DNA of 64,000 nt, from contig JAUHZY010000001.1 in the NCBI GenBank assembly GCA_030425825.1, forward strand, positions 372,001 to 436,000, in the 5' to 3' direction. This DNA comes from Alphaproteobacteria bacterium. Lineage in GTDB: Bacteria > Pseudomonadota > Alphaproteobacteria > JAUHZY01. This document shows, in pieces, positions 1 through 64,000 of this stretch. Position numbers and translations under genes: made by a program. Under the pieces are notes generated by a model that saw only the letters and a program-made list of their open reading frames with translations, searched no databases and was not told where the DNA came from. Positions within the stretch are counted from its first letter, which is position 1. Every line of letters starts with the position of its first letter.

Positions 1-2
1 AT

Positions 3-188
3 AATAGTGGCAGCGCTTATGCGATCAACGAGCTTGGGTATGACGACTTGGAAAACAATCCTGATGATGACAACGGCATATATGTCGATGAGCATGAAAA
101 TAATAAAAAATATAACCTTTTGACGTTTGACCCTCTCTTGTCAGGTGACGAGGCCGATGATGTTAATGATTTTGTAAATGGGAGCTAG
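3..188 (+). CDS. C-terminal end of an acidic phage protein (5' partial)
   Basis: An open frame enters from the left edge and stops with TAG at 186-188, giving about 61 residues. They are rich in Asp, Asn and Glu (for example LENNPDDDNG and YVDEHENNKK), with no membrane segment or motif I recognise. The frame is co-directional with the lysis genes that follow, and its stop lies just upstream of the next ribosome site. This suggests a late structural or tail-associated phage gene, but the function is unknown because most of the gene lies outside the window. Confidence 0.55.
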   Translation, partial: NSGSAYAINELGYDDLENNPDDDNGIYVDEHENNKKYNLLTFDPLLSGDEADDVNDFVNGS

Positions 189-192
189 AAAG

Positions 193-777
193 ATGGCTGT
201 AATCGTAGAGGCAAAAGACCACAAGGAAAATTCAACAGTGCAGTCCTTAGCAAATCAGATAATACCAGACAAGCTTTCGGTTGGTATAACACACCAAGAG
301 TTTGAAGACTGTTATGCAGCAGGCATTCCTATTGATAATTTTAGGGGCGGCGTGATTGTTGACATTGATTTTCTGGATGAGGAAGTGCCAGAAGGATTTC
401 CAAGAAGAAGCTATATTGATGAAGAAGATAATGAAGTCATCAAGAAGTGGCGTGAGTACACCCTTTATTACACCAACGAAAAGCGAGATGAGAACGACAA
501 TATCACCACAGAGGCAACACAAGCTTTGCTTGATATGGATAGGGCTGGATATTGCAGTGCTGGACGGACAAAAGATTTTGACAATGACGAGCTTGTCGCG
601 TGGTGCGATTATTTCGGGGATGGCCTGGATCTTTCAAGGATTCTCACTTTCTCTGAATTTAAGCACCAAAAGACAACAATGTTCAACCCGTACTATGTGC
701 CAGAAGAAGAGGCTGGCGTTGACATCAATCAGGACGGCGTTATCAAGTCGTTTTTCAAAAACTTGTTGGGGATATAG
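193..777 (+). CDS. Hypothetical prophage late protein
   Basis: A 194-aa protein with no family I recognise. An in-frame ATG at 178 exists, but ATG193 is preferred: GGAG at 181-184 sits 8 nt upstream, and the 178 start would overlap the preceding stop. The protein is acidic and soluble-looking, with a Cys-containing middle (EDCYAAGIP, AGYCSAG, AWCDYF) and an amphipathic C-terminus ending SFFKNLLGI. It lies immediately before the lysis cassette on the same strand, so it is probably a late gene such as a tail or host-interaction protein. That role is inferred from context only. Confidence 0.6.
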   Translation: MAVIVEAKDHKENSTVQSLANQIIPDKLSVGITHQEFEDCYAAGIPIDNFRGGVIVDIDFLDEEVPEGFPRRSYIDEEDNEVIKKWREYTLYYTNEKRDENDNITTEATQALLDMDRAGYCSAGRTKDFDNDELVAWCDYFGDGLDLSRILTFSEFKHQKTTMFNPYYVPEEEAGVDINQDGVIKSFFKNLLGI

Positions 778-789
778 GGAGGATGAGTA

Positions 790-1116
790 GTGGGAATTCA
801 GGAAGGCGCGCACATATATATAAGCGGACTTTTGGGCGGTTCTTTTGCAGCTGGGGTCATCTGTTCGATTATCGGATACTTAATAAATAGGGCGGTAAGG
901 GACATGGACCATAAAATTGACACAATGCAAGCCTCTGTAAATAGCTGCAACAAGTCAATTCAGGTTGTATCAAAGGATTTAAATGTGTTTAAGGAGCATG
1001 TGCCGCAAGAGTATTCCACCAAGCGTAATGTGGACCGCTTGGAGGACAAGTTTGAAAAGAACCTAGAGCGCATTAATGACAAGCTCGATCAAATATTAAT
1101 CAAGATGACAGGGTAA
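790..1116 (+). CDS. Small TM plus coiled-coil phage protein, possible lysis accessory
   Basis: A 108-aa protein starting at GTG790, with a strong GGGAGG Shine-Dalgarno about 7 nt upstream. Residues 8-32 form one hydrophobic segment (ISGLLGGSFAAGVICSIIGY). The rest is a heptad-patterned charged helix ending LERINDKLDQILIKM. The stop is 4 nt before the endolysin start, so the two are likely cotranslated. The topology resembles small phage proteins encoded beside endolysins that carry one TM anchor and a periplasmic or cytosolic coiled coil. Whether it acts as an antiholin, pinholin or something else cannot be read from the sequence. Confidence 0.6.
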   Translation: MGIQEGAHIYISGLLGGSFAAGVICSIIGYLINRAVRDMDHKIDTMQASVNSCNKSIQVVSKDLNVFKEHVPQEYSTKRNVDRLEDKFEKNLERINDKLDQILIKMTG

Positions 1117-1120
1117 AATC

Positions 1121-1525
1121 ATGAAAAAAATAGAATATGAACACTGGGGCCTTGTTCCAGTGAACCGTTGGCGCTGGAAATATTTCACCCCCAAAGAGCT
1201 GGCTTCCAAGGGCAATGGCAGCATCAAAATATTAGAGCATGCGCTTGATAAGCTCGAGCGAGTTCGTGAACAACTGGGAAGGCCGCTCGTCATTAATTCG
1301 GCATACCGTGATCCTGAATATAACGCTCGAATAGGGGGCGCGCGGATGAGTCGACACAAGGTTGGTGATGCATTTGATATCTCGCTGAAGGGACAAGATC
1401 GTCATAAGCTTCATCGTCTCTGCAAAGACGCTGGATTCACGGGGTTTGGCTTGTATAAAACATTTTTACACGTGGATTGCGGTCCACGAAGGCAATGGGG
1501 CAAATGGTCCCAGGAAGCCCAATAA
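1121..1525 (+). CDS. Phage endolysin, peptidase M15 (D-Ala-D-Ala carboxypeptidase-like)
   Basis: A 134-aa protein matching the small M15A-type endolysins (Peptidase_M15_3 family). It begins with the typical Y-F-T-x-x-E-L-A-S-K stretch (YFTPKELASK) and then carries both zinc-site motifs: SRHKVGDAFDIS (the SxHxxGxAxD zinc/catalytic segment, about residues 77-88) and the late HVDCGPRRQW segment, which supplies the last His. The family cleaves peptidoglycan cross-bridge peptides. There is no signal peptide, so release depends on a holin, and a holin-like gene follows directly. The length is normal for phage M15 enzymes, and both motifs look intact. Confidence 0.88.
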   Translation: MKKIEYEHWGLVPVNRWRWKYFTPKELASKGNGSIKILEHALDKLERVREQLGRPLVINSAYRDPEYNARIGGARMSRHKVGDAFDISLKGQDRHKLHRLCKDAGFTGFGLYKTFLHVDCGPRRQWGKWSQEAQ

Positions 1526-1552
1526 GGGCATTAACTCAAAGGAGAAATAATC

Positions 1553-1744
1553 ATGACATATCTTATCAACATTTTTAAATGGATTGGCGCACGCTTGAAA
1601 GAGCCATCTACACACGCCGCCCTTTTGCCTATTTTCGGCACAGTTGGCTACACGGCAACAGATGTTCAGCTTCAAGCCCTTGGTGGCGCATTCGCTGCTT
1701 TATCTGCCGTTTTGGCTGTTTTCTTGCCAGAGGGCAAAAAATAA
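1553..1744 (+). CDS. Holin-like small membrane protein
   Basis: A 63-aa protein with an AAAGGAG ribosome site about 9 nt upstream of ATG1553. After a basic amphipathic N-terminus containing KEPSTHAA, it has two hydrophobic segments (ALLPIFGTVGYTAT and LQALGGAFAALSAVLAVFLP) and a charged tail PEGKK. The size, hydrophobicity, and position between the endolysin and the spanin-like genes fit a class II-type holin that permeabilises the inner membrane to release or activate the endolysin. No experimentally known holin family can be named from sequence alone. Confidence 0.65.
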   Translation: MTYLINIFKWIGARLKEPSTHAALLPIFGTVGYTATDVQLQALGGAFAALSAVLAVFLPEGKK

Positions 1745-1959
1745 TGCTGGCTTTGGTTTCAACTGCTTTCGGGTTTTTAAAAGGTCTCCTGGATTTGTTT
1801 CGCAAGTCCAGGGATCAGAAAATTATTGAGAAGGCTCACGATTATGAAAGATTAAAAAAACATGCAGAACGCCTTGAACAGACTATTTCTATTATGCACT
1901 CTACTGATGGTGATGATTATCAACGCAGGGTGTACGCAGAAGATTTTGATGAATCGTGA
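1744..1959 (+). CDS. Rz-like inner-membrane spanin (i-spanin) candidate
   Basis: A 71-aa protein whose ATG overlaps the holin stop (TAATG at 1742-1746), indicating translational coupling. A longer in-frame opening back to 1579 lies inside the holin gene and is not used here. The product has a short hydrophobic N-terminus (LVSTAFGFLKGLLDLF) followed by a charged helix (KAHDYERLKKHAERLEQTIS). That is the N-anchor plus coiled-coil layout of Rz-type i-spanins, which pair with an outer-membrane lipoprotein. The embedded lipoprotein gene from 1862 in another frame is the strongest support. The anchor is short, so the call is moderate. Confidence 0.6.
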   Translation: MLALVSTAFGFLKGLLDLFRKSRDQKIIEKAHDYERLKKHAERLEQTISIMHSTDGDDYQRRVYAEDFDES

Positions 1960-2083
1960 GATTTTGATGAATTCTGATTGTTTATCATATGGGCGCATAA
2001 TCTTTAAGACAAGACTTAGTGAAGAAGAGGAACGCAAGATAACGCGTCACAACAATATTTATGATGCCAACTGCTTAGATTGA
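1862..2083 (+). CDS. Rz1-like lipoprotein (o-spanin), overlapping the i-spanin gene in another frame
   Basis: A 73-aa protein with a classic lipoprotein export signal: MQNALNRLFLLCTLLMVMII followed by NAGC as the lipobox, with Cys23 as the lipidation site. The -3 residue is Asn rather than Leu, so the box is imperfect. The C-terminus (SEEEERKITRHNNIYDANC) resembles many phage Rz1 lipoproteins that end in a conserved His-Asn and a terminal Cys. The first 98 nt are nested in the upstream spanin gene in a different frame, the known lambda-type Rz/Rz1 arrangement. Together with Rz it would fuse inner and outer membranes at lysis. The start has a weak ribosome site. Confidence 0.7.
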   Translation: MQNALNRLFLLCTLLMVMIINAGCTQKILMNREILMNSDCLSYGRIIFKTRLSEEEERKITRHNNIYDANCLD

Positions 2084-2265
2084 AGATTATTCAACATTCT
2101 TTCAACGCACGCCTTGCAGGCAATGAGGGCGTTTATGTTTTCCGCGATCCTTGTCTTGTCAGAGTACCTTTTATGAACAAGATTAGACATATTTAGATTT
2201 GCAACTGCTAAGTCTTGGTCTGGTATCATGTCTACAGAATCTAAAATTTCTTTGGCTTCAAGCAT
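2059..2265 (-). CDS. Small phage protein, divergent from the repressor (Cro/antirepressor position)
   Basis: A 68-aa product. ATG2265 is chosen over the upstream in-frame ATG (2316) because AAGAGGAGAG lies 7-10 nt before it. The sequence is mostly helical (EAKEILDSVDMIPDQDLAVA) with a possible CxxC (ACKACVERM) near the C-terminus. No helix-turn-helix is evident. It is transcribed away from the XRE repressor across a palindromic operator, a position often held by Cro-like or early lysogeny-control genes. Its 3' end overlaps the end of the o-spanin gene on the other strand. Function is unknown. Confidence 0.55.
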   Translation of the reverse strand: MLEAKEILDSVDMIPDQDLAVANLNMSNLVHKRYSDKTRIAENINALIACKACVERMLNNLQSKQLAS

Positions 2266-2343
2266 AGTACTCTCCTCTTTTTTCATCGTATAATGGGAAA
2301 TATCCCTAGTCAACATAAATCTCTTTTCAAAAGACGCACGGTA

Positions 2344-2376
2344 TGATAGTATAGTATCACTGATATTATACTATCA
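2344..2376. promoter_or_regulatory. 33-bp near-perfect palindrome, probable repressor operator with overlapping promoter
   Basis: The arms TGATAGTATA (2344-2353) and TATACTATCA (2367-2376) are exact inverted repeats. Inside them is a second palindrome, TATCA-C-TGATA (2355-2365), so the whole 33 bp is symmetric about 2360 except for the 2354/2366 pair. It sits between the divergent small gene and the XRE repressor. On the minus strand TTGATA (2372-2377) and TATACT (2348-2353) are spaced 18 bp apart, so a leftward promoter is buried entirely inside the palindrome, as expected for repression by occlusion. Confidence 0.75.
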
Positions 2377-2395
2377 ACCAAGGGTCAATTAAAAA

Positions 2396-2818
2396 ATGAA
2401 AGAATTTGCAAAGAATTTGCAGAAAATAAGAGAACAAAAGGGCTTGAGCAAGTCGAAGCTTTCTTGTGAGATTGGCAGGTCGCCAAGTTATATAGGAAAG
2501 CTTGAGGCTGGTACAATCAACCCAACGATTGACAATGTTCAGGAAATCGCAAAGGTTTTAGGTTGTTCTTCGGGAGACCTTACAGGCGAGAGCGTTTTGC
2601 CAAGGATTGCATCAAGTAATCCGAATCCTGTTGATAGAAAAATCCTTCAAGAGGTCTTTGATGCCGCAAAGAAACTTTTGGATGAAAACAAGGATAAGTC
2701 TTATACAGCGGATGACGTTCTTAATATTGTCATGGAAGGTTATAATGCTGCAATTGAGGCCGCAGCAGTTACGCAAAAGGAAGGGGGCCATGAAACAGAC
2801 AAACAAGCAAGTGCTTGA
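2396..2818 (+). CDS. XRE-family helix-turn-helix regulator (prophage repressor)
   Basis: A 140-aa protein. Residues 3-62 form a standard HTH_XRE domain: IREQKGLSKSKLSCEIG, then the recognition helix SPSYIGKLEAG, then INPTIDNVQEIAKVLG. The C-terminal part is charged and helical, with no LexA/S24 peptidase motif, so induction by RecA-stimulated self-cleavage is unlikely. It most probably binds the 33-bp palindrome just upstream and controls the divergent gene and its own expression. The downstream membrane-protein gene overlaps its 3' end by 29 bp, so the two form an operon. Confidence 0.82.
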   Translation: MKEFAKNLQKIREQKGLSKSKLSCEIGRSPSYIGKLEAGTINPTIDNVQEIAKVLGCSSGDLTGESVLPRIASSNPNPVDRKILQEVFDAAKKLLDENKDKSYTADDVLNIVMEGYNAAIEAAAVTQKEGGHETDKQASA

Positions 2819-3425
2819 TTCTGTTTTGTCAGATCTTGTTGGTAAACTACCTTCTCGAAAACCCTACAATAAAATATTACTTATAGTTGCTGCCTCTTCT
2901 TTTTTTATAGCATTGGGTGTATATGGCTATTTCGAACACTTCAAGGATCCCATCACAAAGACAGTTGTTAGAGAGGTTCATGTTGATCACCCCAAGACGG
3001 ACTGGTCGAAGCTTGATAGGAAAAGAAGAAGTATTTTAGCGGCGCAATCATTTGTCTTTTTCCCAGAGATTTTTTCAAATCGTCGCGATAAATATCATCG
3101 TGTTGAGTCTTGGCTCTCAAGTAAGGGAATTTTGACGGCAAATGTTCGAGATATTTTTTCATCTGGTGGTCGCCGTACCATTGTTATCAATGGCAACAAG
3201 CAAGAGGTTCCTAGGGTTTTCTATAATTTCTACAAACAACAGGGAGAGGTTTTATCTGTTTTTTCTGATGTTGGTCAAGAAGCCTTAACAAAGCATTGGG
3301 GAGTTTCTTTTTCAACTTTAGAAGAGCGCATAAATCACTGGAAAACTCAAGTTTCAGAGATGTCAAGATCGGACCTTCCTGCTGATATTCTTGACTATGG
3401 TGTTCAAGAATTTCTCGTCCAATGA
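2790..3425 (+). CDS. Single-TM protein of unknown function in the repressor operon
   Basis: A 211-aa protein. ATG2790 is selected because GGAAGGGGG lies directly upstream and the residues before it are a shadow of the repressor gene. It has a cytosolic N-terminus with one TM segment at about residues 27-49 (ILLIVAASSFFIALGVYGYF). A predicted extracytoplasmic domain of about 160 residues follows, containing WSKLDRKRRSILAAQS and FFPEIFSNRRDKYHRVESW. I recognise no family. Translational overlap with the repressor suggests a lysogeny-expressed (lysogenic conversion or exclusion) protein. Its 3' end overlaps the antisense methyltransferase remnant by about 215 bp. Confidence 0.6.
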   Translation: MKQTNKQVLDSVLSDLVGKLPSRKPYNKILLIVAASSFFIALGVYGYFEHFKDPITKTVVREVHVDHPKTDWSKLDRKRRSILAAQSFVFFPEIFSNRRDKYHRVESWLSSKGILTANVRDIFSSGGRRTIVINGNKQEVPRVFYNFYKQQGEVLSVFSDVGQEALTKHWGVSFSTLEERINHWKTQVSEMSRSDLPADILDYGVQEFLVQ

Positions 3426-4146
3426 TTTCCGCTATTTGCGGGACGATGCTGTTTCCAAGAGCTGCGATACGACATCGCCATCTAAATACGTCCATTCTAC
3501 TGGATATCCCATAAGCCATTCTATGAACTCTGGATTTATTTTTCCAGTCTTCACTAATTTTTCGTGTCCATATTTTTTTATTATTTGAGCTTTGATAACT
3601 TCTGGCAGTCCTTGTTGCCTGCTGTTTGGGCCTCGCCCCCTCCAGTCGCACGACAGCGGGGTAGGCAATAATCCATATTCTTTCCCTTTTATGAATGGAT
3701 CCAAGGCGGGCAGCTGATATAATGTGCCATTCCGCGTCATACCCGATCTTCCAGAGATCCTTAAGCACAACGTCAAGTCCGCAGCTTCGTAATCTTGGGA
3801 CATTTTCAATGATGGCGTATTTTGGTTGGCACTCTTTAATAAGTCTTGCGAATTCTGACCATAGTCCGCTTCTTTCACCTGCAATCCCCGCACCCTTGCC
3901 AGCTTGCGATATATCTTGGCAGGGGAACCCACCACAGATGACATCAATTTCTTTAATACCTGCATTTTCCAACTCCTTTTTATTTAATTTTGTGACGTCT
4001 TCAAAAATAGGAGTGTTATGCCAGTGCTTTTTCAAGACAGCTTGTGCGTAAGGTTCAATTTCACAGAATGCGACAGTCCTCATGCCTGCGCGCTCTAGCC
4101 CAAGTGAAAACCCACCAATACCAGAAAATAAGTCTAAGACTTTCAT
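3211..4146 (-). pseudogene. DNA (cytosine-5)-methyltransferase, damaged (two compensating frame changes, missing recognition region)
   Basis: Residues 1-163 are a good C5 methyltransferase: motif I DLFSGIGGFSLGLERAG, motif IV GGFPCQDIS with catalytic Cys76, ENV at 114-116 and motif VIII KRERIWI. From about 3687-3660 the homologous reading moves to another frame (YGLLPTPLSCDW ... NPEFIEWLMGYPVEWT), which is typical C5-MTase sequence. At about 3485-3474 it returns to the first frame for motif X (RIAALGNSIVPQIAEIIGR). The first frame stays open across the gap, but reads nonsense there. The usual target-recognition region between motifs VIII and IX is absent. The frame then runs about 200 nt past motif X, antisense to the 2790-3425 gene. 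I read it as a decaying prophage gene. Confidence 0.75.
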
Positions 4147-4360
4147 GATTCCCCCTGTTTTTGTTGTTCAAAAAGGGTAGGGTGATGGGGGTGTGAATGT
4201 AAATATGGTATGACTAGAAAAACCCCCTGATTCTTAAGGGTAGGTCACTGTGTAAGATTTGTGTCAAAAATATATTGAAAAAAGGTAAAATTGGGGTAAA
4301 TTTCGGCAAATTGGCATTTTGATGAGTTTCGCTAAATGGCGCAGAATATAAGGTGTAGAG

Positions 4361-4437
4361 TGGTCGGGACAGCAGGATTTGAACCTACGACCTCTACACC
4401 CCCAGTGTAGCGCGCTACCAGGCTGCGCTATGCCCCG
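4361..4437 (-). tRNA. tRNA-Pro(GGG)
   Basis: The minus strand folds as a full 77-nt tRNA. The acceptor CGGGGCA pairs with TGTCCCG, followed by discriminator A and an encoded CCA (4361-4363). The D-arm is GCGCAGCCTGGTAGCGC. The anticodon stem CTACA/TGTAG encloses loop CTGGGGG, giving anticodon GGG. The T-arm contains GGTTCAAATCC. Its 3' end faces the prophage genes, so it may be the phage attachment site. Confidence 0.95.
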
Positions 4438-4454
4438 ATCTTTGAGATCGACGG

Positions 4455-4483
4455 ATTATAGACAGGGTTTGAGCATAATGCAA
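4455..4483 (-). promoter_or_regulatory. Promoter of tRNA-Pro(GGG)
   Basis: On the minus strand TTGCAT (4478-4483) and a consensus TATAAT (4455-4460) are separated by 17 bp. They end 17 bp before the mature 5' end of the tRNA at 4437, as expected for a sigma70-type stable-RNA promoter. Confidence 0.7.
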
Positions 4484-4573
4484 TTATGTTTGGTCGGTAT
4501 ATGAAAATGAGTGTTTCCATATAGGATTTTTTATGGTATGGTCTGCCAAAATAATAAATCAAAAGGGACGACA

Positions 4574-5107
4574 ATGGCTAATAAGAAAGATCTTGATAAT
4601 TATACGACTATTAGTGACGAGCTAGGGCAAGCCTACGAAGCAAAAGGGAAGCAGATAAAGTCGCGTAATCTTTATGGTGTTTATGCTGGTTTTCTTGAAG
4701 GTGTTGCTATTGCTGCTGTCCTTTTTCTTCCGCGTCTTGCTGAGGCTGCAGGAGGTGATGCAAGTGTGATGAAAAGCTGGAGATGGCTTTCAGGTGGGTT
4801 TATCTCTCTTATTGGTTTAGCTGGTGGATACGTGGCAAAATCACAGCATAAAAATGCTCAGAACACGCAAGAATTTATGGATAAAGAATTCACAAATTTC
4901 GTGAAATCTAATCAAGAAAAAATCCGAGAAACTTTTCGTACAGAAAATATTTCAGAAACAGGCATTGATATCTCAGATATAAATGTGAGGAAAATTAGCG
5001 ACGCTTTAATACAGTTGGAAAAAACAGGTGCAGTTGCTTCAGATAAAGAGACGGTCGCTGCTTTTGCGCAGTTTGTGAAGCAAAGTCATGCGGCTAAAGT
5101 TGCATAA
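4574..5107 (+). CDS. Two-TM membrane protein of unknown function
   Basis: A 177-aa protein. ATG4574 is chosen over an upstream in-frame ATG because the sequence MANKKDLDN starts a soluble N-terminus and AAAGGGACG lies just upstream. Two hydrophobic segments, about residues 35-57 ([20 protein letters not shown]) and 71-88 ([17 protein letters not shown]), are followed by an approximately 90-residue charged helical tail ([20 protein letters not shown]). No known family is recognised. It stands alone between tRNA-Pro and phaA and is probably chromosomal rather than phage. Confidence 0.6.
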
Positions 5108-5232
5108 AGCATCTTCTTTTTTCACGTCAAAATAAACGCAAAAAAACCACAACTTCCTGTTGCTTGTATACGTGCGTTCACGTTATGTTTGGAATCATTA
5201 ATTCAAGCATAAAATTCAAGGAAGGTTTCATC

Positions 5233-6405
5233 ATGGAAGAAGTGGTTATTGTCAGCGCAACACGCACAGCAATTGGGGGATTTCTCGGCGGCTTATCAAC
5301 GGTTCCTGCGCATGTGTTAGGTCAAACAGTTATTACAGCAGCGCTTGAAAAAGCAGGCGTTCCCGCAACAGATGTTGATGAGGTCATTATGGGGCAAGTG
5401 CTGACAACAGCACAAGGTCAAAACCCTGCACGTCAAGCCGCAATCGCAGCAGGTGTTCCTGCTTCCAGCACGGCTTATACAATTAACCAGGTTTGTGGCT
5501 CAGGCTTGCGTACAGTGGCACTTGGCATGCAAGCAATCCAAACAGGTGCAGCAAATATTGTTGTCGCAGGTGGGCAAGAAAATATGAGTCTTTCACCACA
5601 TGCGATGCATATGCGTGGTGGCACAAAAATGGGTAACGCAACATTGGTTGATACGATGGTTCATGATGGGCTGTGGGATATTTTCAATGGCTACCACATG
5701 GGTATTACGGCTGAAAATGTTGCCAAAGAATTTGATCTTTCACGCGAGGTACAAGATGCATTTGCTGCTACTTCTCAAGCAAAGGCAGGCGCTGCAATGG
5801 ATGCTGGTAAATTCAAAGATGAAATAACGCCTGTGATTGTCAAAAATCGCAAAGGTGACATCACAATTGATACGGATGAACATCCACGTCCTGACACAAA
5901 TGTAGAAGGCCTTGCCAAGCTGCGCCCTGCTTTTGATAAAGAGGGCACGGTTACAGCAGGAAGTGCATCTGGCGTTAATGACGGAGCAGCTGTTGTTGTG
6001 CTGATGAGTAAGGCGGAGGCAGAAAAGCGTGGCCTAGCACCATTGGCAACAATCAAATCTTGGGCAACGGCAGGTGTTGAGCCGGCGGTGATGGGCACAG
6101 GGCCAATTCCTGCTAGCACAAATGCGCTTGAAAAAGCAGGGTGGTCAAAAGATGACCTTGACCTGATTGAGGCAAACGAAGCTTTTGCTGCGCAGGCATG
6201 TGCCGTAAATAAAGGCATGGGTTGGAACACAGATAAGGTTAATGTCAATGGCGGTGCGATTGCACTTGGTCATCCCATTGGGGCGTCTGGCTGTCGTGTA
6301 TTGGTGACGTTGTTGCATGAAATGGCCCGTCGCGATGCATCAAAGGGGCTAGCAACGCTTTGTATTGGTGGCGGTATGGGTATTGCCATGTGTGTAGAAA
6401 AATAA
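5233..6405 (+). CDS. phaA: Acetyl-CoA C-acetyltransferase (beta-ketothiolase)
   Basis: A 390-aa thiolase, the normal family length. The start [12 protein letters not shown] at 5233 matches thiolase N-termini; the upstream in-frame ATG adds an unconserved leader. The catalytic set is complete: Cys88 in [10 protein letters not shown] (acyl-enzyme), His347 in GHPIGASG and Cys377 in CIGGGMG. It condenses two acetyl-CoA into acetoacetyl-CoA in the cytosol. The next gene is an acetoacetyl-CoA reductase of the PhaB type, so the pair makes (R)-3-hydroxybutyryl-CoA for polyhydroxybutyrate. No polymerase gene phaC lies in the window. The sequence cannot exclude a catabolic atoB role. Confidence 0.92.
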
Positions 6406-6501
6406 GACAGAACAAAAGAGGTGCGACTGCGTTCCAGAGCTGGTGATCTGGCAAAGTGACGTAGCGTTTAAGTGTATTATTAAAGTTAAAGGAAATATAA
6501 A

Positions 6502-7227
6502 ATGACAAGAAGAGCTCTCGTAACAGGTGGAACAAGGGGTATTGGCGCAGCAATTGCAAAAGCACTAAAAGAAGCTGGATACAGTGTTGTTGCTAATTAT
6601 GCAAATAATCATGAGAAGGCAGAAAGCTTCAAAGCTGAAACAGGTATTGATGTCGTTTCATTTAATGTTGGTGATTTTGACTCTTGCGCAGAAGGCGTTA
6701 AAAAAGCAGAAGAAATGTTAGGTGGGCCAGTTGAGGTTTTGGTAAACAATGCGGGGATCACAAATGATGGTATGATGCATAAAATGGATGCTGCACAGTG
6801 GAGTTCTGTGATCACAACAAACCTAAACTCATGCTTTAACTTATCAAGGCTAGTTATTGATAATATGAGAAATAGTGGGTTTGGTAGAATTGTTAATATA
6901 TCATCTATTAATGGCCTTGCAGGACAAATGGGACAAACAAATTATTCAGCAGCCAAAGCAGGTGTGATTGGTTTTACCAAGGCATTGGCATTGGAAAGTG
7001 CGCGTAAAGGGATCACGGTAAATGTGATTGCGCCTGGTTATATCAACACTGAAATGGTAGCTGCAATTGACCAGTCTATCCTTGATAAAATTGTTGCAAA
7101 AATTCCATCAGGACGCCTTGGCGAAAGCGATGAAATCGCGCGTGCAGTCTTGTTTCTAGCAGATGATAAGGCAGGTTTCATCAATGGAGAAACACTGTCT
7201 ATTAACGGTGCACAGTACTTAAGTTAA
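6502..7227 (+). CDS. phaB: Acetoacetyl-CoA reductase (short-chain dehydrogenase)
   Basis: A 241-aa SDR protein. It has the nucleotide-binding GGTRGIG motif (residues 9-15), NNAG at 82-85, and the catalytic Ser135, Tyr148 and Lys152 in SS...YSAAK. The C-terminus (VNVIAPGYINTEMV, GETLSINGAQYLS) matches the PhaB/FabG branch. Its position right after the thiolase favours PhaB, the NADPH-dependent reduction of acetoacetyl-CoA to (R)-3-hydroxybutyryl-CoA, over FabG. The ribosome site AAAGGA lies 9 nt upstream. Its stop overlaps the rsmD start (TTAATG), coupling an rRNA methylase to this operon. Confidence 0.88.
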   Translation: MTRRALVTGGTRGIGAAIAKALKEAGYSVVANYANNHEKAESFKAETGIDVVSFNVGDFDSCAEGVKKAEEMLGGPVEVLVNNAGITNDGMMHKMDAAQWSSVITTNLNSCFNLSRLVIDNMRNSGFGRIVNISSINGLAGQMGQTNYSAAKAGVIGFTKALALESARKGITVNVIAPGYINTEMVAAIDQSILDKIVAKIPSGRLGESDEIARAVLFLADDKAGFINGETLSINGAQYLS

Positions 7228-7754
7228 TGCGTATTGTTGGTGGTCAATATAAGGGCAAGAAACTGATTTCACCAACAGATGATCGTGTGCGCCCGACATC
7301 CGATCGTGCGCGCGAAGCACTGTTTAATATACTGACACAAGGCAAATGGGGAGACGTTATTCAGGGCGCATCCATTGTTGATTTGTTTTGTGGCAGTGGT
7401 GCTGTTGGACTTGAGGCTTTGTCTAGAGGATCAGATGAAATATTGTTTGTAGACAGTAACTTAAAGTCAGTATCTAATAATTTAGATTTGTTTGAGAAAG
7501 GCCGTTTTAGGTGTTTGCAAACAACTGTTGAGGCCCTTCCCAAAGCACCTCAAGCATATGATGTTATCTTTGCTGATCCACCCTACAATAAAGACCTTAT
7601 TCCGATCACTTTAAAGAAAATAGCAGATGGTGGGTGGCTAGCAAAAAAGGGCCTTTTGATTATTGAGTCTGATAAGCCTTTTAATGCAGATCACTTTACA
7701 ATCGTTGACCAACGAAAGTATGGCAAAAGCCAGTTTGTCTTTTTGCAGTCTTAG
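7227..7754 (+). CDS. rsmD: 16S rRNA (guanine966-N2)-methyltransferase RsmD
   Basis: A 175-aa protein with the RsmD signature start MRIVGGQYKGKKL. VRPTSDRAREALFNIL follows, then the SAM-binding loop VDLFCGSGAVGLEALSRG (51-68) and the catalytic DPPY motif (117-120). The enzyme methylates G966 of 16S rRNA in 30S assembly intermediates. The length is normal. Its ATG overlaps the phaB stop by one base. The stop is 4 nt from the end of the convergent acyltransferase gene, so the two transcription units meet here. Confidence 0.93.
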   Translation: MRIVGGQYKGKKLISPTDDRVRPTSDRAREALFNILTQGKWGDVIQGASIVDLFCGSGAVGLEALSRGSDEILFVDSNLKSVSNNLDLFEKGRFRCLQTTVEALPKAPQAYDVIFADPPYNKDLIPITLKKIADGGWLAKKGLLIIESDKPFNADHFTIVDQRKYGKSQFVFLQS

Positions 7755-7758
7755 ATTT

Positions 7759-8610
7759 TTACTTACCCCAGCGACGATGTAGCCAAAACCACTGACCAGG
7801 ACAAGTATTAATTTCTTTTGAGAGGACGTCGTTCACCTTGGTTAAGGTTTTTTCTGTGTTCTGCTTTTTTTCTAATGGGATTGGTTTTTTGAAAACTAAT
7901 GTAAATTGGTGGGGGTCATTTGCATCGCGACGACAAAAGCATGGAACGATCTGGGCATTGTATTTATAAGCCAGCTCAACCACCACAGGCGACGTTTTTG
8001 CATCATGGCCTAGGAAGGGTATATCAATACCGTCATTCATACGCTGGTCGATTAAAATAGCGACCGAACGACCGTCTTTTAGGCCCTTAACCATCTTACG
8101 AGTTCCTGTGCGACCTTTTGCCGCCATGTCTAGCTTGCGTCTTGCAAAGCAGATTAAGCGATCAACAAAAGGGTTATTAGATGTACGGTAAATTGATATA
8201 ACGCCGGGTATAAAGTCTGTCAGCGCATGGGCCAGCACTTCCCAGTTACCATAATGTGCAGAAACCAGGATTTTTTGTTTATCATTATTGATGAATTCTT
8301 CACCTTCAATCTTTAAGAAGCTTTTATCATTGATATTTTGTTTGTAAAGATGTGGTAACTCACCAAAAATGCGCCCCATATTTTCCCAAACACTGGTTTC
8401 AATAGTCTTTTTCTCTGTAAGCGGCATATCCGGGTAAACACGGTTGAGATTCAACACCATGCGCTTGTTAACCCCTTTTAAGCGTGGCCCAAGAAAGCCT
8501 GTTATGCCACCACAAAGGTTTGAAGCCCATTTTCTTGGCAAAATGCGGCAGACCACATAGAAAAATCCTACAAGCAAGAACTCAACAAAATGACTAAAGC
8601 GTTTTACCAT
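7759..8610 (-). CDS. lpxL: Lipid A biosynthesis acyltransferase (LpxL/HtrB family)
   Basis: A 283-aa protein with an N-terminal membrane anchor (FLLVGFFYVVCRILP). The lysophospholipid-acyltransferase active site SAHYGNWEVLAHA contains the HX4E motif of the LpxL/LpxM family. RTGTRKMVKGL and VAILIDQRMNDGIDIPFLG match the later family blocks. It adds a secondary acyl chain to Kdo2-lipid IVA at the inner membrane. It is the last gene of the msbA-to-lpxL operon, and its start overlaps lpxK by 17 nt. Which secondary chain it adds cannot be told from sequence. Confidence 0.85.
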   Translation of the reverse strand: MVKRFSHFVEFLLVGFFYVVCRILPRKWASNLCGGITGFLGPRLKGVNKRMVLNLNRVYPDMPLTEKKTIETSVWENMGRIFGELPHLYKQNINDKSFLKIEGEEFINNDKQKILVSAHYGNWEVLAHALTDFIPGVISIYRTSNNPFVDRLICFARRKLDMAAKGRTGTRKMVKGLKDGRSVAILIDQRMNDGIDIPFLGHDAKTSPVVVELAYKYNAQIVPCFCRRDANDPHQFTLVFKKPIPLEKKQNTEKTLTKVNDVLSKEINTCPGQWFWLHRRWGK

Positions 8611-9550
8611 TGATCACCTTTTCTAAAATCTTTTCGAGCTTTTCCTCATCATCCCATACGAGACTTGCTTTTATCATATGAACTTTTTTTTGCATATCTT
8701 TGGGCAGTCGGACAAAGTCTTTTTCCGTTGTAACTAAGGAAGCTTTTTGTTTTTTCGCACGCTCTTGCAACATCTTTAACTCTTTCTTGTTGAAAAGATG
8801 ATGGTCTGGAAATGGAATCTCTTCTGTGATGTCATAGCCATGATGGCGCAATGCATCAAAGAACTTTGTGGGGCGACCAATTCCTGTAAATGCGATAAGT
8901 TTCTTGTTCATTAATTTTTTGACTTTTTCAGGGACAAGTGTTGCATGCAAGGTTGGCAGAGGTAATAAGATTTCTTTCTTGTTTTGACCGATGATGACGG
9001 CAAGATCAGCACGCTTTAGGCCGCTTGAAATAGGCTCGCGCAAAGGCCCAGCAGGCATCACAAAGCCATTACCAAAACCAATAACACCATCAATAACAAT
9101 CACAGACAGATCTTTATGCAGCGCAGGGTTTTGAAACCCGTCATCCATAATCAGAAACTCAGCTTCGTCTTCAGTTGCCATTTCTGCTGTAAGGCGGCGA
9201 TTCGCTCCGATCCAGCAAGGGGCCGTTTGTGACAACAGCAAAGGCTCATCACCGACATGTTCTGCTTTGTGTTTTTTAGTGACTTTAAGCGGGCCTTTTA
9301 AGTGGCCTTTATATCCACGTGAAAGGAAGTGTGGATTTTTCTTTTTTGTAATAAGGCGACTTGCAATATCAATGCATACAGGTGTTTTCCCTGTGCCGCC
9401 AACCGTTAAATTACCGATGCAAATAATAGGCACCTGACATTTTGTTGGCGATGTCATAAGAAAACGCAGCCATGTCGCAAGGCTGTAAATAAGGCTAATG
9501 GGTAGTAAAAGAAAGCTGATAATGTTTTTGCTAAACCAAAAGCGCGGCAT
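8594..9550 (-). CDS. lpxK: Tetraacyldisaccharide 4'-kinase LpxK
   Basis: A 318-aa protein with one N-terminal TM (IISFLLLPISLIYSLATWL). The LpxK P-loop GNLTVGGTGKTP lies at residues 46-57, followed by SRGYKG and LIMDDGFQNPALHKDL, where DDGFQ is the catalytic signature. It phosphorylates the 4' position of the lipid A disaccharide on the cytoplasmic face. ATG9550 follows the waaA stop by 1 nt, with AAGGTGA inside waaA as ribosome site. It is coupled to both neighbours within the lipid A/Kdo operon. Confidence 0.95.
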   Translation of the reverse strand: MPRFWFSKNIISFLLLPISLIYSLATWLRFLMTSPTKCQVPIICIGNLTVGGTGKTPVCIDIASRLITKKKNPHFLSRGYKGHLKGPLKVTKKHKAEHVGDEPLLLSQTAPCWIGANRRLTAEMATEDEAEFLIMDDGFQNPALHKDLSVIVIDGVIGFGNGFVMPAGPLREPISSGLKRADLAVIIGQNKKEILLPLPTLHATLVPEKVKKLMNKKLIAFTGIGRPTKFFDALRHHGYDITEEIPFPDHHLFNKKELKMLQERAKKQKASLVTTEKDFVRLPKDMQKKVHMIKASLVWDDEEKLEKILEKVINGKTL

Positions 9551-9551
9551 C

Positions 9552-10838
9552 TTAAATCACCTTTTTCAGATAAGGCATAAGCTGTTCCATCACATCGTCG
9601 ATCACGGCCATTTTCTTTGTTGCCAGTGTTTTTGCATGACGTGCAAGTGTTTGTCGGCCTGATTTATTATCAAGCAGCATTTTGACCTTTTTAGAAAGAT
9701 CATTCATGTCACGTACCTGAAGGCATGCTTCTTTTTCGTGGAAGTCAGCAATGACTTTCAGGTTGTTTGACATGTCTTCACCATGAAGGATTGCGCAATT
9801 AAAGTGTGCAGGCTCAATTGGATTATGGCCGCCTATCAAGGATTCATCTTCGCGTTTCACCATAGATCCACCGATAAAAACGATGGGTGCAAGTTTAAAG
9901 AACAGGCCAATCTCTCCCAGTGTGTCGGCAAGATAGACTTCGGTTAATTCCATAATTCCTTCATCTTGCGAACGCCTGACAAGGCGGAATCCTTTTAGAT
10001 CTTCGGCAAGGCTGTCACCGCGTTCAGGGTGGCGGGGGACAATAATGGTAAGAAGGTCAGGGTATTCTTTCCTTAACTTTTGATGAACTTGGGCGCAAAT
10101 ATATTCTTCGCCAGGGTGCGTGCTGGCTGCGACCCAAAAAGGACGGTTGCCAATCTGTTTTTTCAAAACCTTTAATTCTTCATGATCATATTCCAGTGGT
10201 GCAGCAGCCCATTTCAAATTATCTGTTGTCATGACTTTGGTGCATCCCAGCGCTTCGAAGCGTTCCTTTTGCTGACCATCTTGTGTTAGGCACAGAGAAA
10301 ACTTTTTGAACATTGATTTTGCTAATGGCTTCAAACGAGACCATTTTTTGAAAGATGCATCAGACATGCGTCCATTAACTAAGACCAGCTCGCGTCCAAA
10401 ACGTGAGGCTTTAAAAATCATATTAGGCCAAAGCTCAGATTCAATCCAAAGGCAGATATTTGGTCGCCAATGTGTTAAAAAGCGATTTACCCAAGGCACA
10501 TGATCCAAAGGGACATATTGGTGATAAGCACGCTTTGGCAGGCGTTGAGACAAAAGATTCGCTGATGTGACAGTGCCAGACGTGATTAAGACAAACAGGT
10601 TGTCGCTTAAATCCAAAATGCGTTTAACAAGAATTAAGGCTGATTGTGCTTCGCCAACGCTGGCAGCATGAATCCAAATACACTTGCCATCAGGCCGCTT
10701 TAGTGCGCTGTAGCCATAGCGCTCATAAACACGACGCCAATCTTCCTTACCTTTTTTAATACGTTTTTTTAAATAAAACGGTAAAAAAGGGGCAACAAAA
10801 AAGAGGATAAATCTGTAAATCCATAAAAGAGGGCGCAT
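9552..10838 (-). CDS. waaA: 3-deoxy-D-manno-octulosonic acid (Kdo) transferase WaaA/KdtA
   Basis: A 428-aa GT-B glycosyltransferase. It starts with a TM anchor (MRPLLWIYRFILFFVAPFLP), then has the WaaA motifs WIHAASVGEAQSA, VLITSGTVTSANLL, WRPNICLWIESELWPN and VNGRMSD. The C-terminal donor site contains STHPGEE, VPRHPER, FIGGSMV and GGHNPIEPA. It transfers Kdo to lipid IVA. ATG10838 is preferred over an in-frame ATG at 10904: it gives the canonical TM start, avoids a 59-nt overlap with the upstream gene, and has GGAG upstream. Whether it adds one Kdo or two cannot be judged. Confidence 0.94.
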   Translation of the reverse strand: MRPLLWIYRFILFFVAPFLPFYLKKRIKKGKEDWRRVYERYGYSALKRPDGKCIWIHAASVGEAQSALILVKRILDLSDNLFVLITSGTVTSANLLSQRLPKRAYHQYVPLDHVPWVNRFLTHWRPNICLWIESELWPNMIFKASRFGRELVLVNGRMSDASFKKWSRLKPLAKSMFKKFSLCLTQDGQQKERFEALGCTKVMTTDNLKWAAAPLEYDHEELKVLKKQIGNRPFWVAASTHPGEEYICAQVHQKLRKEYPDLLTIIVPRHPERGDSLAEDLKGFRLVRRSQDEGIMELTEVYLADTLGEIGLFFKLAPIVFIGGSMVKREDESLIGGHNPIEPAHFNCAILHGEDMSNNLKVIADFHEKEACLQVRDMNDLSKKVKMLLDNKSGRQTLARHAKTLATKKMAVIDDVMEQLMPYLKKVI

Positions 10839-10845
10839 GAATGTT

Positions 10846-11547
10846 TTACTCCGCTTCGATCGGTGATTGTTCACAAAGATGGGCTGATTCGCGGGATAAT
10901 TCAAGTAAATTCATCTCTAGTTTTTTTGAGAAGTCGCTACGGTTATCAAAGTGTTTCCCAGATAGAGGTTGTCCCCAAACAAAAACAATTTTACCAAAAG
11001 GCTTAGCAATTAAAAAACGGTCCCATGTGCTTAAAAAGCGTGATCTTGTTGAACATACTGATACAGGGATAATATCAGTCTTTGCAAGTTGGCTTAAAAC
11101 AACAACACCTTCTTGAACATGCTTGCGTGGTCCACGTGGCCCATCAGGTGTAATGCCAATTGAGACACCTTTTTTCAGCGACTTAACCATTTGACGCAAG
11201 GCTGCTGATCCACCTTTGTCTTTTCCATTTTTTGCGGCAGATCCTTGGATGGCATCAATGCCGAATGGCTTCACCGTTTTTGCAATAATTTGTCCGTCTT
11301 TATGTTTTGAAATCAGCATAGAAATAGGAACCTTGCGTTGCCAACAAAAAGGCATCATCAGCAACTCTCCATGCCAAAAGCTAAGAATAAAAGGTTTGTT
11401 CTCACGCCAGTAAGCCTGTGGAATATCATGACGTATATGCACTTTTTTTGACGTGTAATAAACCAAGCGCATATATCCACGAATCAACACGCATAAAACA
11501 TTATGTGTCAAAGAAGATTTGCCAATCGTTTTTATCAGTTTTTTCAT
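10846..11547 (-). CDS. DUF374 lysophospholipid acyltransferase-family protein
   Basis: A 233-aa protein. SFWHGELLMMPF carries the acyltransferase His region, and ISKHKDGQIIA, GSAAKNGKDKGGSAALRQM and ITPDGPRGPRKHV are the DUF374 blocks. The family often sits directly upstream of kdtA/waaA in Alphaproteobacteria, exactly as here. It probably acylates a lipid A or phospholipid intermediate at the inner membrane. Its substrate is not known for this family. It is the second gene of the operon, after msbA, and lies 7 nt upstream of waaA. Confidence 0.82.
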   Translation of the reverse strand: MKKLIKTIGKSSLTHNVLCVLIRGYMRLVYYTSKKVHIRHDIPQAYWRENKPFILSFWHGELLMMPFCWQRKVPISMLISKHKDGQIIAKTVKPFGIDAIQGSAAKNGKDKGGSAALRQMVKSLKKGVSIGITPDGPRGPRKHVQEGVVVLSQLAKTDIIPVSVCSTRSRFLSTWDRFLIAKPFGKIVFVWGQPLSGKHFDNRSDFSKKLEMNLLELSRESAHLCEQSPIEAE

Positions 11548-11588
11548 AAGAATCGCAGTATAACAGGAGGTTTTTAAAGGGGGAAGTG

Positions 11589-13340
11589 TTAACCTTTTTG
11601 TGCGGCATTCAATTTGGCATAAACACCTTTTTTGTCTTTTAACAGTTGTTTGTGTGTGCCTGACTGGATGACTTGCCCGTTTTCAATAACGTGAATGACA
11701 TCGGCATCCATAATGGTTGAAAGACGGTGTGCGATCACCATTGTTGTGCGATCTTTCATCAGAACTTTAAGTGCTTCTTGGATTTGTTGTTCGGATTCTG
11801 TGTCTAAAGATGATGTTGCCTCGTCTAATAATAAAATAGGAGCATTCTTTATCATTGCGCGTGCGATTGAAAGACGTTGGCGTTGGCCGCCTGACAGGTT
11901 GACGCCGTTCTCTCCAATGACTGTGTCATAACCTTGCGGCAGTTCCATGATAAAATCATGTGCAGCAGCAGATTTAGCAGCGTTAATAACCTCGTCTTCG
12001 TTGGCATTTTGGCGCCCATAAGTAATGTTTTCACGCACGCTTGCATCAAATAAAAACACGTCCTGGGAAACAAGCGCGATATTGTCTCGCAAGGACCTAA
12101 GTGTCACATCACGAATATCTGTTCCATCAATAAGAATTTTACCTGCTTCGACATCATAAAAGCGTGGGATAAGATTCAGGATTGTTGATTTTCCTGCGCC
12201 ACTGACACCAACAAAAGCAACAGTCTTGCCTGCAGGGATATCTAGTGAAAGTTTGTCGAGGACTTTCTCATCTGCATAACCAAAGCTTACTTTTTTGAAA
12301 GAAATTTCACCTTTCTGAAGAAGTAAAAGACCCGCATCATTGCGTTCTAAGATCGTGTGAGGCTCATCAAGCCTTGCGAAAATGCGTTGGGCCGCAGCTA
12401 GTCCTTCTTGCAAGTTCATATTAAGGTTTGCAAGCCGTTTAACAGGTTCATATGCCAACAACATGGATGTAATAAAGGCAAAAAATTGTCCTGGCGTCAG
12501 TACGTTATTAATGACTTGATGGCCTCCATAGGTAATGACGCCCATGATAACCAATCCGCCAAGAAGTTCGATAATAGGGCGCGATAGGGCGCGCGTACGT
12601 GCCGCTTTATGAGAGAGAGACATAACCTTGTTGATAAGGCCGTCAGCAGTTTTCATTTCCCGCTCTTCCTGGCCATAGGCTTTGATATGACGCACGCCTT
12701 GGAAGCTTTGCGTAAGGTGGTTGGTCATCATGCCCATTTCGCCTTGAACGTTGATCGAGACTTTGCGCATACGTTTTCCCATTTTAACGATAGGAATAAT
12801 CGCTGTTGGAAAAGCCAGAAATGCAATCAAAGAAAGGCGCCAGTCCGTGTAGAACATCATACCAATCAAGGCGACAAGTGTCAGAAAGTCTTTACCGATA
12901 CCTGTGAATGCTTTGGTTAAAGCTTGCCGGATATACAGCATGTCATGATTAAAATGTGAAACCAGTGTGCCTGTTTGGGTTCTGTGGAAAAAGGCAAGGT
13001 CTGCACCAACGAGGTGTGCGAATAACTGACTCTGGATTTTTGCGACAATTTTTTGTCCAACAAAGTCCATTAAAACAGCTTGTCCATAACCAGCAAAACC
13101 TTTTGAAGCAAAAATAGCCATCATACCAATCGCGACAAAATAAAGGCTGTCCCGGTCTTTGCTTACAAAAACATCATCAAGGATCGGCTCCATGATTCCG
13201 GCGAGTGCGGCTTGCGACGCTGCGACAACAGCCATCAAGATTAATGCCGCTGCAATGCGCCAACGATGATCACGTAGGTACGAGCGCATAAGACGCTTGC
13301 AGAGTGCCCAGCTGCTATGTGTGAAGGGTTTTTTAGACAT
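11589..13340 (-). CDS. msbA: MsbA-type lipid A flippase, ABC transporter (fused TM and ATPase)
   Basis: A 583-aa half-transporter, the usual MsbA length. A six-TM exporter domain covers about residues 28-310. The ATPase domain follows, with Walker A GVSGAGKST (378-386), signature LSGGQRQRLSIARA, Walker B ILLLDEATSSLD and the switch His in VIAHRLST. It heads the operon with DUF374, waaA, lpxK and the lpxL-like gene, so lipid A core export is the natural substrate. MsbA and other lipid or drug exporters of this subfamily look alike, so the substrate call relies on context. Confidence 0.88.
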   Translation of the reverse strand: MSKKPFTHSSWALCKRLMRSYLRDHRWRIAAALILMAVVAASQAALAGIMEPILDDVFVSKDRDSLYFVAIGMMAIFASKGFAGYGQAVLMDFVGQKIVAKIQSQLFAHLVGADLAFFHRTQTGTLVSHFNHDMLYIRQALTKAFTGIGKDFLTLVALIGMMFYTDWRLSLIAFLAFPTAIIPIVKMGKRMRKVSINVQGEMGMMTNHLTQSFQGVRHIKAYGQEEREMKTADGLINKVMSLSHKAARTRALSRPIIELLGGLVIMGVITYGGHQVINNVLTPGQFFAFITSMLLAYEPVKRLANLNMNLQEGLAAAQRIFARLDEPHTILERNDAGLLLLQKGEISFKKVSFGYADEKVLDKLSLDIPAGKTVAFVGVSGAGKSTILNLIPRFYDVEAGKILIDGTDIRDVTLRSLRDNIALVSQDVFLFDASVRENITYGRQNANEDEVINAAKSAAAHDFIMELPQGYDTVIGENGVNLSGGQRQRLSIARAMIKNAPILLLDEATSSLDTESEQQIQEALKVLMKDRTTMVIAHRLSTIMDADVIHVIENGQVIQSGTHKQLLKDKKGVYAKLNAAQKG

Positions 13341-13501
13341 AAGGCGTAGATTAGACGTTGTCGCCTATGTGATCAAGAAAATATAGCGCGTAAATGTGAA
13401 CAAAACCTTATCTATGCCTCATCACAAGCTGTGGTGAAGCGTGTAGGGCCAAAGCACAGCGCTGATGGTTCGGCGAAGGCCTACGCGGCATCCGAATGCG
13501 G

Positions 13502-13966
13502 TTAATTAAGAAATTCAATAATTGTCTGCGCTGCGGCAATGACAAAAAGGCCACCAAGAAAGCCAAAGAACCATTTCCATTGCCATTTTCCAACAAGCGC
13601 TAATAAAACCATTACGCCAAGTCCAACACCTGCATAAATGTAGAAAATACGCTTAGAGTATTCATATGCTGTGATAGAACGACAAGCTGCGGTATTGTGG
13701 AATTCTTGCACAAGCTCAGTGCCAAATTCTAGGTGCTCTTCTGTACCTGCCGAGCTGATAGGTTGGTGCGGTAGGCGGAACTTATCAACATCCTCGCCAT
13801 AACGTTCTTTTAACAATGAATTGCCATCACATTTCACGGTGTGATCACTGCTGGATGATCCGCCATCAGGAAAAGCCGAAGAAGGAATGGGATCTTGTGC
13901 AAAAGAAGGGCCTGCGATCATAAGAAAACTAAGTAAAAAAACAAAAAAGATTGATGGTTTAAGCAT
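13502..13966 (-). CDS. Secreted/membrane protein of VirB2-like shape, paralog 2 of a tandem pair
   Basis: A 154-aa protein with a clear signal peptide (MLKPSIFFVFLLSFLMIAGP, cleavage near SFA-QD) and AGAAGGAC upstream. A polar periplasmic segment with three Cys (VKCDGN, TAACRS) is followed by two TM segments, YIYAGVGLGVMVLLALVG and FGFLGGLFVIAAAQTIIEFL, joined by the short loop KWQWKWF. The signal peptide plus two C-terminal TM helices around a short basic loop resembles TrbC/VirB2 pilins. No other T4SS genes are nearby, so this is only a structural likeness. It is paralogous to the gene just upstream. Confidence 0.6.
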   Translation of the reverse strand: MLKPSIFFVFLLSFLMIAGPSFAQDPIPSSAFPDGGSSSSDHTVKCDGNSLLKERYGEDVDKFRLPHQPISSAGTEEHLEFGTELVQEFHNTAACRSITAYEYSKRIFYIYAGVGLGVMVLLALVGKWQWKWFFGFLGGLFVIAAAQTIIEFLN

Positions 13967-13978
13967 TGTATGGTCCTT

Positions 13979-14530
13979 CTAACTTAAGAATTCTACGATG
14001 TATTGGCCTGCAGCAAAGACAAAAAGCCCCGCGACATAGCCAAAAAGCCATTTCCATTGCCATCTACCAGCAACAGCAAGGGCGACCATGCCAATCACAC
14101 CAAAGCCAGAATATATATAGAAAATACGCCTAAAGTAGACATAAAAGTCTTGCGAGCGACATTCTGCTACGTCCCAAAAAGCTGTTTCTTCCTCGTGTCC
14201 CATACCAAAGACTTCACCAGGGCGTCCTGGGTGTTGTAACTTTTGGACTGTACGCGTGCTACATTTATCAACAGGTTGAGATTGTACGCCAACAGGTGGC
14301 AGCGGCATTCTGGGTGTTGCACCCATAAAGCCATTCTTATCAACAGGGGCTGTGTTTTTCTTAATAATGGCGCCGCTTTTGGCTACGGGAGGTTTTTCAC
14401 CCGTTGTAATATTAATGTTTGGAGATCCAATTGATACTTGCTGTGCATGTGCAATGCCTGCTGTGCTGATCAGTAAGACCGCCAAAAGGCATGTCATGAC
14501 TTTGTTAAAAGCAGTTTTGGTGAATTTCAT
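13979..14530 (-). CDS. Secreted/membrane protein of VirB2-like shape, paralog 1 of a tandem pair
   Basis: A 183-aa protein. ATG14530 is preferred over 14548 because it gives a regular signal peptide (MKFTKTAFNKVMTCLLAVLL, cleavage near AHA-QQ), while the 14548 codon abuts its AAAGG. A low-complexity Pro/Gly-containing stretch follows. The C-terminal block ECRSQDFYVYFRRIFYIYSG then has two TM helices around GRWQWKW, clearly homologous to the downstream gene (CRS.....Y.+RIFYIY.G and G+WQWKW are shared). The 12-nt gap between the genes implies one operon and a tandem duplication. Function is unknown. Confidence 0.6.
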   Translation of the reverse strand: MKFTKTAFNKVMTCLLAVLLISTAGIAHAQQVSIGSPNINITTGEKPPVAKSGAIIKKNTAPVDKNGFMGATPRMPLPPVGVQSQPVDKCSTRTVQKLQHPGRPGEVFGMGHEEETAFWDVAECRSQDFYVYFRRIFYIYSGFGVIGMVALAVAGRWQWKWLFGYVAGLFVFAAGQYIVEFLS

Positions 14531-14562
14531 CGTTAAAAACTCTCTCATCCTTTAATTATATA

Positions 14563-15891
14563 CTATTTTCCAGCAACTGTCATGCCTTCGATCAAAAACG
14601 TAGGTGTATCAACGCCATATTTATATGTCAGATCATTGCCAAGCGTTATATTTTTAAACATGTCATTTAAGTTGCCCGCGATTGTAAACTCATTGACGGG
14701 GTGTTTTATCTCGCCATTTTCGATCAAAAAGCCCGAAGCGCCTTGGCTGAAATCACCTGATACGGTGTTTGCACCAAATCCCATCATATCAGTGATATAA
14801 ATCCCATTTTTAACATTTTTGAGAAGATCTGCAGTGTCTGTTTTCCCTGGCCTTATGCGGACATTAGTATGTGTAGGTGTCGGAGACGAAGAAATACCTC
14901 TTGAGGCCCGCCCATTATTTTTAAGATTTAATTGTTTAGCCGTTGCCGTATCCAGAAGCCATGATTTTAAAACACCGTTTTCAACAAGTGAAATTTCATT
15001 TCCTCTTATCCCTTCGGCATCAAAAGGTTTTGATCGTAGGCCTCTAAAATGGTTGGGTGTATCAAGGATTGTAACTTCATCACTGAAAATGGGTTGTCCC
15101 ATTTTATCTTTTAAGAAGCTAGATTCTTTGGCAATTGCGGCACCATTAATGGCTTTTAAGAAGTCAGAAAGCAGGGATTTTCCAACTCTTGGTGAAAACA
15201 AAAGAGGGTATGTTCCTGTCTTTATGCTTTGAGGGTTCAGGCGCATCACAACTTTTTGTCCTGCGCGTTGCCCAATCAAAGCTGCATCATCTAGGTCTTC
15301 AAGGTGCGTCGTGGTTGCGTAGTCATAGTCACGCTCCATCTCAGTACCTTTTCCTGCAAGTACAGAAACAGATGTGCCGTGAGATGTTTTGCCATATTCA
15401 TTAAAAAAACCTTGGCTGTTTGCATAGGTGAAAATAGAAGATGACCACCAGCAGCTTGCACCCTCAGAATTTGTTACACCCTCAATAGATCGTGCGGCAT
15501 CTTCACATTTTGCGGCGCGTTCTGTCATTTCTTTGATATCACCTTCCGTGGTATCAAAAGTACTTAAATTTGGCGTTGCTTTCGCCGTTGCTTTTGGTCC
15601 TGGCAATCCTGCATAAGGGTTGTCGGGAGATGCTTTTGCCATATCAATACATTGCCCCGCAAGAAAAGCAAGGTGGTCTGGAGAAAAGTCATATGTTGAA
15701 ACAAGCGCTTGTTTCTGACCAACAAAAACACGCAGCCCAATTCCTGATTTTTCTTCACGTTCAATTTGTTCGACTTTACCCAGTCGGTAAGTCACATTTA
15801 AAGAGGTTGTTTTTTGCATCAAAATGTCAGCATCATCTGCGCCATTTTGCTTTACCATATCTATTAATGCGGAAAAAGCTTCTTCAGACAT
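14563..15891 (-). CDS. pmbA: TldD/PmbA-family protein (PmbA-like)
   Basis: A 442-aa protein matching PmbA. It has N-terminal DILMQKTTSLNVTYRLGKVE, a middle with ANSQGFFNEYGKTSHG, and C-terminal GANTVSGDFSQGASGFLIENGEI and PVNEFTIAGNL. In characterised systems PmbA/TldE partners the metallopeptidase TldD in cytosolic peptide processing. The PmbA subunit itself lacks the HExxxH zinc motif, and none is seen here. No tldD lies in the window. The start codon is adjacent to the ubiA stop, so ubiA and pmbA form an operon on the minus strand. Confidence 0.88.
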   Translation of the reverse strand: MSEEAFSALIDMVKQNGADDADILMQKTTSLNVTYRLGKVEQIEREEKSGIGLRVFVGQKQALVSTYDFSPDHLAFLAGQCIDMAKASPDNPYAGLPGPKATAKATPNLSTFDTTEGDIKEMTERAAKCEDAARSIEGVTNSEGASCWWSSSIFTYANSQGFFNEYGKTSHGTSVSVLAGKGTEMERDYDYATTTHLEDLDDAALIGQRAGQKVVMRLNPQSIKTGTYPLLFSPRVGKSLLSDFLKAINGAAIAKESSFLKDKMGQPIFSDEVTILDTPNHFRGLRSKPFDAEGIRGNEISLVENGVLKSWLLDTATAKQLNLKNNGRASRGISSSPTPTHTNVRIRPGKTDTADLLKNVKNGIYITDMMGFGANTVSGDFSQGASGFLIENGEIKHPVNEFTIAGNLNDMFKNITLGNDLTYKYGVDTPTFLIEGMTVAGK

Positions 15892-16752
15892 TTAATACCC
15901 CGATACTGCAATAGTCATTATACACCCAACAATAAAATTTGATTTGAAAACCTTTAAGCAAGATGTTGGGTTGCTCAAATCAACAAATCGTATTTGCCAA
16001 ATAAAGTGACATAAAACAAAAAGGCACGCAACAAAGTAAAGAAGAGTTTGCATTGTTAGCAAGCCTGTTGTGACCATTAAAAACCAACAAAGACCATAGC
16101 AAATGATAAGAAAAGGCTTTGTCTTATCTTTCCACAAAAGGGCAGTTGATTTGACGCCAATTCTTATATCGTCTTCTTTGTCTTGGTGTCCATATATCGT
16201 GTCATAGCCAAGTGTCCAAAAAAAGCATGCCGCATACAGCGTTAGTGTTGGCAGTGTGATTTCTTCTTTTACAGCAGACCAGCCCATCAAGACACCCCAG
16301 TTAAATGTGATGCCTAAAAAAGCTTGTGGCCACCAGGTCCAACGCTTCATAAAGGGGTACAGTGCAACAAGTAATAATGAAGATAGGCCGAGAGAGATTG
16401 TAAAAGGGTCAAAGTGCATTAAAATCCAAAACCCCATAAGTCCCCAAAAAAATAGAAGAAGAAGCCCTGTGAATGAGCTGATTTGTCCACTTGCAAGAGG
16501 TCTTGTTTTGGTTCGTTCCACTTGTCGATCAAGCTTGCGGTCAACAAAGTCATTATAAACACATCCGAACGAACGCATTGCTGTTGCGCCAATAAAAAAA
16601 GCGATTAAATAAATAGGGTGCAGCGAGATAAGTCCTTGGGCAGAGATGCCAAGCGCAAACATGCACGGAAATAATAACAGCCAGATACCAATAGGCTTGT
16701 TCAGGCGGCTTAAAGAAATAAGCAGTTTTATTTTTGTAAAAACATTTTGCAT
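15892..16752 (-). CDS. ubiA: 4-hydroxybenzoate polyprenyltransferase UbiA
   Basis: A 286-aa polytopic prenyltransferase. It contains the first Asp-rich site NDFVDRKLDRQVERTKTRPL (the NDxxDxxxDxxxxRTxxRPL type) and the second site YDTIYGHQDKEDD, both needed for Mg-diphosphate binding. SRLNKPIGIWLLLFPC at the N-terminus is typical. It attaches the polyprenyl tail to 4-hydroxybenzoate in ubiquinone synthesis. ATG16752 is preferred to 16782, which would nearly abut the divergent rsmE start. The gap to rsmE is only about 30 bp, so regulation must be compact. Confidence 0.92.
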   Translation of the reverse strand: MQNVFTKIKLLISLSRLNKPIGIWLLLFPCMFALGISAQGLISLHPIYLIAFFIGATAMRSFGCVYNDFVDRKLDRQVERTKTRPLASGQISSFTGLLLLFFWGLMGFWILMHFDPFTISLGLSSLLLVALYPFMKRWTWWPQAFLGITFNWGVLMGWSAVKEEITLPTLTLYAACFFWTLGYDTIYGHQDKEDDIRIGVKSTALLWKDKTKPFLIICYGLCWFLMVTTGLLTMQTLLYFVACLFVLCHFIWQIRFVDLSNPTSCLKVFKSNFIVGCIMTIAVSGY

Positions 16753-16783
16753 AATGCCGCCATTTTCATTAGTTAATGACACT

Positions 16784-17524
16784 ATGTCAAAGAGATTTAT
16801 TCCACGCTTGTATGTTCCCGAGGCAATTTTAACTGCAGGGGAAATAGTGTTGTCGCCTGATCAGGCACATTATGTTCGAAATGTTATGCGTCTGAAGGTT
16901 CATGATATGGTGCATGTCTTCAACGGTACAGAGGGCGAGTGGCAGGCCAAGGTTATTGAGACTTCTAAAAAGAGTGTGCAACTTGATGTTATTCAAAAGC
17001 TGCACGATCAAAGTGATGAGCAATTGCCAGAATTGTCTTTGGTTTTTGCCCCGGTTAAACAAGTTGAATCACTCTTGCGTCAGGCAACAGAGTTGGGCGT
17101 TAAGGCATTCATGCCAATACAGACCACTTTCACCACAGCCTTTGTTAAGGAAGAGCGATTTAAGACGATCATTTTAAATGCAGCTGAGCAGTGTGAACGC
17201 CTTTCGGTGCCACAGCTTGCTTCCTTACAAAACCTTCCAAAACTGTTAGAAGAATGGGATGAATCTGTGACGTTGATCTATTGTGATGAAACACGTGTTG
17301 AAGAAAATATCTTGCAAGCAGCACAGCTTGCGGATCTTTCTCAAAAATATGCTATTTTAATTGGCCCAGAGGGGGGCTTTTCAGAAGAAGAGCTTCAAGT
17401 ATTAAAGTCAAAGCCTTATGTTAAACCTGTTTCATTGGGTGCAACGATATTAAAGGCAGACACAGCTGCTACGGCAGCAATCGCTGCATGGATGTTTGCG
17501 TTAAGCGCTAGAAAAGGAGAATAA
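16784..17524 (+). CDS. rsmE: 16S rRNA (uracil1498-N3)-methyltransferase RsmE
   Basis: A 246-aa SPOUT methylase. The N-terminal PUA-like part has LSPDQAHYVRNVMRLK. Then come APVKQVESLLRQATELGV, the knot motif AILIGPEGGFSEEE and SLGATILKADTAATAAIAAW, all RsmE signatures. The start MSKRFIPRLYVPE at 16784 is chosen because the longer frame upstream is antisense to ubiA. It is followed after 1 nt by the EVE-domain gene, so the two share a transcript. Confidence 0.93.
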   Translation: MSKRFIPRLYVPEAILTAGEIVLSPDQAHYVRNVMRLKVHDMVHVFNGTEGEWQAKVIETSKKSVQLDVIQKLHDQSDEQLPELSLVFAPVKQVESLLRQATELGVKAFMPIQTTFTTAFVKEERFKTIILNAAEQCERLSVPQLASLQNLPKLLEEWDESVTLIYCDETRVEENILQAAQLADLSQKYAILIGPEGGFSEEELQVLKSKPYVKPVSLGATILKADTAATAAIAAWMFALSARKGE

Positions 17525-17525
17525 A

Positions 17526-17933
17526 ATGGCATATTGGTTAATGAAGTCAGAACCGAACACATATTCATGGGATGACCTTGTTCGCGATAAGGTCGAGCAT
17601 TGGGATGGTGTCAGAAATTATCAAGCATCGAATAACATGAAGGCAATGGAGGTCGGCGATCAAGCATTTTTCTATCATTCGGTCAAAGAAAAGGCGATTG
17701 TTGGCGTTGTTGAAGTCGTTAAGGAATACTATCCCGATCATACAGATGAAACAGGGCGTTTTGGTATGGTGGATGTCAAGGCTGTGATGCCTGTTAAAGA
17801 GCGTGTTACACTCGCGCAGATCAAAGAGGTGCCAATTCTTTCTGAGATGCGCCTGATCAAGCAGTCACGTCTCTCAGTTTCGCCTGTAACCGAAGAAGAG
17901 TGGTATGTCATTTGTAAGATGGCAGGGCTGTAA
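17526..17933 (+). CDS. EVE-domain protein (thymocyte nuclear protein 1-like)
   Basis: A 135-aa single-domain EVE (PUA-fold) protein: WLMKSEPNTYSWDDLV at the start, WDGVRNYQASNNMKAM, GDQAFFYHS and the later VKEYYPD. The EVE fold binds modified bases in nucleic acids, and the conserved WxGVRNYQARN loop is present here with Ser for Arg. AAAAGGAG precedes the ATG, and the gene is coupled to rsmE. A role in RNA modification reading or in protection from modified DNA can only be guessed. Confidence 0.88.
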   Translation: MAYWLMKSEPNTYSWDDLVRDKVEHWDGVRNYQASNNMKAMEVGDQAFFYHSVKEKAIVGVVEVVKEYYPDHTDETGRFGMVDVKAVMPVKERVTLAQIKEVPILSEMRLIKQSRLSVSPVTEEEWYVICKMAGL

Positions 17934-17939
17934 ACTTGC

Positions 17940-17968
17940 TTGACCTGTGAGTGACTTTGTCATATAAC
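17940..17968 (+). promoter_or_regulatory. Promoter of fdxA
   Basis: TTGACC (17940-17945) and TATAAC (17963-17968) are separated by exactly 17 bp, one mismatch each from the sigma70 consensus. They lie about 26 bp before the fdxA start, which also has a TAGGAG ribosome site. Confidence 0.65.
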
Positions 17969-17993
17969 CACAAGCTCGTTTTAGGAGATTAAA

Positions 17994-18332
17994 ATGCCTT
18001 ATGTTGTAACAGAAGACTGTATTAATTGTAAGCACATGGATTGTATAGAAGTCTGCCCTGTGGATTGCTTTTATGAAGGTGAGAACATGATCGTGATTCA
18101 CCCCGACGAATGCATTGATTGCGGTGTTTGCGAGCCTGAGTGTCCAGAAGAGGCAATTATTCCTGATACAAATGAAAATGCTGAAAAATGGCTTGAAATT
18201 AATCGTGATTATGCTGAAAAATGGCCTGTTATTACTGTTAAAGGCGAAGCGCCTGCTGATGCAAGCACTTGGAGTGGCAAGCCAAATAAGTTTGCGGAGC
18301 ATTTCAGCGAAAAGCCAGGGCAGGGTAGTTAG
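17994..18332 (+). CDS. fdxA: Ferredoxin FdxA, 7Fe (3Fe-4S plus 4Fe-4S)
   Basis: A 112-aa protein with the FdxA start [17 protein letters not shown]. The cluster ligands are CxxCxxxxCxxxCP in the first half (the [14 protein letters not shown] arrangement) and [12 protein letters not shown] in the second, as in the Azotobacter-type seven-iron ferredoxins common in Alphaproteobacteria. The C-terminal [19 protein letters not shown] block is also typical of the family. It is a cytosolic low-potential electron carrier with its own near-consensus promoter. Its stop overlaps the convergent histidine kinase stop by 4 nt. Confidence 0.93.
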
Positions 18333-20629
18333 TCAGCCTTAACCCACTTAATCAAAAGATCATTTAACTCATTTTGTTTAATTGGCTTTGGTAAATAGTC
18401 GTTCATCCCCGCTGCGATACATTTGTCGCGGTCACCTTTCATGGCATTGGCCGTGAGGGCAATAATGGGGACATCTTCTATTTCCTTTTCTTCCTTCATT
18501 TTGCAGATGATTCTTGTTGCTTCGTAGCCGTCCATTTCAGGCATTTGGCAATCCATGAGGATAATGTCGTAAGTATTTTCTTTAACCTTTTCAACAGCAA
18601 TAAGACCATTTTCAGCAGCGTCAATATGAACGCCATATTTTTCCAAGATAATTGTGGCGAGTTGTCGGTTGACGTCATTATCTTCGACTAAGAGGATTTT
18701 TTTATCTTTTAAAATATTTTTAGAGGCGGTTTGTGTGCCGTCTTCTGATGCATCTTCTTTTGGTTTGTAGCGCGTGATAAAAGATGTTTTCTCACCTTTT
18801 TTCTTATTATTCCAAATCAGTGCCAGCGTATCAATCAGTTGCTCATTTTTAATTGGCTTTTGTAAATAAGCCGTGACACCAGCTTCGGAAAAGCGTTTTC
18901 CCATCCCTTTCACCGTTGATGATGTAAGAATAACAATGGGAACATCTTTAAAGCGCTGGTCAACGCTTATCTTTTGTGCCAGTTCTTCTCCATCCATTTC
19001 GGGCATCAAGTAGTCTAAGATAATAATGTCAAAAGACTTGTTGGTTTTATGTGCAATATCTAGGCGAATAAGGCTGTCCGTTGAAGACAAAGTGTATTCA
19101 CAACTAATACCTAAGTTCTCTAATTTTTCTTGTAAAATGATGCAGTTCATCTCGGTATCATCAACAATTAAGACATTGAGGCCTTCTAGGATATCCCTTT
19201 CAGGTTTTTCTGCGCGTGTCTCTGATGTGGTTTCCATTGGAATGGTGAACCAGAATGTAGAACCTTGATCGATTTCACTTTCAACACCCATTTCTCCGCC
19301 CATAAGCTCGGCAAGTTTTTTAGAAATCGCAAGTCCTAAACCTGTGCCGCCATACTGACGCGTTGTTGATGAATCAGCTTGAGAGAATTTATCAAAAATA
19401 TGTTCTTGCTTTTCTTTCTCAATACCAATGCCTGTGTCCTCAACGCTAAACTTGAAGAGGATCTCCTTGGATGATTTGTCGGTTTCTTCAGGGGTATCAA
19501 TATTCAACATAATATGGCCTTTTGCCGTAAACTTTATCGCATTGCCAATAAGGTTGATAATAATTTGGCGAATACGTGTGTCATCTCCTTTGACGTAATG
19601 AGGTGTTCCAGGTGCATAGCGTACCATTAGCTCCAGTTCTTTTTCTTCAGCACGCATAGAAAGTAGCGAGACAACATCTTCGACCATTTCACGCAGGTCA
19701 AAAGATTGTTTGCTGATTTCAAAGTTTTTAGATTCAATTTTTGAAAAGTCTAAAATATCATTCAAAAGACTGAGAAGTGCATCAGCAGATTTCAAAACAG
19801 TTCGGGCATATTCAGATTGTTTAGGAGACAAGTCTGTTTCAAGCAAAAGCTCGCTCATACCAATGACGGCATTCATAGGCGTTCTAATCTCATGACTCAT
19901 GCTGGCGAGAAATTCAGATTTTGCCTGCGAAGATCTTATTGCTTCATCACGGGCCATTTCAAAATGTTCGATTGTCTGTTGTAGCGTTATTTTCATATCT
20001 TGGAAATCATCAACAAGCTGACCTATTTCATCATTTTGAGAAATACTAAGATATTCTGAGTTTTCAAAGTCACCTGCTGCAATGGATGCACTTTCTTTTG
20101 ACAGTTTTTTTATCGGGTTGATAACAAAATATTCTGTTACAAAAGCAATGATGATGACAAGCAAGGCAAAGGCTGCAATGAAAAAGTTTGTCAGATCTCT
20201 TTTGTGAGAAAGAAGTTTATCAAACTCAACGGTTTTATCATAAGACAAGACAATCGTCCCAAAATAGACGCTGCTTTGTTTTATGTCGAACCAAACAGTT
20301 CTTTTTGCGCCTTTCTCTTCAGGAATTTTGATCTCATCAATCGGGTATATTTGAAACCCAGATTTATCAAAAAGCTGTAATGTTTTCCAGCTCTCGTTGT
20401 TTAATAAAGCTGTATCCAGAACTTCATAAATATTGGAAAAATCATTTTGAGCAATGAAAGGAAAAACACTGTTAGAAATAACTGCTAGGTTGTTTTTAAA
20501 GTGCTTTTCTGTTTGATACATATAAAAGTTTTCTACTTTTGGCAGCCAGATGCGATCTGCATATATAGCAATGGCCAAAAGAATAGTCAGGACAGACCCA
20601 AAAATTTTGAATCTTAGGCTAAGTTTCAT
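18329..20629 (-). CDS. Hybrid sensor histidine kinase with two receiver domains
   Basis: A 766-aa inner-membrane protein. TM1 is at about residues 10-28, a periplasmic sensor of about 120 residues follows, TM2 is at 148-170, and HAMP at 170-222. The HisKA phosphosite is His246 in [11 protein letters not shown], the N box is NLIGNAIKF (359-367), and the G boxes include EDTGIGI and GGTGLGLAI. Receiver 1 has the phosphoacceptor Asp539 ([11 protein letters not shown]), and receiver 2 has Asp693 ([11 protein letters not shown]). No Hpt domain or output domain is present, so phosphate must pass to a partner elsewhere. It overlaps the PhnD-like gene by 4 nt, so the two probably act as a sensor pair. 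Confidence 0.92.
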
Positions 20630-21438
20630 GATCTTTCCTCTGCACCAAATTTTTTCAATTCTTGAGAGAAAGATGTGTCTAACTGCACAGGGGAGGCTAT
20701 GGGCCCGTTATGCGAACTATGTTTGATGAAGCTTTTGGTAAATAAAGTTCTTAAATGTTCTGATATTCTTGGATGCACAAGGACAATATGAGGCATCATT
20801 GGCTTTGCATGCGTGAGGATTCTTAATTTGTTCTTTATGTTCTTTGGTAAGTTGTTAAAAGTTTCGACCGTTCCGCCGCCTGCGCTGGCGAACCCTTTGG
20901 CAACATTTATATAAACAGATGTATGGTTTTTGGTATAGATCGCATCATACTTAATACCTTTTTTCTGCAAGTCGCTTTGAAGAATGCGAGAGGCTGCTAG
21001 TGAGGAAGGAGAAGGAAATGCAATGACTTTATTTTCTAGCTCTTCCAGCCTTAAAATATCACTGTCTTTTCGTGTCACAATAATGCCTTGTAGCTTTTGT
21101 GTGGAAGAGTGCAAGATTGGAAAGTATTCTTCGTAATGGTTGGCAAGATATGCTTGATAAGGAGTTGTATAGGCGAAGTCAAATTCAGCATTCATTAGTT
21201 TTTTTTCAAAAGTTTGGATATCGGCAACGTTTTCAATTCTGAACTCGCAATGTGTATCAATACTTATTTCTGCAAGAAGAGGTGCCCATTTGTCATAGGT
21301 TCTTTTTTTTGAATATTGCGGAACAATACCAAATGTACAAACTTCTGCCGTTTCATATGCGGCAGTGTTTTGTGCATAGGCAGAGAAAGTAGGTACTATT
21401 GCAGTACACAATATTATGATAACAATAAGTTGTTTCAT
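20626..21438 (-). CDS. PhnD-like periplasmic binding protein paired with the histidine kinase
   Basis: A 270-aa protein with a signal peptide ([20 protein letters not shown], cleavage near AYA-QN). The fold family is PhnD/type-2 periplasmic binding: [31 protein letters not shown] and [12 protein letters not shown]. No transporter genes are nearby. The stop overlaps the hybrid kinase start by 4 nt. By analogy to kinases that sense through periplasmic partners, it probably binds a small ligand and reports to the kinase's periplasmic domain. The ligand (phosphonate-like or other) is not determined by the sequence. Confidence 0.82.
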
Positions 21439-21550
21439 TTTTTTAGGCCTTTAATAGATAAGATAAGCCTAAACACAACCTATGCTTTAATCAAGAAAAC
21501 ACAGATCACATCGTAACAACGGTATTTTAAAGGCGCTTTTGAGCGACGCT

Positions 21551-22855
21551 TTAGCGTTTTTGCCATTTCTTTTTGGCTTCTGAAATTCTGAGATTCCCTG
21601 GTGCGCCAATATGTTTTTTTGCTTTGATGTTTTTAACTGGATCTTGTCTTTCTAAAGAAGAGAGAGATTCACCAACTTTGACGTATGCGTCGCGGAAGCT
21701 CATTCCTTCCATGACCAGCCCATTTGCATAATCGGCAGCAAAAATTTCAACATCATCAAAGGCTTTCAGCAAGTTCTCTTTAACAGGCGTTAAGTTGTTA
21801 AAAGTAAGGGTGCATATTTCTAAGCTGTGCTTCACAATTTCAAAGCCGTCAAGAATCGGTTTTTTTGTGATTTTAAGATCTTTGTTATATCCAGAAATAA
21901 GGTTCTGTGTGACGGTTTGTACTTGCTGTTGAAGAGAGCCAACAATGCTGACATTTGCACGCATGACTTCCATAATATCAAGGTTTTGTTTTTGTGGCAT
22001 AATACTTGAGCCCGTCGTAAGCGAGCGATCAACCTTAAACCAGTCGAATTCTTGTGATGTGAAAATAACCAAGTCATTCGCAATCTTGCCCATCGTCATC
22101 ATCGCTTGGTGCAGGCAATGTAAGACGAAAGCTTCGAATTTTCCTCGGCTGTTTTGGCAGTAGATAGAGTTCACTTGTGTTCTGTCAAAGCCAAGTTCTT
22201 TGGTTGTCATATCTCTATTTAGTGGCACAGCTGTACCAAAGCCAGCAGCAGACCCAAGAGGGTTTTGATCGAGTAATTTAAAGGCTGCATCTAGCATATC
22301 AAAATCATCAGAAAGTGATTCAGCAAAAGCACATGCCCACTGGCCAACAGAAGACGGCATTGCATGCTGCATGTGAGTAAAGCCTGCCATTGGAATAAAC
22401 TCATGCTTTTTTGCAAAATCAAGCAGCGTCAAAGCAAAGTCTTTCACAAGCTTTTGTGTCTCACGAATTTCATCACGTAAAAGAAGGCGCATAGCTGTTA
22501 AAACTTGGTCATTGCGTGACCGCCCAACATGAATGCGCTTGCCAATATCACCCAGCTCGCGAACCAAATAGTTTTCGATTTCTGTGTGAACATCTTCATT
22601 TTCTTGATGCAAGACAAACTCGCCGTTTTCATGCTCTTTGGCGACTTTTTTCAAGGCTTTAACAATTTTTGCGCCGTCTTTCTTGTTTAGAAGGCCAACA
22701 CTGACCAGCATGTTTGTGTGTGCGATTGATCCCAATACATCATATTTCAACATGCGATTGTCAGCAGCAAGGTCTTTACTAATAATGTATTTGTTGACGG
22801 CAGGGTTCATTTTTGTCTTTGTTTTCTGCCATAGCTTTGTTGTTTTTTGTGTCAT
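21551..22855 (-). CDS. argH: Argininosuccinate lyase (divergent type)
   Basis: A 434-aa fumarase/aspartase-superfamily lyase. It contains VHTEIENYLVRELGDIGKRIHVGRSRNDQV (the HxGRSRNDQ substrate block), GFTHMQHAMPSSVGQWACAF and the flexible catalytic loop GSSIMPQKQNLD with its Ser. The loop reads QKQN where QKKN is usual, and the N-terminus lacks the MWGGRF start common in Alphaproteobacteria, so this is a divergent clade. It cleaves argininosuccinate to arginine and fumarate. It is the last gene of a tight znuA-like / AstE-like / argH operon; argG lies apart at 51781-52980. Confidence 0.88.
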   Translation of the reverse strand: MTQKTTKLWQKTKTKMNPAVNKYIISKDLAADNRMLKYDVLGSIAHTNMLVSVGLLNKKDGAKIVKALKKVAKEHENGEFVLHQENEDVHTEIENYLVRELGDIGKRIHVGRSRNDQVLTAMRLLLRDEIRETQKLVKDFALTLLDFAKKHEFIPMAGFTHMQHAMPSSVGQWACAFAESLSDDFDMLDAAFKLLDQNPLGSAAGFGTAVPLNRDMTTKELGFDRTQVNSIYCQNSRGKFEAFVLHCLHQAMMTMGKIANDLVIFTSQEFDWFKVDRSLTTGSSIMPQKQNLDIMEVMRANVSIVGSLQQQVQTVTQNLISGYNKDLKITKKPILDGFEIVKHSLEICTLTFNNLTPVKENLLKAFDDVEIFAADYANGLVMEGMSFRDAYVKVGESLSSLERQDPVKNIKAKKHIGAPGNLRISEAKKKWQKR

Positions 22856-22858
22856 AAT

Positions 22859-23719
22859 CTATCCCTCATATGCAAGATAGCCTGTTTCAACGCCAGCTTT
22901 GAAAATTGTTTTAGGGAAAATCATATAACTTTCTCTTTCAACTGTAATTTCTTCGCCGCCATCGGTTGCAAAAACTTTTCCAGGCTCTAGTTTGTCAAAA
23001 TTCTTAATATCGAAAGTAAATGCGAAGTCATCCGTCTTTGCAATCAATTCCTTGTAAATCAGAAGTTTTTTCTGAGGCTTGTTAGGAGGTGTTGCTGTTT
23101 GTTTCAATGTGCCGATGTAAGAAAGGTAATTGATAACACTGTCATATGTCGTACCAAGAAGACTGTCATCTTTTAGCCAGCCTGCTTCCAGAGTCAGCCC
23201 TATGCCGCCAAGCGCATCAGCATAATTATCAAAACATGTACTCATTGTTGATGTGATATGTGGCTCTTCGGGAGAGAGAACATAGGCAACATCAAAAAAA
23301 CTGCACAGCGCGTGGTGTTGTTCTGTGTTGTCGCTGTAACAAAATCCAACGGAAGGTTTTATCGTGGCATGTAAGTCTAACAAATAATCTACGCTTTCAA
23401 AGAGGGGCGCAATTTCAACAGATCTTTTTTCTTCGTTATTAAGGGAAGATTTTGCAGCAGACTGTGCAAGGATCTCTTCGCTCATCAGTCGGTTTAGGTC
23501 AATATCAATAAAGCGTTTATCTTGTTTGTTAGCTTCTGGATTGCCAAATATCAATGTCAGGCTTCCGCAAATATTTTCTGGGCTTAAGGTTTTTTCAAGT
23601 TTTTTGATCACATCAATACCAACAGTTTCATTGCCATGAACCCCTCCTAGAACAATGGTTTTAGGACCTTTTTCTTGTCCATGAATAGTGGTGTGATATG
23701 GCGGTGTGTTGAGTGTCAT
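22859..23719 (-). CDS. Succinylglutamate desuccinylase/aspartoacylase-family zinc hydrolase
   Basis: A 286-aa protein of the AstE/AspA branch of the M14-like fold. The zinc ligands are visible in GGVHGNETVG (HxxE, about residues 24-27) and in LLDLHATI (late His). RFIDIDLNR is the substrate-binding block, and TLEAGW carries the catalytic Glu. It would hydrolyse an N-acyl amino acid. It lies 3 nt upstream of argH and 2 nt downstream of the zinc-binding-protein gene. Placement with argH suggests deacylation in arginine metabolism, but the substrate is inferred only. Confidence 0.82.
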   Translation of the reverse strand: MTLNTPPYHTTIHGQEKGPKTIVLGGVHGNETVGIDVIKKLEKTLSPENICGSLTLIFGNPEANKQDKRFIDIDLNRLMSEEILAQSAAKSSLNNEEKRSVEIAPLFESVDYLLDLHATIKPSVGFCYSDNTEQHHALCSFFDVAYVLSPEEPHITSTMSTCFDNYADALGGIGLTLEAGWLKDDSLLGTTYDSVINYLSYIGTLKQTATPPNKPQKKLLIYKELIAKTDDFAFTFDIKNFDKLEPGKVFATDGGEEITVERESYMIFPKTIFKAGVETGYLAYEG

Positions 23720-23721
23720 TT

Positions 23722-24666
23722 TTATTCCATTAAGCAGTTAGAAAAAGATTCGGCAATTGCGTTCATCATTTCAAAATACATATATTCTCCGCGATCAATA
23801 TCAACGCCAAGTGGATCAATACTATATGTTTTTAAATTTGTTTTGTCTGCAAGGACCCGAATCATTTTATCAGGGAATTGAGGTTCTTTGAAGACACATT
23901 TGATGTTTTGTGTGTCTATTAATTGCTTCATTTTTCTAATTTTCTTAATACTTGTTTGGTTGTTGGCATGGGAAGAAATAACACCACTTGGCATCAGTCC
24001 ATGGTCGCTTTCGAAATACATGTAAGCATCGTGATAAACAAAATACTTTTTATCTTTAAGAGGGGCAAAAAGTTGATGGTTATAGGCGCTGACTTCTTCA
24101 AGCATGCCAATCATTTTTTCTAGATTATCAGCAATATCTTCTTTGTTCTTTGGATAGAGTTCTTGAAAGCGTTTTGCCATATACTTTGATACAACAATCA
24201 TACGTTTTGCTGAAAGCCAAACATGTGGGTCATGAGTGTTTTGATCGTGATGTTTGTTGTGCTTGTGATCGTGATGATGCTCATGACTATGGTCGTCTAT
24301 ATCTGTTGTGTACCAAAAGTCATGACGTCTATTTTTTATCAGATCCAAACCTGGTGCTGCGGTAATACGTAACTTGTTTTTGTCATCCATTTCTTTCAAG
24401 GTTTTGTAGAGATTGGACTCTAAAAGTGGGTCGACAAAGATCACAAGCTCTGTGCTTTTTAAGGTCTTAATATCTGAAGGTTTAAGACGAAATTGATGTG
24501 GTGATATATGTGATTCAATCAGCAAGTCGGGTTCATCAATGCCTTGAAGTAAGTAGCTTGCGATTGAATGAATGGGTTTGATTGTGACAAGAACTTTTGC
24601 AGATACAGGCGCGCTAAGAAAGAAGAGTGATAAAAGACAAAAAAAACTGACCTGCAAAAAGCGCAT
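23722..24666 (-). CDS. znuA: Zinc ABC transporter substrate-binding protein (ZnuA-like)
   Basis: A 314-aa cluster A-I metal-binding protein with a signal peptide ending near VSA-KV. The metal ligands are placed as in ZnuA: SPHQFRLKPSD (first His), the His/Asp-rich loop between about residues 125-145 (DDHSHEHHHDHKHNKHHD), DPHVWLS (second His), and a late YHDAY with a His. The His-rich loop indicates zinc rather than manganese. Neither znuB nor znuC is in the window, so a permease must be elsewhere, or the protein may serve the zinc enzyme gene that follows it by 2 nt. Confidence 0.88.
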   Translation of the reverse strand: MRFLQVSFFCLLSLFFLSAPVSAKVLVTIKPIHSIASYLLQGIDEPDLLIESHISPHQFRLKPSDIKTLKSTELVIFVDPLLESNLYKTLKEMDDKNKLRITAAPGLDLIKNRRHDFWYTTDIDDHSHEHHHDHKHNKHHDQNTHDPHVWLSAKRMIVVSKYMAKRFQELYPKNKEDIADNLEKMIGMLEEVSAYNHQLFAPLKDKKYFVYHDAYMYFESDHGLMPSGVISSHANNQTSIKKIRKMKQLIDTQNIKCVFKEPQFPDKMIRVLADKTNLKTYSIDPLGVDIDRGEYMYFEMMNAIAESFSNCLME

Positions 24667-24737
24667 GATGATATATCCTTTTAAGCTTCCTACATATATA
24701 GCGTCGTTAACGCCATTACAAATGGTTTTTAGGGTGC

Positions 24738-25898
24738 TTAGAAAAAACGTGACAGCCTCAAGGTCATATGATCATCACCACGTAAAATATATGCATTATC
24801 GTTTTTATTTGTGTTTGAAAACAGCCGTGTCTCTAGTTCGATTTTCCAGTTATTTCCAATGCGCTTTGATGCTTCAATGGAGTAAAGTAAGCTGTCATTA
24901 TTTCTGTCCCACATGATGCCACCTAAAAACTCGGTGCTGTCAACATCATTTAATGTAATGCGTGTGCCGACAAACATGTCACGATCAAACAGCGTTGCAG
25001 GGGCTTTGTCATCACGTGTGTCGCGGTGATATTCCACAATCAATCCCACATCAGTATCAGCGTTATCAATATTGTAAAACGTATATTCTAAACCACCTGA
25101 TAAAGCTTCAAAGCGTGTGTCGTTTTGATCAACTGTGATGGCTTCAAGCTTCCACAGCCATCCTTCATTTGTGTATTGAAGATCCAGTCCTGTTTGATCA
25201 ATCAGGTCGTAATAGGGAGTCAACGTATTGCCACTGCGTATCAAGCGTGGGTCACGTGATGTTCCGTGAAAATGTGAAAGGCCAAAATCCCAGTTGCCAA
25301 TATAATGGTTATAACGTAGGGCAATATCTGGATGCCAACGTTCATGGCGGCTTTCATAAACAGCTTTGTCAGTGTTGACAAGTGAGGGGCCACGTAAGCG
25401 ACCTTCTGTCTGTGTAAAAGTGCGCTCGCGAAAATAAGGCAGATAAAAAAGGCGTATATTTCCCCAGTCTCGGAAGAAGCCAAGTTGTATCATTGGTTGC
25501 CCAAGCTTATCTTCACCATCTGTATCTTCGATGGCATCTGTTTGATTGATAATATCAACCAGATGTCTCGATTCAGTAACGCCCCAAAAAACTTTTGAAA
25601 CCCCCATGCTAAACTCCCAACCTTCACCTGCTGTAAGCCAATCTGCTTGACGTACATCAATATGTGTGCGGTTTGGGTCGTATGGATCAAGGCGCCCAAA
25701 AAGACGCAGGGTCCATGTGTCTGGACCATCTTGCGTGTAAAACTCAGGCTCTAACACAAGACTAGGGGCATTATTCATTTCCTGGCCTTGGTAGAGCGGT
25801 CCCTGTAGAAAAAAACGGCTGTCTATGGCAACATGGCCAGACATTTCTGCCAAAGTAGGGGTGCTTATCAGGACGAAGAAAAGGAGAAGTCTTTTCAT
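24738..25898 (-). CDS. Putative outer-membrane beta-barrel protein of the MMPL exporter operon
   Basis: A 386-aa protein with a short signal peptide (MKRLLLFFVLISTPTLA). The mature chain alternates aromatic and polar residues throughout (LRLFGRLDPYDPNRTHIDVRQADW, LEYTFYNI, FVGTRITLNDV) and ends in RLSRFF; a C-terminal Phe is the BAM recognition signal. This supports an outer-membrane barrel of about 16 strands. It is the last of three coupled genes, with the LolA-like protein and the MMPL exporter upstream (1-nt overlaps), so the complex probably moves a lipid or hydrophobic molecule to the outer membrane. Confidence 0.75.
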   Translation of the reverse strand: MKRLLLFFVLISTPTLAEMSGHVAIDSRFFLQGPLYQGQEMNNAPSLVLEPEFYTQDGPDTWTLRLFGRLDPYDPNRTHIDVRQADWLTAGEGWEFSMGVSKVFWGVTESRHLVDIINQTDAIEDTDGEDKLGQPMIQLGFFRDWGNIRLFYLPYFRERTFTQTEGRLRGPSLVNTDKAVYESRHERWHPDIALRYNHYIGNWDFGLSHFHGTSRDPRLIRSGNTLTPYYDLIDQTGLDLQYTNEGWLWKLEAITVDQNDTRFEALSGGLEYTFYNIDNADTDVGLIVEYHRDTRDDKAPATLFDRDMFVGTRITLNDVDSTEFLGGIMWDRNNDSLLYSIEASKRIGNNWKIELETRLFSNTNKNDNAYILRGDDHMTLRLSRFF

Positions 25899-26716
25899 TA
25901 CTTCACACGTTTAAGGTTTTGTTTGGTAAAATCACTTGTCCGTAAACCTGTTTTGAACTGATAGTTTTTAAAGAACAAATCTGTTGATTTGCCATTTTGA
26001 TGGTTAACCATTTTAAATAGCCCAGCACGCCAGTACTTGTTTAAGTATTGCTTGTAATCTTTTTGTTCTAATGTTTTTAAAAGCTCTTCTTTGCGGTCAT
26101 AGAATTCAACTTTTTGAACACGAAACTCAGCTGTGTCTATCCAGCTGATCTGCTTTGTGTAGCCTGAATGTTCATATTGTGGTGTGCGCTGTACGACAAA
26201 ACATTGCAGTGCGCCACATGCTTCGGTGCGCAGATATTTATAGCTGTATTTCCCGACTTCTTGAGACGAGATATCTTCATAAGCAAATTCGCTTCCCATG
26301 AAAGGCCCTGATTTATTTTTCGAGGAGATCCTTTTAACGCGCTTTAGTGAAGGCAAATATAACCATTGATCATCCGGCTCTAAAATTTTTGAAAAGGTTA
26401 AGAATGCAGTGCCTTTTACATCGCGTGGGTTGTCAAAAACAATCATGCTTTTGTCTCCCAGATTAGCGTCTGTAACCTCTAGTGTTTTTGTGCGCATTTC
26501 GCGCTTTGCTGTTTGGCCATGCGCGTTATGTAGCATCATTTCAACATTGACTGTTGAATCACCAAATCCTTGATCGCGTTTATCTGCTTCAACAGCAATC
26601 GCAAGTCCTCTGGATTCAGGCGTGTTAGCAGAGGCCAGTACTTGCTCGGCTGTTTTGGCTTGTGCTGAAAAAGCGAACAGTGAAATAAGTGCAATAAGTG
26701 TAAGTTTTTTCATCAT
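25898..26716 (-). CDS. LolA-like outer-membrane lipoprotein-sorting family protein
   Basis: A 272-aa secreted protein with signal peptide MKKLTLIALISLFAFSAQA. RDQGFGDSTVNVEMMLHNAHG, MIVFDNPRDVKGTAFLTFSK, DQWLYLPSLKRVKRISS and GPFMGSEFAYEDIS are characteristic of the LolA-like family annotated as outer membrane lipoprotein-sorting protein (PF17131-type). The fold holds a hydrophobic ligand between membranes. It sits between an MMPL exporter and a barrel protein with single-base overlaps, matching the recurrent three-gene exporter cassette of this family. It is not LolA itself, because it is longer and lacks LolB nearby. Confidence 0.85.
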   Translation of the reverse strand: MMKKLTLIALISLFAFSAQAKTAEQVLASANTPESRGLAIAVEADKRDQGFGDSTVNVEMMLHNAHGQTAKREMRTKTLEVTDANLGDKSMIVFDNPRDVKGTAFLTFSKILEPDDQWLYLPSLKRVKRISSKNKSGPFMGSEFAYEDISSQEVGKYSYKYLRTEACGALQCFVVQRTPQYEHSGYTKQISWIDTAEFRVQKVEFYDRKEELLKTLEQKDYKQYLNKYWRAGLFKMVNHQNGKSTDLFFKNYQFKTGLRTSDFTKQNLKRVK

Positions 26717-29043
26717 TATAATCCTTTTCGTTTATCAAGATGTAAAAGAAGGGCAGGGAGCAGAAAGAAGTCTGCCACCAAGGCGCTGCCAATAACAAGG
26801 GCAGATAAAATACCCATATAGCTGTTGATTTGAAATGCTGATGTTCCTAGAACGCCAAACCCTGTTACCAGGATTAATGTTGTTACCAATAAAGCGCGTC
26901 CAACAGTTGAAAAAGCATAAACAATGGCTTCTTCTGCTGACAAACCTTCTTCACGTCGTGCGCGTAGGTATTTACTGAGGAAATGAACGGTGTCATCAAC
27001 AATAATACCAAGGCTGACAGGAATCGCCACAGCAACAGCCATATTGATTTGTCCAACAAGGACGGCCCAAATGCCAAAGCCCATCATTGCTGGTGTGACA
27101 TTGGGAATAATGCTGAACAGGCCGATACGCACATCACGTAGGGCAATCAAGATTGTCAGAGAAATCAGGAATAAAGCCAGAATATTTCCTGTGGTCATGC
27201 TGTCAATATTCCGTTGAGAAATATAAGCAAACATCACAACAGGGCTGGTTGCTTCTGCGTGCATGTAGGCTGGTGTGTTATCGTGCAGCCATTTCTCACT
27301 CTTGTTTTTGAAGGCGCGAATCTCGCGGGTTGAAAGATCTTTCAATGTGACTGTGACACGTGTGGCTGATTTATCGACATTTAATCGATCATTTAAATCC
27401 AGTCCGTAAGGAAGTGAAAACTCGTAAAGTAACAGGTATTGAGCGGCCATATTTTGATTTTCGGGCAACTTGTACCAGCTGGGGTCATCTCCGTGCATGT
27501 TTTTATTCAAGCGCTTGAATATGTCCGTCATGCTGAATACATGAACGACTTCAGGCTGCGATCTCAGCCAGTTTGTATATTTTTCTAGATGCATAAGATA
27601 TTCAGGGCTTGAAATGCCGCCTGCTTCACGCGCACCGATTGAGTATTCAATTGTATAAATACCTGTCAGGTTTTCCATCATAAATTCGGTGTTCCCACGA
27701 AACGGAATGGAATGGTCAAAATACTGTACAAATTGATCATTCAATTCAATGCGTGGAATCATAACGGCCAAGCCAATTGTGAGGATTGCTGATGGAATAA
27801 GGCATGCATTTTTGTGGCGTACAACCCATCTTCCCAAGGCTTCCATTGGTGTTGTGGTTTTTTTGTTTTTTTGTTTTGGTTGCGATAAGGGCATATAGCT
27901 TAAAAAAGCAGGCAGAAATAGCATGGAGTAAACATAAGCAAAAATAACACCTGTCGCTGTCATATTCCCAAGGTCATGAAAGGGAGGTGCATCGGAGAAG
28001 TTTAAGCTGAGAAAGCCAATCGATGTTGTAAAACTTGTCAAGAAAATAGGTTGGAAGTTAAGGCGCAGCGATTCAATAATGGCCTCTTTCTTATTCATTC
28101 CTTGGCGCATTGCCTTGAATGCAGACATGATGACGTGAATACTATCAGCAATCGCAAGGGTCAGAATAATCGTCGGTGCTGTTGCTGAAGGGGGCGTCAA
28201 AAGAACACCAAACCAGCCCGCAAGACCCATTGCTGTTGCCGCAGAAAAGGCAATAACAAGTAATGTCGCAATCGTAGATGTTAAACTGCGCAAGAAAATT
28301 AACATCATCAGTAACAAGGTGCCATACATCATTGGAACAATTGTTTGCATATCCATCATGGATGACTCAGAAAATGCATTATTCATAAAGACAACACCTG
28401 AGGGAACAATTGTAACGTTGGGGTGTTTAGCTTGTATTCTTTCTAGAAGGGCACGTGCTGCGTTAGCTGTTTCAGGGACCTCAGTGATTGATTTTTCTGG
28501 GAATGTCATTGTGACATTGATGCCTGTTGCTCCGCCATCTCGTGCGACAACTCGGCCTGTTAGAAGAGGCTCTGACAAAGCAATACGACGTGTTTTTTCA
28601 AGGTCTTTTGGTGACAGCGTGTTGGCAGGATTTTCAACCAAATCACGAACAATCAGCTCGTCACCATCTGCCTCTGTATGTTGGAAGTTTGAAAGAGAGT
28701 CTACGCGCGTTGCATAAGGCAACTTCCACCCTTCTTCGGTCAATTCTTGGACTGCTGCTAGCGTGCTTTGCGTGAAGACATCACCATCATTTGGTTTGAC
28801 AACAAACATAACGCTGTCTGTTTTAGTATAGACTTTTTGCAGTTCATCAAATGCTTCGAGCTGTGGGTTTGATTCACTGAAAAAGACACGGTAATTTGTG
28901 CTAAAGCCAAGATGCTGCGCGCCAGAAGCGGCAATGACAACGAATAAAAGCGTTGTTAAAAGGACTTTTAAGCGGTTTCTTAGAACCCACTCCCCATAGC
29001 GTACACCTATTTGCTGATGTCTTTTTTTCTTTACAGTTGCCAT
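26716..29043 (-). CDS. MMPL/RND-superfamily exporter (COG1033 type)
   Basis: A 775-aa polytopic protein with the 12-TM two-repeat RND layout. Its first TM (LLTTLLFVVIAASG) is followed by an extracytoplasmic domain that includes GFSTNYRVFFSESNPQLEAF. A five-helix bundle holds the conserved ALADSIHV-type helix (LTLAIADSIHVIMSAF). The second half repeats this with SLGIIVDDTVHFLSKYLRARRE. The paired Asp residues in those TM helices (ADS, VDD) are the expected proton-relay sites. It heads the operon with the LolA-like and barrel proteins, so the substrate is probably lipidic. No membrane-fusion protein or TolC is encoded here. Confidence 0.88.
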   Translation of the reverse strand: MATVKKKRHQQIGVRYGEWVLRNRLKVLLTTLLFVVIAASGAQHLGFSTNYRVFFSESNPQLEAFDELQKVYTKTDSVMFVVKPNDGDVFTQSTLAAVQELTEEGWKLPYATRVDSLSNFQHTEADGDELIVRDLVENPANTLSPKDLEKTRRIALSEPLLTGRVVARDGGATGINVTMTFPEKSITEVPETANAARALLERIQAKHPNVTIVPSGVVFMNNAFSESSMMDMQTIVPMMYGTLLLMMLIFLRSLTSTIATLLVIAFSAATAMGLAGWFGVLLTPPSATAPTIILTLAIADSIHVIMSAFKAMRQGMNKKEAIIESLRLNFQPIFLTSFTTSIGFLSLNFSDAPPFHDLGNMTATGVIFAYVYSMLFLPAFLSYMPLSQPKQKNKKTTTPMEALGRWVVRHKNACLIPSAILTIGLAVMIPRIELNDQFVQYFDHSIPFRGNTEFMMENLTGIYTIEYSIGAREAGGISSPEYLMHLEKYTNWLRSQPEVVHVFSMTDIFKRLNKNMHGDDPSWYKLPENQNMAAQYLLLYEFSLPYGLDLNDRLNVDKSATRVTVTLKDLSTREIRAFKNKSEKWLHDNTPAYMHAEATSPVVMFAYISQRNIDSMTTGNILALFLISLTILIALRDVRIGLFSIIPNVTPAMMGFGIWAVLVGQINMAVAVAIPVSLGIIVDDTVHFLSKYLRARREEGLSAEEAIVYAFSTVGRALLVTTLILVTGFGVLGTSAFQINSYMGILSALVIGSALVADFFLLPALLLHLDKRKGL

Positions 29044-29136
29044 GGTAAAAGTCTCCTTTTGAATCGAAATATTGGCGGACTATAAAGCGAGATGCGAAGC
29101 ATCACAACAAAAGAAAATAAGTGATGTATATTTTTC

Positions 29137-29164
29137 TTTACAAGTCGCTATAAGTATATATATT
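29137..29164 (+). promoter_or_regulatory. Promoter upstream of the 29202 gene
   Basis: TTTACA (29137-29142) and TATATT (29159-29164) are spaced 16 bp apart, about 38 bp before the ATG. The spacing and hexamers are acceptable for sigma70, but the surroundings are AT-rich, so the call is modest. Confidence 0.4.
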
Positions 29165-29201
29165 CCCGGGCTTATAAATTTTATCAGCAAAGAGAAAGCA
29201 A

Positions 29202-29828
29202 ATGGGTTTATTTTCATTTTTTGCAAAAAATAAGGCCAAGCAGCCGACAGAAGTGGTGCCAGATAAAAACTTTATTTTTATCGAGAGAGACTTGACGCCA
29301 GAAGAGGCTTTAAAATTTGATGCGCCGAAATTAAAAGTGAATGTTTTGAATCAAGCCGTTGCTGGTTTGCTTTCAGATGATGCAAAAAACAAGCTTGAAC
29401 GCCTTGTTCATCAAGAGTTTACAACAGCTTTTGGTTTTCAAAGTAAGCGTACAAAAGATAACCAAGCCTCGACAATACGCCTTTCTAAAGAAGCTTTGCC
29501 TAAAACGCTGGGCATTATGATAGAGAAAGAATCTCTGACTTTTCATTTCCGTGAGGATGTAGGGCGCGGTGCGATTGTGAATGAGCAAGGTGAGTTGGTT
29601 ATCGTCTCTAAGGATAAAAAAGCAGGGAACGAAATTACAAGTGTTGGCTTTAAGCACCCAGATCATCTAAACGAGCCTGAATATAGGCAGAAGCTTATCG
29701 CAGAATTGCAGCAGCATATTAAGGCTTTGGAACCAAAAGAATTAACGTTGATGAGGATTATTGCTGCCAGCTCTGATCTTCACAAATTGCGTGCAGTAAA
29801 AGCCGCTTTAGAAAAAAATGTAATTTAA
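29202..29828 (+). CDS. Hypothetical cytosolic protein
   Basis: A 208-aa protein starting MGLFSFFAKNKAKQ, with AGAGAAAG upstream. The composition is soluble and mixed alpha/beta, with no signal peptide beyond a short hydrophobic N-terminus and no recognised motif. The middle, LTFHFREDVGRGAIVNEQG, looks like strand-turn-strand; the C-terminus (LQQHIKALEPKELTLMRIIA) is helical. It has its own promoter-like element and stands between the divergent exporter operon and tRNA-Arg. Function unknown. Confidence 0.55.
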   Translation: MGLFSFFAKNKAKQPTEVVPDKNFIFIERDLTPEEALKFDAPKLKVNVLNQAVAGLLSDDAKNKLERLVHQEFTTAFGFQSKRTKDNQASTIRLSKEALPKTLGIMIEKESLTFHFREDVGRGAIVNEQGELVIVSKDKKAGNEITSVGFKHPDHLNEPEYRQKLIAELQQHIKALEPKELTLMRIIAASSDLHKLRAVKAALEKNVI

Positions 29829-29904
29829 ATTGAAGCGCACAGCCAATTTTCCTCTATCCTGGACGGCTCCTGCGTGATACAATGCTTTGACTTTTTTGAT
29901 CAGT

Positions 29905-29981
29905 GCGCCCGTAGCTCAGCAGGATAGAGCAACTGACTTCTAATCAGTAGGTCGGGGGTTCGAATCCTCCCGGGCGCGCCA
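29905..29981 (+). tRNA. tRNA-Arg(TCT)
   Basis: A 77-nt cloverleaf. The acceptor GCGCCCG pairs with CGGGCGC, followed by discriminator G and encoded CCA (29979-29981). The D-arm is GCTCAGCAGGATAGAGC. The anticodon stem CTGAC/ATCAG with loop containing TTCTAA gives anticodon TCT. The T-arm is GGGGGTTCGAATCCTCC. It decodes AGA, and AGG by wobble. Its 3' end is repeated downstream with a 66-bp period. Confidence 0.95.
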
Positions 29982-30114
29982 TTTCAATCATTTCACGAAC
30001 GCACCCAGAGCTTTTGGTGTTCGAACTTCGTTCGTAGGGGCGCGCCATCTCAATCATTTCACGATCCTGCCCAGCATTTTTAGTGCTTGAGTTTTATTCG
30101 CAGGTGCAGGCCAT
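29973..30114 (+). repeat. Degenerate 66-bp-period tandem repeat seeded by the tRNA-Arg 3' end
   Basis: GGCGCGCCAT followed by (T/C)TCAATCATTTCACGA occurs at 29973-29998 and again at 30039-30064. The CCAT ends lie at 29979, 30045 and 30111, exactly 66 bp apart. The intervening units (CGAACGCACCCAG... and CGATCCTGCCCAG...) align along their whole length with scattered changes, and each ends in a CCA-like GCGCGCCAT or GCAGGCCAT. The pattern looks like diverged tandem copies derived from the tRNA 3' end and trailer, perhaps integration scars or a tRNA-trailer repeat. Confidence 0.7.
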
Positions 30115-30213
30115 ATCCTATCTTAATCTCGCACTTTATGATCTTTATGGGATATGGTGTTGACTAAATGGATATTTGTGGTATATTGCTTCTTCATTTT
30201 TAGAGAGGTAAAT

Positions 30214-32028
30214 ATGAAAGTTAATCGTTTTGGCGCGCTTGTATTGGGAAGTGTTTTTTCTTTTTTGTCTTTGCCTGTATTGTCACAGGTCAAGCCAGAT
30301 TTGCAAGACGACCTCACTGTTGATACAAGAAGTAATCAAGAAAAAGGCCTGAATAATGTTGTCGTAGATGTGTATGCTCAATACAAAACGCTTAAAGAAG
30401 ACACGCCATTTTTTCTTCAAAATGATTCTTTTTATATAGGTATTGAAAATAAAATGCCTAAAGAGGTTGATCTAAGAAAGTTGCGAGAAGCTTTCACAAA
30501 AAATCCACCTGCAAAACTTTCTTCTTTGAAAAAAGAGGTCTTAAATAATGTATCGCCAGATCATTATACTCTTTTATCCAAAGAAGGTTTGTTAGAGCCT
30601 TTCTTGAAAATGGATGCAAACAATATGGAGCGCATTTCTATTCTGCCTCCTGACCGTGTGTTTTCTGATTTTGTGCGCTATATTGATAACCCTTTCCCGC
30701 GTGTAGAAGGGTATGTTGTTGATGAATTGTTAAGAAGATCTTTCCAAGAGTTTGATCCAGATATAATGATTTTTTATAGACCAACGCTGTCTGATGAGAA
30801 GTTAAAAGAAAGAATTTCTGATAGCGTTTTTGTTTTATATGATCAAATTGTTAATTATCATTTATATGATCAAAATATTGTGCAAAAAACCATTCACAAT
30901 ATGGGGAAAGTAGCAGCGCATGAAGCAGTTTTGTTTGTAAACCATGTGCTTGACCATGCTGTTTTTACCGCAGGTGGCGGTGATACTTTAAAAGCCTCAA
31001 AAGATGTAAATCTTATGTCTAATTTAATGCATTCTATCGTCATGGGTGATGATGGTATTTATGCTGGTAATGCTTCCTATAAGGCACGTAAGCTTTCTGC
31101 TGTTGCAAGACTAAGTGCAGAAATGCCTGTTCCTGAGAGTGTTTCACAGGTGATTGCTTCTCGTTATCATGAAGCTTATACATCGTTTAATCCAGTTGAT
31201 GCTTTGAGCGATGTTTGGAATGACTTGGATCAGCAAAAGCGTTTGGATACAACAAGCTATTTTATGAGACAATTTGCCAAAGCATTGAAGTTGCCTTTTG
31301 CAGATAGTATTCATGCAATGGCTGTTCAAGGAACACAAAATGACTTTTTATCTAAGGACACCGGTCTTTTTCAAAGGCCAACTGGTGGGGCAATTACGAT
31401 TGCTCGTTGGTATACAACAGGAAAATCAAAAGAAAATAGGTTAAAAGGTGACTTAGAAAAGATTTTTTCAACAGCAACTTCTAATGGTTTGGTACACGCT
31501 TTTGTCGATGAAATGGGTGGTGTGTACAATACACTTTCGTCAAAACAAAAAGCACAAATGGATACGATATTATCAAAAGCGTATAAAGTTTATCATCAGC
31601 CACAGGAAAAAGCATTGAGCAGAAAAGAGAGGTCTTTTTTAAAGTCTCTTTTTAAAGAAACGGTTTTTCATAAACAACCTCTTTCAACGCAGATTGAAGC
31701 GGCTTTCTTTATGAAGCTAAGCTATCTTGCAGCACCCCAGCGTAATGTAGACTTTAGGTCTTCAAAAACCACAGGAAAACCAAATGAAGTGTCATTTGAA
31801 GAGAGAGATCGCTTTGGTATTAGAAGCTCAAACTATATGACGACAACAGGAATGCTTTATCATGAAAGCACATTACATAAAAATTTTTCATACCAGGTCA
31901 CAAAGAAAACAAATGCTAAGAACAGCGTTGCTGGCCCATTAAATGAGCATAAAAAATACCCGCAAGGCGATCAGCGGCCTGCCAATCAAGATCGTAAAGG
32001 CTGGAAGCTTAGGCATCGCCAGCGCTAG
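30214..32028 (+). CDS. Large secreted protein of unknown function
   Basis: A 604-aa protein. ATG30214 is preferred because GAGAGG is 7 nt upstream and the product then begins with a good signal peptide (MKVNRFGALVLGSVFSFLSL, cleavage near VLS-QV); the longer frame adds a hydrophobic leader unlike a start. The mature part is helical, with few Cys and no TM segment. It shows no protease or hydrolase motif I recognise. The C-terminal 80 residues become basic and Asn/Gly-rich (HKKYPQGDQRPANQDRKGW). Probably periplasmic or secreted; function unknown. It converges on the complex I subunit gene. Confidence 0.6.
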   Translation: MKVNRFGALVLGSVFSFLSLPVLSQVKPDLQDDLTVDTRSNQEKGLNNVVVDVYAQYKTLKEDTPFFLQNDSFYIGIENKMPKEVDLRKLREAFTKNPPAKLSSLKKEVLNNVSPDHYTLLSKEGLLEPFLKMDANNMERISILPPDRVFSDFVRYIDNPFPRVEGYVVDELLRRSFQEFDPDIMIFYRPTLSDEKLKERISDSVFVLYDQIVNYHLYDQNIVQKTIHNMGKVAAHEAVLFVNHVLDHAVFTAGGGDTLKASKDVNLMSNLMHSIVMGDDGIYAGNASYKARKLSAVARLSAEMPVPESVSQVIASRYHEAYTSFNPVDALSDVWNDLDQQKRLDTTSYFMRQFAKALKLPFADSIHAMAVQGTQNDFLSKDTGLFQRPTGGAITIARWYTTGKSKENRLKGDLEKIFSTATSNGLVHAFVDEMGGVYNTLSSKQKAQMDTILSKAYKVYHQPQEKALSRKERSFLKSLFKETVFHKQPLSTQIEAAFFMKLSYLAAPQRNVDFRSSKTTGKPNEVSFEERDRFGIRSSNYMTTTGMLYHESTLHKNFSYQVTKKTNAKNSVAGPLNEHKKYPQGDQRPANQDRKGWKLRHRQR

Positions 32029-32036
32029 TTTTACTA

Positions 32037-32330
32037 TTAGTCCCAGCGTTTCATCATGTCAACGGCGTAGCTTTTAGGTTTGATTTTGCGCTGTCTTGCA
32101 GGAATGACTTCGAAAGAAATACCGTTTTTCTTTGCGTAATCTATAGCTTCTTCTTCTGAAGAGAATGTTAGTTTTAATTGTGCTTCAGTGTCTGTTGAAC
32201 TATTCCAGCTCATTAAGGGGTCGGGCGTTTTTTGACATGTCGCAAGATGCTCTAACACCCAATAGGTTGTTTTTGCGCGTCCAGACTGCATCGGGTTTTT
32301 GGATGACTTGTAAATGCGTGCTGTAGGCAT
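32037..32330 (-). CDS. Complex I accessory subunit, ETC_C1_NDUFS4 family
   Basis: A 97-aa protein: MPTARIYKSSKNPMQSGRAKTTYWVLEH at the start, then LMSWNSSTDTEAQLKLTFSSEEEAIDYAKKNGI and a terminal SYAVDMMKRWD. These are hallmarks of the NDUFS4/18-kDa accessory subunit of NADH:ubiquinone oxidoreductase. The subunit occurs in mitochondria and Alphaproteobacteria and stabilises the NADH-binding module. It is one of the clearest taxonomic markers in the window. AAAGGAG precedes its ATG. No other nuo genes are nearby. Confidence 0.9.
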   Translation of the reverse strand: MPTARIYKSSKNPMQSGRAKTTYWVLEHLATCQKTPDPLMSWNSSTDTEAQLKLTFSSEEEAIDYAKKNGISFEVIPARQRKIKPKSYAVDMMKRWD

Positions 32331-32539
32331 GGTAACATTCTCCTTTAATATAATCTCATTCTAGAAGAGAAGGTCTTGTAATTCAAACGCTTTCCTAGCT
32401 GATTTCTATAAATAAAAAATGCCGCTTTCTTTTAAATCACATTTATTTCATTTTGAAGATTTTTAAATGCTTTTGAATTGACTTTTTCTGTGCAAGGACT
32501 GACTATAATTTTAATTATTCAAAAGTGAAGAGGTCCCCA

Positions 32540-34615
32540 ATGAGTTTGCGTTTAATGATTATGTCGTCAGTGATGGTGTTGTCAGGGTTTTTGTTTTTTA
32601 TAAATGTTTCAAACTTGGTTGATGCTTACAACCAGTCTTCACATTTTTCTTCCACAATTGTTACTTCAGAGGCTGCTGATAACTTGCTTTTTGCAGCGGA
32701 AAATTGGGCGCTTGAGCGTGGTGTGACAAACACAATTTTAAATACATCAGGAAAAATTGATGAAAAATTAGTTAAAATTATGAACATGCAAAGAAAAATG
32801 GGGGACGAGCATTATTATAAAGCGCTTCAATCCATTTACGTCTCAAACTATCAAGATCAACGTCATTTAATAGAAGACGTTAAAAAGGCATACAATACTG
32901 TGCAGTCTTTCCGTAAAAAGGTGGATGTAAATATTACGCTAGACTTAATTGATCGTGATTATGACTTACTAGAAAACTGGATGCCTGCGATGGTTTCTTT
33001 GATAGAGTCCTCCCAAAGCTTAAGACTTGATATATCTGTCAATTTTATGGAGCTTGATCCACAGCTGGCAACGCTTTCTACGTTAAAGCATTTCGTTTGG
33101 CTGGTCAGTGAATTTGCAGGTCGTGAGCGTGCTGTGATTGGAGGAGCTTTATCAGCAGATATGCCACTTGATTATGACAAGTTGGAGACATTGTCTTTTT
33201 ATCGTGGTCAGGTAATTGCAGGGCGCGAAATGGTTAAAACTCTTTCTTCGCGTGTGGCGCCTAATATTGCAGAGGCCGCGCAGGAATCAGAGAAGAAGTT
33301 TGCTGTCTTCGAAACGCTTGGAAAAGAGATTCAAGAACAAAGTATGCGTGGCGATGGGTACAGCGTGTCTACATCTGACTGGATTGCAAATTCAACAAAT
33401 GCAATCGATTCAGTTTTAGAAATTAAAAACCAAGTCATCATTTCTTTCAACGATCGTGTTGATCAAAAAATGTCAAATATTACCGCAGAGGTGCGTTACG
33501 ACATTTTCTTAATTATTTTAAACATAATCGTTTCAACAGGTATTTTCTTTATTGTCAGAAATCGTGTCAGCCGTCCAATTGACGCGATGACGGATGTGAT
33601 GAAGCAACTTGCAGATAATGACACAAATGTTCTGATCCCTGGAATGGGGCGTAAGGATGAAATTGGTCGTATGGCATCGTCAGTAGATGTTTGGAAAGAG
33701 AATTCAATCAGACGACAGCAGCTAGAAGAAGAGCAAAAGTTATCTGAAATACGCGCTCAGGAAGAACGTAAGAAAATGATGGTAAACTTGGCTGATATGT
33801 TCGAGGGGTCTGTGAAAGAGATTGTTAACAACCTTGCAAGCAGTACGACACAACTCAATGCTTCTGCAGGAAATGTGGCAGAAGATGTTGAAAAAACAAT
33901 GACGCAATCTGCGGTGATATCGAATAAAGCAGATAAAATATCAGAAGATTTACAGACAATTGCATCTGCAACTGAACAAATGTCTTCTTCGATTGGCGAG
34001 ATCAGTCGTCAGTCTTCTCAAGCAAGTGTTTTGGCTAATGATGCTGTTACAGAGGTTCAGCGGAATGACCGTAAAATTGAAGACCTAACAGCCAGCGCAT
34101 CACAAGTAGATGACGCCTTAGAGCTTATTAACAGTATTAGTGAACAAATTAATCTTCTGGCATTAAATGCGACAATTGAGGCTGCACGCGCAGGAGATGC
34201 AGGGAAGGGATTTGCTGTTGTTGCAAGTGAGGTTAAGAACCTTGCTAATCAAACAATTTCTGCCACAGAACAAATTGTCACATTGATTGAAGAAATGAAA
34301 AGCTCGACAACGGGTGTTGTTGAAGGGTCTGCAAAAGTCGGAAAAGCGATCCAAGAGGTCAGAGAGTCTTCATCGTCAATTTCTGCTGCTGTTGAAGAGC
34401 AAGCTGCTGTGACAAATGAAATTACGAAAACTGTTCAAGGCTCTGCGAATGATGCACGCCTTGCTGCTGAAGGCGTTGAAGCTGTCGAGCATGCAGCGAC
34501 AGATACCGGGGACGCGACAAAACAAATGATGGGAGCTATTGATTTGCTGTCAGGAGAGTCACGAAAGCTTCAAACAGAAATCAACGAATTCCTACATACA
34601 GTTCGCAATAGTTAG
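32540..34615 (+). CDS. Methyl-accepting chemotaxis protein
   Basis: A 691-aa transmembrane chemoreceptor. ATG32540 (with AAGAGG 7 nt upstream) is preferred to the GTG at 32525. TM1 is at about residues 8-28, followed by a long helical periplasmic sensor of about 310 residues. TM2 ([18 protein letters not shown]) and a HAMP domain beginning [17 protein letters not shown] come next. The cytoplasmic signalling domain has the hairpin tip [20 protein letters not shown] and [15 protein letters not shown], the CheA/CheW contact site. There is no C-terminal CheR-docking pentapeptide. No che genes are adjacent, so this is an orphan receptor. Confidence 0.93.
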
Positions 34616-34698
34616 TGCGATTTAATGCAGGCAAGGTTGTGTGACGTTACAGATGTAACGAAAAGCAGTAAAAGACGTTTAATCTCATATAAAAAAGA

Positions 34699-34776
34699 TG
34701 GTCGGGGAGGTGAGATTCGAACTCACGACCTCTGGTACCCAAAACCAGCGCGCTAACCAGGCTGCGCCACACCCCG
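34699..34776 (-). tRNA. tRNA-Pro(TGG)
   Basis: A 78-nt minus-strand tRNA. The acceptor CGGGGTG pairs with CTCCCCG and is followed by A and an encoded CCA (34699-34701). The D-arm is GCGCAGCCTGGTTAGCGC. The anticodon stem CTGGT/ACCAG with loop TTTGGGT gives anticodon TGG. The T-arm contains GTGAGTTCGAATCTCAC. It is the second proline tRNA of the window and complements tRNA-Pro(GGG). Confidence 0.95.
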
Positions 34777-34792
34777 ACGTAAGTGAACGCGC

Positions 34793-34822
34793 ATTATACG
34801 CATGTTTGAGAGCTAAGTTCAA
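34793..34822 (-). promoter_or_regulatory. Promoter of tRNA-Pro(TGG)
   Basis: On the minus strand TTGAAC (34817-34822) and consensus TATAAT (34793-34798) are spaced 18 bp. They lie 16 bp before the mature tRNA 5' end. Confidence 0.65.
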
Positions 34823-34849
34823 GCTTATATGTGCAAAATTTTGTGTGTT

Positions 34850-36874
34850 TTACAGTTCTTTTGCTGAAATATAGCGAATCGGCTGTTGTGCATGCTGCAA
34901 GCCTTGTTGGGGATGAATAAAGTTTTCATCCTCGTAGAAAGCTTTGGGTGCTGTAAAAAGATCAAGATTCAGGCGTAATTTTTGTGCCACCACTTTTATC
35001 TCAGCTTGTCCTGGATTTTCTTTTTCCATTAAATGACGCGAATAGATCAGCTGAAAATAATGATTTCTGAAAAGTTTGGTGATGGCGCTTGTCATGGCGT
35101 CACGTTTGTTTCTGCCATCAGAAATCAGTGTCATCCGACGGTACGGATCATCTTCATCAACAGTTATATTGTTAAAGCGAATCAATGTTCGCCATGCTTT
35201 ATAGCGACCTAAAGCAATCTCTTTGTGAATGATTTTAAGGTCTGGGATGAATTCTTTTATCTTTTGAAAATAGTATTCAGGCTTGTGGTAATGAAGGCCA
35301 TAAATATGCCTTTGTGCTTCTAGGTAGTCCGCTTTCAAAACGTCTTTTGAATCAATCATAAGGCCTTCAAGATAAGCCTCTATGAAAAGGTAGTTCGCTG
35401 CAACACGTGCTTTAGCCTTGTCTTCTAAGATAGGCGCGATAGGTGCTGAAAAATCACCGTTTGGTGTGCTTAATGTTAACTGTGCCAGGTGGCCACTTTT
35501 GCCTTTATGTTTAGGGTAGTGGAATTGCCAAGAAGGGTTTTTTGCCTTGATATGTCGCATTAATGGTAGGGCTTTTTCAGGTCTAAAGCGTAAGTGATGA
35601 AGAGCCATACTTTTCCACTGCATCCAAAGAAATGGTTCTGCTTCTTTAAGATGAAATAATAAATTATACATTTCACGATTAGATCGCTTGGGGATTTTGT
35701 ATTGTTTGAATAACGGGCGCTTCAAGCTTTTGCGAATGGCTTTTAAGACATATTTCATTTGTTCGGGTGCCAGACGGTACGGCCAGTTAGAGAGGTGAGG
35801 CTGTTCAACCTCTAGTTTTCGCTTATTAGCATGCTGTGCAATCTTTTTCAGGTTATCACGTGCGTAAAGAAGCGGTTGACCATCTAAATAATGTGTTAGG
35901 TTATAGTGGCTATGAAAGTCAGGATAACGTCTTAGCGGTGATGTGAAATGCATATAGCCATGAATGCCAAGTCCATGATGAAATTTCAAGTCTGGACTGT
36001 ATGCACCACGATCTTCAATGTCACCAACAAGATCTTTAATCTCTTGTATTGTTACTGGACGATTCAGAATAGAGCTGACTTCTCGGTTGATGCGGTTTAG
36101 TGTTTGCTTGCTATCACGAATCAATGAATGGTTACGATAAATAATAGGAATCCCTTTTTCATGCGCAAATTGTGCGACTTGCGCATTGGCAAGCACCATA
36201 AACTCTTGCACAATAAAATGCGTTTTTTGAGAAGATTCGCCATTGTACCCTGCGCGATCTTCAGGAGACCATGCTTCTTGGTCTGGCTTTGATCTTTGGT
36301 CATATAGGCGTTTTGCAATGACATGCCATTGGTCAATATCATACCCATCGCCTTTCGTATTTTCTGGTGTGAGGTGCCCATGATAAAGGCTTAATACATT
36401 TTCGAGATAGCTTTTATAGAGGTCACAATGTGCAGAGCTTATATCTAGATTTTTGTTAAGTGTAATGGTTGCTGTGATTGTAGGGCGCTTTTCACCTTCA
36501 TTCAGCGAGAAAAGGTTTTCAGATAACGCAGCGGGAATCATTGGGTTAAGAGGCTTGCTGTCTACATATTCTGTAAATCCACGCTCTAACGCTTCTATAT
36601 CAATAGGAGATTTAAGAGGAATCCAAGAGGCAATATCTGTGATTGTTATATCAATCAAGTAACCTCCGTCTTTTGAGCGCCTGACCCAAATAGCATCATC
36701 GCGATCCGGCGTCACCGTGTTTTCGATAAAATCCTTATCATCAATAGCAATACCATGAACTAATATCCTTTCTTTAAATGTGTCTTCAGAGAAAGAAATA
36801 GAGCGCGCTTGAGCCATTGCAGCAGGGGAAAAAGGCTTTTTTGGCCGTCGAGAAGCTTTTTGCATATCGCTCAT
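34850..36874 (-). CDS. RNB-family exoribonuclease with atypical active site
   Basis: A 674-aa protein with an RNB catalytic domain: VTPDRDDAIWV, GGYLIDITITDIASWIP, GFTEYVDSKPLNPMIPAALSENLFSLNEGEKRPT, HFIVQEFMVLANAQVA, GAYSPDLKFHHGLGIHGYMHFTSPLRRYPDFHSH. The domain hydrolyses RNA 3' to 5'. The canonical acidic block (four Asp in D-x-x-D-A-x-D-x-D-D order) is shortened here to D57-R-D59-D60, so one Asp of the usual set is absent. The N-terminal cold-shock domains of RNase II/R are also missing; instead about 250 C-terminal residues follow. It is either a specialised RNase or a catalytically altered RNB protein. Confidence 0.82.
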   Translation of the reverse strand: MSDMQKASRRPKKPFSPAAMAQARSISFSEDTFKERILVHGIAIDDKDFIENTVTPDRDDAIWVRRSKDGGYLIDITITDIASWIPLKSPIDIEALERGFTEYVDSKPLNPMIPAALSENLFSLNEGEKRPTITATITLNKNLDISSAHCDLYKSYLENVLSLYHGHLTPENTKGDGYDIDQWHVIAKRLYDQRSKPDQEAWSPEDRAGYNGESSQKTHFIVQEFMVLANAQVAQFAHEKGIPIIYRNHSLIRDSKQTLNRINREVSSILNRPVTIQEIKDLVGDIEDRGAYSPDLKFHHGLGIHGYMHFTSPLRRYPDFHSHYNLTHYLDGQPLLYARDNLKKIAQHANKRKLEVEQPHLSNWPYRLAPEQMKYVLKAIRKSLKRPLFKQYKIPKRSNREMYNLLFHLKEAEPFLWMQWKSMALHHLRFRPEKALPLMRHIKAKNPSWQFHYPKHKGKSGHLAQLTLSTPNGDFSAPIAPILEDKAKARVAANYLFIEAYLEGLMIDSKDVLKADYLEAQRHIYGLHYHKPEYYFQKIKEFIPDLKIIHKEIALGRYKAWRTLIRFNNITVDEDDPYRRMTLISDGRNKRDAMTSAITKLFRNHYFQLIYSRHLMEKENPGQAEIKVVAQKLRLNLDLFTAPKAFYEDENFIHPQQGLQHAQQPIRYISAKEL

Positions 36875-36935
36875 AAAGGAAATATCCTCCTGAATCTATC
36901 TTATCATAAATGCTGGTACTTTACGTGTGTTACGG

Positions 36936-36964
36936 TTGACATTTTCGTTTCCATAATGTATACT
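36936..36964 (+). promoter_or_regulatory. Near-consensus sigma70 promoter of the 52-aa gene
   Basis: TTGACA (36936-36941), a 17-bp spacer and TATACT (36959-36964) give an almost perfect promoter 31 bp upstream of the small-protein ATG. It is among the strongest sigma70 matches noted in the window. Confidence 0.8.
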
Positions 36965-36995
36965 GTTGCAGGAGAGTAGAAAAACGGAGAATCAA

Positions 36996-37154
36996 ATGGC
37001 AGGCGAACAACCACAAGATATAAACGAGCCAATCGGTTACCTAGGTAAGCTGGATCAAGAAGCAAGTATGGTCCACGAACAGGGTGGCGCTGTTTTTGGT
37101 GTTGATGGTATTTCCCAAGATATCAGAGGCGGATTTGGCTGGAAGAGCCTTTAG
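36996..37154 (+). CDS. 52-aa small protein, probably highly expressed
   Basis: ATG36996 has ACGGAG 6-10 nt upstream and a near-consensus promoter at 36936-36964. The frame opens 10 codons earlier (36966), but that start is inside the promoter leader. The peptide is Gly- and Gln-rich and acidic: it contains NEPIGYLGKLDQEASM and ends GGFGWKSL. It has no TM or signal peptide. The strong promoter and good ribosome site argue that it is real despite the short length. No family is recognised. The next gene is convergent, so it is transcribed alone. Confidence 0.6.
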   Translation: MAGEQPQDINEPIGYLGKLDQEASMVHEQGGAVFGVDGISQDIRGGFGWKSL

Positions 37155-37156
37155 TC

Positions 37157-38557
37157 TTATAGCAAATTAACTGTCAGCAGGACGATTAAGACTGCTGGAA
37201 TCAAGAAGCGAATCGCGAAAATCCATCTATTCCCAATTTTGTTCCGTGACACGGAATTGATATAATCTTTCAAGCCGTGAATATCACTAAACCATCCCAC
37301 AGCAATACATTGCAGCAATCCGATAATCACCATTAAATAGAAAATCACATACTGATCAATAAACTCTAAAAAGCGGAGGCCCGAAGAGGTCGCATAAATC
37401 AGTGAAATCAAAAATCCGACAAGACAAACCACACCAGCAAAGCTTTGTTCGCGGTGATAGCCAAACTTATCTTTAAGTGTTGTTAGAAGAGCTTCTACAA
37501 TCGAGAAAGCACTGTCAATCGCAAGTGCAAAAAGGCTCAAGAAAAAGAAGATAGAGAAGATGTTTGCCCCCATTTGCCCCACACCAGGTAGCAATGTCAT
37601 GGCTTGAGGCAAAACAACAAAGACCAGTCCAGGGCCTGATTGAATTACATGCTCGATCGGCATGCCTGTTTTAAGAGACATATGTCCAAGAATAGTAAAT
37701 ACAACAACCCCTGCAAGCAAGCTGACACCAGAATTTGAAATGGCCGTAATCGCGGCACTGCCAACCAGCCCTTGTGTTTCTTTATTATAGCTGGCAAAGC
37801 TGATCATTACACCCAACCCAATCCCAATAGAAAAGAAGATTTGTGAGGCCGCTGCAAGCCATATATCTGCTTCAAAAAGCAAAGAAAGATTGGGGCTCAT
37901 ATAATAGCGAAGCCCTTCAAAGGCGCCTTCAAGAAATAGGCCACGGAAACCAAGTAACGTCAGCAAAATAATGGGAAGAGGCATTGAAATCATAATAACC
38001 TTTTCAACCGAGCGCACGCCATAACGCACACAAAAGAAAATTGACAGCCAGCACAAAATCAGCGCATACAAAATAGGCATATTCAACAATGTTTCGGATT
38101 GAATGAGGTTTGATGCCTGTAAAAGGTCATTATAAAAGAAAGCCGCTGGATTCTCAGCCCAGGGGAGCGGGGATTGGAAAGAATAAATTAAGAAGAGAAC
38201 AATCCATGCCATGATAACGACATAATAAGATAAAACTAGAATCCCTGCTGTTTGACCTAGAAAGCCGAGCGCAGAGAACTTTTTCTTAATATCTCCAAAG
38301 GCGCCGATCATCCCTTTGGAAGCGCGTTGTCCTAAGCCAAACTCCATGATTAAAAGAGGTAGGCCTAGTGTGAAAAGGGCAATGAAGTAAGGAACGAGGA
38401 AGGCACCGCCACCAAACTTATGTGCCAGATAAGGAAAGCGCCAAACGTTTCCAAGGCCAACGGCAAATCCAATCGCTGCGAAAAGAAATGCAGTGCGGGA
38501 GCGCCAGAAGTTCTTATTTTTTGGCAGATTTTTTGCGGGGCGCTTTTTTGGGCTCAT
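37157..38557 (-). CDS. Sodium-dependent transporter, neurotransmitter:sodium symporter (SNF) family
   Basis: A 466-aa, 11-12 TM protein with the NSS/LeuT signature at TM1: RTAFLFAAIGFAVGLGNVWRFPYLAHKFGG (Na+ and substrate site GLGNVWRFPY), followed by MEFGLGQ. Transporters of this family import amino acids or related amines with Na+. The substrate is unknown. Its start overlaps the upstream methyltransferase by 44 nt in another frame, so the two are expressed together. Confidence 0.92.
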   Translation of the reverse strand: MSPKKRPAKNLPKNKNFWRSRTAFLFAAIGFAVGLGNVWRFPYLAHKFGGGAFLVPYFIALFTLGLPLLIMEFGLGQRASKGMIGAFGDIKKKFSALGFLGQTAGILVLSYYVVIMAWIVLFLIYSFQSPLPWAENPAAFFYNDLLQASNLIQSETLLNMPILYALILCWLSIFFCVRYGVRSVEKVIMISMPLPIILLTLLGFRGLFLEGAFEGLRYYMSPNLSLLFEADIWLAAASQIFFSIGIGLGVMISFASYNKETQGLVGSAAITAISNSGVSLLAGVVVFTILGHMSLKTGMPIEHVIQSGPGLVFVVLPQAMTLLPGVGQMGANIFSIFFFLSLFALAIDSAFSIVEALLTTLKDKFGYHREQSFAGVVCLVGFLISLIYATSSGLRFLEFIDQYVIFYLMVIIGLLQCIAVGWFSDIHGLKDYINSVSRNKIGNRWIFAIRFLIPAVLIVLLTVNLL

Positions 38558-39161
38558 TCGCCTTCATCTCTTTCGTGATTTGGTAAATATAAACATCTCT
38601 TTTTACAATAACATCATCATATGCTGCAACCTCCAAAGGCTCCCAGTCTTTGAATGGGAATGTATTGCTAACAACAAAACTACCTGGTTTTAAGTCTTTT
38701 AATAACTTTTGGCCAACACGTTGGTTTTCCAAGTTATACAAATAACAAAAGGCGACATCATAGCTGCTGAGGTTCAGCTTGAAGTAATTGCTGTAGATAA
38801 TATCAACGTTTTTATATTTAAAAAAATGGCAGCGTATTTTGCTGAATAAAAATGCAATCATCGAGAAATCAACACCTGTTGATTTGCTGTGCGGATATTT
38901 TTTCGCGGCATGAAATGTCAATGTGCCATAACCACAGCCAATATCGATAAAGCGGTAAGGCTTTTTGTTGATATCAGGTACGTGCTTATCTAAAAGATCA
39001 AACATAACTTTGCGGGCATCTTTAGATGTTGGGATAACAGGGGGGCTGTAAAAAATACGTCCAGAAATAATTGCCCAAAACATATAGGCAGAAAAAAGGG
39101 CGACAAAAATGCCCATGACGATAATAAAAAGCAACTGAAAGATAACAATTAAAAAGTCCAT
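38514..39161 (-). CDS. Class I SAM-dependent methyltransferase, membrane-anchored
   Basis: A 215-aa protein. An N-terminal TM (LLFIIVMGIFVALFSAYMFW) is followed by a Rossmann methyltransferase with motif I FIDIGCGYGTLTFHAAKKYP and the post-I acidic GVDFSM. Motif IV is near DVAFCYLYN. The C-terminus is Lys-rich (KKAPRKKSAKK). The substrate is unknown; the anchor suggests a membrane or lipid substrate, or docking to the coupled transporter. It lies upstream of the SNF transporter and overlaps it. Confidence 0.8.
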   Translation of the reverse strand: MDFLIVIFQLLFIIVMGIFVALFSAYMFWAIISGRIFYSPPVIPTSKDARKVMFDLLDKHVPDINKKPYRFIDIGCGYGTLTFHAAKKYPHSKSTGVDFSMIAFLFSKIRCHFFKYKNVDIIYSNYFKLNLSSYDVAFCYLYNLENQRVGQKLLKDLKPGSFVVSNTFPFKDWEPLEVAAYDDVIVKRDVYIYQITKEMKANEPKKAPRKKSAKK

Positions 39162-39409
39162 ACGATTATAATCCCATAAGGAACTCTTTTTTCAAAGCGT
39201 TTATCTCAGAGAACTTTTTTTTGATAATATTTTTCCAGCATTTATGCGACTGCCTGCACATGACAACATATGACGTTAAAGAAAAAGATCAACGTTTTTA
39301 GGGGGCTTTTGTGGCATCTTGACGCCCAAACAAACAAAAAGAGTATAAAATAAGTAAAACAGAAGTTTCTGCTGCCAAAGATGTTGTTCGCGGCAAGTGA
39401 GCGTTTTGT

Positions 39410-39862
39410 TTAGGTTTGTGTCTTCACGCCGCCATAAAGCGTATCACCCATAAGGTATTTCTTTAAATTGTCATTGTCAGAGCTTGTTTCTTCTGCAACC
39501 AGTCTGTTGACAGATTCTGCCCGTACCATGGAGGAAAACTTACCATTTTTTGTTAAAGGAAGGTGGCGGATGTTTTTTAGGCGCATGACTTGGACAATTT
39601 TACTTGGTTTCATCCCTTCTTTCCCTGTGACAGGGTTTTCTTGCATAATTTCTTCAATGGTTGTTTCATCATTAATTTTATAAACGAACATTTGATAAAG
39701 AAGATCTTTGCGCGTGACCAGGCCCACAACTTTTTTGTTTTTTGTCACGGCAATAGCACTGTGACCTTTCCCCAAAAACCAAGGTAGAATTGAGACAACT
39801 TTTGTACCTACCTCGACACAAGAATTATGACAAACAACAGCGTTGGTATTCACTTTTTTCAT
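39410..39862 (-). CDS. Two-CBS-domain protein 1 of the island
   Basis: A 150-aa protein. ATG39862 has AAGGAG 8 nt upstream, so the in-frame ATG at 39892 is not used. Two CBS motifs are visible: VVSILPWFLGKGHSAIAVT..KVVGLVTRKDLL and VQVMRLKNIRHLPLTKNGKFSSMVRAESV. Tandem CBS domains bind adenosyl ligands (AMP, ATP, SAM) and regulate partners. It shares the pattern WF(L/F)..(G/E)..(S/M)AIAV and the domain order with the CBS proteins at 47624 and 48243. It is stand-alone, with no catalytic domain. Confidence 0.85.
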   Translation of the reverse strand: MKKVNTNAVVCHNSCVEVGTKVVSILPWFLGKGHSAIAVTKNKKVVGLVTRKDLLYQMFVYKINDETTIEEIMQENPVTGKEGMKPSKIVQVMRLKNIRHLPLTKNGKFSSMVRAESVNRLVAEETSSDNDNLKKYLMGDTLYGGVKTQT

Positions 39863-39995
39863 GATAGTCTCCTTTTCAGTTCTTAATAACATGTCAGAAA
39901 CAATGAAGTGTCACGCTAACACAGCTTCATTAAAAAGTCAATTATATTAGTGACTTAGTCTATTTCGGTGTATGTTGTCAGCTTTCTGGCATATA

Positions 39996-40024
39996 TTGTG
40001 GTGTTATCAGATCTATGGTATAAT
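39996..40024 (+). promoter_or_regulatory. Extended -10 promoter before the 23-aa peptide
   Basis: TTGTGG (39996-40001), a 17-bp spacer and TATAAT (40019-40024), preceded by TGG to make an extended -10 (TGGTATAAT). It lies about 16 bp before ATG40040 and also drives the 489-aa gene. The same TGnTATAAT form recurs across this island. Confidence 0.6.
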
Positions 40025-40039
40025 TGGAGAACATAAAAA

Positions 40040-40111
40040 ATGTCTGAAATTGAAAAGGTGAAACGTATCCCTTATCAAGAGTCTTTGGACAAAATATGGG
40101 AAAATAAATGA
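40040..40111 (+). CDS. 23-aa leader or duplicated N-terminus of the downstream gene
   Basis: ATG40040 encodes MSEIEKVKRIPYQESLDKIW followed by ENK and a TGA at 40109-40111. The segment PYQESLDKIWEN is clearly homologous to residues 8-19 of the 489-aa protein that starts 63 nt later (PYKQSLETIWEN). It is short and has a weak ribosome site. It is either a remnant of a partial tandem duplication of the gene's start, or a small translated leader. The similarity makes it more than chance. Confidence 0.5.
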   Translation: MSEIEKVKRIPYQESLDKIWENK

Positions 40112-40174
40112 GCCAGGTATTATAATTAGCTTACCATCACAAGGCCGTTAAAAAACACATAAAAGGCACATAAT

Positions 40175-41644
40175 ATGACAGAAGAAATAACAGATCCTTA
40201 TAAACAGTCATTAGAGACAATATGGGAAAACGATGAAGTTAGGTATGCTCAAAACATAGAAAACTGTAGAGATTTTTATGATGCATTAGAAGTCGAAGTA
40301 AAAAGACAGGCTGCTTTGAAAATGCGTAAAGAGCCTGTTACGGACAGTAAATTTCAAGAAATACTCAAAGAGCATGCTGTGCACCTTCCTTTCTTAAATG
40401 ACCCAAAACGTCAAGAAAGCTTCAATGCCATGATTGCTGAAATTGAAGGCGCAGATATTCGCCTCGCAAAAGACGAAGATGCCGCATTAGAGGTATTACA
40501 AGAAGGTGTTTCTCAAATTGACGGTTTTATGGACTATCAAAGCGTTATGAATGTTGATTATGTGCGCCTACATGATGTTTTCTTAGATATTGGCAGAACA
40601 GTTGATGCTGATGGCCTTATGCAGGATAGAAAAGCTTTTGGCGGCCAACCCAAAGATCTTACAAAGCGTGTTGATGAGTGGAAAATTCATGTTGCTGAGA
40701 ATATATTAAAAAAGAATGATCATATGTGGCGAGAAGAAGGTGATAAAGAACCCATCAATCTGACATATGAGAAGTTGCAAGAAATCAAAGAAAAAATGGA
40801 TGCTTATGATCAAGCGCAGGGAAATGAGTTTTCTTCTTTTGAGAAGTTAAACCTAGATATTATGAAGCCCGAATATTTTGAGTATAATATTGATCATATC
40901 AAAGCTGTTTTTCACGACATTGATCAGCGTAACGGCACAAATTTGTTGGAGGCGTCTGGCCTGAAAGATGTAACGATTGAACAATTGCAAGACAATCCAG
41001 CGCTTGCTTTTGAAAAACGTAATGGCTTGTTTGATCTTCACCACAGCATTCATGGTGTGGAATCAGAAAAAGAACATAGAATGATGATGTCGCCAGATAC
41101 AAAATGGTTATACGCATTGGCAGAGCATGCAAAAACGGATCCAGATGCTGAGAAGCTATACAAAGACTTAATGAAGCACGGCGCCAAGCGTGCAGATAAT
41201 GGCATGGGCGAAGGTGTTAAAGGGCTAGGGTCAATGATCTTGCTTTTTGGTGGTGTTGCTAAAATGTTTGGTTCTGCTACATCTCAAAACCAAGAAGAGG
41301 GCGTTGCTTTAGGCGCTGGAATGACGGCGGCTGGAATATTTGGTCTTGTGAAGACGATTCGTGGAAGCCGTAGGATCCAAGAAAAAGACCTTGAAAACAA
41401 AAGAGAGCAGCTAGAACTTCTTCTGCAAGATAGTAATATGCAAGTTTTTTCACATCCTATGATGGAATCTGTACAATATATGGATCGTGCGATTAAAAAA
41501 TATAAAGATCAAATTGGCTATGAAGAAAATTCTAGTGATAATAAAGGCTTTTTAGAAGGGGTCTTTAACAAAAAGAATGAAGATAACTTAGGCGGTCCAG
41601 AAAAGCCTGATGTGATTATTCACAGCCCCAACAACTCTCGTTAA
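40175..41644 (+). CDS. Unknown 489-aa protein with a C-terminal two-TM hairpin
   Basis: A 489-aa, mostly helical acidic protein starting MTEEITDPYKQSLETIWEN. Residues 1-340 are soluble and coiled-coil-like (YEKLQEIKEKMDAYDQ, LYKDLMKHGAKRADNG). Two adjacent hydrophobic segments follow at about residues 350-390 (GLGSMILLFGGVAKMFG and GAGMTAAGIFGLVK), then a charged tail ending VIIHSPNNSR. I recognise no domain. The order, soluble head then hairpin then tail, suggests a membrane-associated or pore-inserting protein. It follows the duplicated 23-aa leader in the CBS/giant island. Confidence 0.55.
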   Translation: MTEEITDPYKQSLETIWENDEVRYAQNIENCRDFYDALEVEVKRQAALKMRKEPVTDSKFQEILKEHAVHLPFLNDPKRQESFNAMIAEIEGADIRLAKDEDAALEVLQEGVSQIDGFMDYQSVMNVDYVRLHDVFLDIGRTVDADGLMQDRKAFGGQPKDLTKRVDEWKIHVAENILKKNDHMWREEGDKEPINLTYEKLQEIKEKMDAYDQAQGNEFSSFEKLNLDIMKPEYFEYNIDHIKAVFHDIDQRNGTNLLEASGLKDVTIEQLQDNPALAFEKRNGLFDLHHSIHGVESEKEHRMMMSPDTKWLYALAEHAKTDPDAEKLYKDLMKHGAKRADNGMGEGVKGLGSMILLFGGVAKMFGSATSQNQEEGVALGAGMTAAGIFGLVKTIRGSRRIQEKDLENKREQLELLLQDSNMQVFSHPMMESVQYMDRAIKKYKDQIGYEENSSDNKGFLEGVFNKKNEDNLGGPEKPDVIIHSPNNSR

Positions 41645-41783
41645 TGACGGTTTGTCACTTATTATACCATCATCGCTCAATCCGTTTCGTGCGGCATACA
41701 GAATCCTGTAAAGACAGAAGCCGTCATTATGAAAGTGTGATGTATGATATTTTGGTCGGTTGTATATAAAGCGGCCGTATGTT

Positions 41784-44456
41784 TTACATCTCAAGGCTTA
41801 TGCCTACTTTGAATTGCGTGCTTGGCGCAACTGTCACCTGGTCTACTGAGAAGTTATTATATTGTGCTGCTTGAGCAGGGTTGTATGTATAACCTGTTGA
41901 CAGAGATGCTTCGAAGAAGGGCTTAATCACAGCTCCTTGTCGTGCGTGTTGATACCCACGTGAATCACCTCTCAGTGCTGGTCCAATATCATATCCAACA
42001 CGTCCAAAGGCTGTCATGTTGTTGCCAATACTTGTTTGCCCGAGGCCAAAAACGTCACCATCGCGTCGCATATTATATGTTGCGCCAACATTAATAGCTA
42101 AATGACCTTGATTATAAAATCCTGTTGCGCCAACAGTTTTAAGTCTTGTTTCATCCAGCATAAAAGAGTTGGTGCCACTATTGCCTGTAAATTCATAGTT
42201 TTCTAACCCTTTTCCTGTATTTACTGTTCCGCCGAAAGCGATACCTTTCTTAGGAATTGTTGAAACAACCCCTAACCCTAAAGTCCCTTGATTAGCACCA
42301 TAAAAGCCACTTGACATTGTAAACCCAAAAGCGGCTTGTGCAAAAATAGATGTTTTGTCTGAAAGGTGATAAGAGGGTGTTGTCAGAGCAACGTTTATCT
42401 GTGTTTCGCGCCTATTAGAAACATCGCTGCCAGGGGTGGTCTGATCAAAAGATTCCTGAGTATTGCTATCACCAATGGCTTCACCATTAGACATGTTGGC
42501 AAGAGATCTGTTGCTTGTCCCGACAGATAGATTTGCTTGAACAATGCTGACATCATCACTGTTAACGATTTTATCGAAAGGCTTTTTCTTTTTCTTCTTC
42601 TTTGGTTTTTTGTCCTCAGACTTTACAGGCTCGGTTTTTGTTTGTGCAACTTGCGCTATAAAGCCGGCATTGTTATTAGCATCTTCCTTTTCTTCTGTAG
42701 GAGGAACGTTATCTACAGGTGCTTCAGGTTTTTGCTCTACAGGTTCTGGCGTTTCAGCAGTTTGTTGGGCTTGAGCCTCTTTTTCTTGTTTCGCTTGGGC
42801 GGCAGCAACGGCTGCTTCAAGTTTTTTACTTTCACTTTCCAGCTGTGAGGTTGGAGCTACTTTTACTGTGCCAGGTTTAAGAGGAGCAGAAGATTCAGTT
42901 TGGATTTGCTGCGGTTGGATAGGGTCTAGTTTAATAGGATCTTTTTGTACAAGCGCTTCTTCAGCCACAGGGCTTTCAATAGCAGGCGTTGGTTCTGTGA
43001 TTTCTACTTGTGCAGCTTGCTCAGCAGCAGCTTCTGCTTTTGCAAGCGCTTCTTCTTTTAATGCAGCAGCTTCTGCTTTTGCAGCTTCACCATGTTCTTT
43101 TAGGGCAGCATCAAATCCTGCAATACCACCAGCTTGACCAGCAGGACGGCGTTTTTTTGTGATGCCAGGTTTTTTGTATGTTCTGTAATCATATGGGTCT
43201 AAAACATTACCATTACGGTCCAAGATATCTTCTGTTGGTCCGTTGATGAAGTCTTGCTTCATTGATGGAATGCGTTTGTTTTCCATAAATTGTGTTTGCC
43301 CTGCGCGTGCTGCCTTTTCTTCAAGCCTGTCACTGAAAAGAGCAGGGGCGCTACCATCAACTCTAGGAGACAGCTCAACGCTTGTCTGATAAATTTCCTT
43401 ATATTTTTGCGTGCGTTCTTGGACAACATCAAGGTAAGCCTGTGCTTCTGCTGTGTTGCCTGCCGCCGCAAGCTCTTTGGCATGCAAAAGATGCCCTTGC
43501 AAAACTTGTAGGTCATTTAGCTTATTATCTGCGCGGTGAAGCGACTGTTCTGTTTTCACACCAAATGCGAAGATATCTTTGGCAGGAATGTCTCTTTCAA
43601 ATTCAATTTGCTGCCCAACACTTGATAGGTCTTGTGCTTTTGGTGCGGGTACAACGCTGAAGCCGTCTTTCGTGTTCTTAACTTCGATTTGTAAGCGGTT
43701 TTGTATTTGTTTATCATTTCTTAGGGGCGCGTATTTAGGGTCTGTTTGCAGAACCGTTTGCATTTGCGGTGGCATACTTGCCAAATCATCAAGCTCGGCA
43801 AGTGGAACACCATTAACAGTGTAGCCAACTTCACCTGCTAAATCATGAAACAGGTCGCGCATGAGGTCGTTATATGCCGTGAGAGCAGCCTCATCACTTT
43901 GATCTGCAGGGTTTAAGTTTGCTTTTGCGTAATCAATTGATTGTTGTTTATAGTAGGCTGCCGCTTGTTCAAGGGGTGTGCCTGAATATGTGTGACTGCC
44001 AGCACTTTTTGCAGCTTGATATAGCTTTTCTTGCTCGGGCAGCGTGCTGCGCATGCCGTCAATATTTTGACTTAATGTATTAATGTCCTTTGAAAACCCT
44101 TCCAAAGCTTTGTCAAAAGAGGCAAGGTTGTGAACATTGATGGCTTTAACTGCTTGGTGAACTTGCGCTTCGCTGCGAAGGCCGCTGACTTGTGGATCCG
44201 AATTAATAATGACATCTGTTGGTTGAGAAAAAGATGTTTTTGATTCACCATTTTGTCCTAAATAAGAATGCTCTAATGTGCGGTGAAGACTGACCTGTTG
44301 ATTTAAATGGTTTATGTGTTCTTGTCGGACTTGTTCAAAGCGCGCTTGCGCTGCTTCGATGTCATTGTTCTGAAGATAGTATTGAAAAACAGGGTCTTTA
44401 ATATCTTTTCCAGCTTCTTTAAGCTGTTCTAACGGTGTTTTGTCGTTTCCTGCCAT
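41784..44456 (-). CDS. Giant protein A (890 aa): helical head, Ala/Glu-rich middle, beta-rich C-terminus
   Basis: The start MAGNDKTPLEQLKEAGKDIK has AAAGGAG 7 nt upstream. Helical, Gln/Asp-rich residues 1-430 are followed by an Ala/Glu-rich stretch (about 445-495, with ALKEHGEAAKAEAAALKEEA) and a Pro/Gln linker. A poly-Lys patch (KKPKKKKKKKPFDK, about 625-640) precedes about 240 residues of alternating beta-strand pattern (FAQAAFGFTMSSGFYGANQG, AFGRVGYDIGPALRG, FFEASLSTGYTYN) ending KVGISLEM. No signal peptide, TM helix or catalytic motif is seen. It is homologous to the 991-aa neighbour. A barrel-like end without an export signal is odd; function unknown. Confidence 0.65.
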   Translation of the reverse strand: MAGNDKTPLEQLKEAGKDIKDPVFQYYLQNNDIEAAQARFEQVRQEHINHLNQQVSLHRTLEHSYLGQNGESKTSFSQPTDVIINSDPQVSGLRSEAQVHQAVKAINVHNLASFDKALEGFSKDINTLSQNIDGMRSTLPEQEKLYQAAKSAGSHTYSGTPLEQAAAYYKQQSIDYAKANLNPADQSDEAALTAYNDLMRDLFHDLAGEVGYTVNGVPLAELDDLASMPPQMQTVLQTDPKYAPLRNDKQIQNRLQIEVKNTKDGFSVVPAPKAQDLSSVGQQIEFERDIPAKDIFAFGVKTEQSLHRADNKLNDLQVLQGHLLHAKELAAAGNTAEAQAYLDVVQERTQKYKEIYQTSVELSPRVDGSAPALFSDRLEEKAARAGQTQFMENKRIPSMKQDFINGPTEDILDRNGNVLDPYDYRTYKKPGITKKRRPAGQAGGIAGFDAALKEHGEAAKAEAAALKEEALAKAEAAAEQAAQVEITEPTPAIESPVAEEALVQKDPIKLDPIQPQQIQTESSAPLKPGTVKVAPTSQLESESKKLEAAVAAAQAKQEKEAQAQQTAETPEPVEQKPEAPVDNVPPTEEKEDANNNAGFIAQVAQTKTEPVKSEDKKPKKKKKKKPFDKIVNSDDVSIVQANLSVGTSNRSLANMSNGEAIGDSNTQESFDQTTPGSDVSNRRETQINVALTTPSYHLSDKTSIFAQAAFGFTMSSGFYGANQGTLGLGVVSTIPKKGIAFGGTVNTGKGLENYEFTGNSGTNSFMLDETRLKTVGATGFYNQGHLAINVGATYNMRRDGDVFGLGQTSIGNNMTAFGRVGYDIGPALRGDSRGYQHARQGAVIKPFFEASLSTGYTYNPAQAAQYNNFSVDQVTVAPSTQFKVGISLEM

Positions 44457-44489
44457 TTTTGGGCTCCTTTATTTTAAGGACTTTCTATC

Positions 44490-44498
44490 ATTGTATCA
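44490..44498 (-). promoter_or_regulatory. Extended -10 of giant protein A
   Basis: On the minus strand TGATACAAT (TG-A-TACAAT) lies about 34 bp upstream of the 44456 start. The 20-bp stretch just after it (AGTCCTTAAAATAAAGGAG) is also found upstream of giant B, so the whole regulatory leader is conserved between the two paralogs. Confidence 0.55.
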
Positions 44499-44545
44499 TA
44501 AAAATGGTAAAAATAGAAGAGGGGCACGCAATGGTCGTGTTCTAT

Positions 44546-47521
44546 CTAAATATGAATCATAACGCCAGCTTGAAGTGATATTCTGGATGAAACATCAACA
44601 GATGTGTTGTTGGGCATAGCTTCTTGGTTTTTGTTTATTTTATCGGCGAGGTAATCCTTGTATTCACTATCACTATTTTGGAATGTCGATGTATAACCAG
44701 AGCGGAGCTGTGCGCTGACAAAAGGTGAGACAGAGATGCCTTTTTGGTATGTTGCATTATAAGAAACACGTCCAAATGCTGTTATTGTATTTCCTGAATG
44801 TACTTTTTCTCCTGCTAAACTTCCGCCTTGAATATTGTAAGAAGCTTTCCCCATGAAAGCTAATCTGTTCATGCTGTGGGATCCCATGACGCCAATATCA
44901 AGAGATGTGTTTTTTAGTTCTAAGTTTTGTGCAGGCGAAAATTTTTCTGTTGTTGAACCAAGAAACCCACCAGCAGTAAAACTTTGTGTGCCATGGTTGA
45001 AAACTTGTGAAGCGCCAGCACCTACGTAATATGAGTGTGAAGAATAGATTGTATTATTGTTTGTATCGTGCGTATTTAGAATATGCCCTCCAACCATCCA
45101 TTGAGCGTACGCACCACTTGACAGCTTGGGCATGAAATCAAGCTGGAAAAGGGATGTTGTTCCACCTAGGTCTTTTGAGGCACTGTTCTCGCCAGAAGAA
45201 TATGAAGAAGATTGTTGGCTTGTGCCTGCTCCAAAATCAACGTTGATAATGTCTTGATCGTTTTTGTTGTCTTGTATGCGCTTACTTTTAAAGGTGCTGA
45301 CTTCCTGGATGTTTTCTGCAGCCTCCGATCTAATTTCGCTCATTTGTTTAATATCGTTCTGAATAGCACTCATGGCAGCGTTGCGCTCAGGGCTTGACGG
45401 TAGTTTTTGGATTTCTTTTCTTGCTTCTCTTTGCTCAGTGATTTTCTTATTAAGAGCTTCTTTAAGCTCTTTATGTTTTTCCACACCGGCTTGTTTTTGT
45501 AGTTGTTTTTCTAATCTTTTGAGATTTTTCTGTTCCACTTCTAGCTTTTTTTTGTGAAATCTAACGCGGTCAAGAGCATAAACCTTACTTTGCCCAGATT
45601 TCTTTTCGTATGACTTCTGAGAACGTTGAAGCATTTTTTGTTCTCTGGCGATTCTTTCTTTTTGTTGAATAACTTGAGGGTGATCAGAGAAGTCTTTTTT
45701 ATTTTTCGCGTTTTCTTTTTGATATACTTTAGCTTCCTCAGCCTCTTTTCTAAAAGTATCAGCGTAAAGCGTATAAATAATATCACCGTGCTGTTTTGCT
45801 TCACCGGAAGCGCCATTTTGTGGTGTTTCGTTTAGTGTCGGCACATTCCCAAAAAGAGCAGGTTTTGTTTGAGGTGTTTCAGTTTCTTGCTGTGATGCTT
45901 CTTGTATTTTGTTAAGGGCTTGCTCAATACGTTCTTTTTCTTCAGATTCTTTTTGCTTAAGGGTTTCAGCCTCAGTTTTTGCAGCTTCACCGTGCTCTTT
46001 AAGGGCAGCTTCAAAAGCTGCTACACCACCTTTTTGGTTTTCACCTCTGATTTTTGGACGACCATATCTATGTGCATTTTTTGACCCAGCATCTAAAGGA
46101 AGACCATCTTCACCCAGGACAATGTTACCATCCTGATCAACAATATCTTTTTTAGGGCCATCTAAGAATGCACCCAATCCACCGCTGGAGCGGTTTTCAG
46201 GATTCAGTTTTCCTGCAGCATATCTTGTTGCGGCGTCACGCTGTGCTCTTGGAGAATCGGCTGAATTATCAAATACCATATCAATAGACAAGTCATCAGA
46301 AACAGGAGAGGCTGCAAGATAGCCATTATTATATGTTTTATAATAAGACTTTTCGACATCAAGATAAGCTTGTGCTTCGGCTGTTTTACCTTCTATGGCA
46401 AGTTGCTGTGCTTTCAATAGGTGAGCTTGCAGGCGTTCCATATCATGCAGCTTTGCAGATCCACTTGCAATTCCTGCCTTTGTGCCATTTGCAAATGCAC
46501 TTGCATCATTAACTGGACACCAATAGCTGAAGTCGCGTGTCTCAGCGACACTGTTTGCATCTTGTTTTTTACCATCTGGTACAACTTCCATCAGTTGTCC
46601 TTCGTGGTTTATGACTTTCAGTCCAAAACGGTTTTGGAATTTCTTGTCATAAAGTAGTAGAGAGTATTCAGGGTTTGTCTGTAGTTCTGCTTGCATTGCG
46701 GCAGGCATTTTTGTGAGGTCGTCCAAATCTGCCAGTGGTGTGCCATCTATTGTGCCTCCAAACTCGCCAGCTAAACTTTGGAATTGGGCGCGTAATTCAT
46801 TATTGTATGCTTTGATCGCAGCAATATTTGAGGCTGATTCAGGAACGCCAAGCTCAGACTTTGCGTAAGCGATTGCAAAGTTATTATAGTACTCACCAGC
46901 TTGCTTCAAGGCTTCTGGGTCGCGTGCGCCTTCACGGAACCCGGATGATTTTGGCATTTCTGTATCTACGTAATAAGGGTTTCGATATTTACCTTCTTGC
47001 GCTTGTTCAACAGTGATTCCTGCACCTTGTTCTTTTGAAGACGTTGCTGTGATCGCTGCAGCAATAAAAGTATCATGTTCTGGCAGCGTATTACGCATCC
47101 CATCCAGGTTGTCACGCAGTGTTGCCATATCGCGTTCAAGGTTTTCAAGCACTCTGTTGAAAGAGGAAGGGTCATTCACATCAATTTTATCAAGCTCACG
47201 TTTATAGGTGTGGTCGCTGTCAATGCCGCTGATGCGTGCATCTGGGTTTACAAGAAAATAGTTTGGATCAGCAAGCCCTTGGTAAGATTGTGCTTCATAA
47301 TTTGGGAACGCTGCGTCGCGCCTTAAGTATGTGTTGGCATACACGACGTTGTTATTAACTTGTTGTTGTAAGAATTGGGGATATTCGATCTTGATTTCTT
47401 CAAGGCGGCTCGATGCTTCTTCAATTTGGTTGTGCTTTAAATAGTGTTGGAATAAAGGGTCTTTGATATCTTTTCCAGCTTCTTTAAGCTTTTCTAAAGG
47501 CGTTTTATCATTTTCTGCCAT
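44546..47521 (-). CDS. Giant protein B (991 aa), paralog of giant A
   Basis: The start MAENDKTPLEKLKEAGKDIK has AAAGGAG just upstream. It shares the giant A plan: KDP(L/V)FQ(H/Y)YL near the N-terminus, a region with KAQQLAIEGKTAEAQAYLDV, the AAFEAALKEHGEAAKTEAE block, then a long coiled coil (about residues 575-740, rich in Lys/Glu/Gln, for example RIAREQKMLQRSQKSYEKKS). The C-terminal ~250 residues look like beta-strands (YYVGAGASQVFNHGTQSFTA, NTITAFGRVSYNAT, PFVSAQLRSGYTSTF) ending LQAGVMIHI. The coiled coil is an insertion relative to giant A. No signal peptide. Function unknown. Confidence 0.65.
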   Translation of the reverse strand: MAENDKTPLEKLKEAGKDIKDPLFQHYLKHNQIEEASSRLEEIKIEYPQFLQQQVNNNVVYANTYLRRDAAFPNYEAQSYQGLADPNYFLVNPDARISGIDSDHTYKRELDKIDVNDPSSFNRVLENLERDMATLRDNLDGMRNTLPEHDTFIAAAITATSSKEQGAGITVEQAQEGKYRNPYYVDTEMPKSSGFREGARDPEALKQAGEYYNNFAIAYAKSELGVPESASNIAAIKAYNNELRAQFQSLAGEFGGTIDGTPLADLDDLTKMPAAMQAELQTNPEYSLLLYDKKFQNRFGLKVINHEGQLMEVVPDGKKQDANSVAETRDFSYWCPVNDASAFANGTKAGIASGSAKLHDMERLQAHLLKAQQLAIEGKTAEAQAYLDVEKSYYKTYNNGYLAASPVSDDLSIDMVFDNSADSPRAQRDAATRYAAGKLNPENRSSGGLGAFLDGPKKDIVDQDGNIVLGEDGLPLDAGSKNAHRYGRPKIRGENQKGGVAAFEAALKEHGEAAKTEAETLKQKESEEKERIEQALNKIQEASQQETETPQTKPALFGNVPTLNETPQNGASGEAKQHGDIIYTLYADTFRKEAEEAKVYQKENAKNKKDFSDHPQVIQQKERIAREQKMLQRSQKSYEKKSGQSKVYALDRVRFHKKKLEVEQKNLKRLEKQLQKQAGVEKHKELKEALNKKITEQREARKEIQKLPSSPERNAAMSAIQNDIKQMSEIRSEAAENIQEVSTFKSKRIQDNKNDQDIINVDFGAGTSQQSSSYSSGENSASKDLGGTTSLFQLDFMPKLSSGAYAQWMVGGHILNTHDTNNNTIYSSHSYYVGAGASQVFNHGTQSFTAGGFLGSTTEKFSPAQNLELKNTSLDIGVMGSHSMNRLAFMGKASYNIQGGSLAGEKVHSGNTITAFGRVSYNATYQKGISVSPFVSAQLRSGYTSTFQNSDSEYKDYLADKINKNQEAMPNNTSVDVSSRISLQAGVMIHI

Positions 47522-47551
47522 TTGGTCTCCTTTATTTTAAGGACTGACCTG

Positions 47552-47560
47552 ATTATAACA
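47552..47560 (-). promoter_or_regulatory. Extended -10 of giant protein B
   Basis: The minus strand reads TGTTATAAT (TG-T-TATAAT), a consensus extended -10, about 31 bp upstream of the 47521 start. The -35 region (TTCTTT) is weak, as is common for extended -10 promoters. Confidence 0.6.
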
Positions 47561-47592
47561 TAAAAATGGCTAGAAAAGAATGGGTAGGGGAA

Positions 47593-47615
47593 GCCCTGAG
47601 AGAATTTCTCAGGGC
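47593..47615 (-). terminator. Hairpin terminator of CBS protein 2
   Basis: GCCCTGAGA (47593-47601) pairs with TCTCAGGGC (47607-47615), with a G-T pair inside and a three-base loop. It lies 9 nt past the stop at 47624 on the minus strand. The downstream T content (TTCTTTTC) is moderate rather than a clean T-run. Confidence 0.55.
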
Positions 47616-47623
47616 GCGGTTAC

Positions 47624-48100
47624 TTATTTAGGGACAATAGTGTTGCTGTAAGCGTGGCCGAGGCCAAGAAAGAATTGCTTTGTTTCTTCTTGGTCTTTGC
47701 GTGCTTTATCAGCAGCTTCTTTCAATATAATAAGATCATGTGTGACACCAATAAAGTTGCCATTTTCATCTGTAACGGGAATATGACGCACATGTTTCTC
47801 ATCAATAAAGTCAACCATGTCAGATGCGTTTCCTTGCCCCTCATGAACAATAGGGTCGCGTGTCATGACATCATCGACGGTTGTTTTGTTATTGATAAGG
47901 CCATCATAGTAGTTATGAATAATATCATTTCGTGAAATGATACCAATCACCTCACCTTTCCTAATAACCGCAATTGCTAGCCTATTCTCGTTGAAGAACC
48001 ACGGAATGACTTGTTTGACAGGCGTTCCTGTGGGAACAGCAACATTATTTTGTAAGATTGAACAGTGTGTATCGTTGTGTGTTAAGTCTTTAAACATCAT
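47624..48100 (-). CDS. Two-CBS-domain protein 2 of the island
   Basis: A 158-aa protein with AGGAGG 7 nt before its ATG. Its first CBS motif is VKQVIPWFFNENRLAIAVIRKGEVIGIISRNDIIHNYYDG, and the second is VDDVMTRDPIVHEG..VRHIPVTDENGNFIGVTHDLIIL. The VMTRDPIV and GIISRNDI segments are diagnostic of CBS pairs. A C-terminal helix (EAADKARKDQEETKQFFLGLG) ends in a FFLG.. motif also present in CBS protein 3. The two downstream CBS genes are close paralogs (the TGTP...IPWFF, AIAV and FFLG elements are shared). It lies directly upstream of giant B on the same strand. Confidence 0.87.
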   Translation of the reverse strand: MMFKDLTHNDTHCSILQNNVAVPTGTPVKQVIPWFFNENRLAIAVIRKGEVIGIISRNDIIHNYYDGLINNKTTVDDVMTRDPIVHEGQGNASDMVDFIDEKHVRHIPVTDENGNFIGVTHDLIILKEAADKARKDQEETKQFFLGLGHAYSNTIVPK

Positions 48101-48142
48101 GATAAACCTCCTTGCCTATAAGAACTATAGGACTCCTTTTAT

Positions 48143-48151
48143 ATTATACCA
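48143..48151 (-). promoter_or_regulatory. Extended -10 of CBS protein 2
   Basis: The minus strand has TGGTATAAT (TG-G-TATAAT), about 43 bp upstream of ATG48100, matching the extended -10 form seen at giants A and B and at CBS protein 3. Confidence 0.55.
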
Positions 48152-48191
48152 CATTTCCTTTTAAGATACAAATTTGAGAGGGATCAGATTT

Positions 48192-48220
48192 AAAAGAAAA
48201 GGGCTTGCGTTTGCAAGCCC
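48192..48220 (-). terminator. Rho-independent terminator of CBS protein 3
   Basis: GGGCTTGC (48201-48208) and GCAAGCCC (48213-48220) form a perfect 8-bp stem with a 4-base loop. On the minus strand this is followed by TTTTCTTTTA, a typical intrinsic terminator 22 nt past the stop of the 48243-48704 gene. Confidence 0.85.
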
Positions 48221-48242
48221 TAACTCTTTGTTTTAATGTTGA

Positions 48243-48704
48243 TTAAAGGGGTTGGCAGCTATAGTCACCACCAAGAAAAAACCTTTTCATTTCATCGCCT
48301 TCACAGCGTAGCTTCTTTAAGGCAGCTTTGAGGACAATAGTGTCACTGGTGACGCCAACAAATTCATCTTGTTCGTTAAGAACAGGGACATGTCGAATCT
48401 CAGCTGCGTCCAAAAACTTTCTAATATTTCTTACGGTTCTTTTACCTTTAAAGACAGTGGGGTTTTTGGTCATAACCTGTTCGACTGTCATGCGTGGTGT
48501 CAGTATACCTGCATAATAATGTTTAATAATATCATTTCTGGTAATAATACCAGCAATGTTATCGCCGTCCATCACGGCAATTGCCATGCGGCCATCTTCA
48601 AAAAACCAAGGCACAATTTCTTCAACTGGCGTGCCTGTCGAAACAGCGACCTTTTTACGAATCAAAGGACATTTTACGCGTCTGTTGTTAAATTGCTTAA
48701 TCAT
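48243..48704 (-). CDS. Two-CBS-domain protein 3 of the island
   Basis: A 153-aa protein. ATG48704 is chosen for its AAAGGAAAG leader; the 48743 in-frame ATG lies in the promoter. CBS motifs: VEEIVPWFFEDGRMAIAVMDGDNIAGIITRNDIIKHYYAG, and VEQVMTKNPTVFKG..IRHVPVLNEQDEFVGVTSDTIVLKAAL. It is nearly collinear with CBS protein 2 (TGTPVE.IVPWFF, ITRNDIIKHYY and the terminal FFLGG), so the two are recent duplicates. Tandem CBS proteins of this size usually regulate another protein by adenosine-nucleotide binding; the partner here is unknown. Confidence 0.87.
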   Translation of the reverse strand: MIKQFNNRRVKCPLIRKKVAVSTGTPVEEIVPWFFEDGRMAIAVMDGDNIAGIITRNDIIKHYYAGILTPRMTVEQVMTKNPTVFKGKRTVRNIRKFLDAAEIRHVPVLNEQDEFVGVTSDTIVLKAALKKLRCEGDEMKRFFLGGDYSCQPL

Positions 48705-48741
48705 ATAAGTAACTTTCCTTTCTGTGGTTAACACTACATAC

Positions 48742-48750
48742 ATTATAACA
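48742..48750 (-). promoter_or_regulatory. Extended -10 of CBS protein 3
   Basis: The minus strand reads TGTTATAAT, identical to the giant B element, about 38 bp upstream of ATG48704. Confidence 0.6.
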
Positions 48751-48810
48751 CATGTTCACAAAAAAGTAAATTAATTCAATGGATTAATATTTTCTATTCG
48801 CTGGGACCCC

Positions 48811-49968
48811 TTACTGAGAGGGCTGCACAGTGAAATATTTTTCTAAGACTTTTTGGTAGATTTTACTCAAGTTCTCAAGGTCAGCAACCGGAACATGCTC
48901 ATCAATTTTATGTGCCGTTTCATTGCGTGGTCCCAGTTCAATAACGCCTTCAGAAACGTGGTTTTTGATAAAGCGTGCATCACTTGTGCCGCCACCTGTT
49001 GAAAGTTCGGCTTTCGTTGCGGTGACATCATGCACAGCATCTTGCAGAATTTGTGTCAGGCGACCCGGTTCTGTCAAAAATGCATCGCTGTCATTCGCAA
49101 ATCGAACATCAATGTTTTTTGTTACTTTATGGCACGTTTCGGTGATCCATGTACGCAAAGCTGCATTGGTTTGATGCGTATTCAGGCGTATATTCAAAAT
49201 CGCTTCGGCTTTTTCAGGGATTGTATTTGTTGTTTTATTATAAGCGTCAATCCCTGTGACTTCTAGATTGGAAGGCTGGAAATCACTTGTGCCGTCATCT
49301 AGATGTGTATTTTGCAAAACATGAAGTATTTCAACCAGCTTTGTCACAGGATTGTCAGCTTTGTGTGGATAGGCAGCATGGCCTTGTATACCATTAACTG
49401 TCAGAAAACAGTTTAGAGATCCACGTCGACCATGTTTGATAATATCACCGAGTGTCTCTTCAGATGTTGGTTCACCCACAACACAAAAATCAATTTTGTG
49501 ATCGTTTTCAGCCATCCAGTTCAGCACTTTGTCTGTGCCATTAATTGCTGCGGCTTCTTCATCCCCGGTGATCAAAAAGCTGATGCGCTGGTCAAAGTTG
49601 GGATTGTTTTTCAGGAATGTCTTTGTCGCAGTGATCATTGCTGCGATAGAGCTTTTCATGTCTACGGCACCACGCCCGTAAAGAATGCCGTCATGCACCT
49701 CTGCTGCGAAAGGAGGGTGTGTCCACGAGCTTTCATCACCAGGAGAGACAACATCAGTGTGTCCCGCAAAACAAAGGTTTTGGCCTTTGTCACCATAAAC
49801 AGCATATAGGTTATCGACGTCATATGTACCTTCTTCGGAAAAGGGTAGGCGATAACAGGTGAATCCAAGTGTTTCTAACTCTTTCTGAAGAATGTTGAGC
49901 GCACCTTGGTCAGTTTCACCAGAAATACTACGTTGACGGATAAGATTTTGAGCGAGTTCTAGAGACAT
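48811..49968 (-). CDS. dapE: Succinyl-diaminopimelate desuccinylase
   Basis: A 385-aa M20 metallopeptidase. ATG49968 (MSLELAQNLIRQRSIS) is preferred; the much longer frame upstream is antisense to the 50058 gene. Metal-site motifs: CFAGHTDVVSPGD (His and Asp), YGRGAVDMKSSIAAM, ITGDEEAAAINGTDKVL (catalytic Glu pair), VGEPTSEETLGD and GGGTSDARFI near the end. It makes L,L-diaminopimelate from its N-succinyl form in lysine and peptidoglycan synthesis. No dapD or dapC lies nearby. A related ArgE activity cannot be excluded but is less likely, given GGGTSDARF. Confidence 0.92.
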   Translation of the reverse strand: MSLELAQNLIRQRSISGETDQGALNILQKELETLGFTCYRLPFSEEGTYDVDNLYAVYGDKGQNLCFAGHTDVVSPGDESSWTHPPFAAEVHDGILYGRGAVDMKSSIAAMITATKTFLKNNPNFDQRISFLITGDEEAAAINGTDKVLNWMAENDHKIDFCVVGEPTSEETLGDIIKHGRRGSLNCFLTVNGIQGHAAYPHKADNPVTKLVEILHVLQNTHLDDGTSDFQPSNLEVTGIDAYNKTTNTIPEKAEAILNIRLNTHQTNAALRTWITETCHKVTKNIDVRFANDSDAFLTEPGRLTQILQDAVHDVTATKAELSTGGGTSDARFIKNHVSEGVIELGPRNETAHKIDEHVPVADLENLSKIYQKVLEKYFTVQPSQ

Positions 49969-49984
49969 TTTATTTCTTTTCTTG

Positions 49985-50013
49985 TTGTAGTGTTTCCCAT
50001 AAGGATATATAAT
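49985..50013 (+). promoter_or_regulatory. Promoter of the 594-aa gene
   Basis: TTGTAG (49985-49990), a 17-bp spacer and TATAAT (50008-50013) lie 45 bp upstream of ATG50058, divergent from dapE. The promoter overlaps the 5' end of the dapE leader. Confidence 0.6.
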
Positions 50014-50057
50014 CCCACATTGACGCATAATGATAAACAAAAACACAGGGAAGATAA

Positions 50058-51842
50058 ATGGAAAATTGGGAGGATCTTTCGCCTCAAGAGAGGCGCGATG
50101 AGAAAAGACGCTCTCATGACGAGAAAATAGCATGGGATTCTGCTTATAATGATATGCGTAATCATGATGTCGCCCAAGCAATAGAAGAATCGCAAGCAGA
50201 ACAAGTAGATCAAAGAAGTTATTTCGATCCTGCTGGCGATACTATTGATGTTGTTGAATCAATAAAAAAACCAAGTGTTTGGAGAAACATTAATAATGTA
50301 GACTGGACATCTGTTGTTGAGTTTGCCCTTTCTGAAGGATCAATTTTTAAAAAGCACACTTTCCCTGTGATGGATGTTGATGGGAAAGAGTTACAAAATG
50401 AAGATTATCCTGTAAAGGTGACGCGTGCTGTTAAAGATCCTGGGAAAACAAAAGTTAAGCCAAACAAATCAATATATGCACGTGATGCTGAAACACGCTT
50501 TATGCGGTTTGGTCCATCGTCAAGAGCGCGTTTTTTAAATCAATTTATTGATCCTGAACAAAAAAAATTAACGATAAGAGGGCGGAAAGAAATATTGCTT
50601 TTTGAGCGTGAAAGTGCGTATCGCTTAAATAATTCTGAAAGTAAGTTATTCAAAAACCTTGTGACCCAAGCAACAGAGGAATCACTTCGCGCCGTACTAA
50701 CCAATCTTGATGATGATTATGATTCTTTGAATGGTATGTATAGAGAAAACAAGCGTGCTCTTGTCAATATGGACGGAGACGGGGAAGACTTTAAGAACGA
50801 ACTGGCAATGCATATTGATTATGTTGTTGGTTTTGTTTTTCCAGAATCTGTGAGCCCTTATCTTGAAAACGTGAAAGCGACACATGTGATGAATAACATG
50901 AATACGCCTTCAACATATTTTTTTAAAGAGCTTCAAAAATACATGAAAAGATCCATTGGAAAGGTGACACGTGGAAATATGTATGATGTCGCGTTTGACG
51001 CTGTTCTTGCAAAGCAGTTCCAGGTGTTAAGTGATATTTCTTTACAGCAAGATTTTTACAAAAAGAAATTAGATGTTGCGCTTTCTAAAGCAAAGAAAAA
51101 CAAACATGTTTGGAATGGTATAGATGCCTCTGAACGTTTGGAAGCTGCCAATAAAATACTGAAAAGCTTTAATGTTGGTGGGAAGTTGAAAAACTATTTC
51201 TTTGACTTTGATATGGTGCAAAAAACAGGATTCAAATCAGTCGAAGTAGCTGGCAATGATCAACAAGAAAGAAAGACAAATATTATTTATCTTGCATCAA
51301 AAGATTTAGAGTCTGTTGGCAATGTTTACGAAGCAATCTATCATCACCTTGTTCCAGAAGGATTTGAAGAAAATAAAGACTTATTTGCCATTGTTCATAA
51401 AGACTATGCTTTGGGGGATGGTGTCGACACAGAAAATATCATGAGGTCGTATCTATCTGGTGTGGACTTACATCAATTTGTAAAGTCTGACTCAAAAGGC
51501 CCTAAAGAAAAGACCCAAAAACCAAAAGACCCAGAACAAAAAAAGCCAGAAGTAATTGAGCTAGACCTAAAAGAGCGCGAAGAGCCTCGCGGCGACCAGC
51601 GTGATGAAGGTGGTTTCTTGGGGAAGGCAAAGAAGCTTTGGAAAAAGCTTTTTATTTTCACGGCACTTTCGACGGGTGTGACAAGCGCGTTTTCATCGAC
51701 ACCTCAGCAGATTGCGTTGCCGTCAGGTGATGGCGTTCATGCAAATGCGAACTTGGTAAAGATGGTTGAAGAGTATGCGTCTAGTCCTCGACAGCATTCC
51801 ACAGCTTTTGTTCAAACCCATACAGCTTCGCGGCAGATCTAG
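50058..51842 (+). CDS. Unknown 594-aa protein with a C-terminal hydrophobic segment
   Basis: The start MENWEDLSPQERRDEKRRSH follows ACAGGGAAG. The protein is highly charged and soluble for most of its length: FALSEGSIFKKHTFPVMDVD, RGRKEILLFERESAYRLNNS, ALSKAKKNKHVWNGIDASER. A Pro/Lys/Glu linker (about 470-520) precedes a hydrophobic segment (KLFIFTALSTGVTSAFSS, about 535-552). No family or catalytic motif is recognised. Its 3' end overlaps argG antisense by 62 bp. A helical cargo domain with a hydrophobic C-terminal patch resembles effector or membrane-associated proteins, but this is speculative. Confidence 0.55.
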   Translation: MENWEDLSPQERRDEKRRSHDEKIAWDSAYNDMRNHDVAQAIEESQAEQVDQRSYFDPAGDTIDVVESIKKPSVWRNINNVDWTSVVEFALSEGSIFKKHTFPVMDVDGKELQNEDYPVKVTRAVKDPGKTKVKPNKSIYARDAETRFMRFGPSSRARFLNQFIDPEQKKLTIRGRKEILLFERESAYRLNNSESKLFKNLVTQATEESLRAVLTNLDDDYDSLNGMYRENKRALVNMDGDGEDFKNELAMHIDYVVGFVFPESVSPYLENVKATHVMNNMNTPSTYFFKELQKYMKRSIGKVTRGNMYDVAFDAVLAKQFQVLSDISLQQDFYKKKLDVALSKAKKNKHVWNGIDASERLEAANKILKSFNVGGKLKNYFFDFDMVQKTGFKSVEVAGNDQQERKTNIIYLASKDLESVGNVYEAIYHHLVPEGFEENKDLFAIVHKDYALGDGVDTENIMRSYLSGVDLHQFVKSDSKGPKEKTQKPKDPEQKKPEVIELDLKEREEPRGDQRDEGGFLGKAKKLWKKLFIFTALSTGVTSAFSSTPQQIALPSGDGVHANANLVKMVEEYASSPRQHSTAFVQTHTASRQI

Positions 51843-52980
51843 CATCATCGCCTGTATAATCTGATGACGTTTCACCGTATACCGCACCTTTTAGGCCAAG
51901 CAGATTGTTTGGTGAGTCTGCCGTAATATGTTTGATATGATAAGGGGCAAGCGTGATGCTTGTTGTGCCTGTCACACGACGTTGGGTTGAATGCAAGAAT
52001 GCGCGCAGATCATCGACGATTGGATCAAACATTTTGGCCTCATGGATGAAGCGGCCGAATTTATCACCCAGGGATTTTTTCGTAAAAATTTGTTCACTAG
52101 AAAGTGTGATTTGCTCCAAGGTGTTATGTGCTGCATAGATAATGTCCGCTGCGGGTGATTCATACGCCAAGCGGCCTTTTTTACCTGGAATTGACGTGCC
52201 TGTGTAATAATGACGTCCGATTGCTAAGTCGTTTCCAATAGCAGCAAGTTTCTTGATGATGTTCACAGCGCCTGTCACTGTTTCACCGTTTGTTTTCAGC
52301 TTATTGACTTCACCTTTATCGAAAGACAGTTCTAATATCATTTCATCCAGGCCATCTTTTGGGTGTGAATACCATGCTTCTTCAGGAACAAGGCCTGTCG
52401 AATTATGTGTTTCATCGCCGCCAATCGAGACGCCCCATAGGCCTACATTATAAGAATACCGTGCTTTCTCTGAGACTGTGATTTGACGTTCGCGCAAATA
52501 AGCCATAGATGTTTCACGCATGACGTTGTCTTGACGAACAGGGGTGATAATTTCAACCTTTCCTTGGCCAAGGACGTGAATCACTGTGTCAAAGCGGTAT
52601 TGGTCGTTTCCTGCGCCTGTTGACCCATGAATAAATGCGGTAGCACCTTTATCAAGGCATGTCTCCAGCACTTTTTTGGCTTGGATCAGACGTTCTGTGC
52701 CGACGCTCATCGGATAGCCGTCACGTGTGATGTTGCCATAAATCATATATTTGATAATAGAATCATAAAATTCTTGTTCGGCGTTAATGTAAACATGCTC
52801 ATCCGCACCCACTTCAACAGAGCGGTCTGCAATACGTTGAATTTCTTCGTCACTAAAGCCGCCTGTATCAACTGCACAGGTAATAATTTTATCCAGATCG
52901 TATTTTTCGCGGCAATAAGGCACTAAGAAAGAAGTGTCTAATCCACCAGAAAACGCGATCACGCCAATTTTTTCACTCAT
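51781..52980 (-). CDS. argG: Argininosuccinate synthase
   Basis: A 399-aa protein. ATG52980 (MSEKIGVIAFSGGLDTSFLV) is preferred, with AAGGAA upstream; the longer frame adds an unconserved leader. The P-loop-like SGGLDTS (residues 11-17) binds ATP. STGAGNDQYRFDTV and YNVGLWGVSIGGDETHNSTGL contact citrulline and aspartate. It forms argininosuccinate from citrulline and aspartate. The GLWGVSIGGDET form recalls the branch common in Bacteroidota more than classical alphaproteobacterial ArgG. ArgH (21551-22855) lies 29 kb away. Confidence 0.92.
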   Translation of the reverse strand: MSEKIGVIAFSGGLDTSFLVPYCREKYDLDKIITCAVDTGGFSDEEIQRIADRSVEVGADEHVYINAEQEFYDSIIKYMIYGNITRDGYPMSVGTERLIQAKKVLETCLDKGATAFIHGSTGAGNDQYRFDTVIHVLGQGKVEIITPVRQDNVMRETSMAYLRERQITVSEKARYSYNVGLWGVSIGGDETHNSTGLVPEEAWYSHPKDGLDEMILELSFDKGEVNKLKTNGETVTGAVNIIKKLAAIGNDLAIGRHYYTGTSIPGKKGRLAYESPAADIIYAAHNTLEQITLSSEQIFTKKSLGDKFGRFIHEAKMFDPIVDDLRAFLHSTQRRVTGTTSITLAPYHIKHITADSPNNLLGLKGAVYGETSSDYTGDDARSAAKLYGFEQKLWNAVED

Positions 52981-53134
52981 TGTTTTATTCCTTATTCTTG
53001 AGGCGATATCTTTATCACGTCTCGATTTTTCATACAAGTTCTAGTCTTTGTGTGTGGGGTATGTGTGGCGAGGTTTGTTTCCCTAGCAAGCAGAGTGAGG
53101 TGCGTTTTACCACATTTTTAGTGTGCCGCGCGTT

Positions 53135-53944
53135 CTACTCTTCTTTGATGGGCAAATAGATTTTATCGTCTTTTCTAACTTGATAAGGCGGGACAATGAC
53201 GTATTTTTTACCTGCGGCGAGTCCTTTTTCAACTTCTTGTTTCTTTGCGGTGTCTTCTTGCTCAAGCAGGAAGTCATAATCGCCATCTTCTGGTTTATCT
53301 TCAAGTGTGTTGATGTCGTAATTTACATCCATTTCATACATGAAGGTATAATCAGGAACGCTGTGCGCATGCACGATGGGTGACTTGAGATACATTTTCC
53401 CGAACAAGCCATGAATTTTGCTGGCGCGGTTATAGTATTGCGTGATCCCTGTAAATTTCTTGGTGCCATACATTTCAAAGCTTGCAGCCTTTGTGTATGC
53501 AGCAATGCGTGGAATGTCGCGTCCATCACTGAAGTAACGCTGCAGGCTGAACAATGTAAACCCAAACCACGTTTCGCGATCAGCTGTTAGGCTGGATGTC
53601 GCCCCAGAAATAGGCACAAGATCCAGTTTTGACGATTCAATATCAGGGTCATTTTCAAAGTGATCAAACAGAGACGCTGGAATGTCTGCACGTTTTCTTG
53701 CAAACCCAAAAACAGCCGATTGTGACAAAACACAGTTTACATAAACCCAGTTCGGCATTTTCAAATCATTAAAGGCAACGGCATTTGCCAATAAATAGGC
53801 ACGGTGAAAGTTAACGTTTTCGGATTTGGTATCGATAATAACAGGATCAAGGCCGAACGGCTTTAAGTTAAGCGATTCTTTCAATGAAGAGTCTGTCGCG
53901 ATATATGGCACGTATCCTGCCGCTAATATTTTATCAAAACTCAT
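53135..53944 (-). CDS. Hypothetical protein (269 aa)
   Basis: Soluble-looking, starting MSFDKILAAGYVPYIATDSS. It contains LANAVAFNDLKMPNWVYVNC, DLVPISGATSSLTADRETWF and a C-terminal basic tail, KKYVIVPPYQVRKDDKIYLP. It has mixed alpha/beta predicted structure, no signal peptide and no motif I can assign. It stands alone between argG and the ArsC-like gene, transcribed in the same direction as argG. Function unknown. Confidence 0.55.
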   Translation of the reverse strand: MSFDKILAAGYVPYIATDSSLKESLNLKPFGLDPVIIDTKSENVNFHRAYLLANAVAFNDLKMPNWVYVNCVLSQSAVFGFARKRADIPASLFDHFENDPDIESSKLDLVPISGATSSLTADRETWFGFTLFSLQRYFSDGRDIPRIAAYTKAASFEMYGTKKFTGITQYYNRASKIHGLFGKMYLKSPIVHAHSVPDYTFMYEMDVNYDINTLEDKPEDGDYDFLLEQEDTAKKQEVEKGLAAGKKYVIVPPYQVRKDDKIYLPIKEE

Positions 53945-54013
53945 CTCTTGTCCTTACGTTTTCAAGCACCTATCTTTAGCATAGAATTGATGTTTTATAA
54001 AGAAGGGATTGAT

Positions 54014-54358
54014 ATGTTGAAAGTTTATGGCATTAAGAACTGTGGCACGATGAAGAAGGCCTTTGCATGGCTTGAAGAAAACGGCGTTGAATATATGTTT
54101 CATGATTATAAGAAGCTAGGCCTAGATGATGCATTGTTGTCTGCATGGATGGATCAAGTCGACTGGAATGAGCTGCTGAATAAAAAGGGCATGACATGGC
54201 GCAAGTTAGATGACGCTGTTAAGAGTTCTATCACCAAAGAAAAAGCTGTTGAAATCATGCTGGATAACCAGTCAATCATTAGACGCCCATTGCTTGAAAA
54301 AGAGGGCAAGGTACTAACACTAGGGTTTGATGAGGCTGTCTATAAAGACTTGTTCTAA
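54014..54358 (+). CDS. ArsC/YffB-family thioredoxin-fold protein
   Basis: A 114-aa protein. ATG54014 has AGAAGGG 7 nt upstream, whereas the frame upstream adds nonconserved residues. The start MLKVYGIKNCGTMKKAFAWL carries one active Cys in NCGT (the YffB/Spx CxxS-type site reduced to a single Cys), followed by EYMFHDYKKLGLD, the RRPLLEKEGKVLTLGFDEA block and a terminal YKDLF. The family includes arsenate-reductase-like and glutathione-linked reductases; the single-Cys site suggests reductase or regulatory activity rather than classic ArsC. Its stop overlaps the next gene's stop by 4 nt. Confidence 0.8.
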   Translation: MLKVYGIKNCGTMKKAFAWLEENGVEYMFHDYKKLGLDDALLSAWMDQVDWNELLNKKGMTWRKLDDAVKSSITKEKAVEIMLDNQSIIRRPLLEKEGKVLTLGFDEAVYKDLF

Positions 54359-55113
54359 TGTAACGTATCAACCATTTCTTTTATGTCTGTGACGTACTCG
54401 CCACGACGTTCAGAATAGTACTTTAGGCCTTCAGCAAGCTTTTTTGATGAAAGTTCTTGACCATTTTCGCGTTGTGCGGAACGCAAGTCACGTAGCTTTT
54501 TGTAAACATCACCTGTGTTGAGGTTGTGAATATAGCGACGAATAGACTCTTTGAATGATGAGAATTTAGCGACTTCATGGCGTGCATCATCATTTCGTTC
54601 TTTGGGAACAATACCGCATCCTTTGGTGAAGCACCAGTGTCCGAAAAGATTTTTCCCCATACGCGCAAAGCGCGATGTGCCCCAGCCAGACTCGTGTGCT
54701 GCTTGGGCAAGCGCAAGGTCTGTTGGCACGATATCAAGACGCTTAAATAAAAGCTTCCAATGGTTCTCGTTGTCACTAGAAAAGTTTTCGATGTCGTATT
54801 TCTTTGCTGTTTCTAAAAGCCATTTCTGGTCTTGCGGCGAAGGCGAAGAGCTATAGCGCACCATAAGCAGCCTTTGGCGTGCTTGCAAAATGCGTTTGTT
54901 CTCTTTTTGTATTAAAGGCTTGATGTGCGAGATAAAGGCTTTTTTACGTACATCACCTGCGGGAAGACTTTTAAAGTCAGGCGCTGTACCTCCGGCAACA
55001 GGTTTGACCTCAACGCGTTTTGTTGGCGCCGCATCATATGTTTTTTGGTCTAATGGTGCTTGGCACGCTGCAAGACTAAAAAAAGCGAGTGTAAATATTA
55101 TTTTTTTCATCAT
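54355..55113 (-). CDS. Bax-like glucosaminidase lipoprotein
   Basis: A 252-aa lipoprotein: MMKKIIFTLAFFSLAACQAP has a lipobox LAAC with Cys17. After a charged linker, the domain LALAQAAHESGWGTSRFARMGKNLFGHWCFTKGCGIVPKERND is the Bax/FlgJ-like endo-beta-N-acetylglucosaminidase fold, with the catalytic Glu in AAHESGWG. SSFKESIRRYIHNLNT and KLAEGLKYYSERRGEYV are also typical. It cleaves peptidoglycan glycan strands from the outer-membrane side. Overlaps the ArsC-like stop by 4 nt. Confidence 0.85.
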   Translation of the reverse strand: MMKKIIFTLAFFSLAACQAPLDQKTYDAAPTKRVEVKPVAGGTAPDFKSLPAGDVRKKAFISHIKPLIQKENKRILQARQRLLMVRYSSSPSPQDQKWLLETAKKYDIENFSSDNENHWKLLFKRLDIVPTDLALAQAAHESGWGTSRFARMGKNLFGHWCFTKGCGIVPKERNDDARHEVAKFSSFKESIRRYIHNLNTGDVYKKLRDLRSAQRENGQELSSKKLAEGLKYYSERRGEYVTDIKEMVDTLH

Positions 55114-55339
55114 TTGGGTAAATTATAGTGAATACAATGTAAAATCAATCTCTGTCACGTATTATGCCCTTTAAAAGTGTATGTTTTGCTAAAAAAATAA
55201 GCACATTTGTTGAAAACAATAAAAAAAAATGAAAAAATAATTACTTTTAGTTGTAATTGATGTTGATTTTAATTCTCACCTTGTGTTATCACACTATCAT
55301 AAAACGACAGGGCTCTATTCGTCGGGCTTCTGTTGATCA

Positions 55340-55430
55340 AGTTTCCCTAGTAATCTTAAGTGTTTAATCTTGTGCCTAGGGGAGGAAAAATTGGCAAGGG
55401 GATCTTACTGGATTTGATTCCCTTGTCTCT
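55340..55430. ncRNA. Candidate structured RNA: two consecutive hairpins
   Basis: A stem of 8 bp, TTCCCTAG (55343-55350) with CTAGGGGA (55376-55383), encloses a 25-base loop. It is followed by a 10-bp stem, CAAGGGGATC (55395-55404) with GATTCCCTTG (55416-55425), around an 11-base loop. Both pairings include a G-T pair, consistent with RNA rather than DNA symmetry. It lies in a 544-bp gene-free stretch between two minus-strand genes. The strand and promoter are unclear, and no known RNA family is recognised. Confidence 0.35.
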
Positions 55431-55562
55431 TCTGTATGTTTAGCGCTCAAACGTCACGCAGGCTTGCGTTGCACTGGCAACGTCGCGCAGTCGCGCTCTG
55501 GCTATGCGCGCGCGGTGTGTGGGGCTTGTGTTTTATGGTCAAGTATCTCTCCTGTGACTTCC

Positions 55563-55585
55563 TTCTCCCTTGATGGGAGAAGGTT
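55563..55585. repeat. REP-like intergenic palindrome
   Basis: CCTTCTCCC (55563-55571) and GGGAGAAGG (55577-55585) form a perfect 9-bp stem around TTGAT, followed by TTGGGATGAGGGTG. This resembles the widespread dispersed CCTTCTCCC...ATGAGGG intergenic repeats of bacterial genomes. Only one copy is in the window. It lies in the same gene-free stretch, with GC-rich flanks (for example CAACGTCGCGCAGTCGCGC at 55480-55498). Confidence 0.55.
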
Positions 55586-55657
55586 GGGATGAGGGTGATA
55601 TACACAGAAAATCGGTACAATTATTGGGTAAGTTTTCTGCGTTCAGGTAGTGATTGT

Positions 55658-55990
55658 TTACCTATAGGATGAACGGTCTTTTAATTTTTTATAATGATCA
55701 GCAGCTTGTTGCTGTTGCTCTGGTGTTCCTGTTTCTAATCGCAAGAGCTCACTTTGTTCTCTTAAGGTTTCTCTAAGTTTAGCTGATGATTTGATACCTT
55801 GAACCCATTCTTTGGCGCTCCAATCAATAGGGGCAGTTGATCTAAAGTTTCTATTCATTTCTAATAAATTCCTTGCAAGACTCAATCTGGAAGGCATTTT
55901 TATACTTGCGATTTTCTTGACCATATTTATAAATCTTTTGCCAAGAGACGGCTTTTGATCCCGTTGCATAATACGCTCTACTAAACTCAT
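55658..55990 (-). CDS. Hypothetical basic protein (110 aa)
   Basis: MSLVERIMQRDQKPSLGKRF starts a small basic protein that is mostly helical (SARNLLEMNRNF, AKEWVQGIKSSAKLRETLRE, EQQQQAADHYKKLKDR). No domain is recognised. AGGAAAG lies just upstream of ATG55990. It stands between the gene-free stretch and the helical-repeat gene. Function unknown. Confidence 0.5.
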   Translation of the reverse strand: MSLVERIMQRDQKPSLGKRFINMVKKIASIKMPSRLSLARNLLEMNRNFRSTAPIDWSAKEWVQGIKSSAKLRETLREQSELLRLETGTPEQQQQAADHYKKLKDRSSYR

Positions 55991-56099
55991 TTTCTTTCCT
56001 CATAATGTTTCGTTAAGTTTCCATTATGGCAGCATGTTTTGATGCTGGGGGCAATACTGTGTGGACAACGCGTATATTCTTATTGTCATTGGAGAGGGT

Positions 56100-56176
56100 G
56101 CATTTTGTCTGAATGCTAGGTCCAGAACATTATTTCTCACTTTTTGAATCTTTTTTTGCGACGTTGTCGCGCAGTT
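56100..56176 (+). repeat. Copy 1 of a duplicated DedA-gene 5' end (77 bp)
   Basis: 56100-56176 matches 57939-58015 at 73 of 77 positions (the first 53 bp are identical), offset 1839 bp. It includes the ATG and first codons of the DedA-ATP-grasp gene (MLGPEHYFSLFESFFATL), then runs out of frame and stops with TGA at 56193. It is therefore a remnant, not a gene. Confidence 0.85.
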
Positions 56177-56240
56177 GTGCTTGGGTTTTTGTGTGAGTCT
56201 GTCTCTCCCTTTTTCTTGGAGGGAGCAGGAGGGGCGCTTG

Positions 56241-57836
56241 CTAAATTTGTTTTGCCCGGTCCTGTGCTTTGTTGCTAACGTCGTTTGCTGGGGTGCTTGC
56301 ACCCGTTTTTATAAGCTGAGAGAGTAAAGCTCCCATATTTTGAACAGCTCTATTTTCAGTGTTTTCTTTTTCAGGGGCATGCTTCACTTCTTCAAGTGAT
56401 TTATTGAGTTCTTCTACGATTGGTCCAGCATTTTTTTCTTGTGCAAGCTGTTCTTCAAAAGCACGGATGACATTTTCTCTAAAATAAGGGCGTTTTTTAG
56501 CAAGATCAGCAAGGGTACGTACGACACCTTTTCGCCACTCTTGGCTATTTGTTTTGTCATCCTTTAAATCTTCTACTAAACGATCAACCTTTGCTTGATA
56601 AGGTGTATTCTTTTCAGCTTCAGTAGCATTCAACCCTTTTGTTAAAAGCGCTTTCTCTATTTCATCCAGCAGGCTAGAGCTGCTTTTTGCGTAACGTGTA
56701 GCTTTATCCATCATCTCTTTTATCGCTTCTTGTCTGTAATCAGGGTAAGAAACCGCAAAGTTGACAAGATGTTGAAGACTTTCTTTTGACCAATTTACAA
56801 TTGGGTAGCTTTCTTTAAATGAAAAGCGCAGATGTTTAAATTGATCATCCAGCACTTGCTTAAATTGTAAAGTTGTGGCGTTGAGTTTTTGGGGCCCTAA
56901 TACTTCTCTTAAAGCTGTCATGTTTTCTACATTTTTCTCGGTACTGGCATGATTTAAGAGTAGTTCAACCATTTCTTCTTTAAGGTGGGGGTAAAACTTG
57001 TTAAGGGTGGCAAGCTCTTTGATTGCATCTCTGCGGAATTTACCTTCTTTACGTTCTAAATCCCTTTTTTGCAGCTTGAATATCAGGGTATATATTTCTG
57101 GGTTATGCTTTTCTGATGGATCTAGGCCCATTTTTTTATTGAGACGCATGATGGATCGAATGATCTCGTTATTACTTGCCCATGTGTGTGAGTGATTTAT
57201 TTTTAATTCTTTTTCTAGATATTTTTTGAAGACATTCATCGCATCTGGTTTGATGTTTTCATCTTTGATAGCAAGGTCAATAATATTGCTGATAATGTTT
57301 AAAGACTGATGCTGACTGTTATTTTTGCTGTTAAGTCCCTCTTCATAAAATTTAAGGAGTTTTTCAGAGGTTACATTTGCGCTGTCTGCAGCCATTATAT
57401 AAATGTCACGGATGAATGGGAAATATGTTTTTTCTGTTTGATATAGTGAAGTCAGCTGTTCAAAACTTGGGTTGAGATTTTTTGTTCCTAAAAGCTCAAC
57501 AAGTGCTTGTTGACTCTCGTAACTCATGTGAGTCATTTTAAATGTTGGGACGCTTTTCATCAAAGTATCGCTGTATTCTTGATCTGGCCCATCAACAAGT
57601 GCTTTTTCGGTTACAAAAGAGAGAAGTTTACTCGGTAGTTTTGTGAAAGGAGGGTGAAATAAAAGAATAGCACTTCCCAAATCTTTCCAGCTTTTTGAAT
57701 CCAGCGTAATGTTTTCTAGTTTAGGGAGATTTTCTAGAAGCATTCCATAAAGTTCTTCCGCACGTTGTGGATTTTCTATTGCTTCTAATGTGCGGGTTGT
57801 TTGATCTACGAAATTTTCTTGGACATGTTTTGTCAT
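56241..57836 (-). CDS. Helical-repeat (HEAT/ARM-like) protein of 531 aa
   Basis: MTKHVQENFVDQTTRTLEAI starts an almost entirely alpha-helical protein. Repeats of a common form can be seen, such as FRRDAIKELATLNKFYPHLK, YRQEAIKEMMDKATRYAK and WRKGVVRTLADLAKKRPYFR, with the pattern R(K/R)xA(I/V)xxLxxLAxxxPxx. This resembles HEAT/ARM-like repeats that bind peptides or proteins. It has no TM or signal peptide. The 451-aa gene at 59724 carries the same repeat style (LRKEAVKTLGQIAIRSPLFH). The two flank the DedA fusion gene and are probably functionally linked to it. Confidence 0.6.
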   Translation of the reverse strand: MTKHVQENFVDQTTRTLEAIENPQRAEELYGMLLENLPKLENITLDSKSWKDLGSAILLFHPPFTKLPSKLLSFVTEKALVDGPDQEYSDTLMKSVPTFKMTHMSYESQQALVELLGTKNLNPSFEQLTSLYQTEKTYFPFIRDIYIMAADSANVTSEKLLKFYEEGLNSKNNSQHQSLNIISNIIDLAIKDENIKPDAMNVFKKYLEKELKINHSHTWASNNEIIRSIMRLNKKMGLDPSEKHNPEIYTLIFKLQKRDLERKEGKFRRDAIKELATLNKFYPHLKEEMVELLLNHASTEKNVENMTALREVLGPQKLNATTLQFKQVLDDQFKHLRFSFKESYPIVNWSKESLQHLVNFAVSYPDYRQEAIKEMMDKATRYAKSSSSLLDEIEKALLTKGLNATEAEKNTPYQAKVDRLVEDLKDDKTNSQEWRKGVVRTLADLAKKRPYFRENVIRAFEEQLAQEKNAGPIVEELNKSLEEVKHAPEKENTENRAVQNMGALLSQLIKTGASTPANDVSNKAQDRAKQI

Positions 57837-57938
57837 TTTTATGCTTTCTTTTGGATAATGTTTGGTAGTGATATATCCTTTAAGGATCTGTTGTCAAGCG
57901 TTTTTTGTAATTGCCCTTGCGTGTGATCTACGCTTCTG

Positions 57939-58015
57939 GCATTTTGTCTGAATGCTAGGTCCAGAACATTATTTCTCACTTTTTGAATCTTCTTTTGCGA
58001 CGTCGACGGGCAGTT
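57939..58015 (+). repeat. Copy 2 of the duplicated DedA-gene 5' end (77 bp)
   Basis: This copy is the functional start of the fusion gene; ATG57952 lies inside it. See copy 1 at 56100-56176, which is 73/77 identical at an offset of 1839 bp. The helical-repeat gene (56241-57836) lies between the two copies. Confidence 0.85.
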
Positions 58016-59616
58016 TGGCCTATGGCGTTGGGCAAGTGATTGTGATGATTTTTACCAGCTTTGTCAGTGAAGATCTGACATTGTTATCTAGTTTGCTGTT
58101 AAACTCTTTGGGCAAAATTTCTGCAGAAGTCTTCTTTATCGGTAATATTTCAGGGATGCTGATTGGGGATGCATTGCTGTATTATTGCGGCTATTTGATT
58201 TCGCGCAATCGTAAGACGCTGTTTGGTATTTCGCTGGCGCGTTTGAAAAATCTGACCAAAGACCACGAGACAAAAAGCGGTTGGGTGATTTTCTTTTGTC
58301 GCTTTATTCCAGGAACACGCTTGGCTGTTTATGTTTCATCAGGGATTGGAAATTATCCATTTCCAAGCTTTTTGTTTATTAACCTGATCTCTATTCTTAT
58401 TTGGGTTGGAGCCTTTTTTATGGTTGGCCATCATGTTGCCGAAGTTTTCTTGATGTATTTTTCAGGCTCTTTCTTGATTTTCATGTTTTTGGTTTTGTGT
58501 TTTATGCTTTGGCTGTCCATTACTTTGATGCAAAACACATATAAGATACCACTGAAATACCGCATTCAGTCTATACGTCGTTTTATGTGCTTTGAATACT
58601 GGCCAACAAGCATTTTCCAAGCTCCTGTTTTGGCGTATTATATTGTTTATGCTGTGCTGCGTTATCGACGTTTAACAGTTGTTTTAGCTGCGAATCCGAT
58701 GATCTTTTCTGGCGGATTGTCGGGTGAGTCAAAGCATGAAATTTACAAAACAATTCCTGAAAAACACCCAGGCTTTCTCAAGTATAGCTTTGTAGATGGT
58801 GATTTAGAAGTGTCTGAAAAACTGAAAACTGTGAAAAGTTTCATGAAAAAACATAAACTGAAATATCCAATTATCCTAAAGCCAGATGTTGGACAAAAAG
58901 GATATGGTGTGCGCTTGATAAAAAGTGAGAGTGAAGCAATCGATTATTTTCATCAAAGTGAGGTGCACTTGGTTGTTCAAGAATATTGTGATCACAACGA
59001 AGAAGCAGGCGTTTTCTACTACCGCATGCCGACTGAAAAAACAGGGATTATTTATTCAATCAACCGCAAGGTCTTTCCAAAAGTCACAGGCGATGGTATT
59101 TCAACAATACGTGACCTGATTTTGTGCCATCCACGTATCTCTTTTCGTGCGCCTAAATATATGAAGCGTTTTGTGAATCGCTTGGATGATGTTTTAAAGA
59201 AAGGCCAAGTGCTACGCTTGGTTGAATCTGGCAACCATGCACAGGGAGCTATTTTTGTGCGTCAAGATAACTTGGCATCAAATGCTTTGTTAAAAAAGCT
59301 CGATCAGCTGTCACATGATATGAAAGGCTTTTATTATGGTCGTTTGGATGTGCGCTTTGAAAGCGAAGCCGCACTTAAAAAAGGGCACTTTAAAATCATC
59401 GAAGCCAACGGTGTCGGTGCAGAACCCACACATATTTACGAGCCTGGCTATCCCATTTTGAAAGCATACAGAGAGCTTTTCTTTATCTGGCGTGTGGCCT
59501 GTCGTATTGGCAATCAAAACATCAAATCAGGCGTTAAACCCACCCCATTATCAATATTTTTAAAACGTCTCTTCGCCTCGCAAAGCGAGATGCGCAGTCT
59601 TTCTGATGGCAGTTAA
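57952..59616 (+). CDS. DedA-family membrane domain fused to an ATP-grasp ligase domain
   Basis: A 554-aa protein of unusual architecture. Residues 20-200 are a DedA/VTT membrane domain (six or so hydrophobic segments, including FTSFVSEDLTLLSSLLLNSL) with the DedA signature FFCRFIPGTR (115-124). Residues 290-500 form an ATP-grasp domain: ILKPDVGQKGYGV (308-320) is the ATP-binding loop, GDGISTIRDLI (380-390) resembles the cyanophycin-synthetase/glutamate-Cys ligase block, and RLDVRFE (464-470) plus IIEANG (482-487) carry the Mg2+ ligands Asp466, Glu484 and Asn486. Such enzymes ligate carboxylates to amines using ATP; DedA proteins move lipids or carriers. The fusion suggests a membrane-bound peptide or lipid ligation step. 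The start has no clear ribosome site. Confidence 0.8.
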   Translation: MLGPEHYFSLFESSFATSTGSLAYGVGQVIVMIFTSFVSEDLTLLSSLLLNSLGKISAEVFFIGNISGMLIGDALLYYCGYLISRNRKTLFGISLARLKNLTKDHETKSGWVIFFCRFIPGTRLAVYVSSGIGNYPFPSFLFINLISILIWVGAFFMVGHHVAEVFLMYFSGSFLIFMFLVLCFMLWLSITLMQNTYKIPLKYRIQSIRRFMCFEYWPTSIFQAPVLAYYIVYAVLRYRRLTVVLAANPMIFSGGLSGESKHEIYKTIPEKHPGFLKYSFVDGDLEVSEKLKTVKSFMKKHKLKYPIILKPDVGQKGYGVRLIKSESEAIDYFHQSEVHLVVQEYCDHNEEAGVFYYRMPTEKTGIIYSINRKVFPKVTGDGISTIRDLILCHPRISFRAPKYMKRFVNRLDDVLKKGQVLRLVESGNHAQGAIFVRQDNLASNALLKKLDQLSHDMKGFYYGRLDVRFESEAALKKGHFKIIEANGVGAEPTHIYEPGYPILKAYRELFFIWRVACRIGNQNIKSGVKPTPLSIFLKRLFASQSEMRSLSDGS

Positions 59617-59723
59617 TGAGCATTAAATATCTAAAGTTAAAACTTTTTCTTTAATTATTTCCTTTACGGGTCGATGTTTATCTTTTATGTCATTATTTAG
59701 GTGAAATCAATAAAGGTGCTGAA

Positions 59724-61079
59724 ATGGGAACAAAAGCTGATAAATTTGTGGGACTTGTTAAGCAAGGCCTAAGAGAAGAAAACTATTCAAAAGAAGACCT
59801 CGGGAAACTATTTCTGGTTATACAAAAAACGGTCACACATTTAATTGAACGTAATGACGTAACAGATAAAAATGTCTTTCATATTTTGGAAGATTTAAAG
59901 CATGTCCCTGCAACAGTAAAAGATATGGATCCTTTTTTTAAAAAGGCATATGGCGAATTAGCTGTTTTTCTAACAAAGTCAGCAATCCAACTTATGAATA
60001 GTTCTAAAAAGAAAGAGTTTGCGAATGTTCTTTTCCAGAAGATTGGTGCTGTTGCGCGTCATGTTGATGTGGAAGAATGGCGTAATCTACAAAAAAGTAC
60101 GTCGCTGTTTGTTAAGTATGCAGATGCGAATGTGCTTGCATCATGTTATCTGGAGCTTGCAAAATCAAAAACACAAGAGGTTGTTGAATACGCTGTTTCT
60201 AGTCTTTCATTGAGTGCGCATCATGATCCTAAACGGCGTGGAAAAACGCTTGAAGTATATAAAGCTGTTGCAGCAGTAAACACAAATAAAGAATTTTTAA
60301 GCTCTCTTGTGTCAGGACAAAAAACGTCACATCTTAAGTTAACTGACCAAGAAAAATGTGTTGTTTTAGGGGCGCAACTTAAAAACCCAGAACCAGAATT
60401 GTCAGGTGCAGCCTTTAAGCAGATTTTCGAAATGCGAGAAGTAAACCCATCGCTTACTGTGATTGCTTTTAACGCATATGAATTTGCGATTCCAAGCTCC
60501 AAAGAGATAAACCTCAAGATTATACAGCACTTGGATGTGATGAAGGCGTTAACAAAAACGACCGATGAAAAAGAGAAAAATAAGATTATTAAGAGCGCCT
60601 TTAATGTGGCTGTTAAGGCATTACATTATAATGTTGAATCCGAACCAAGCACAGGAAAAGGAGCCGATTGGCGGGCTTTGGAATTAGTAAAAGGTTTAGC
60701 AGAAATTCCTGTTGCGGGTTATCTTGAGGTGAAGAGAGACGTTATTGATTTATTGATCGAAGTTTCAAAAGGGATTGCTCGTAATAGTTCAAGAAATTAT
60801 AGCTTTAATCTTCGTAAAGAAGCTGTAAAAACATTGGGCCAAATTGCAATAAGGTCACCATTATTCCATGCAAAGATTTTAAAAGCTTTAGACCCTAATA
60901 ACTATAAAAGCAATGCAGATTTTAGACAGCTGGTCATGCGTGCGAGGAATGCAATTCCTAAAGATCAACCAATGGCTGAAATGGCCGAGTTTTTGTATAA
61001 TGATTTAGATTGCCCACAAGCTGTCGATGTTTTGATGGGCATGAAAGTTCGTCGAGACACAAGGTCTGGTGTACGTTAA
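59724..61079 (+). CDS. Helical-repeat (HEAT/ARM-like) protein of 451 aa
   Basis: MGTKADKFVGLVKQGLREEN starts another all-helical protein, with repeat-like segments LRKEAVKTLGQIAIRSPLFH, VVEYAVSSLSLSAHHDPKRR and YLEVKRDVIDLLIEVSKGIA. It is similar in style to the 56241 product, and less so in exact sequence. No TM or signal peptide. It lies 107 bp downstream of the DedA-ATP-grasp gene on the same strand, so it may share its transcript. Probable protein-binding scaffold; substrate unknown. Its stop overlaps the DoxX-like stop by 4 nt. Confidence 0.6.
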   Translation: MGTKADKFVGLVKQGLREENYSKEDLGKLFLVIQKTVTHLIERNDVTDKNVFHILEDLKHVPATVKDMDPFFKKAYGELAVFLTKSAIQLMNSSKKKEFANVLFQKIGAVARHVDVEEWRNLQKSTSLFVKYADANVLASCYLELAKSKTQEVVEYAVSSLSLSAHHDPKRRGKTLEVYKAVAAVNTNKEFLSSLVSGQKTSHLKLTDQEKCVVLGAQLKNPEPELSGAAFKQIFEMREVNPSLTVIAFNAYEFAIPSSKEINLKIIQHLDVMKALTKTTDEKEKNKIIKSAFNVAVKALHYNVESEPSTGKGADWRALELVKGLAEIPVAGYLEVKRDVIDLLIEVSKGIARNSSRNYSFNLRKEAVKTLGQIAIRSPLFHAKILKALDPNNYKSNADFRQLVMRARNAIPKDQPMAEMAEFLYNDLDCPQAVDVLMGMKVRRDTRSGVR

Positions 61080-61492
61080 GATCTCTCTATCAGCTTTGTA
61101 AGTTGTTCACGATAAAACCCCATCAGGATCCAGCCTGCGATCCAGATGCCGCATGCCATTGCGAATAAGGCGCCGCCATCGTCGAAGACTTCAATGCCCA
61201 GCGGGGTGAATAGGTGGAAGAAAATTGCCCCTGTCATAATGCCTGTTGCAAGCGCTGCTCCAAAAAACTGTGTGCTGGGAATAAACAATAACAAGGATGC
61301 AATCAGCTCGGCAGATCCAACGGCAAGACGTCCTTGTGGTTCAAATAAAGCAATGCCAGACCAGTCTTTTAGCGTTGTGAAGATATAGATGCTTTCTGGT
61401 GCGCCATTGAACTTAAAAAACAAAGATTGAATGAAGACGATGGCAATATAAAGTCTTAGGATTGTCATAATAAGGGGTGTTTTGCGTTCCAT
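61076..61492 (-). CDS. DoxX-family membrane protein
   Basis: A 138-aa protein with about four TM segments: LRLYIAIVFIQSLFFKFNG, the block LAVGSAELIASLLLFIP, AALATGIMTGAIFFHLFTPLG and GGALFAMACGIWIAGWILMG. The LKDWSGI and EPQGRLAVGSAEL elements are typical DoxX/DoxD-like. The family has a quinone-linked or oxidative-stress role in a few cases. The gene converges on the helical-repeat gene with a 4-nt stop overlap. Confidence 0.8.
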   Translation of the reverse strand: MERKTPLIMTILRLYIAIVFIQSLFFKFNGAPESIYIFTTLKDWSGIALFEPQGRLAVGSAELIASLLLFIPSTQFFGAALATGIMTGAIFFHLFTPLGIEVFDDGGALFAMACGIWIAGWILMGFYREQLTKLIERS

Positions 61493-61581
61493 TAAAGCCT
61501 CTTGAAAATTTGAATAAGAAACAAATATGTGTTAAGAAGACTGTAGCAATAATTTGTAAAAATAAAAAGGCTAATAGATTT

Positions 61582-62289
61582 ATGCGCATTATTAAACAGC
61601 ACATTATCGTTAAAAACAGTCTTGGAATGTCGAAGAAAATTGATTTCAGATCTGTTGATTATGGTCAGTTTTTGGCTTTCCGTCATCGTGTCTTGGCGGC
61701 TCTAACAGCAGGCAATATCAGCGACGGTTTTCTACAAAACCCAATAAATAATAATTATAACAATAAAGATGATGGCCCCAACGTTTCCCAATCCTTGCTG
61801 GGTATTTTGACAAGCATTAAAGAGGGTAATAAGGCAGAAAGCGCACAAGCTTTTGCTGTGTTTTGTGATGCGTCGTCTTCTTTTGATTCAAAAAGGTTTG
61901 CTAAAGATAAAAAAGCTGTTAATCGCATGATTTATGACAGCTTCTCTGGCACTGAGAAAGCGCCAAACCTTACAACAACAGAAGCAGCAGGTAGTTTACA
62001 TCAGCAAGCATATGCTTTTGTGTCACGTAAAGATCTTTATGATGGTTTTACAAGTAACCCTCAAAGGTTCAAGGGAACATCAACTTTTACACCGAAAAAA
62101 GACGGGTATCCTCAAACAATTAAAGCAGCAACGAATAATGGCTTTCAGGTGCCGTCCAATAGTTCAGTCCCTGGTGCGGATTTAGATGTTTTTTATAAGC
62201 CTTTTCATACCATCACTAGGCCACATTCTTCTTATCAAGATACATCTTCTACAATGGCGTTAAAGCGTTTTAAAAAACCTGATCGTTAA
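61582..62289 (+). CDS. Hypothetical protein (235 aa)
   Basis: The start is uncertain: ATG61582 (AAAAGG 11 nt upstream) is chosen; ATG61627 would give 220 aa, and an ATG at 61477 overlaps the DoxX-like gene antisense. The sequence is soluble and Asn/Ser-rich: YGQFLAFRHRVLAALTAGNI, EGNKAESAQAFAVFCDASSS, SFSGTEKAPNLTTTEAAGSL. The C-terminus is Ser/Tyr/Lys-rich, and no motif is recognised. It lies between two membrane-protein genes. Function unknown. Confidence 0.5.
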   Translation: MRIIKQHIIVKNSLGMSKKIDFRSVDYGQFLAFRHRVLAALTAGNISDGFLQNPINNNYNNKDDGPNVSQSLLGILTSIKEGNKAESAQAFAVFCDASSSFDSKRFAKDKKAVNRMIYDSFSGTEKAPNLTTTEAAGSLHQQAYAFVSRKDLYDGFTSNPQRFKGTSTFTPKKDGYPQTIKAATNNGFQVPSNSSVPGADLDVFYKPFHTITRPHSSYQDTSSTMALKRFKKPDR

Positions 62290-62867
62290 GCGCCCATACT
62301 GGATATCATAAAGGTTAAGCCCACCAAAATCCCGTAATGGGCCCAGTGGATATCCTTGATATGAACAGACAGGTTCATGTCTTGATCCCATTTTGTACGA
62401 CCATTTTCAACAAGGTCATAAAATGCTTTGCGGTGCGTGAAGAAATTGACAATTGGAATCATTGCGCCTTGACCATAAATGAAAATCTTTATCAAGCGCT
62501 TAAAAGCAAACTTAAAAGTGATCTGGTTCTTTGTATGCGCGTGCAAGCTGATACCAAAAGCCCATTTTGCAACGGTGGTATGAAAGCGGGACAGCATAAA
62601 AGATTCGTATAAAACATAAGACACAACATAGCCCAACATATATCCAATAAGGGCTGTCAGTGTGATTTCATTATCCATAAAATAGACAATACCAAAAGGT
62701 GTAATTAACAGGTTGTAAGCAAACAAGACAACATAGCTGTCCAGTGTTCTGGCCCAAAAGCGTCGCCAAGGAGATTTGTCAGAGTCTGTTAAGGCTGCGC
62801 GCACAATCCACACAAAGGCATAAATAGCAAAAATAACAAGAGAAAATAGAAAGATATATTCAGGCAT
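62286..62867 (-). CDS. RDD-family membrane protein
   Basis: A 193-aa protein. The RDD-family signature is WRRFWARTLDSYVVLFAYNL (conserved R and D at the start of a TM). It has about four TM segments, including IGYMLGYVVSYVLYESFML. GTVAKWAFG-type KWAFGISL is the second RDD block. These proteins are small inner-membrane components, sometimes transport-linked; function is unknown. Its stop overlaps the preceding gene's stop by 4 nt. Confidence 0.85.
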   Translation of the reverse strand: MPEYIFLFSLVIFAIYAFVWIVRAALTDSDKSPWRRFWARTLDSYVVLFAYNLLITPFGIVYFMDNEITLTALIGYMLGYVVSYVLYESFMLSRFHTTVAKWAFGISLHAHTKNQITFKFAFKRLIKIFIYGQGAMIPIVNFFTHRKAFYDLVENGRTKWDQDMNLSVHIKDIHWAHYGILVGLTFMISSMGA

Positions 62868-62941
62868 GTGTCAGGTTCCTTATTTGTAAGTCCGCAGCCT
62901 AACAAAATTGTCGCTTAACGTAAAACAGTTTGATGTTTTTG

Positions 62942-62970
62942 TTGACAAACGGACACAATGTTTCTATTTT
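62942..62970 (+). promoter_or_regulatory. Promoter of the 63001 gene
   Basis: TTGACA (62942-62947), a 17-bp spacer and TATTTT (62965-62970) lie about 31 bp before ATG63001, which has AGGGGAAGAG as ribosome site. Confidence 0.6.
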
Positions 62971-63000
62971 AGATAAAAAAGAGTTGAGTAAGGGGAAGAG

Positions 63001-63729
63001 ATGTTTAATGAAAACAATAAAGAGTTGAGAAAATTTCACGATATAACGGAAAGTTTTGGGTCAAAACGTTTGCATGAAATGTATGCTGAATCTGATACCA
63101 TCATATATTTGCCAGAACCACTAGATCCCACATCTCTCGATGGGATGACTTATCATAACTTCTATCATGATGCCTATGCAAATCCAGGAGACAAGCGTCC
63201 ATTTGCAAAGCTGGTTGTGACATGTGATGAGAAAGACAGCCCTGTGGATGTCTCATTTCTTGTTATTGCTAAGGATGGTGTGCCGCGTCTTTTGTCATGT
63301 GATGCTGATGGAATATATCAATATTATGCAGCGGACTTAGAAAACCGTCAAAAGAAAGGCGGCGTATCTTACCAAAAAATGTCAAAGTCATTACGTCTTT
63401 TTGTTGATCAAACGCAGAGCTTGTTACACGAGAAAAATTTAAAAGCTGAAACAGCAAGAAGGCTTGATGAAGACATCAGGAAAACCAATAAAAGCCTTGT
63501 TCAAGAACATAAGAGGCAGTTCTCGTTTGCTGAGAACGGCTTGGGATATAATGTCTCTCCCGAAATGCGCCAAAGTTTGTTCCGTCAAGCCATGAGAAAT
63601 AAGAAAAACTATGAGGGTATTTTTGTTGATGAGTTGAAAGAAGTTATCTTGAGAAAACATGGTGCGAAAGTCGATGAAGATCAGATTGCCGTCATTGGCA
63701 TGAAGCTGATTGAAAGCCGTTCAAATTAA
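63001..63729 (+). CDS. Hypothetical soluble protein (242 aa)
   Basis: The start MFNENNKELRKFHDITESFG follows a strong promoter and AGGGG. Soluble and acidic in the first half, it has a regular charged helix (LLHEKNLKAETARRLDEDIR, about 145-165) and a C-terminus KVDEDQIAVIGMKLIESRSN. No family is recognised. It is separate from its neighbours and has its own promoter. Function unknown. Confidence 0.55.
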   Translation: MFNENNKELRKFHDITESFGSKRLHEMYAESDTIIYLPEPLDPTSLDGMTYHNFYHDAYANPGDKRPFAKLVVTCDEKDSPVDVSFLVIAKDGVPRLLSCDADGIYQYYAADLENRQKKGGVSYQKMSKSLRLFVDQTQSLLHEKNLKAETARRLDEDIRKTNKSLVQEHKRQFSFAENGLGYNVSPEMRQSLFRQAMRNKKNYEGIFVDELKEVILRKHGAKVDEDQIAVIGMKLIESRSN

Positions 63730-63775
63730 AAAAAAGACGACCTTGCGAGGGCAGTAACAAAAACGTTTCGCAAGG
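63728..63775 (-). terminator. Rho-independent terminator of the gene at the right edge
   Basis: CCTTGCGA (63741-63748) and TCGCAAGG (63768-63775) form a perfect 8-bp stem with a 19-base loop. On the minus strand it is followed by a T-rich tract, the complement of the A-run at 63728-63735. It serves the minus-strand gene ending at 63796 and lies next to the convergent 63729 stop. Confidence 0.75.
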
Positions 63776-63795
63776 CCGCTTAATGACCGTAAGGC

Positions 63796-64000
63796 TTATG
63801 ACCCTGTATTGGCGTTTTCAATTGTTGGAAGGTCTAGCGCGTCATCTGACTGTGCATTATCCAGGACTTCTTCCAAGATCTCTTCCAAAGGACTAAGGTT
63901 TGCATCACTTTCTTCCTCAGCTTGATCTGTAAAGGCTTGCAGGGCCTCTGAAAGTCGATCAAGGAAAGAAATGAGCTGATTAAACGGATCAAGTTGTGCC
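63796..64000 (-). CDS. C-terminal end of an acidic protein (5' partial)
   Basis: The minus strand is open from the right edge to a TAA at 63796-63798, about 67 residues long. It is acidic with hydrophobic spacing (FNQLISFLDRLSEALQAFTD, PLEEILEEVLDNAQSDDALD) and ends TIENANTGS. The coding reading is supported by the clean terminator directly downstream. It is too short to assign a family. Confidence 0.5.
   Translation of the reverse strand, partial: AQLDPFNQLISFLDRLSEALQAFTDQAEEESDANLSPLEEILEEVLDNAQSDDALDLPTIENANTGS

Follow-up and report, generated by a model that had tools for sequence, protein, structure and literature searches.

Outer-membrane beta-barrels are expected to pass through Sec first and then through BAM. 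In classical autotransporters (type Va, PF03797), a large N-terminal region, the passenger and usually a beta-helix, is followed by a linker and by a 12-stranded C-terminal beta-domain that carries a BAM beta-signal. Stand-alone CBS-pair proteins of Proteobacteria are ~150 aa long and comprise two CBS domains, the second of which contains an RHxP motif; and in RNA thermometers and other SD-sequestering hairpins, the AAGGA of the SD pairs with UCCUU just upstream of the start codon. Features reminiscent of each of these systems meet in an island at positions 39410-48704 of the window, a 64,000-nucleotide stretch of DNA from a deep-branching alphaproteobacterium. The TldD of this genome shares at most 49% identity with that of any named alphaproteobacterium among the matches returned, which fixes its placement at the level of the class. 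The island contains three stand-alone CBS-pair proteins, two giant paralogs, a 489-aa orphan protein, and a cluster of TGnTATAAT promoters. All of the open reading frames listed for it in the initial annotation were confirmed as stated, and its features are as follows (window coordinates, strand in parentheses).

39410..39862 (-): CBS1, CBS-pair protein, 150 aa; Pfam CBS 41 bits; frame open to 39892; SD and ATG at 39862
39912..39941 (-): CBS1 promoter region, aligned at 22/30 positions with that of CBS3; degenerate -10, TTAGCG in place of TATAAT
40016..40024 (+): extended -10 TGGTATAAT before the mini-ORF and the 489-aa gene
40040..40111 (+): 23-codon mini-ORF, a truncated second copy of the 489-aa N-terminus (PYQESLDKIWEN / PYKQSLETIWEN)
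40175..41644 (+): 489-aa orphan protein; two moderately hydrophobic segments, aa 350-368 and 377-395
41784..44456 (-): giant A, 890 aa (P0001)
41784..42569 (-): beta-barrel-like C-terminal domain of giant A, aa 630-890, ending in KVGISLEM
44464..44482 (-): leader hairpin AGTCCTTAAAATAAAGGAG, 19 nt, over the SD of giant A
44490..44498 (-): extended -10 TGATACAAT of giant A, one mismatch to TGnTATAAT
44546..47521 (-): giant B, 991 aa (P0002)
44546..45268 (-): beta-barrel-like C-terminal domain of giant B, aa 752-991, ending in QAGVMIHI
47527..47545 (-): leader hairpin AGTCCTTAAAATAAAGGAG, 19 nt, covering the SD of giant B, with a GGTC/GACC extension
47552..47560 (-): extended -10 TGTTATAAT of giant B
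47593..47615 (-): terminator-like hairpin GCCCTGAGA-AATTC-TCTCAGGGC between CBS2 and giant B, with a poor T-run, read directly
47624..48100 (-): CBS2, CBS-pair protein, 158 aa; Pfam CBS 50.8 bits
48143..48151 (-): extended -10 TGGTATAAT of CBS2
48200..48221 (-): terminator AGGGCTTGCAAACGCAAGCCCT-TTTCTTTT between CBS3 and CBS2
48243..48704 (-): CBS3, CBS-pair protein, 153 aa; Pfam CBS 50.7 bits; frame open to 48743, start set from the SD position
48742..48770 (-): CBS3 promoter, TTTACT-17-TATAAT, -10 preceded by TG

The most probable reading, to which we assign a probability of about 0.5, is that this is a lineage-specific envelope or export island, in which giants with a C-terminal barrel and no signal peptide are produced under translational control. 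The island is made of duplicated genes and is home-grown, its codon usage and composition being native. Its genes seem to be transcribed as separate units and to have arisen by local duplication, as suggested by the paralogous giants, the truncated copy of the start of the 489-aa gene, and the alignable CBS promoters; an operon is disfavoured because the genes have promoters of their own and hairpins separate some of them. A phage or plasmid origin was rejected for the giants, which were unmatched in viral contigs and plasmids and whose codon usage is native, as was a phage origin for the 489-aa protein, unmatched in viral contigs and phages. Prophage-like genes lie near the left edge of the window, ~35 kb from the island.

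The two giants had been described as large paralogs lacking a signal peptide, and both points held. They align over their full length (30% identity, E 6e-100), an alignment that marks them as old paralogs, and neither N-terminus is hydrophobic: hydrophobic stretches are absent from the first ~58 residues (19-mer hydropathy peaks at -0.43 and -0.51), and the open frames reach just 4-5 codons beyond the annotated genes. Each giant would consist of an N-terminal half of ~450-500 aa, mostly helical by low-confidence prediction, a charged or coiled linker, and a C-terminal domain of ~240-260 aa. As whole proteins, the giants, the 489-aa protein, and a 594-aa neighbour have no family over the cut-off, which lends weight to the earlier term "undescribed". 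Further, the giants were absent from 57 relatives (protein search) and from 384 other genomes of the class (profile search), none of them of the same order; they had no relatives in a draw of 398 phylum genomes, which included the window's own, or in the genome contigs, viral contigs, and plasmids searched. A match of each giant to a known unrelated family had been named as the result that would undo a shared system; there is no whole-protein match, and the C-terminus of giant B alone matches PF03797, at the cut-off.

The C-terminal domains of the two giants are homologous (E 2e-6) and likely form an outer-membrane beta-barrel, most probably of ~10 strands with a BAM-type beta-signal at the end, so that the earlier guess of a membrane-inserting system has gained support. 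The competing view, which we consider doubtful, is that the giants are soluble and cytoplasmic, that their glycine-rich C-terminal beta region makes no barrel, and that the beta-signal and autotransporter matches are coincidences of composition. The lack of a Sec signal favours that view; a BAM substrate without one is hard to explain, and the domain may therefore be a soluble beta-domain. Against it stands the PF03797 match of giant B, which reaches 26.2 bits with the C-terminus alone (cut-off 26; partial, profile positions 11-156 of 255) and 26.4 bits (E 4e-6) in a search of its own genome; even at E 10, the family turned up in no more than 3 of 14 control genomes, and in no Gram-positive or archaeal one. 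The C-terminus of giant A alone gave no Pfam match, which suits the soluble view. Alternating-hydrophobicity strands exceeded shuffles in both paralogs (z 2.4 and 2.0), which again argues for a barrel; an OmpA-like protein of the same genome scored z 3.0, and the N-terminal halves of the giants scored ~0.

The beta-signal is defined as zeta-x-G-x-x-[aromatic/hydrophobic]-x-[aromatic/hydrophobic] (PMC10945584). Both giants end in this zeta-x-G-x-x-phi-x-phi pattern, and, apart from them, a scan of 198 sample proteins with one extra terminal residue allowed matched a single protein, of 145 aa. Within the motif, G is the sole residue identical between the giants, and retention of the pattern in both nonetheless speaks against coincidence, whereas the last residues, M and I in place of the usual aromatic, speak for it. 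The genome encodes one Omp85/BamA (249 bits). The strand number is ~10 by eye, 9 in a model of pLDDT 40, and 8-9 by the alternation score. AlphaFold gave poor models (pLDDT 39 and 40), a further point for the soluble view, and because the fold predictions stand at pLDDT ~40, we regard the barrel as likely but not proven. Structure searches from such a model, by Foldseek as suggested in the initial annotation and by VIA-align 2, returned nothing but weak, tied rows headed by secretins (TM ~0.15); these fold matches (secretins, phage coat proteins, and others; Z <4) were set aside as not interpretable. A search of PDB sequences gave nothing credible, its antibody-chain matches (E >=0.3) being noise. 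Compared with classical autotransporters, the giants thus share the order of a large N-terminal region, linker, and C-terminal beta-domain with beta-signal, with a weak PF03797 match for giant B and none for giant A; they differ in having no Sec signal peptide, a mostly helical predicted N-terminal half rather than a beta-helix passenger, and ~10 rather than 12 strands.

Since no Sec signal is present, textbook export through Sec and then BAM is excluded for the giants. Under the preferred reading of an envelope or export island, the giant precursor would leave the cytoplasm by a non-Sec route before inserting in an outer membrane. Alternatively, the giants could be effectors exported in one step, e.g., by a type IV system, with the first 22 aa as the signal and the barrel inserting in the outer membrane, or the mitochondrial outer membrane, of a target. 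We think this unlikely. A barrel-like domain without a Sec signal would fit it, as would the first 22 aa, which are 91% identical between the giants versus 39% across the rest of the N-terminal half; their codons are also more alike (74%) than elsewhere (46%), and so the identical leader may stem from gene conversion. VirB4 homologs occur on contigs C5 and C11, and the genome encodes ankyrin-repeat proteins, which hint at possible contact with a host; however, these type IV genes lie away from the island on different contigs, one of them next to a TrbI/VirB10-like gene, and may belong to plain conjugation systems. Bacterial beta-barrels can reach mitochondria, although the review that describes this sets barrel outer-membrane proteins apart from injected effectors (PMC12757748). 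Like the giants, the mitochondria-reaching barrels (Acinetobacter OmpA and Neisseria PorB) carry a beta-signal recognisable by assembly machineries; they are Sec-exported proteins of the porin/OmpA type delivered largely by vesicles, whereas the giants are ~900 aa long and have no Sec signal. An N-terminal signal common to the giants and the 489-aa protein was rejected (z 2.5, where unrelated proteins reached z 3.1-3.6), as was one common to the giants and the 594-aa protein, which was not among the top scores. It would be bolder still, and in our judgement quite improbable, to see the giants as the first of a Sec-bypassing family with a BAM-type barrel, in which the 22-aa signal directs one-step secretion, the SD hairpin acts as a switch, and the barrel inserts in a target membrane.

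The upstream leaders of the giants had been called nearly identical, and this was borne out: both contain a common -10 region, CCATTTTTATG(T/A)TA(T/C)AAT, and the identical hairpin AGTCCTTAAAATAAAGGAG, which was found nowhere else in the genome. With the SD paired, the leader of giant A folds at -7.1 kcal/mol (z -1.8) and that of giant B at -11.2 kcal/mol (z -3.2), and the SD is unpaired with a probability of only 0.04-0.06. Such occlusion is not rare here, which weakens the case for gating: the giants are the 8th and 9th most occluded of 96 genes. The leaders resemble RNA thermometers and other SD-sequestering hairpins in pairing AAGGA with UCCUU, but have no fourU motif, and a search of Rfam gave no match. 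With a hairpin covering the SD and extended -10 promoters upstream, production of the giants is probably gated at translation.

The three stand-alone CBS pairs reported at 39410, 47624, and 48243 were upheld, each scoring 41 to 51 bits, above the cut-off of Pfam CBS, and containing two PF00571 stretches, i.e., tandem CBS domains; the true starts of the outer two genes are probably 39862 (CBS1) and 48704 (CBS3). They are local, diverging paralogs, with 43% identity between CBS2 and CBS3 and 26-27% between CBS1 and either of them. In the alignment, a [ST]xxD ligand motif is retained in the first CBS domain of all three (TRKD, SRND, and TRND), and binding of an adenosine-type ligand through it is expected. 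Like the stand-alone CBS pairs of other Proteobacteria, they carry RHxP in the second domain (IRHLP, VRHIP, and IRHVP); unlike them, they have lost the ligand motif of that domain, and share a VxxGTxVxxIxPWF segment and an N-terminal Cys. With two of the relatives detected when the class genomes were searched, they share only 23-30% identity.

The clustering of this promoter type stands up to statistics: the window has 8 copies of TGnTATAAT versus 2.5 expected, and in a 264-kb sample (the window plus 200 kb of flanking stretches, 240 kb readable) a strict copy lies <=130 bp upstream of 3 of 205 crude genes, all three in the island. The five such promoters reported earlier were strict at 40016 (given as 40019), 47552, 48143, and 48742, and the one at 44490 has a mismatch; a promoter common to the whole island stood as a cluster, with CBS1 at 39410 lacking the TATAAT. 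The 40016 promoter precedes the 23-codon relic of the 489-aa N-terminus (alignment z 7.5 against shuffles). The 489-aa protein, absent from the 384 other class genomes searched, had been described as a two-TM hairpin; its two segments are there, with hydrophobicity that is only moderate (1.35 and 1.58).

These data bear on the proposal of a single functional unit in which the CBS pairs act as sensors of adenosine nucleotides that control both the giants and the 489-aa protein; we consider this proposal very unlikely. In its favour, the genes are close together and share a promoter type that is rare nearby, the conserved motif is kept in each first CBS domain, and the genome, which has 13 CBS domains, has its only short stand-alone CBS proteins in the island, the rest lying in ORFs of 297-508 aa. 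However, TGnTATAAT amounts to no more than a good sigma-70 site and is missing from CBS1, the units have promoters of their own and some are set apart by hairpins, and similar CBS genes in other genomes are generic and stand amid unrelated neighbours. The nucleotide-gated system of the initial annotation is thus left with proximity and promoter type; the cluster is unusual and real, and joint action of its genes is at present a conjecture.

A conserved pair of ~900-aa proteins with a barrel-like end and no Sec signal would either reveal a further path to the outer membrane or represent barrel-bearing secreted effectors. The island also exemplifies how gene sets are built by duplication in lineages without close sequenced relatives, and offers a compact test case for the regulation of neighbours by local CBS-pair proteins.

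The window lies at C2:372001-436000, on contig C2 of a 1.95-Mb alphaproteobacterial assembly (11 contigs) that is the single member of its order among the genomes searched and represents a deep branch, since its TldD is at most 49% identical to that of any named genome among the matches listed. Within the window, the reading frames of the initial annotation were confirmed in length and coordinates, and the island that they compose is real, being compact, native, duplicated, and home to an orphan protein family:

39410..39862 (-), CBS1, stand-alone CBS-pair protein
40040-40111, 23-codon open reading frame
40175..41644 (+), 489-aa orphan protein
41784..44456 (-), giant A, 890 aa
44546..47521 (-), giant B, 991 aa
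between giant B and CBS2, weaker terminator-like hairpin, read from the sequence
47624..48100 (-), CBS2, stand-alone CBS-pair protein
between CBS2 and CBS3, terminator-like hairpin
48243..48704 (-), CBS3, stand-alone CBS-pair protein

The codon usage and GC3 of the island genes fall inside the range of the genome, and a recent foreign origin is therefore unlikely. Neither giant had a match in 57 related genomes (protein search), in 384 other genomes of the class (profile search), in a further draw of 398 genomes of the phylum (the window's own among them), or in species-genome contigs, viral contigs, or plasmids, and the 489-aa protein had none in the 384 other class genomes, viral contigs, or phages. 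As whole proteins, all three matched no Pfam, NCBIfam, or PHROGs family over the cut-off. A 594-aa orphan adjoining the island (50058-51842), with a hydrophobic segment near its C-terminus, likewise matched no family over the cut-off; other sizeable proteins lacking a Pfam match at E 0.001 lie at 30154-32028, 53135-53944, 56241-57836, and 59724-61079.

The island appears to be a product of local duplication, as judged from the giants, which are indeed full-length paralogs, the three CBS genes, the common promoters, and the 23-codon frame, which is a repeat of the 489-aa protein's N-terminus (PYQESLDKIWEN versus PYKQSLETIWEN, z 7.5). The reported clustering of TGnTATAAT promoters proved real, because the element occurs 8 times in the window (2.5 expected from shuffles) and lies within 130 bp upstream of a start in only 3 of 205 crude genes in a 264-kb sample surrounding the island (of which 24 kb are N), all three being consecutive island genes. 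The giant A promoter, TGATACAAT, has one mismatch to this element, and the CBS1 promoter region aligns with that of CBS3 at 22 of 30 positions, its -10 having been lost. Strong sigma-70 elements of the TGnTATAAT type are ordinary, and joint duplication of promoter and gene explains much of the clustering; each gene appears to form its own transcription unit rather than belonging to an operon. A further TGGTATAAT lies at 41661-41669 (-), where the 489-aa gene and giant A converge, 3' end to 3' end, and is oriented antisense to the former.

The leaders of both giants share AGTCCTTAAAATAAAGGAG, which has no other occurrence in the genome within 2 mismatches and whose UCCUU is paired, in the predicted fold, with AAGGA of the ribosome-binding site. 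The two leaders fold at -7.1 kcal/mol (z -1.8) and -11.2 kcal/mol (z -3.2), and their Shine-Dalgarno unpaired probability (0.04-0.06) ranks them in the ten most occluded genes of the 96 sampled. This pairing and occlusion suggest putative translational control of the giants through a hairpin covering the Shine-Dalgarno sequence.

CBS1, CBS2, and CBS3 are true CBS-pair proteins, as first annotated, and the only short stand-alone CBS proteins in the genome; CBS2 and CBS3 are 43% identical. In an alignment, the ligand motif [ST]xxD is kept in the first CBS domain of all three and lost in the second. In other members of the class, the relatives found are generic stand-alone CBS proteins (23-30% identity for the two compared) with unrelated neighboring genes. 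Only position and promoter type tie the CBS proteins to the giants, and a single nucleotide-gated system comprising both is a guess.

Elsewhere in the genome, prophage-like genes run from C2:352001-372000 to window position ∼4150, including a portal protein (phrog_1216, 571 bits), a virion structural protein, and a DNA methyltransferase (window 3211-4146). Two VirB4/TrbE homologs are found off the main chromosome contig, at C5:6040-6543 and C11:16468-17094, and contig C11 (stretch L015) also encodes a VirB10/TrbI-like gene and an OmpA-like barrel. Two large ankyrin-repeat proteins, at C2 ∼717-718 kb and ∼671 kb, show no obvious signal peptide and are possibly linked to host association, and a 3532-aa open frame lies right of the window (C2:497613-508211; window frame 125613-136211).

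The last 240 residues of giant B match the autotransporter beta-domain at 26.2 bits (cut-off 26), and at 26.4 bits in an own-genome search, for which 11 of 14 control genomes gave no match, even at E 10. The C-terminus of giant A has no Pfam match and is homologous to that of giant B (E 2e-6). In both C-termini, strands of alternating hydrophobicity exceed shuffles (z 2.4 and 2.0), compared with z 3.0 for an OmpA-like protein from this genome and ∼0 for the giants' N-terminal halves. Moreover, both giants terminate in the BAM beta-signal zeta-x-G-x-x-phi-x-phi (PMC10945584), as KVGISLEM in giant A and QAGVMIHI in giant B; a scan of 198 sampled proteins, tolerating one extra residue, found one other match, of 145 aa. 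BamA is encoded in the genome. AlphaFold modeled the C-terminus as a run of strands, but at pLDDT 40, and structure searches with this model returned no interpretable match. Taken with the weak profile match, the alternation, the beta-signal, and BamA, an outer-membrane barrel is thus likely.

The most surprising feature is the missing signal peptide, given that Sec is normally the route by which autotransporters and barrel virulence factors pass the inner membrane ahead of BAM insertion (PMC12757748), and that type Va autotransporters form a 12-stranded barrel (PMC6555100). Its absence, stated in the initial annotation, held: the N-termini of both giants lack a hydrophobic stretch, and their frames are extendable by only a few codons. 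Their first 22 residues are 91% identical, versus 39% across the remaining N-terminal half, which would fit a targeting signal. The synonymous codons of the same 22 residues, however, are also more alike (74%) than elsewhere in the N-terminal half (46%; 44% expected), which makes gene conversion of the block of promoter, leader, and start an alternative.
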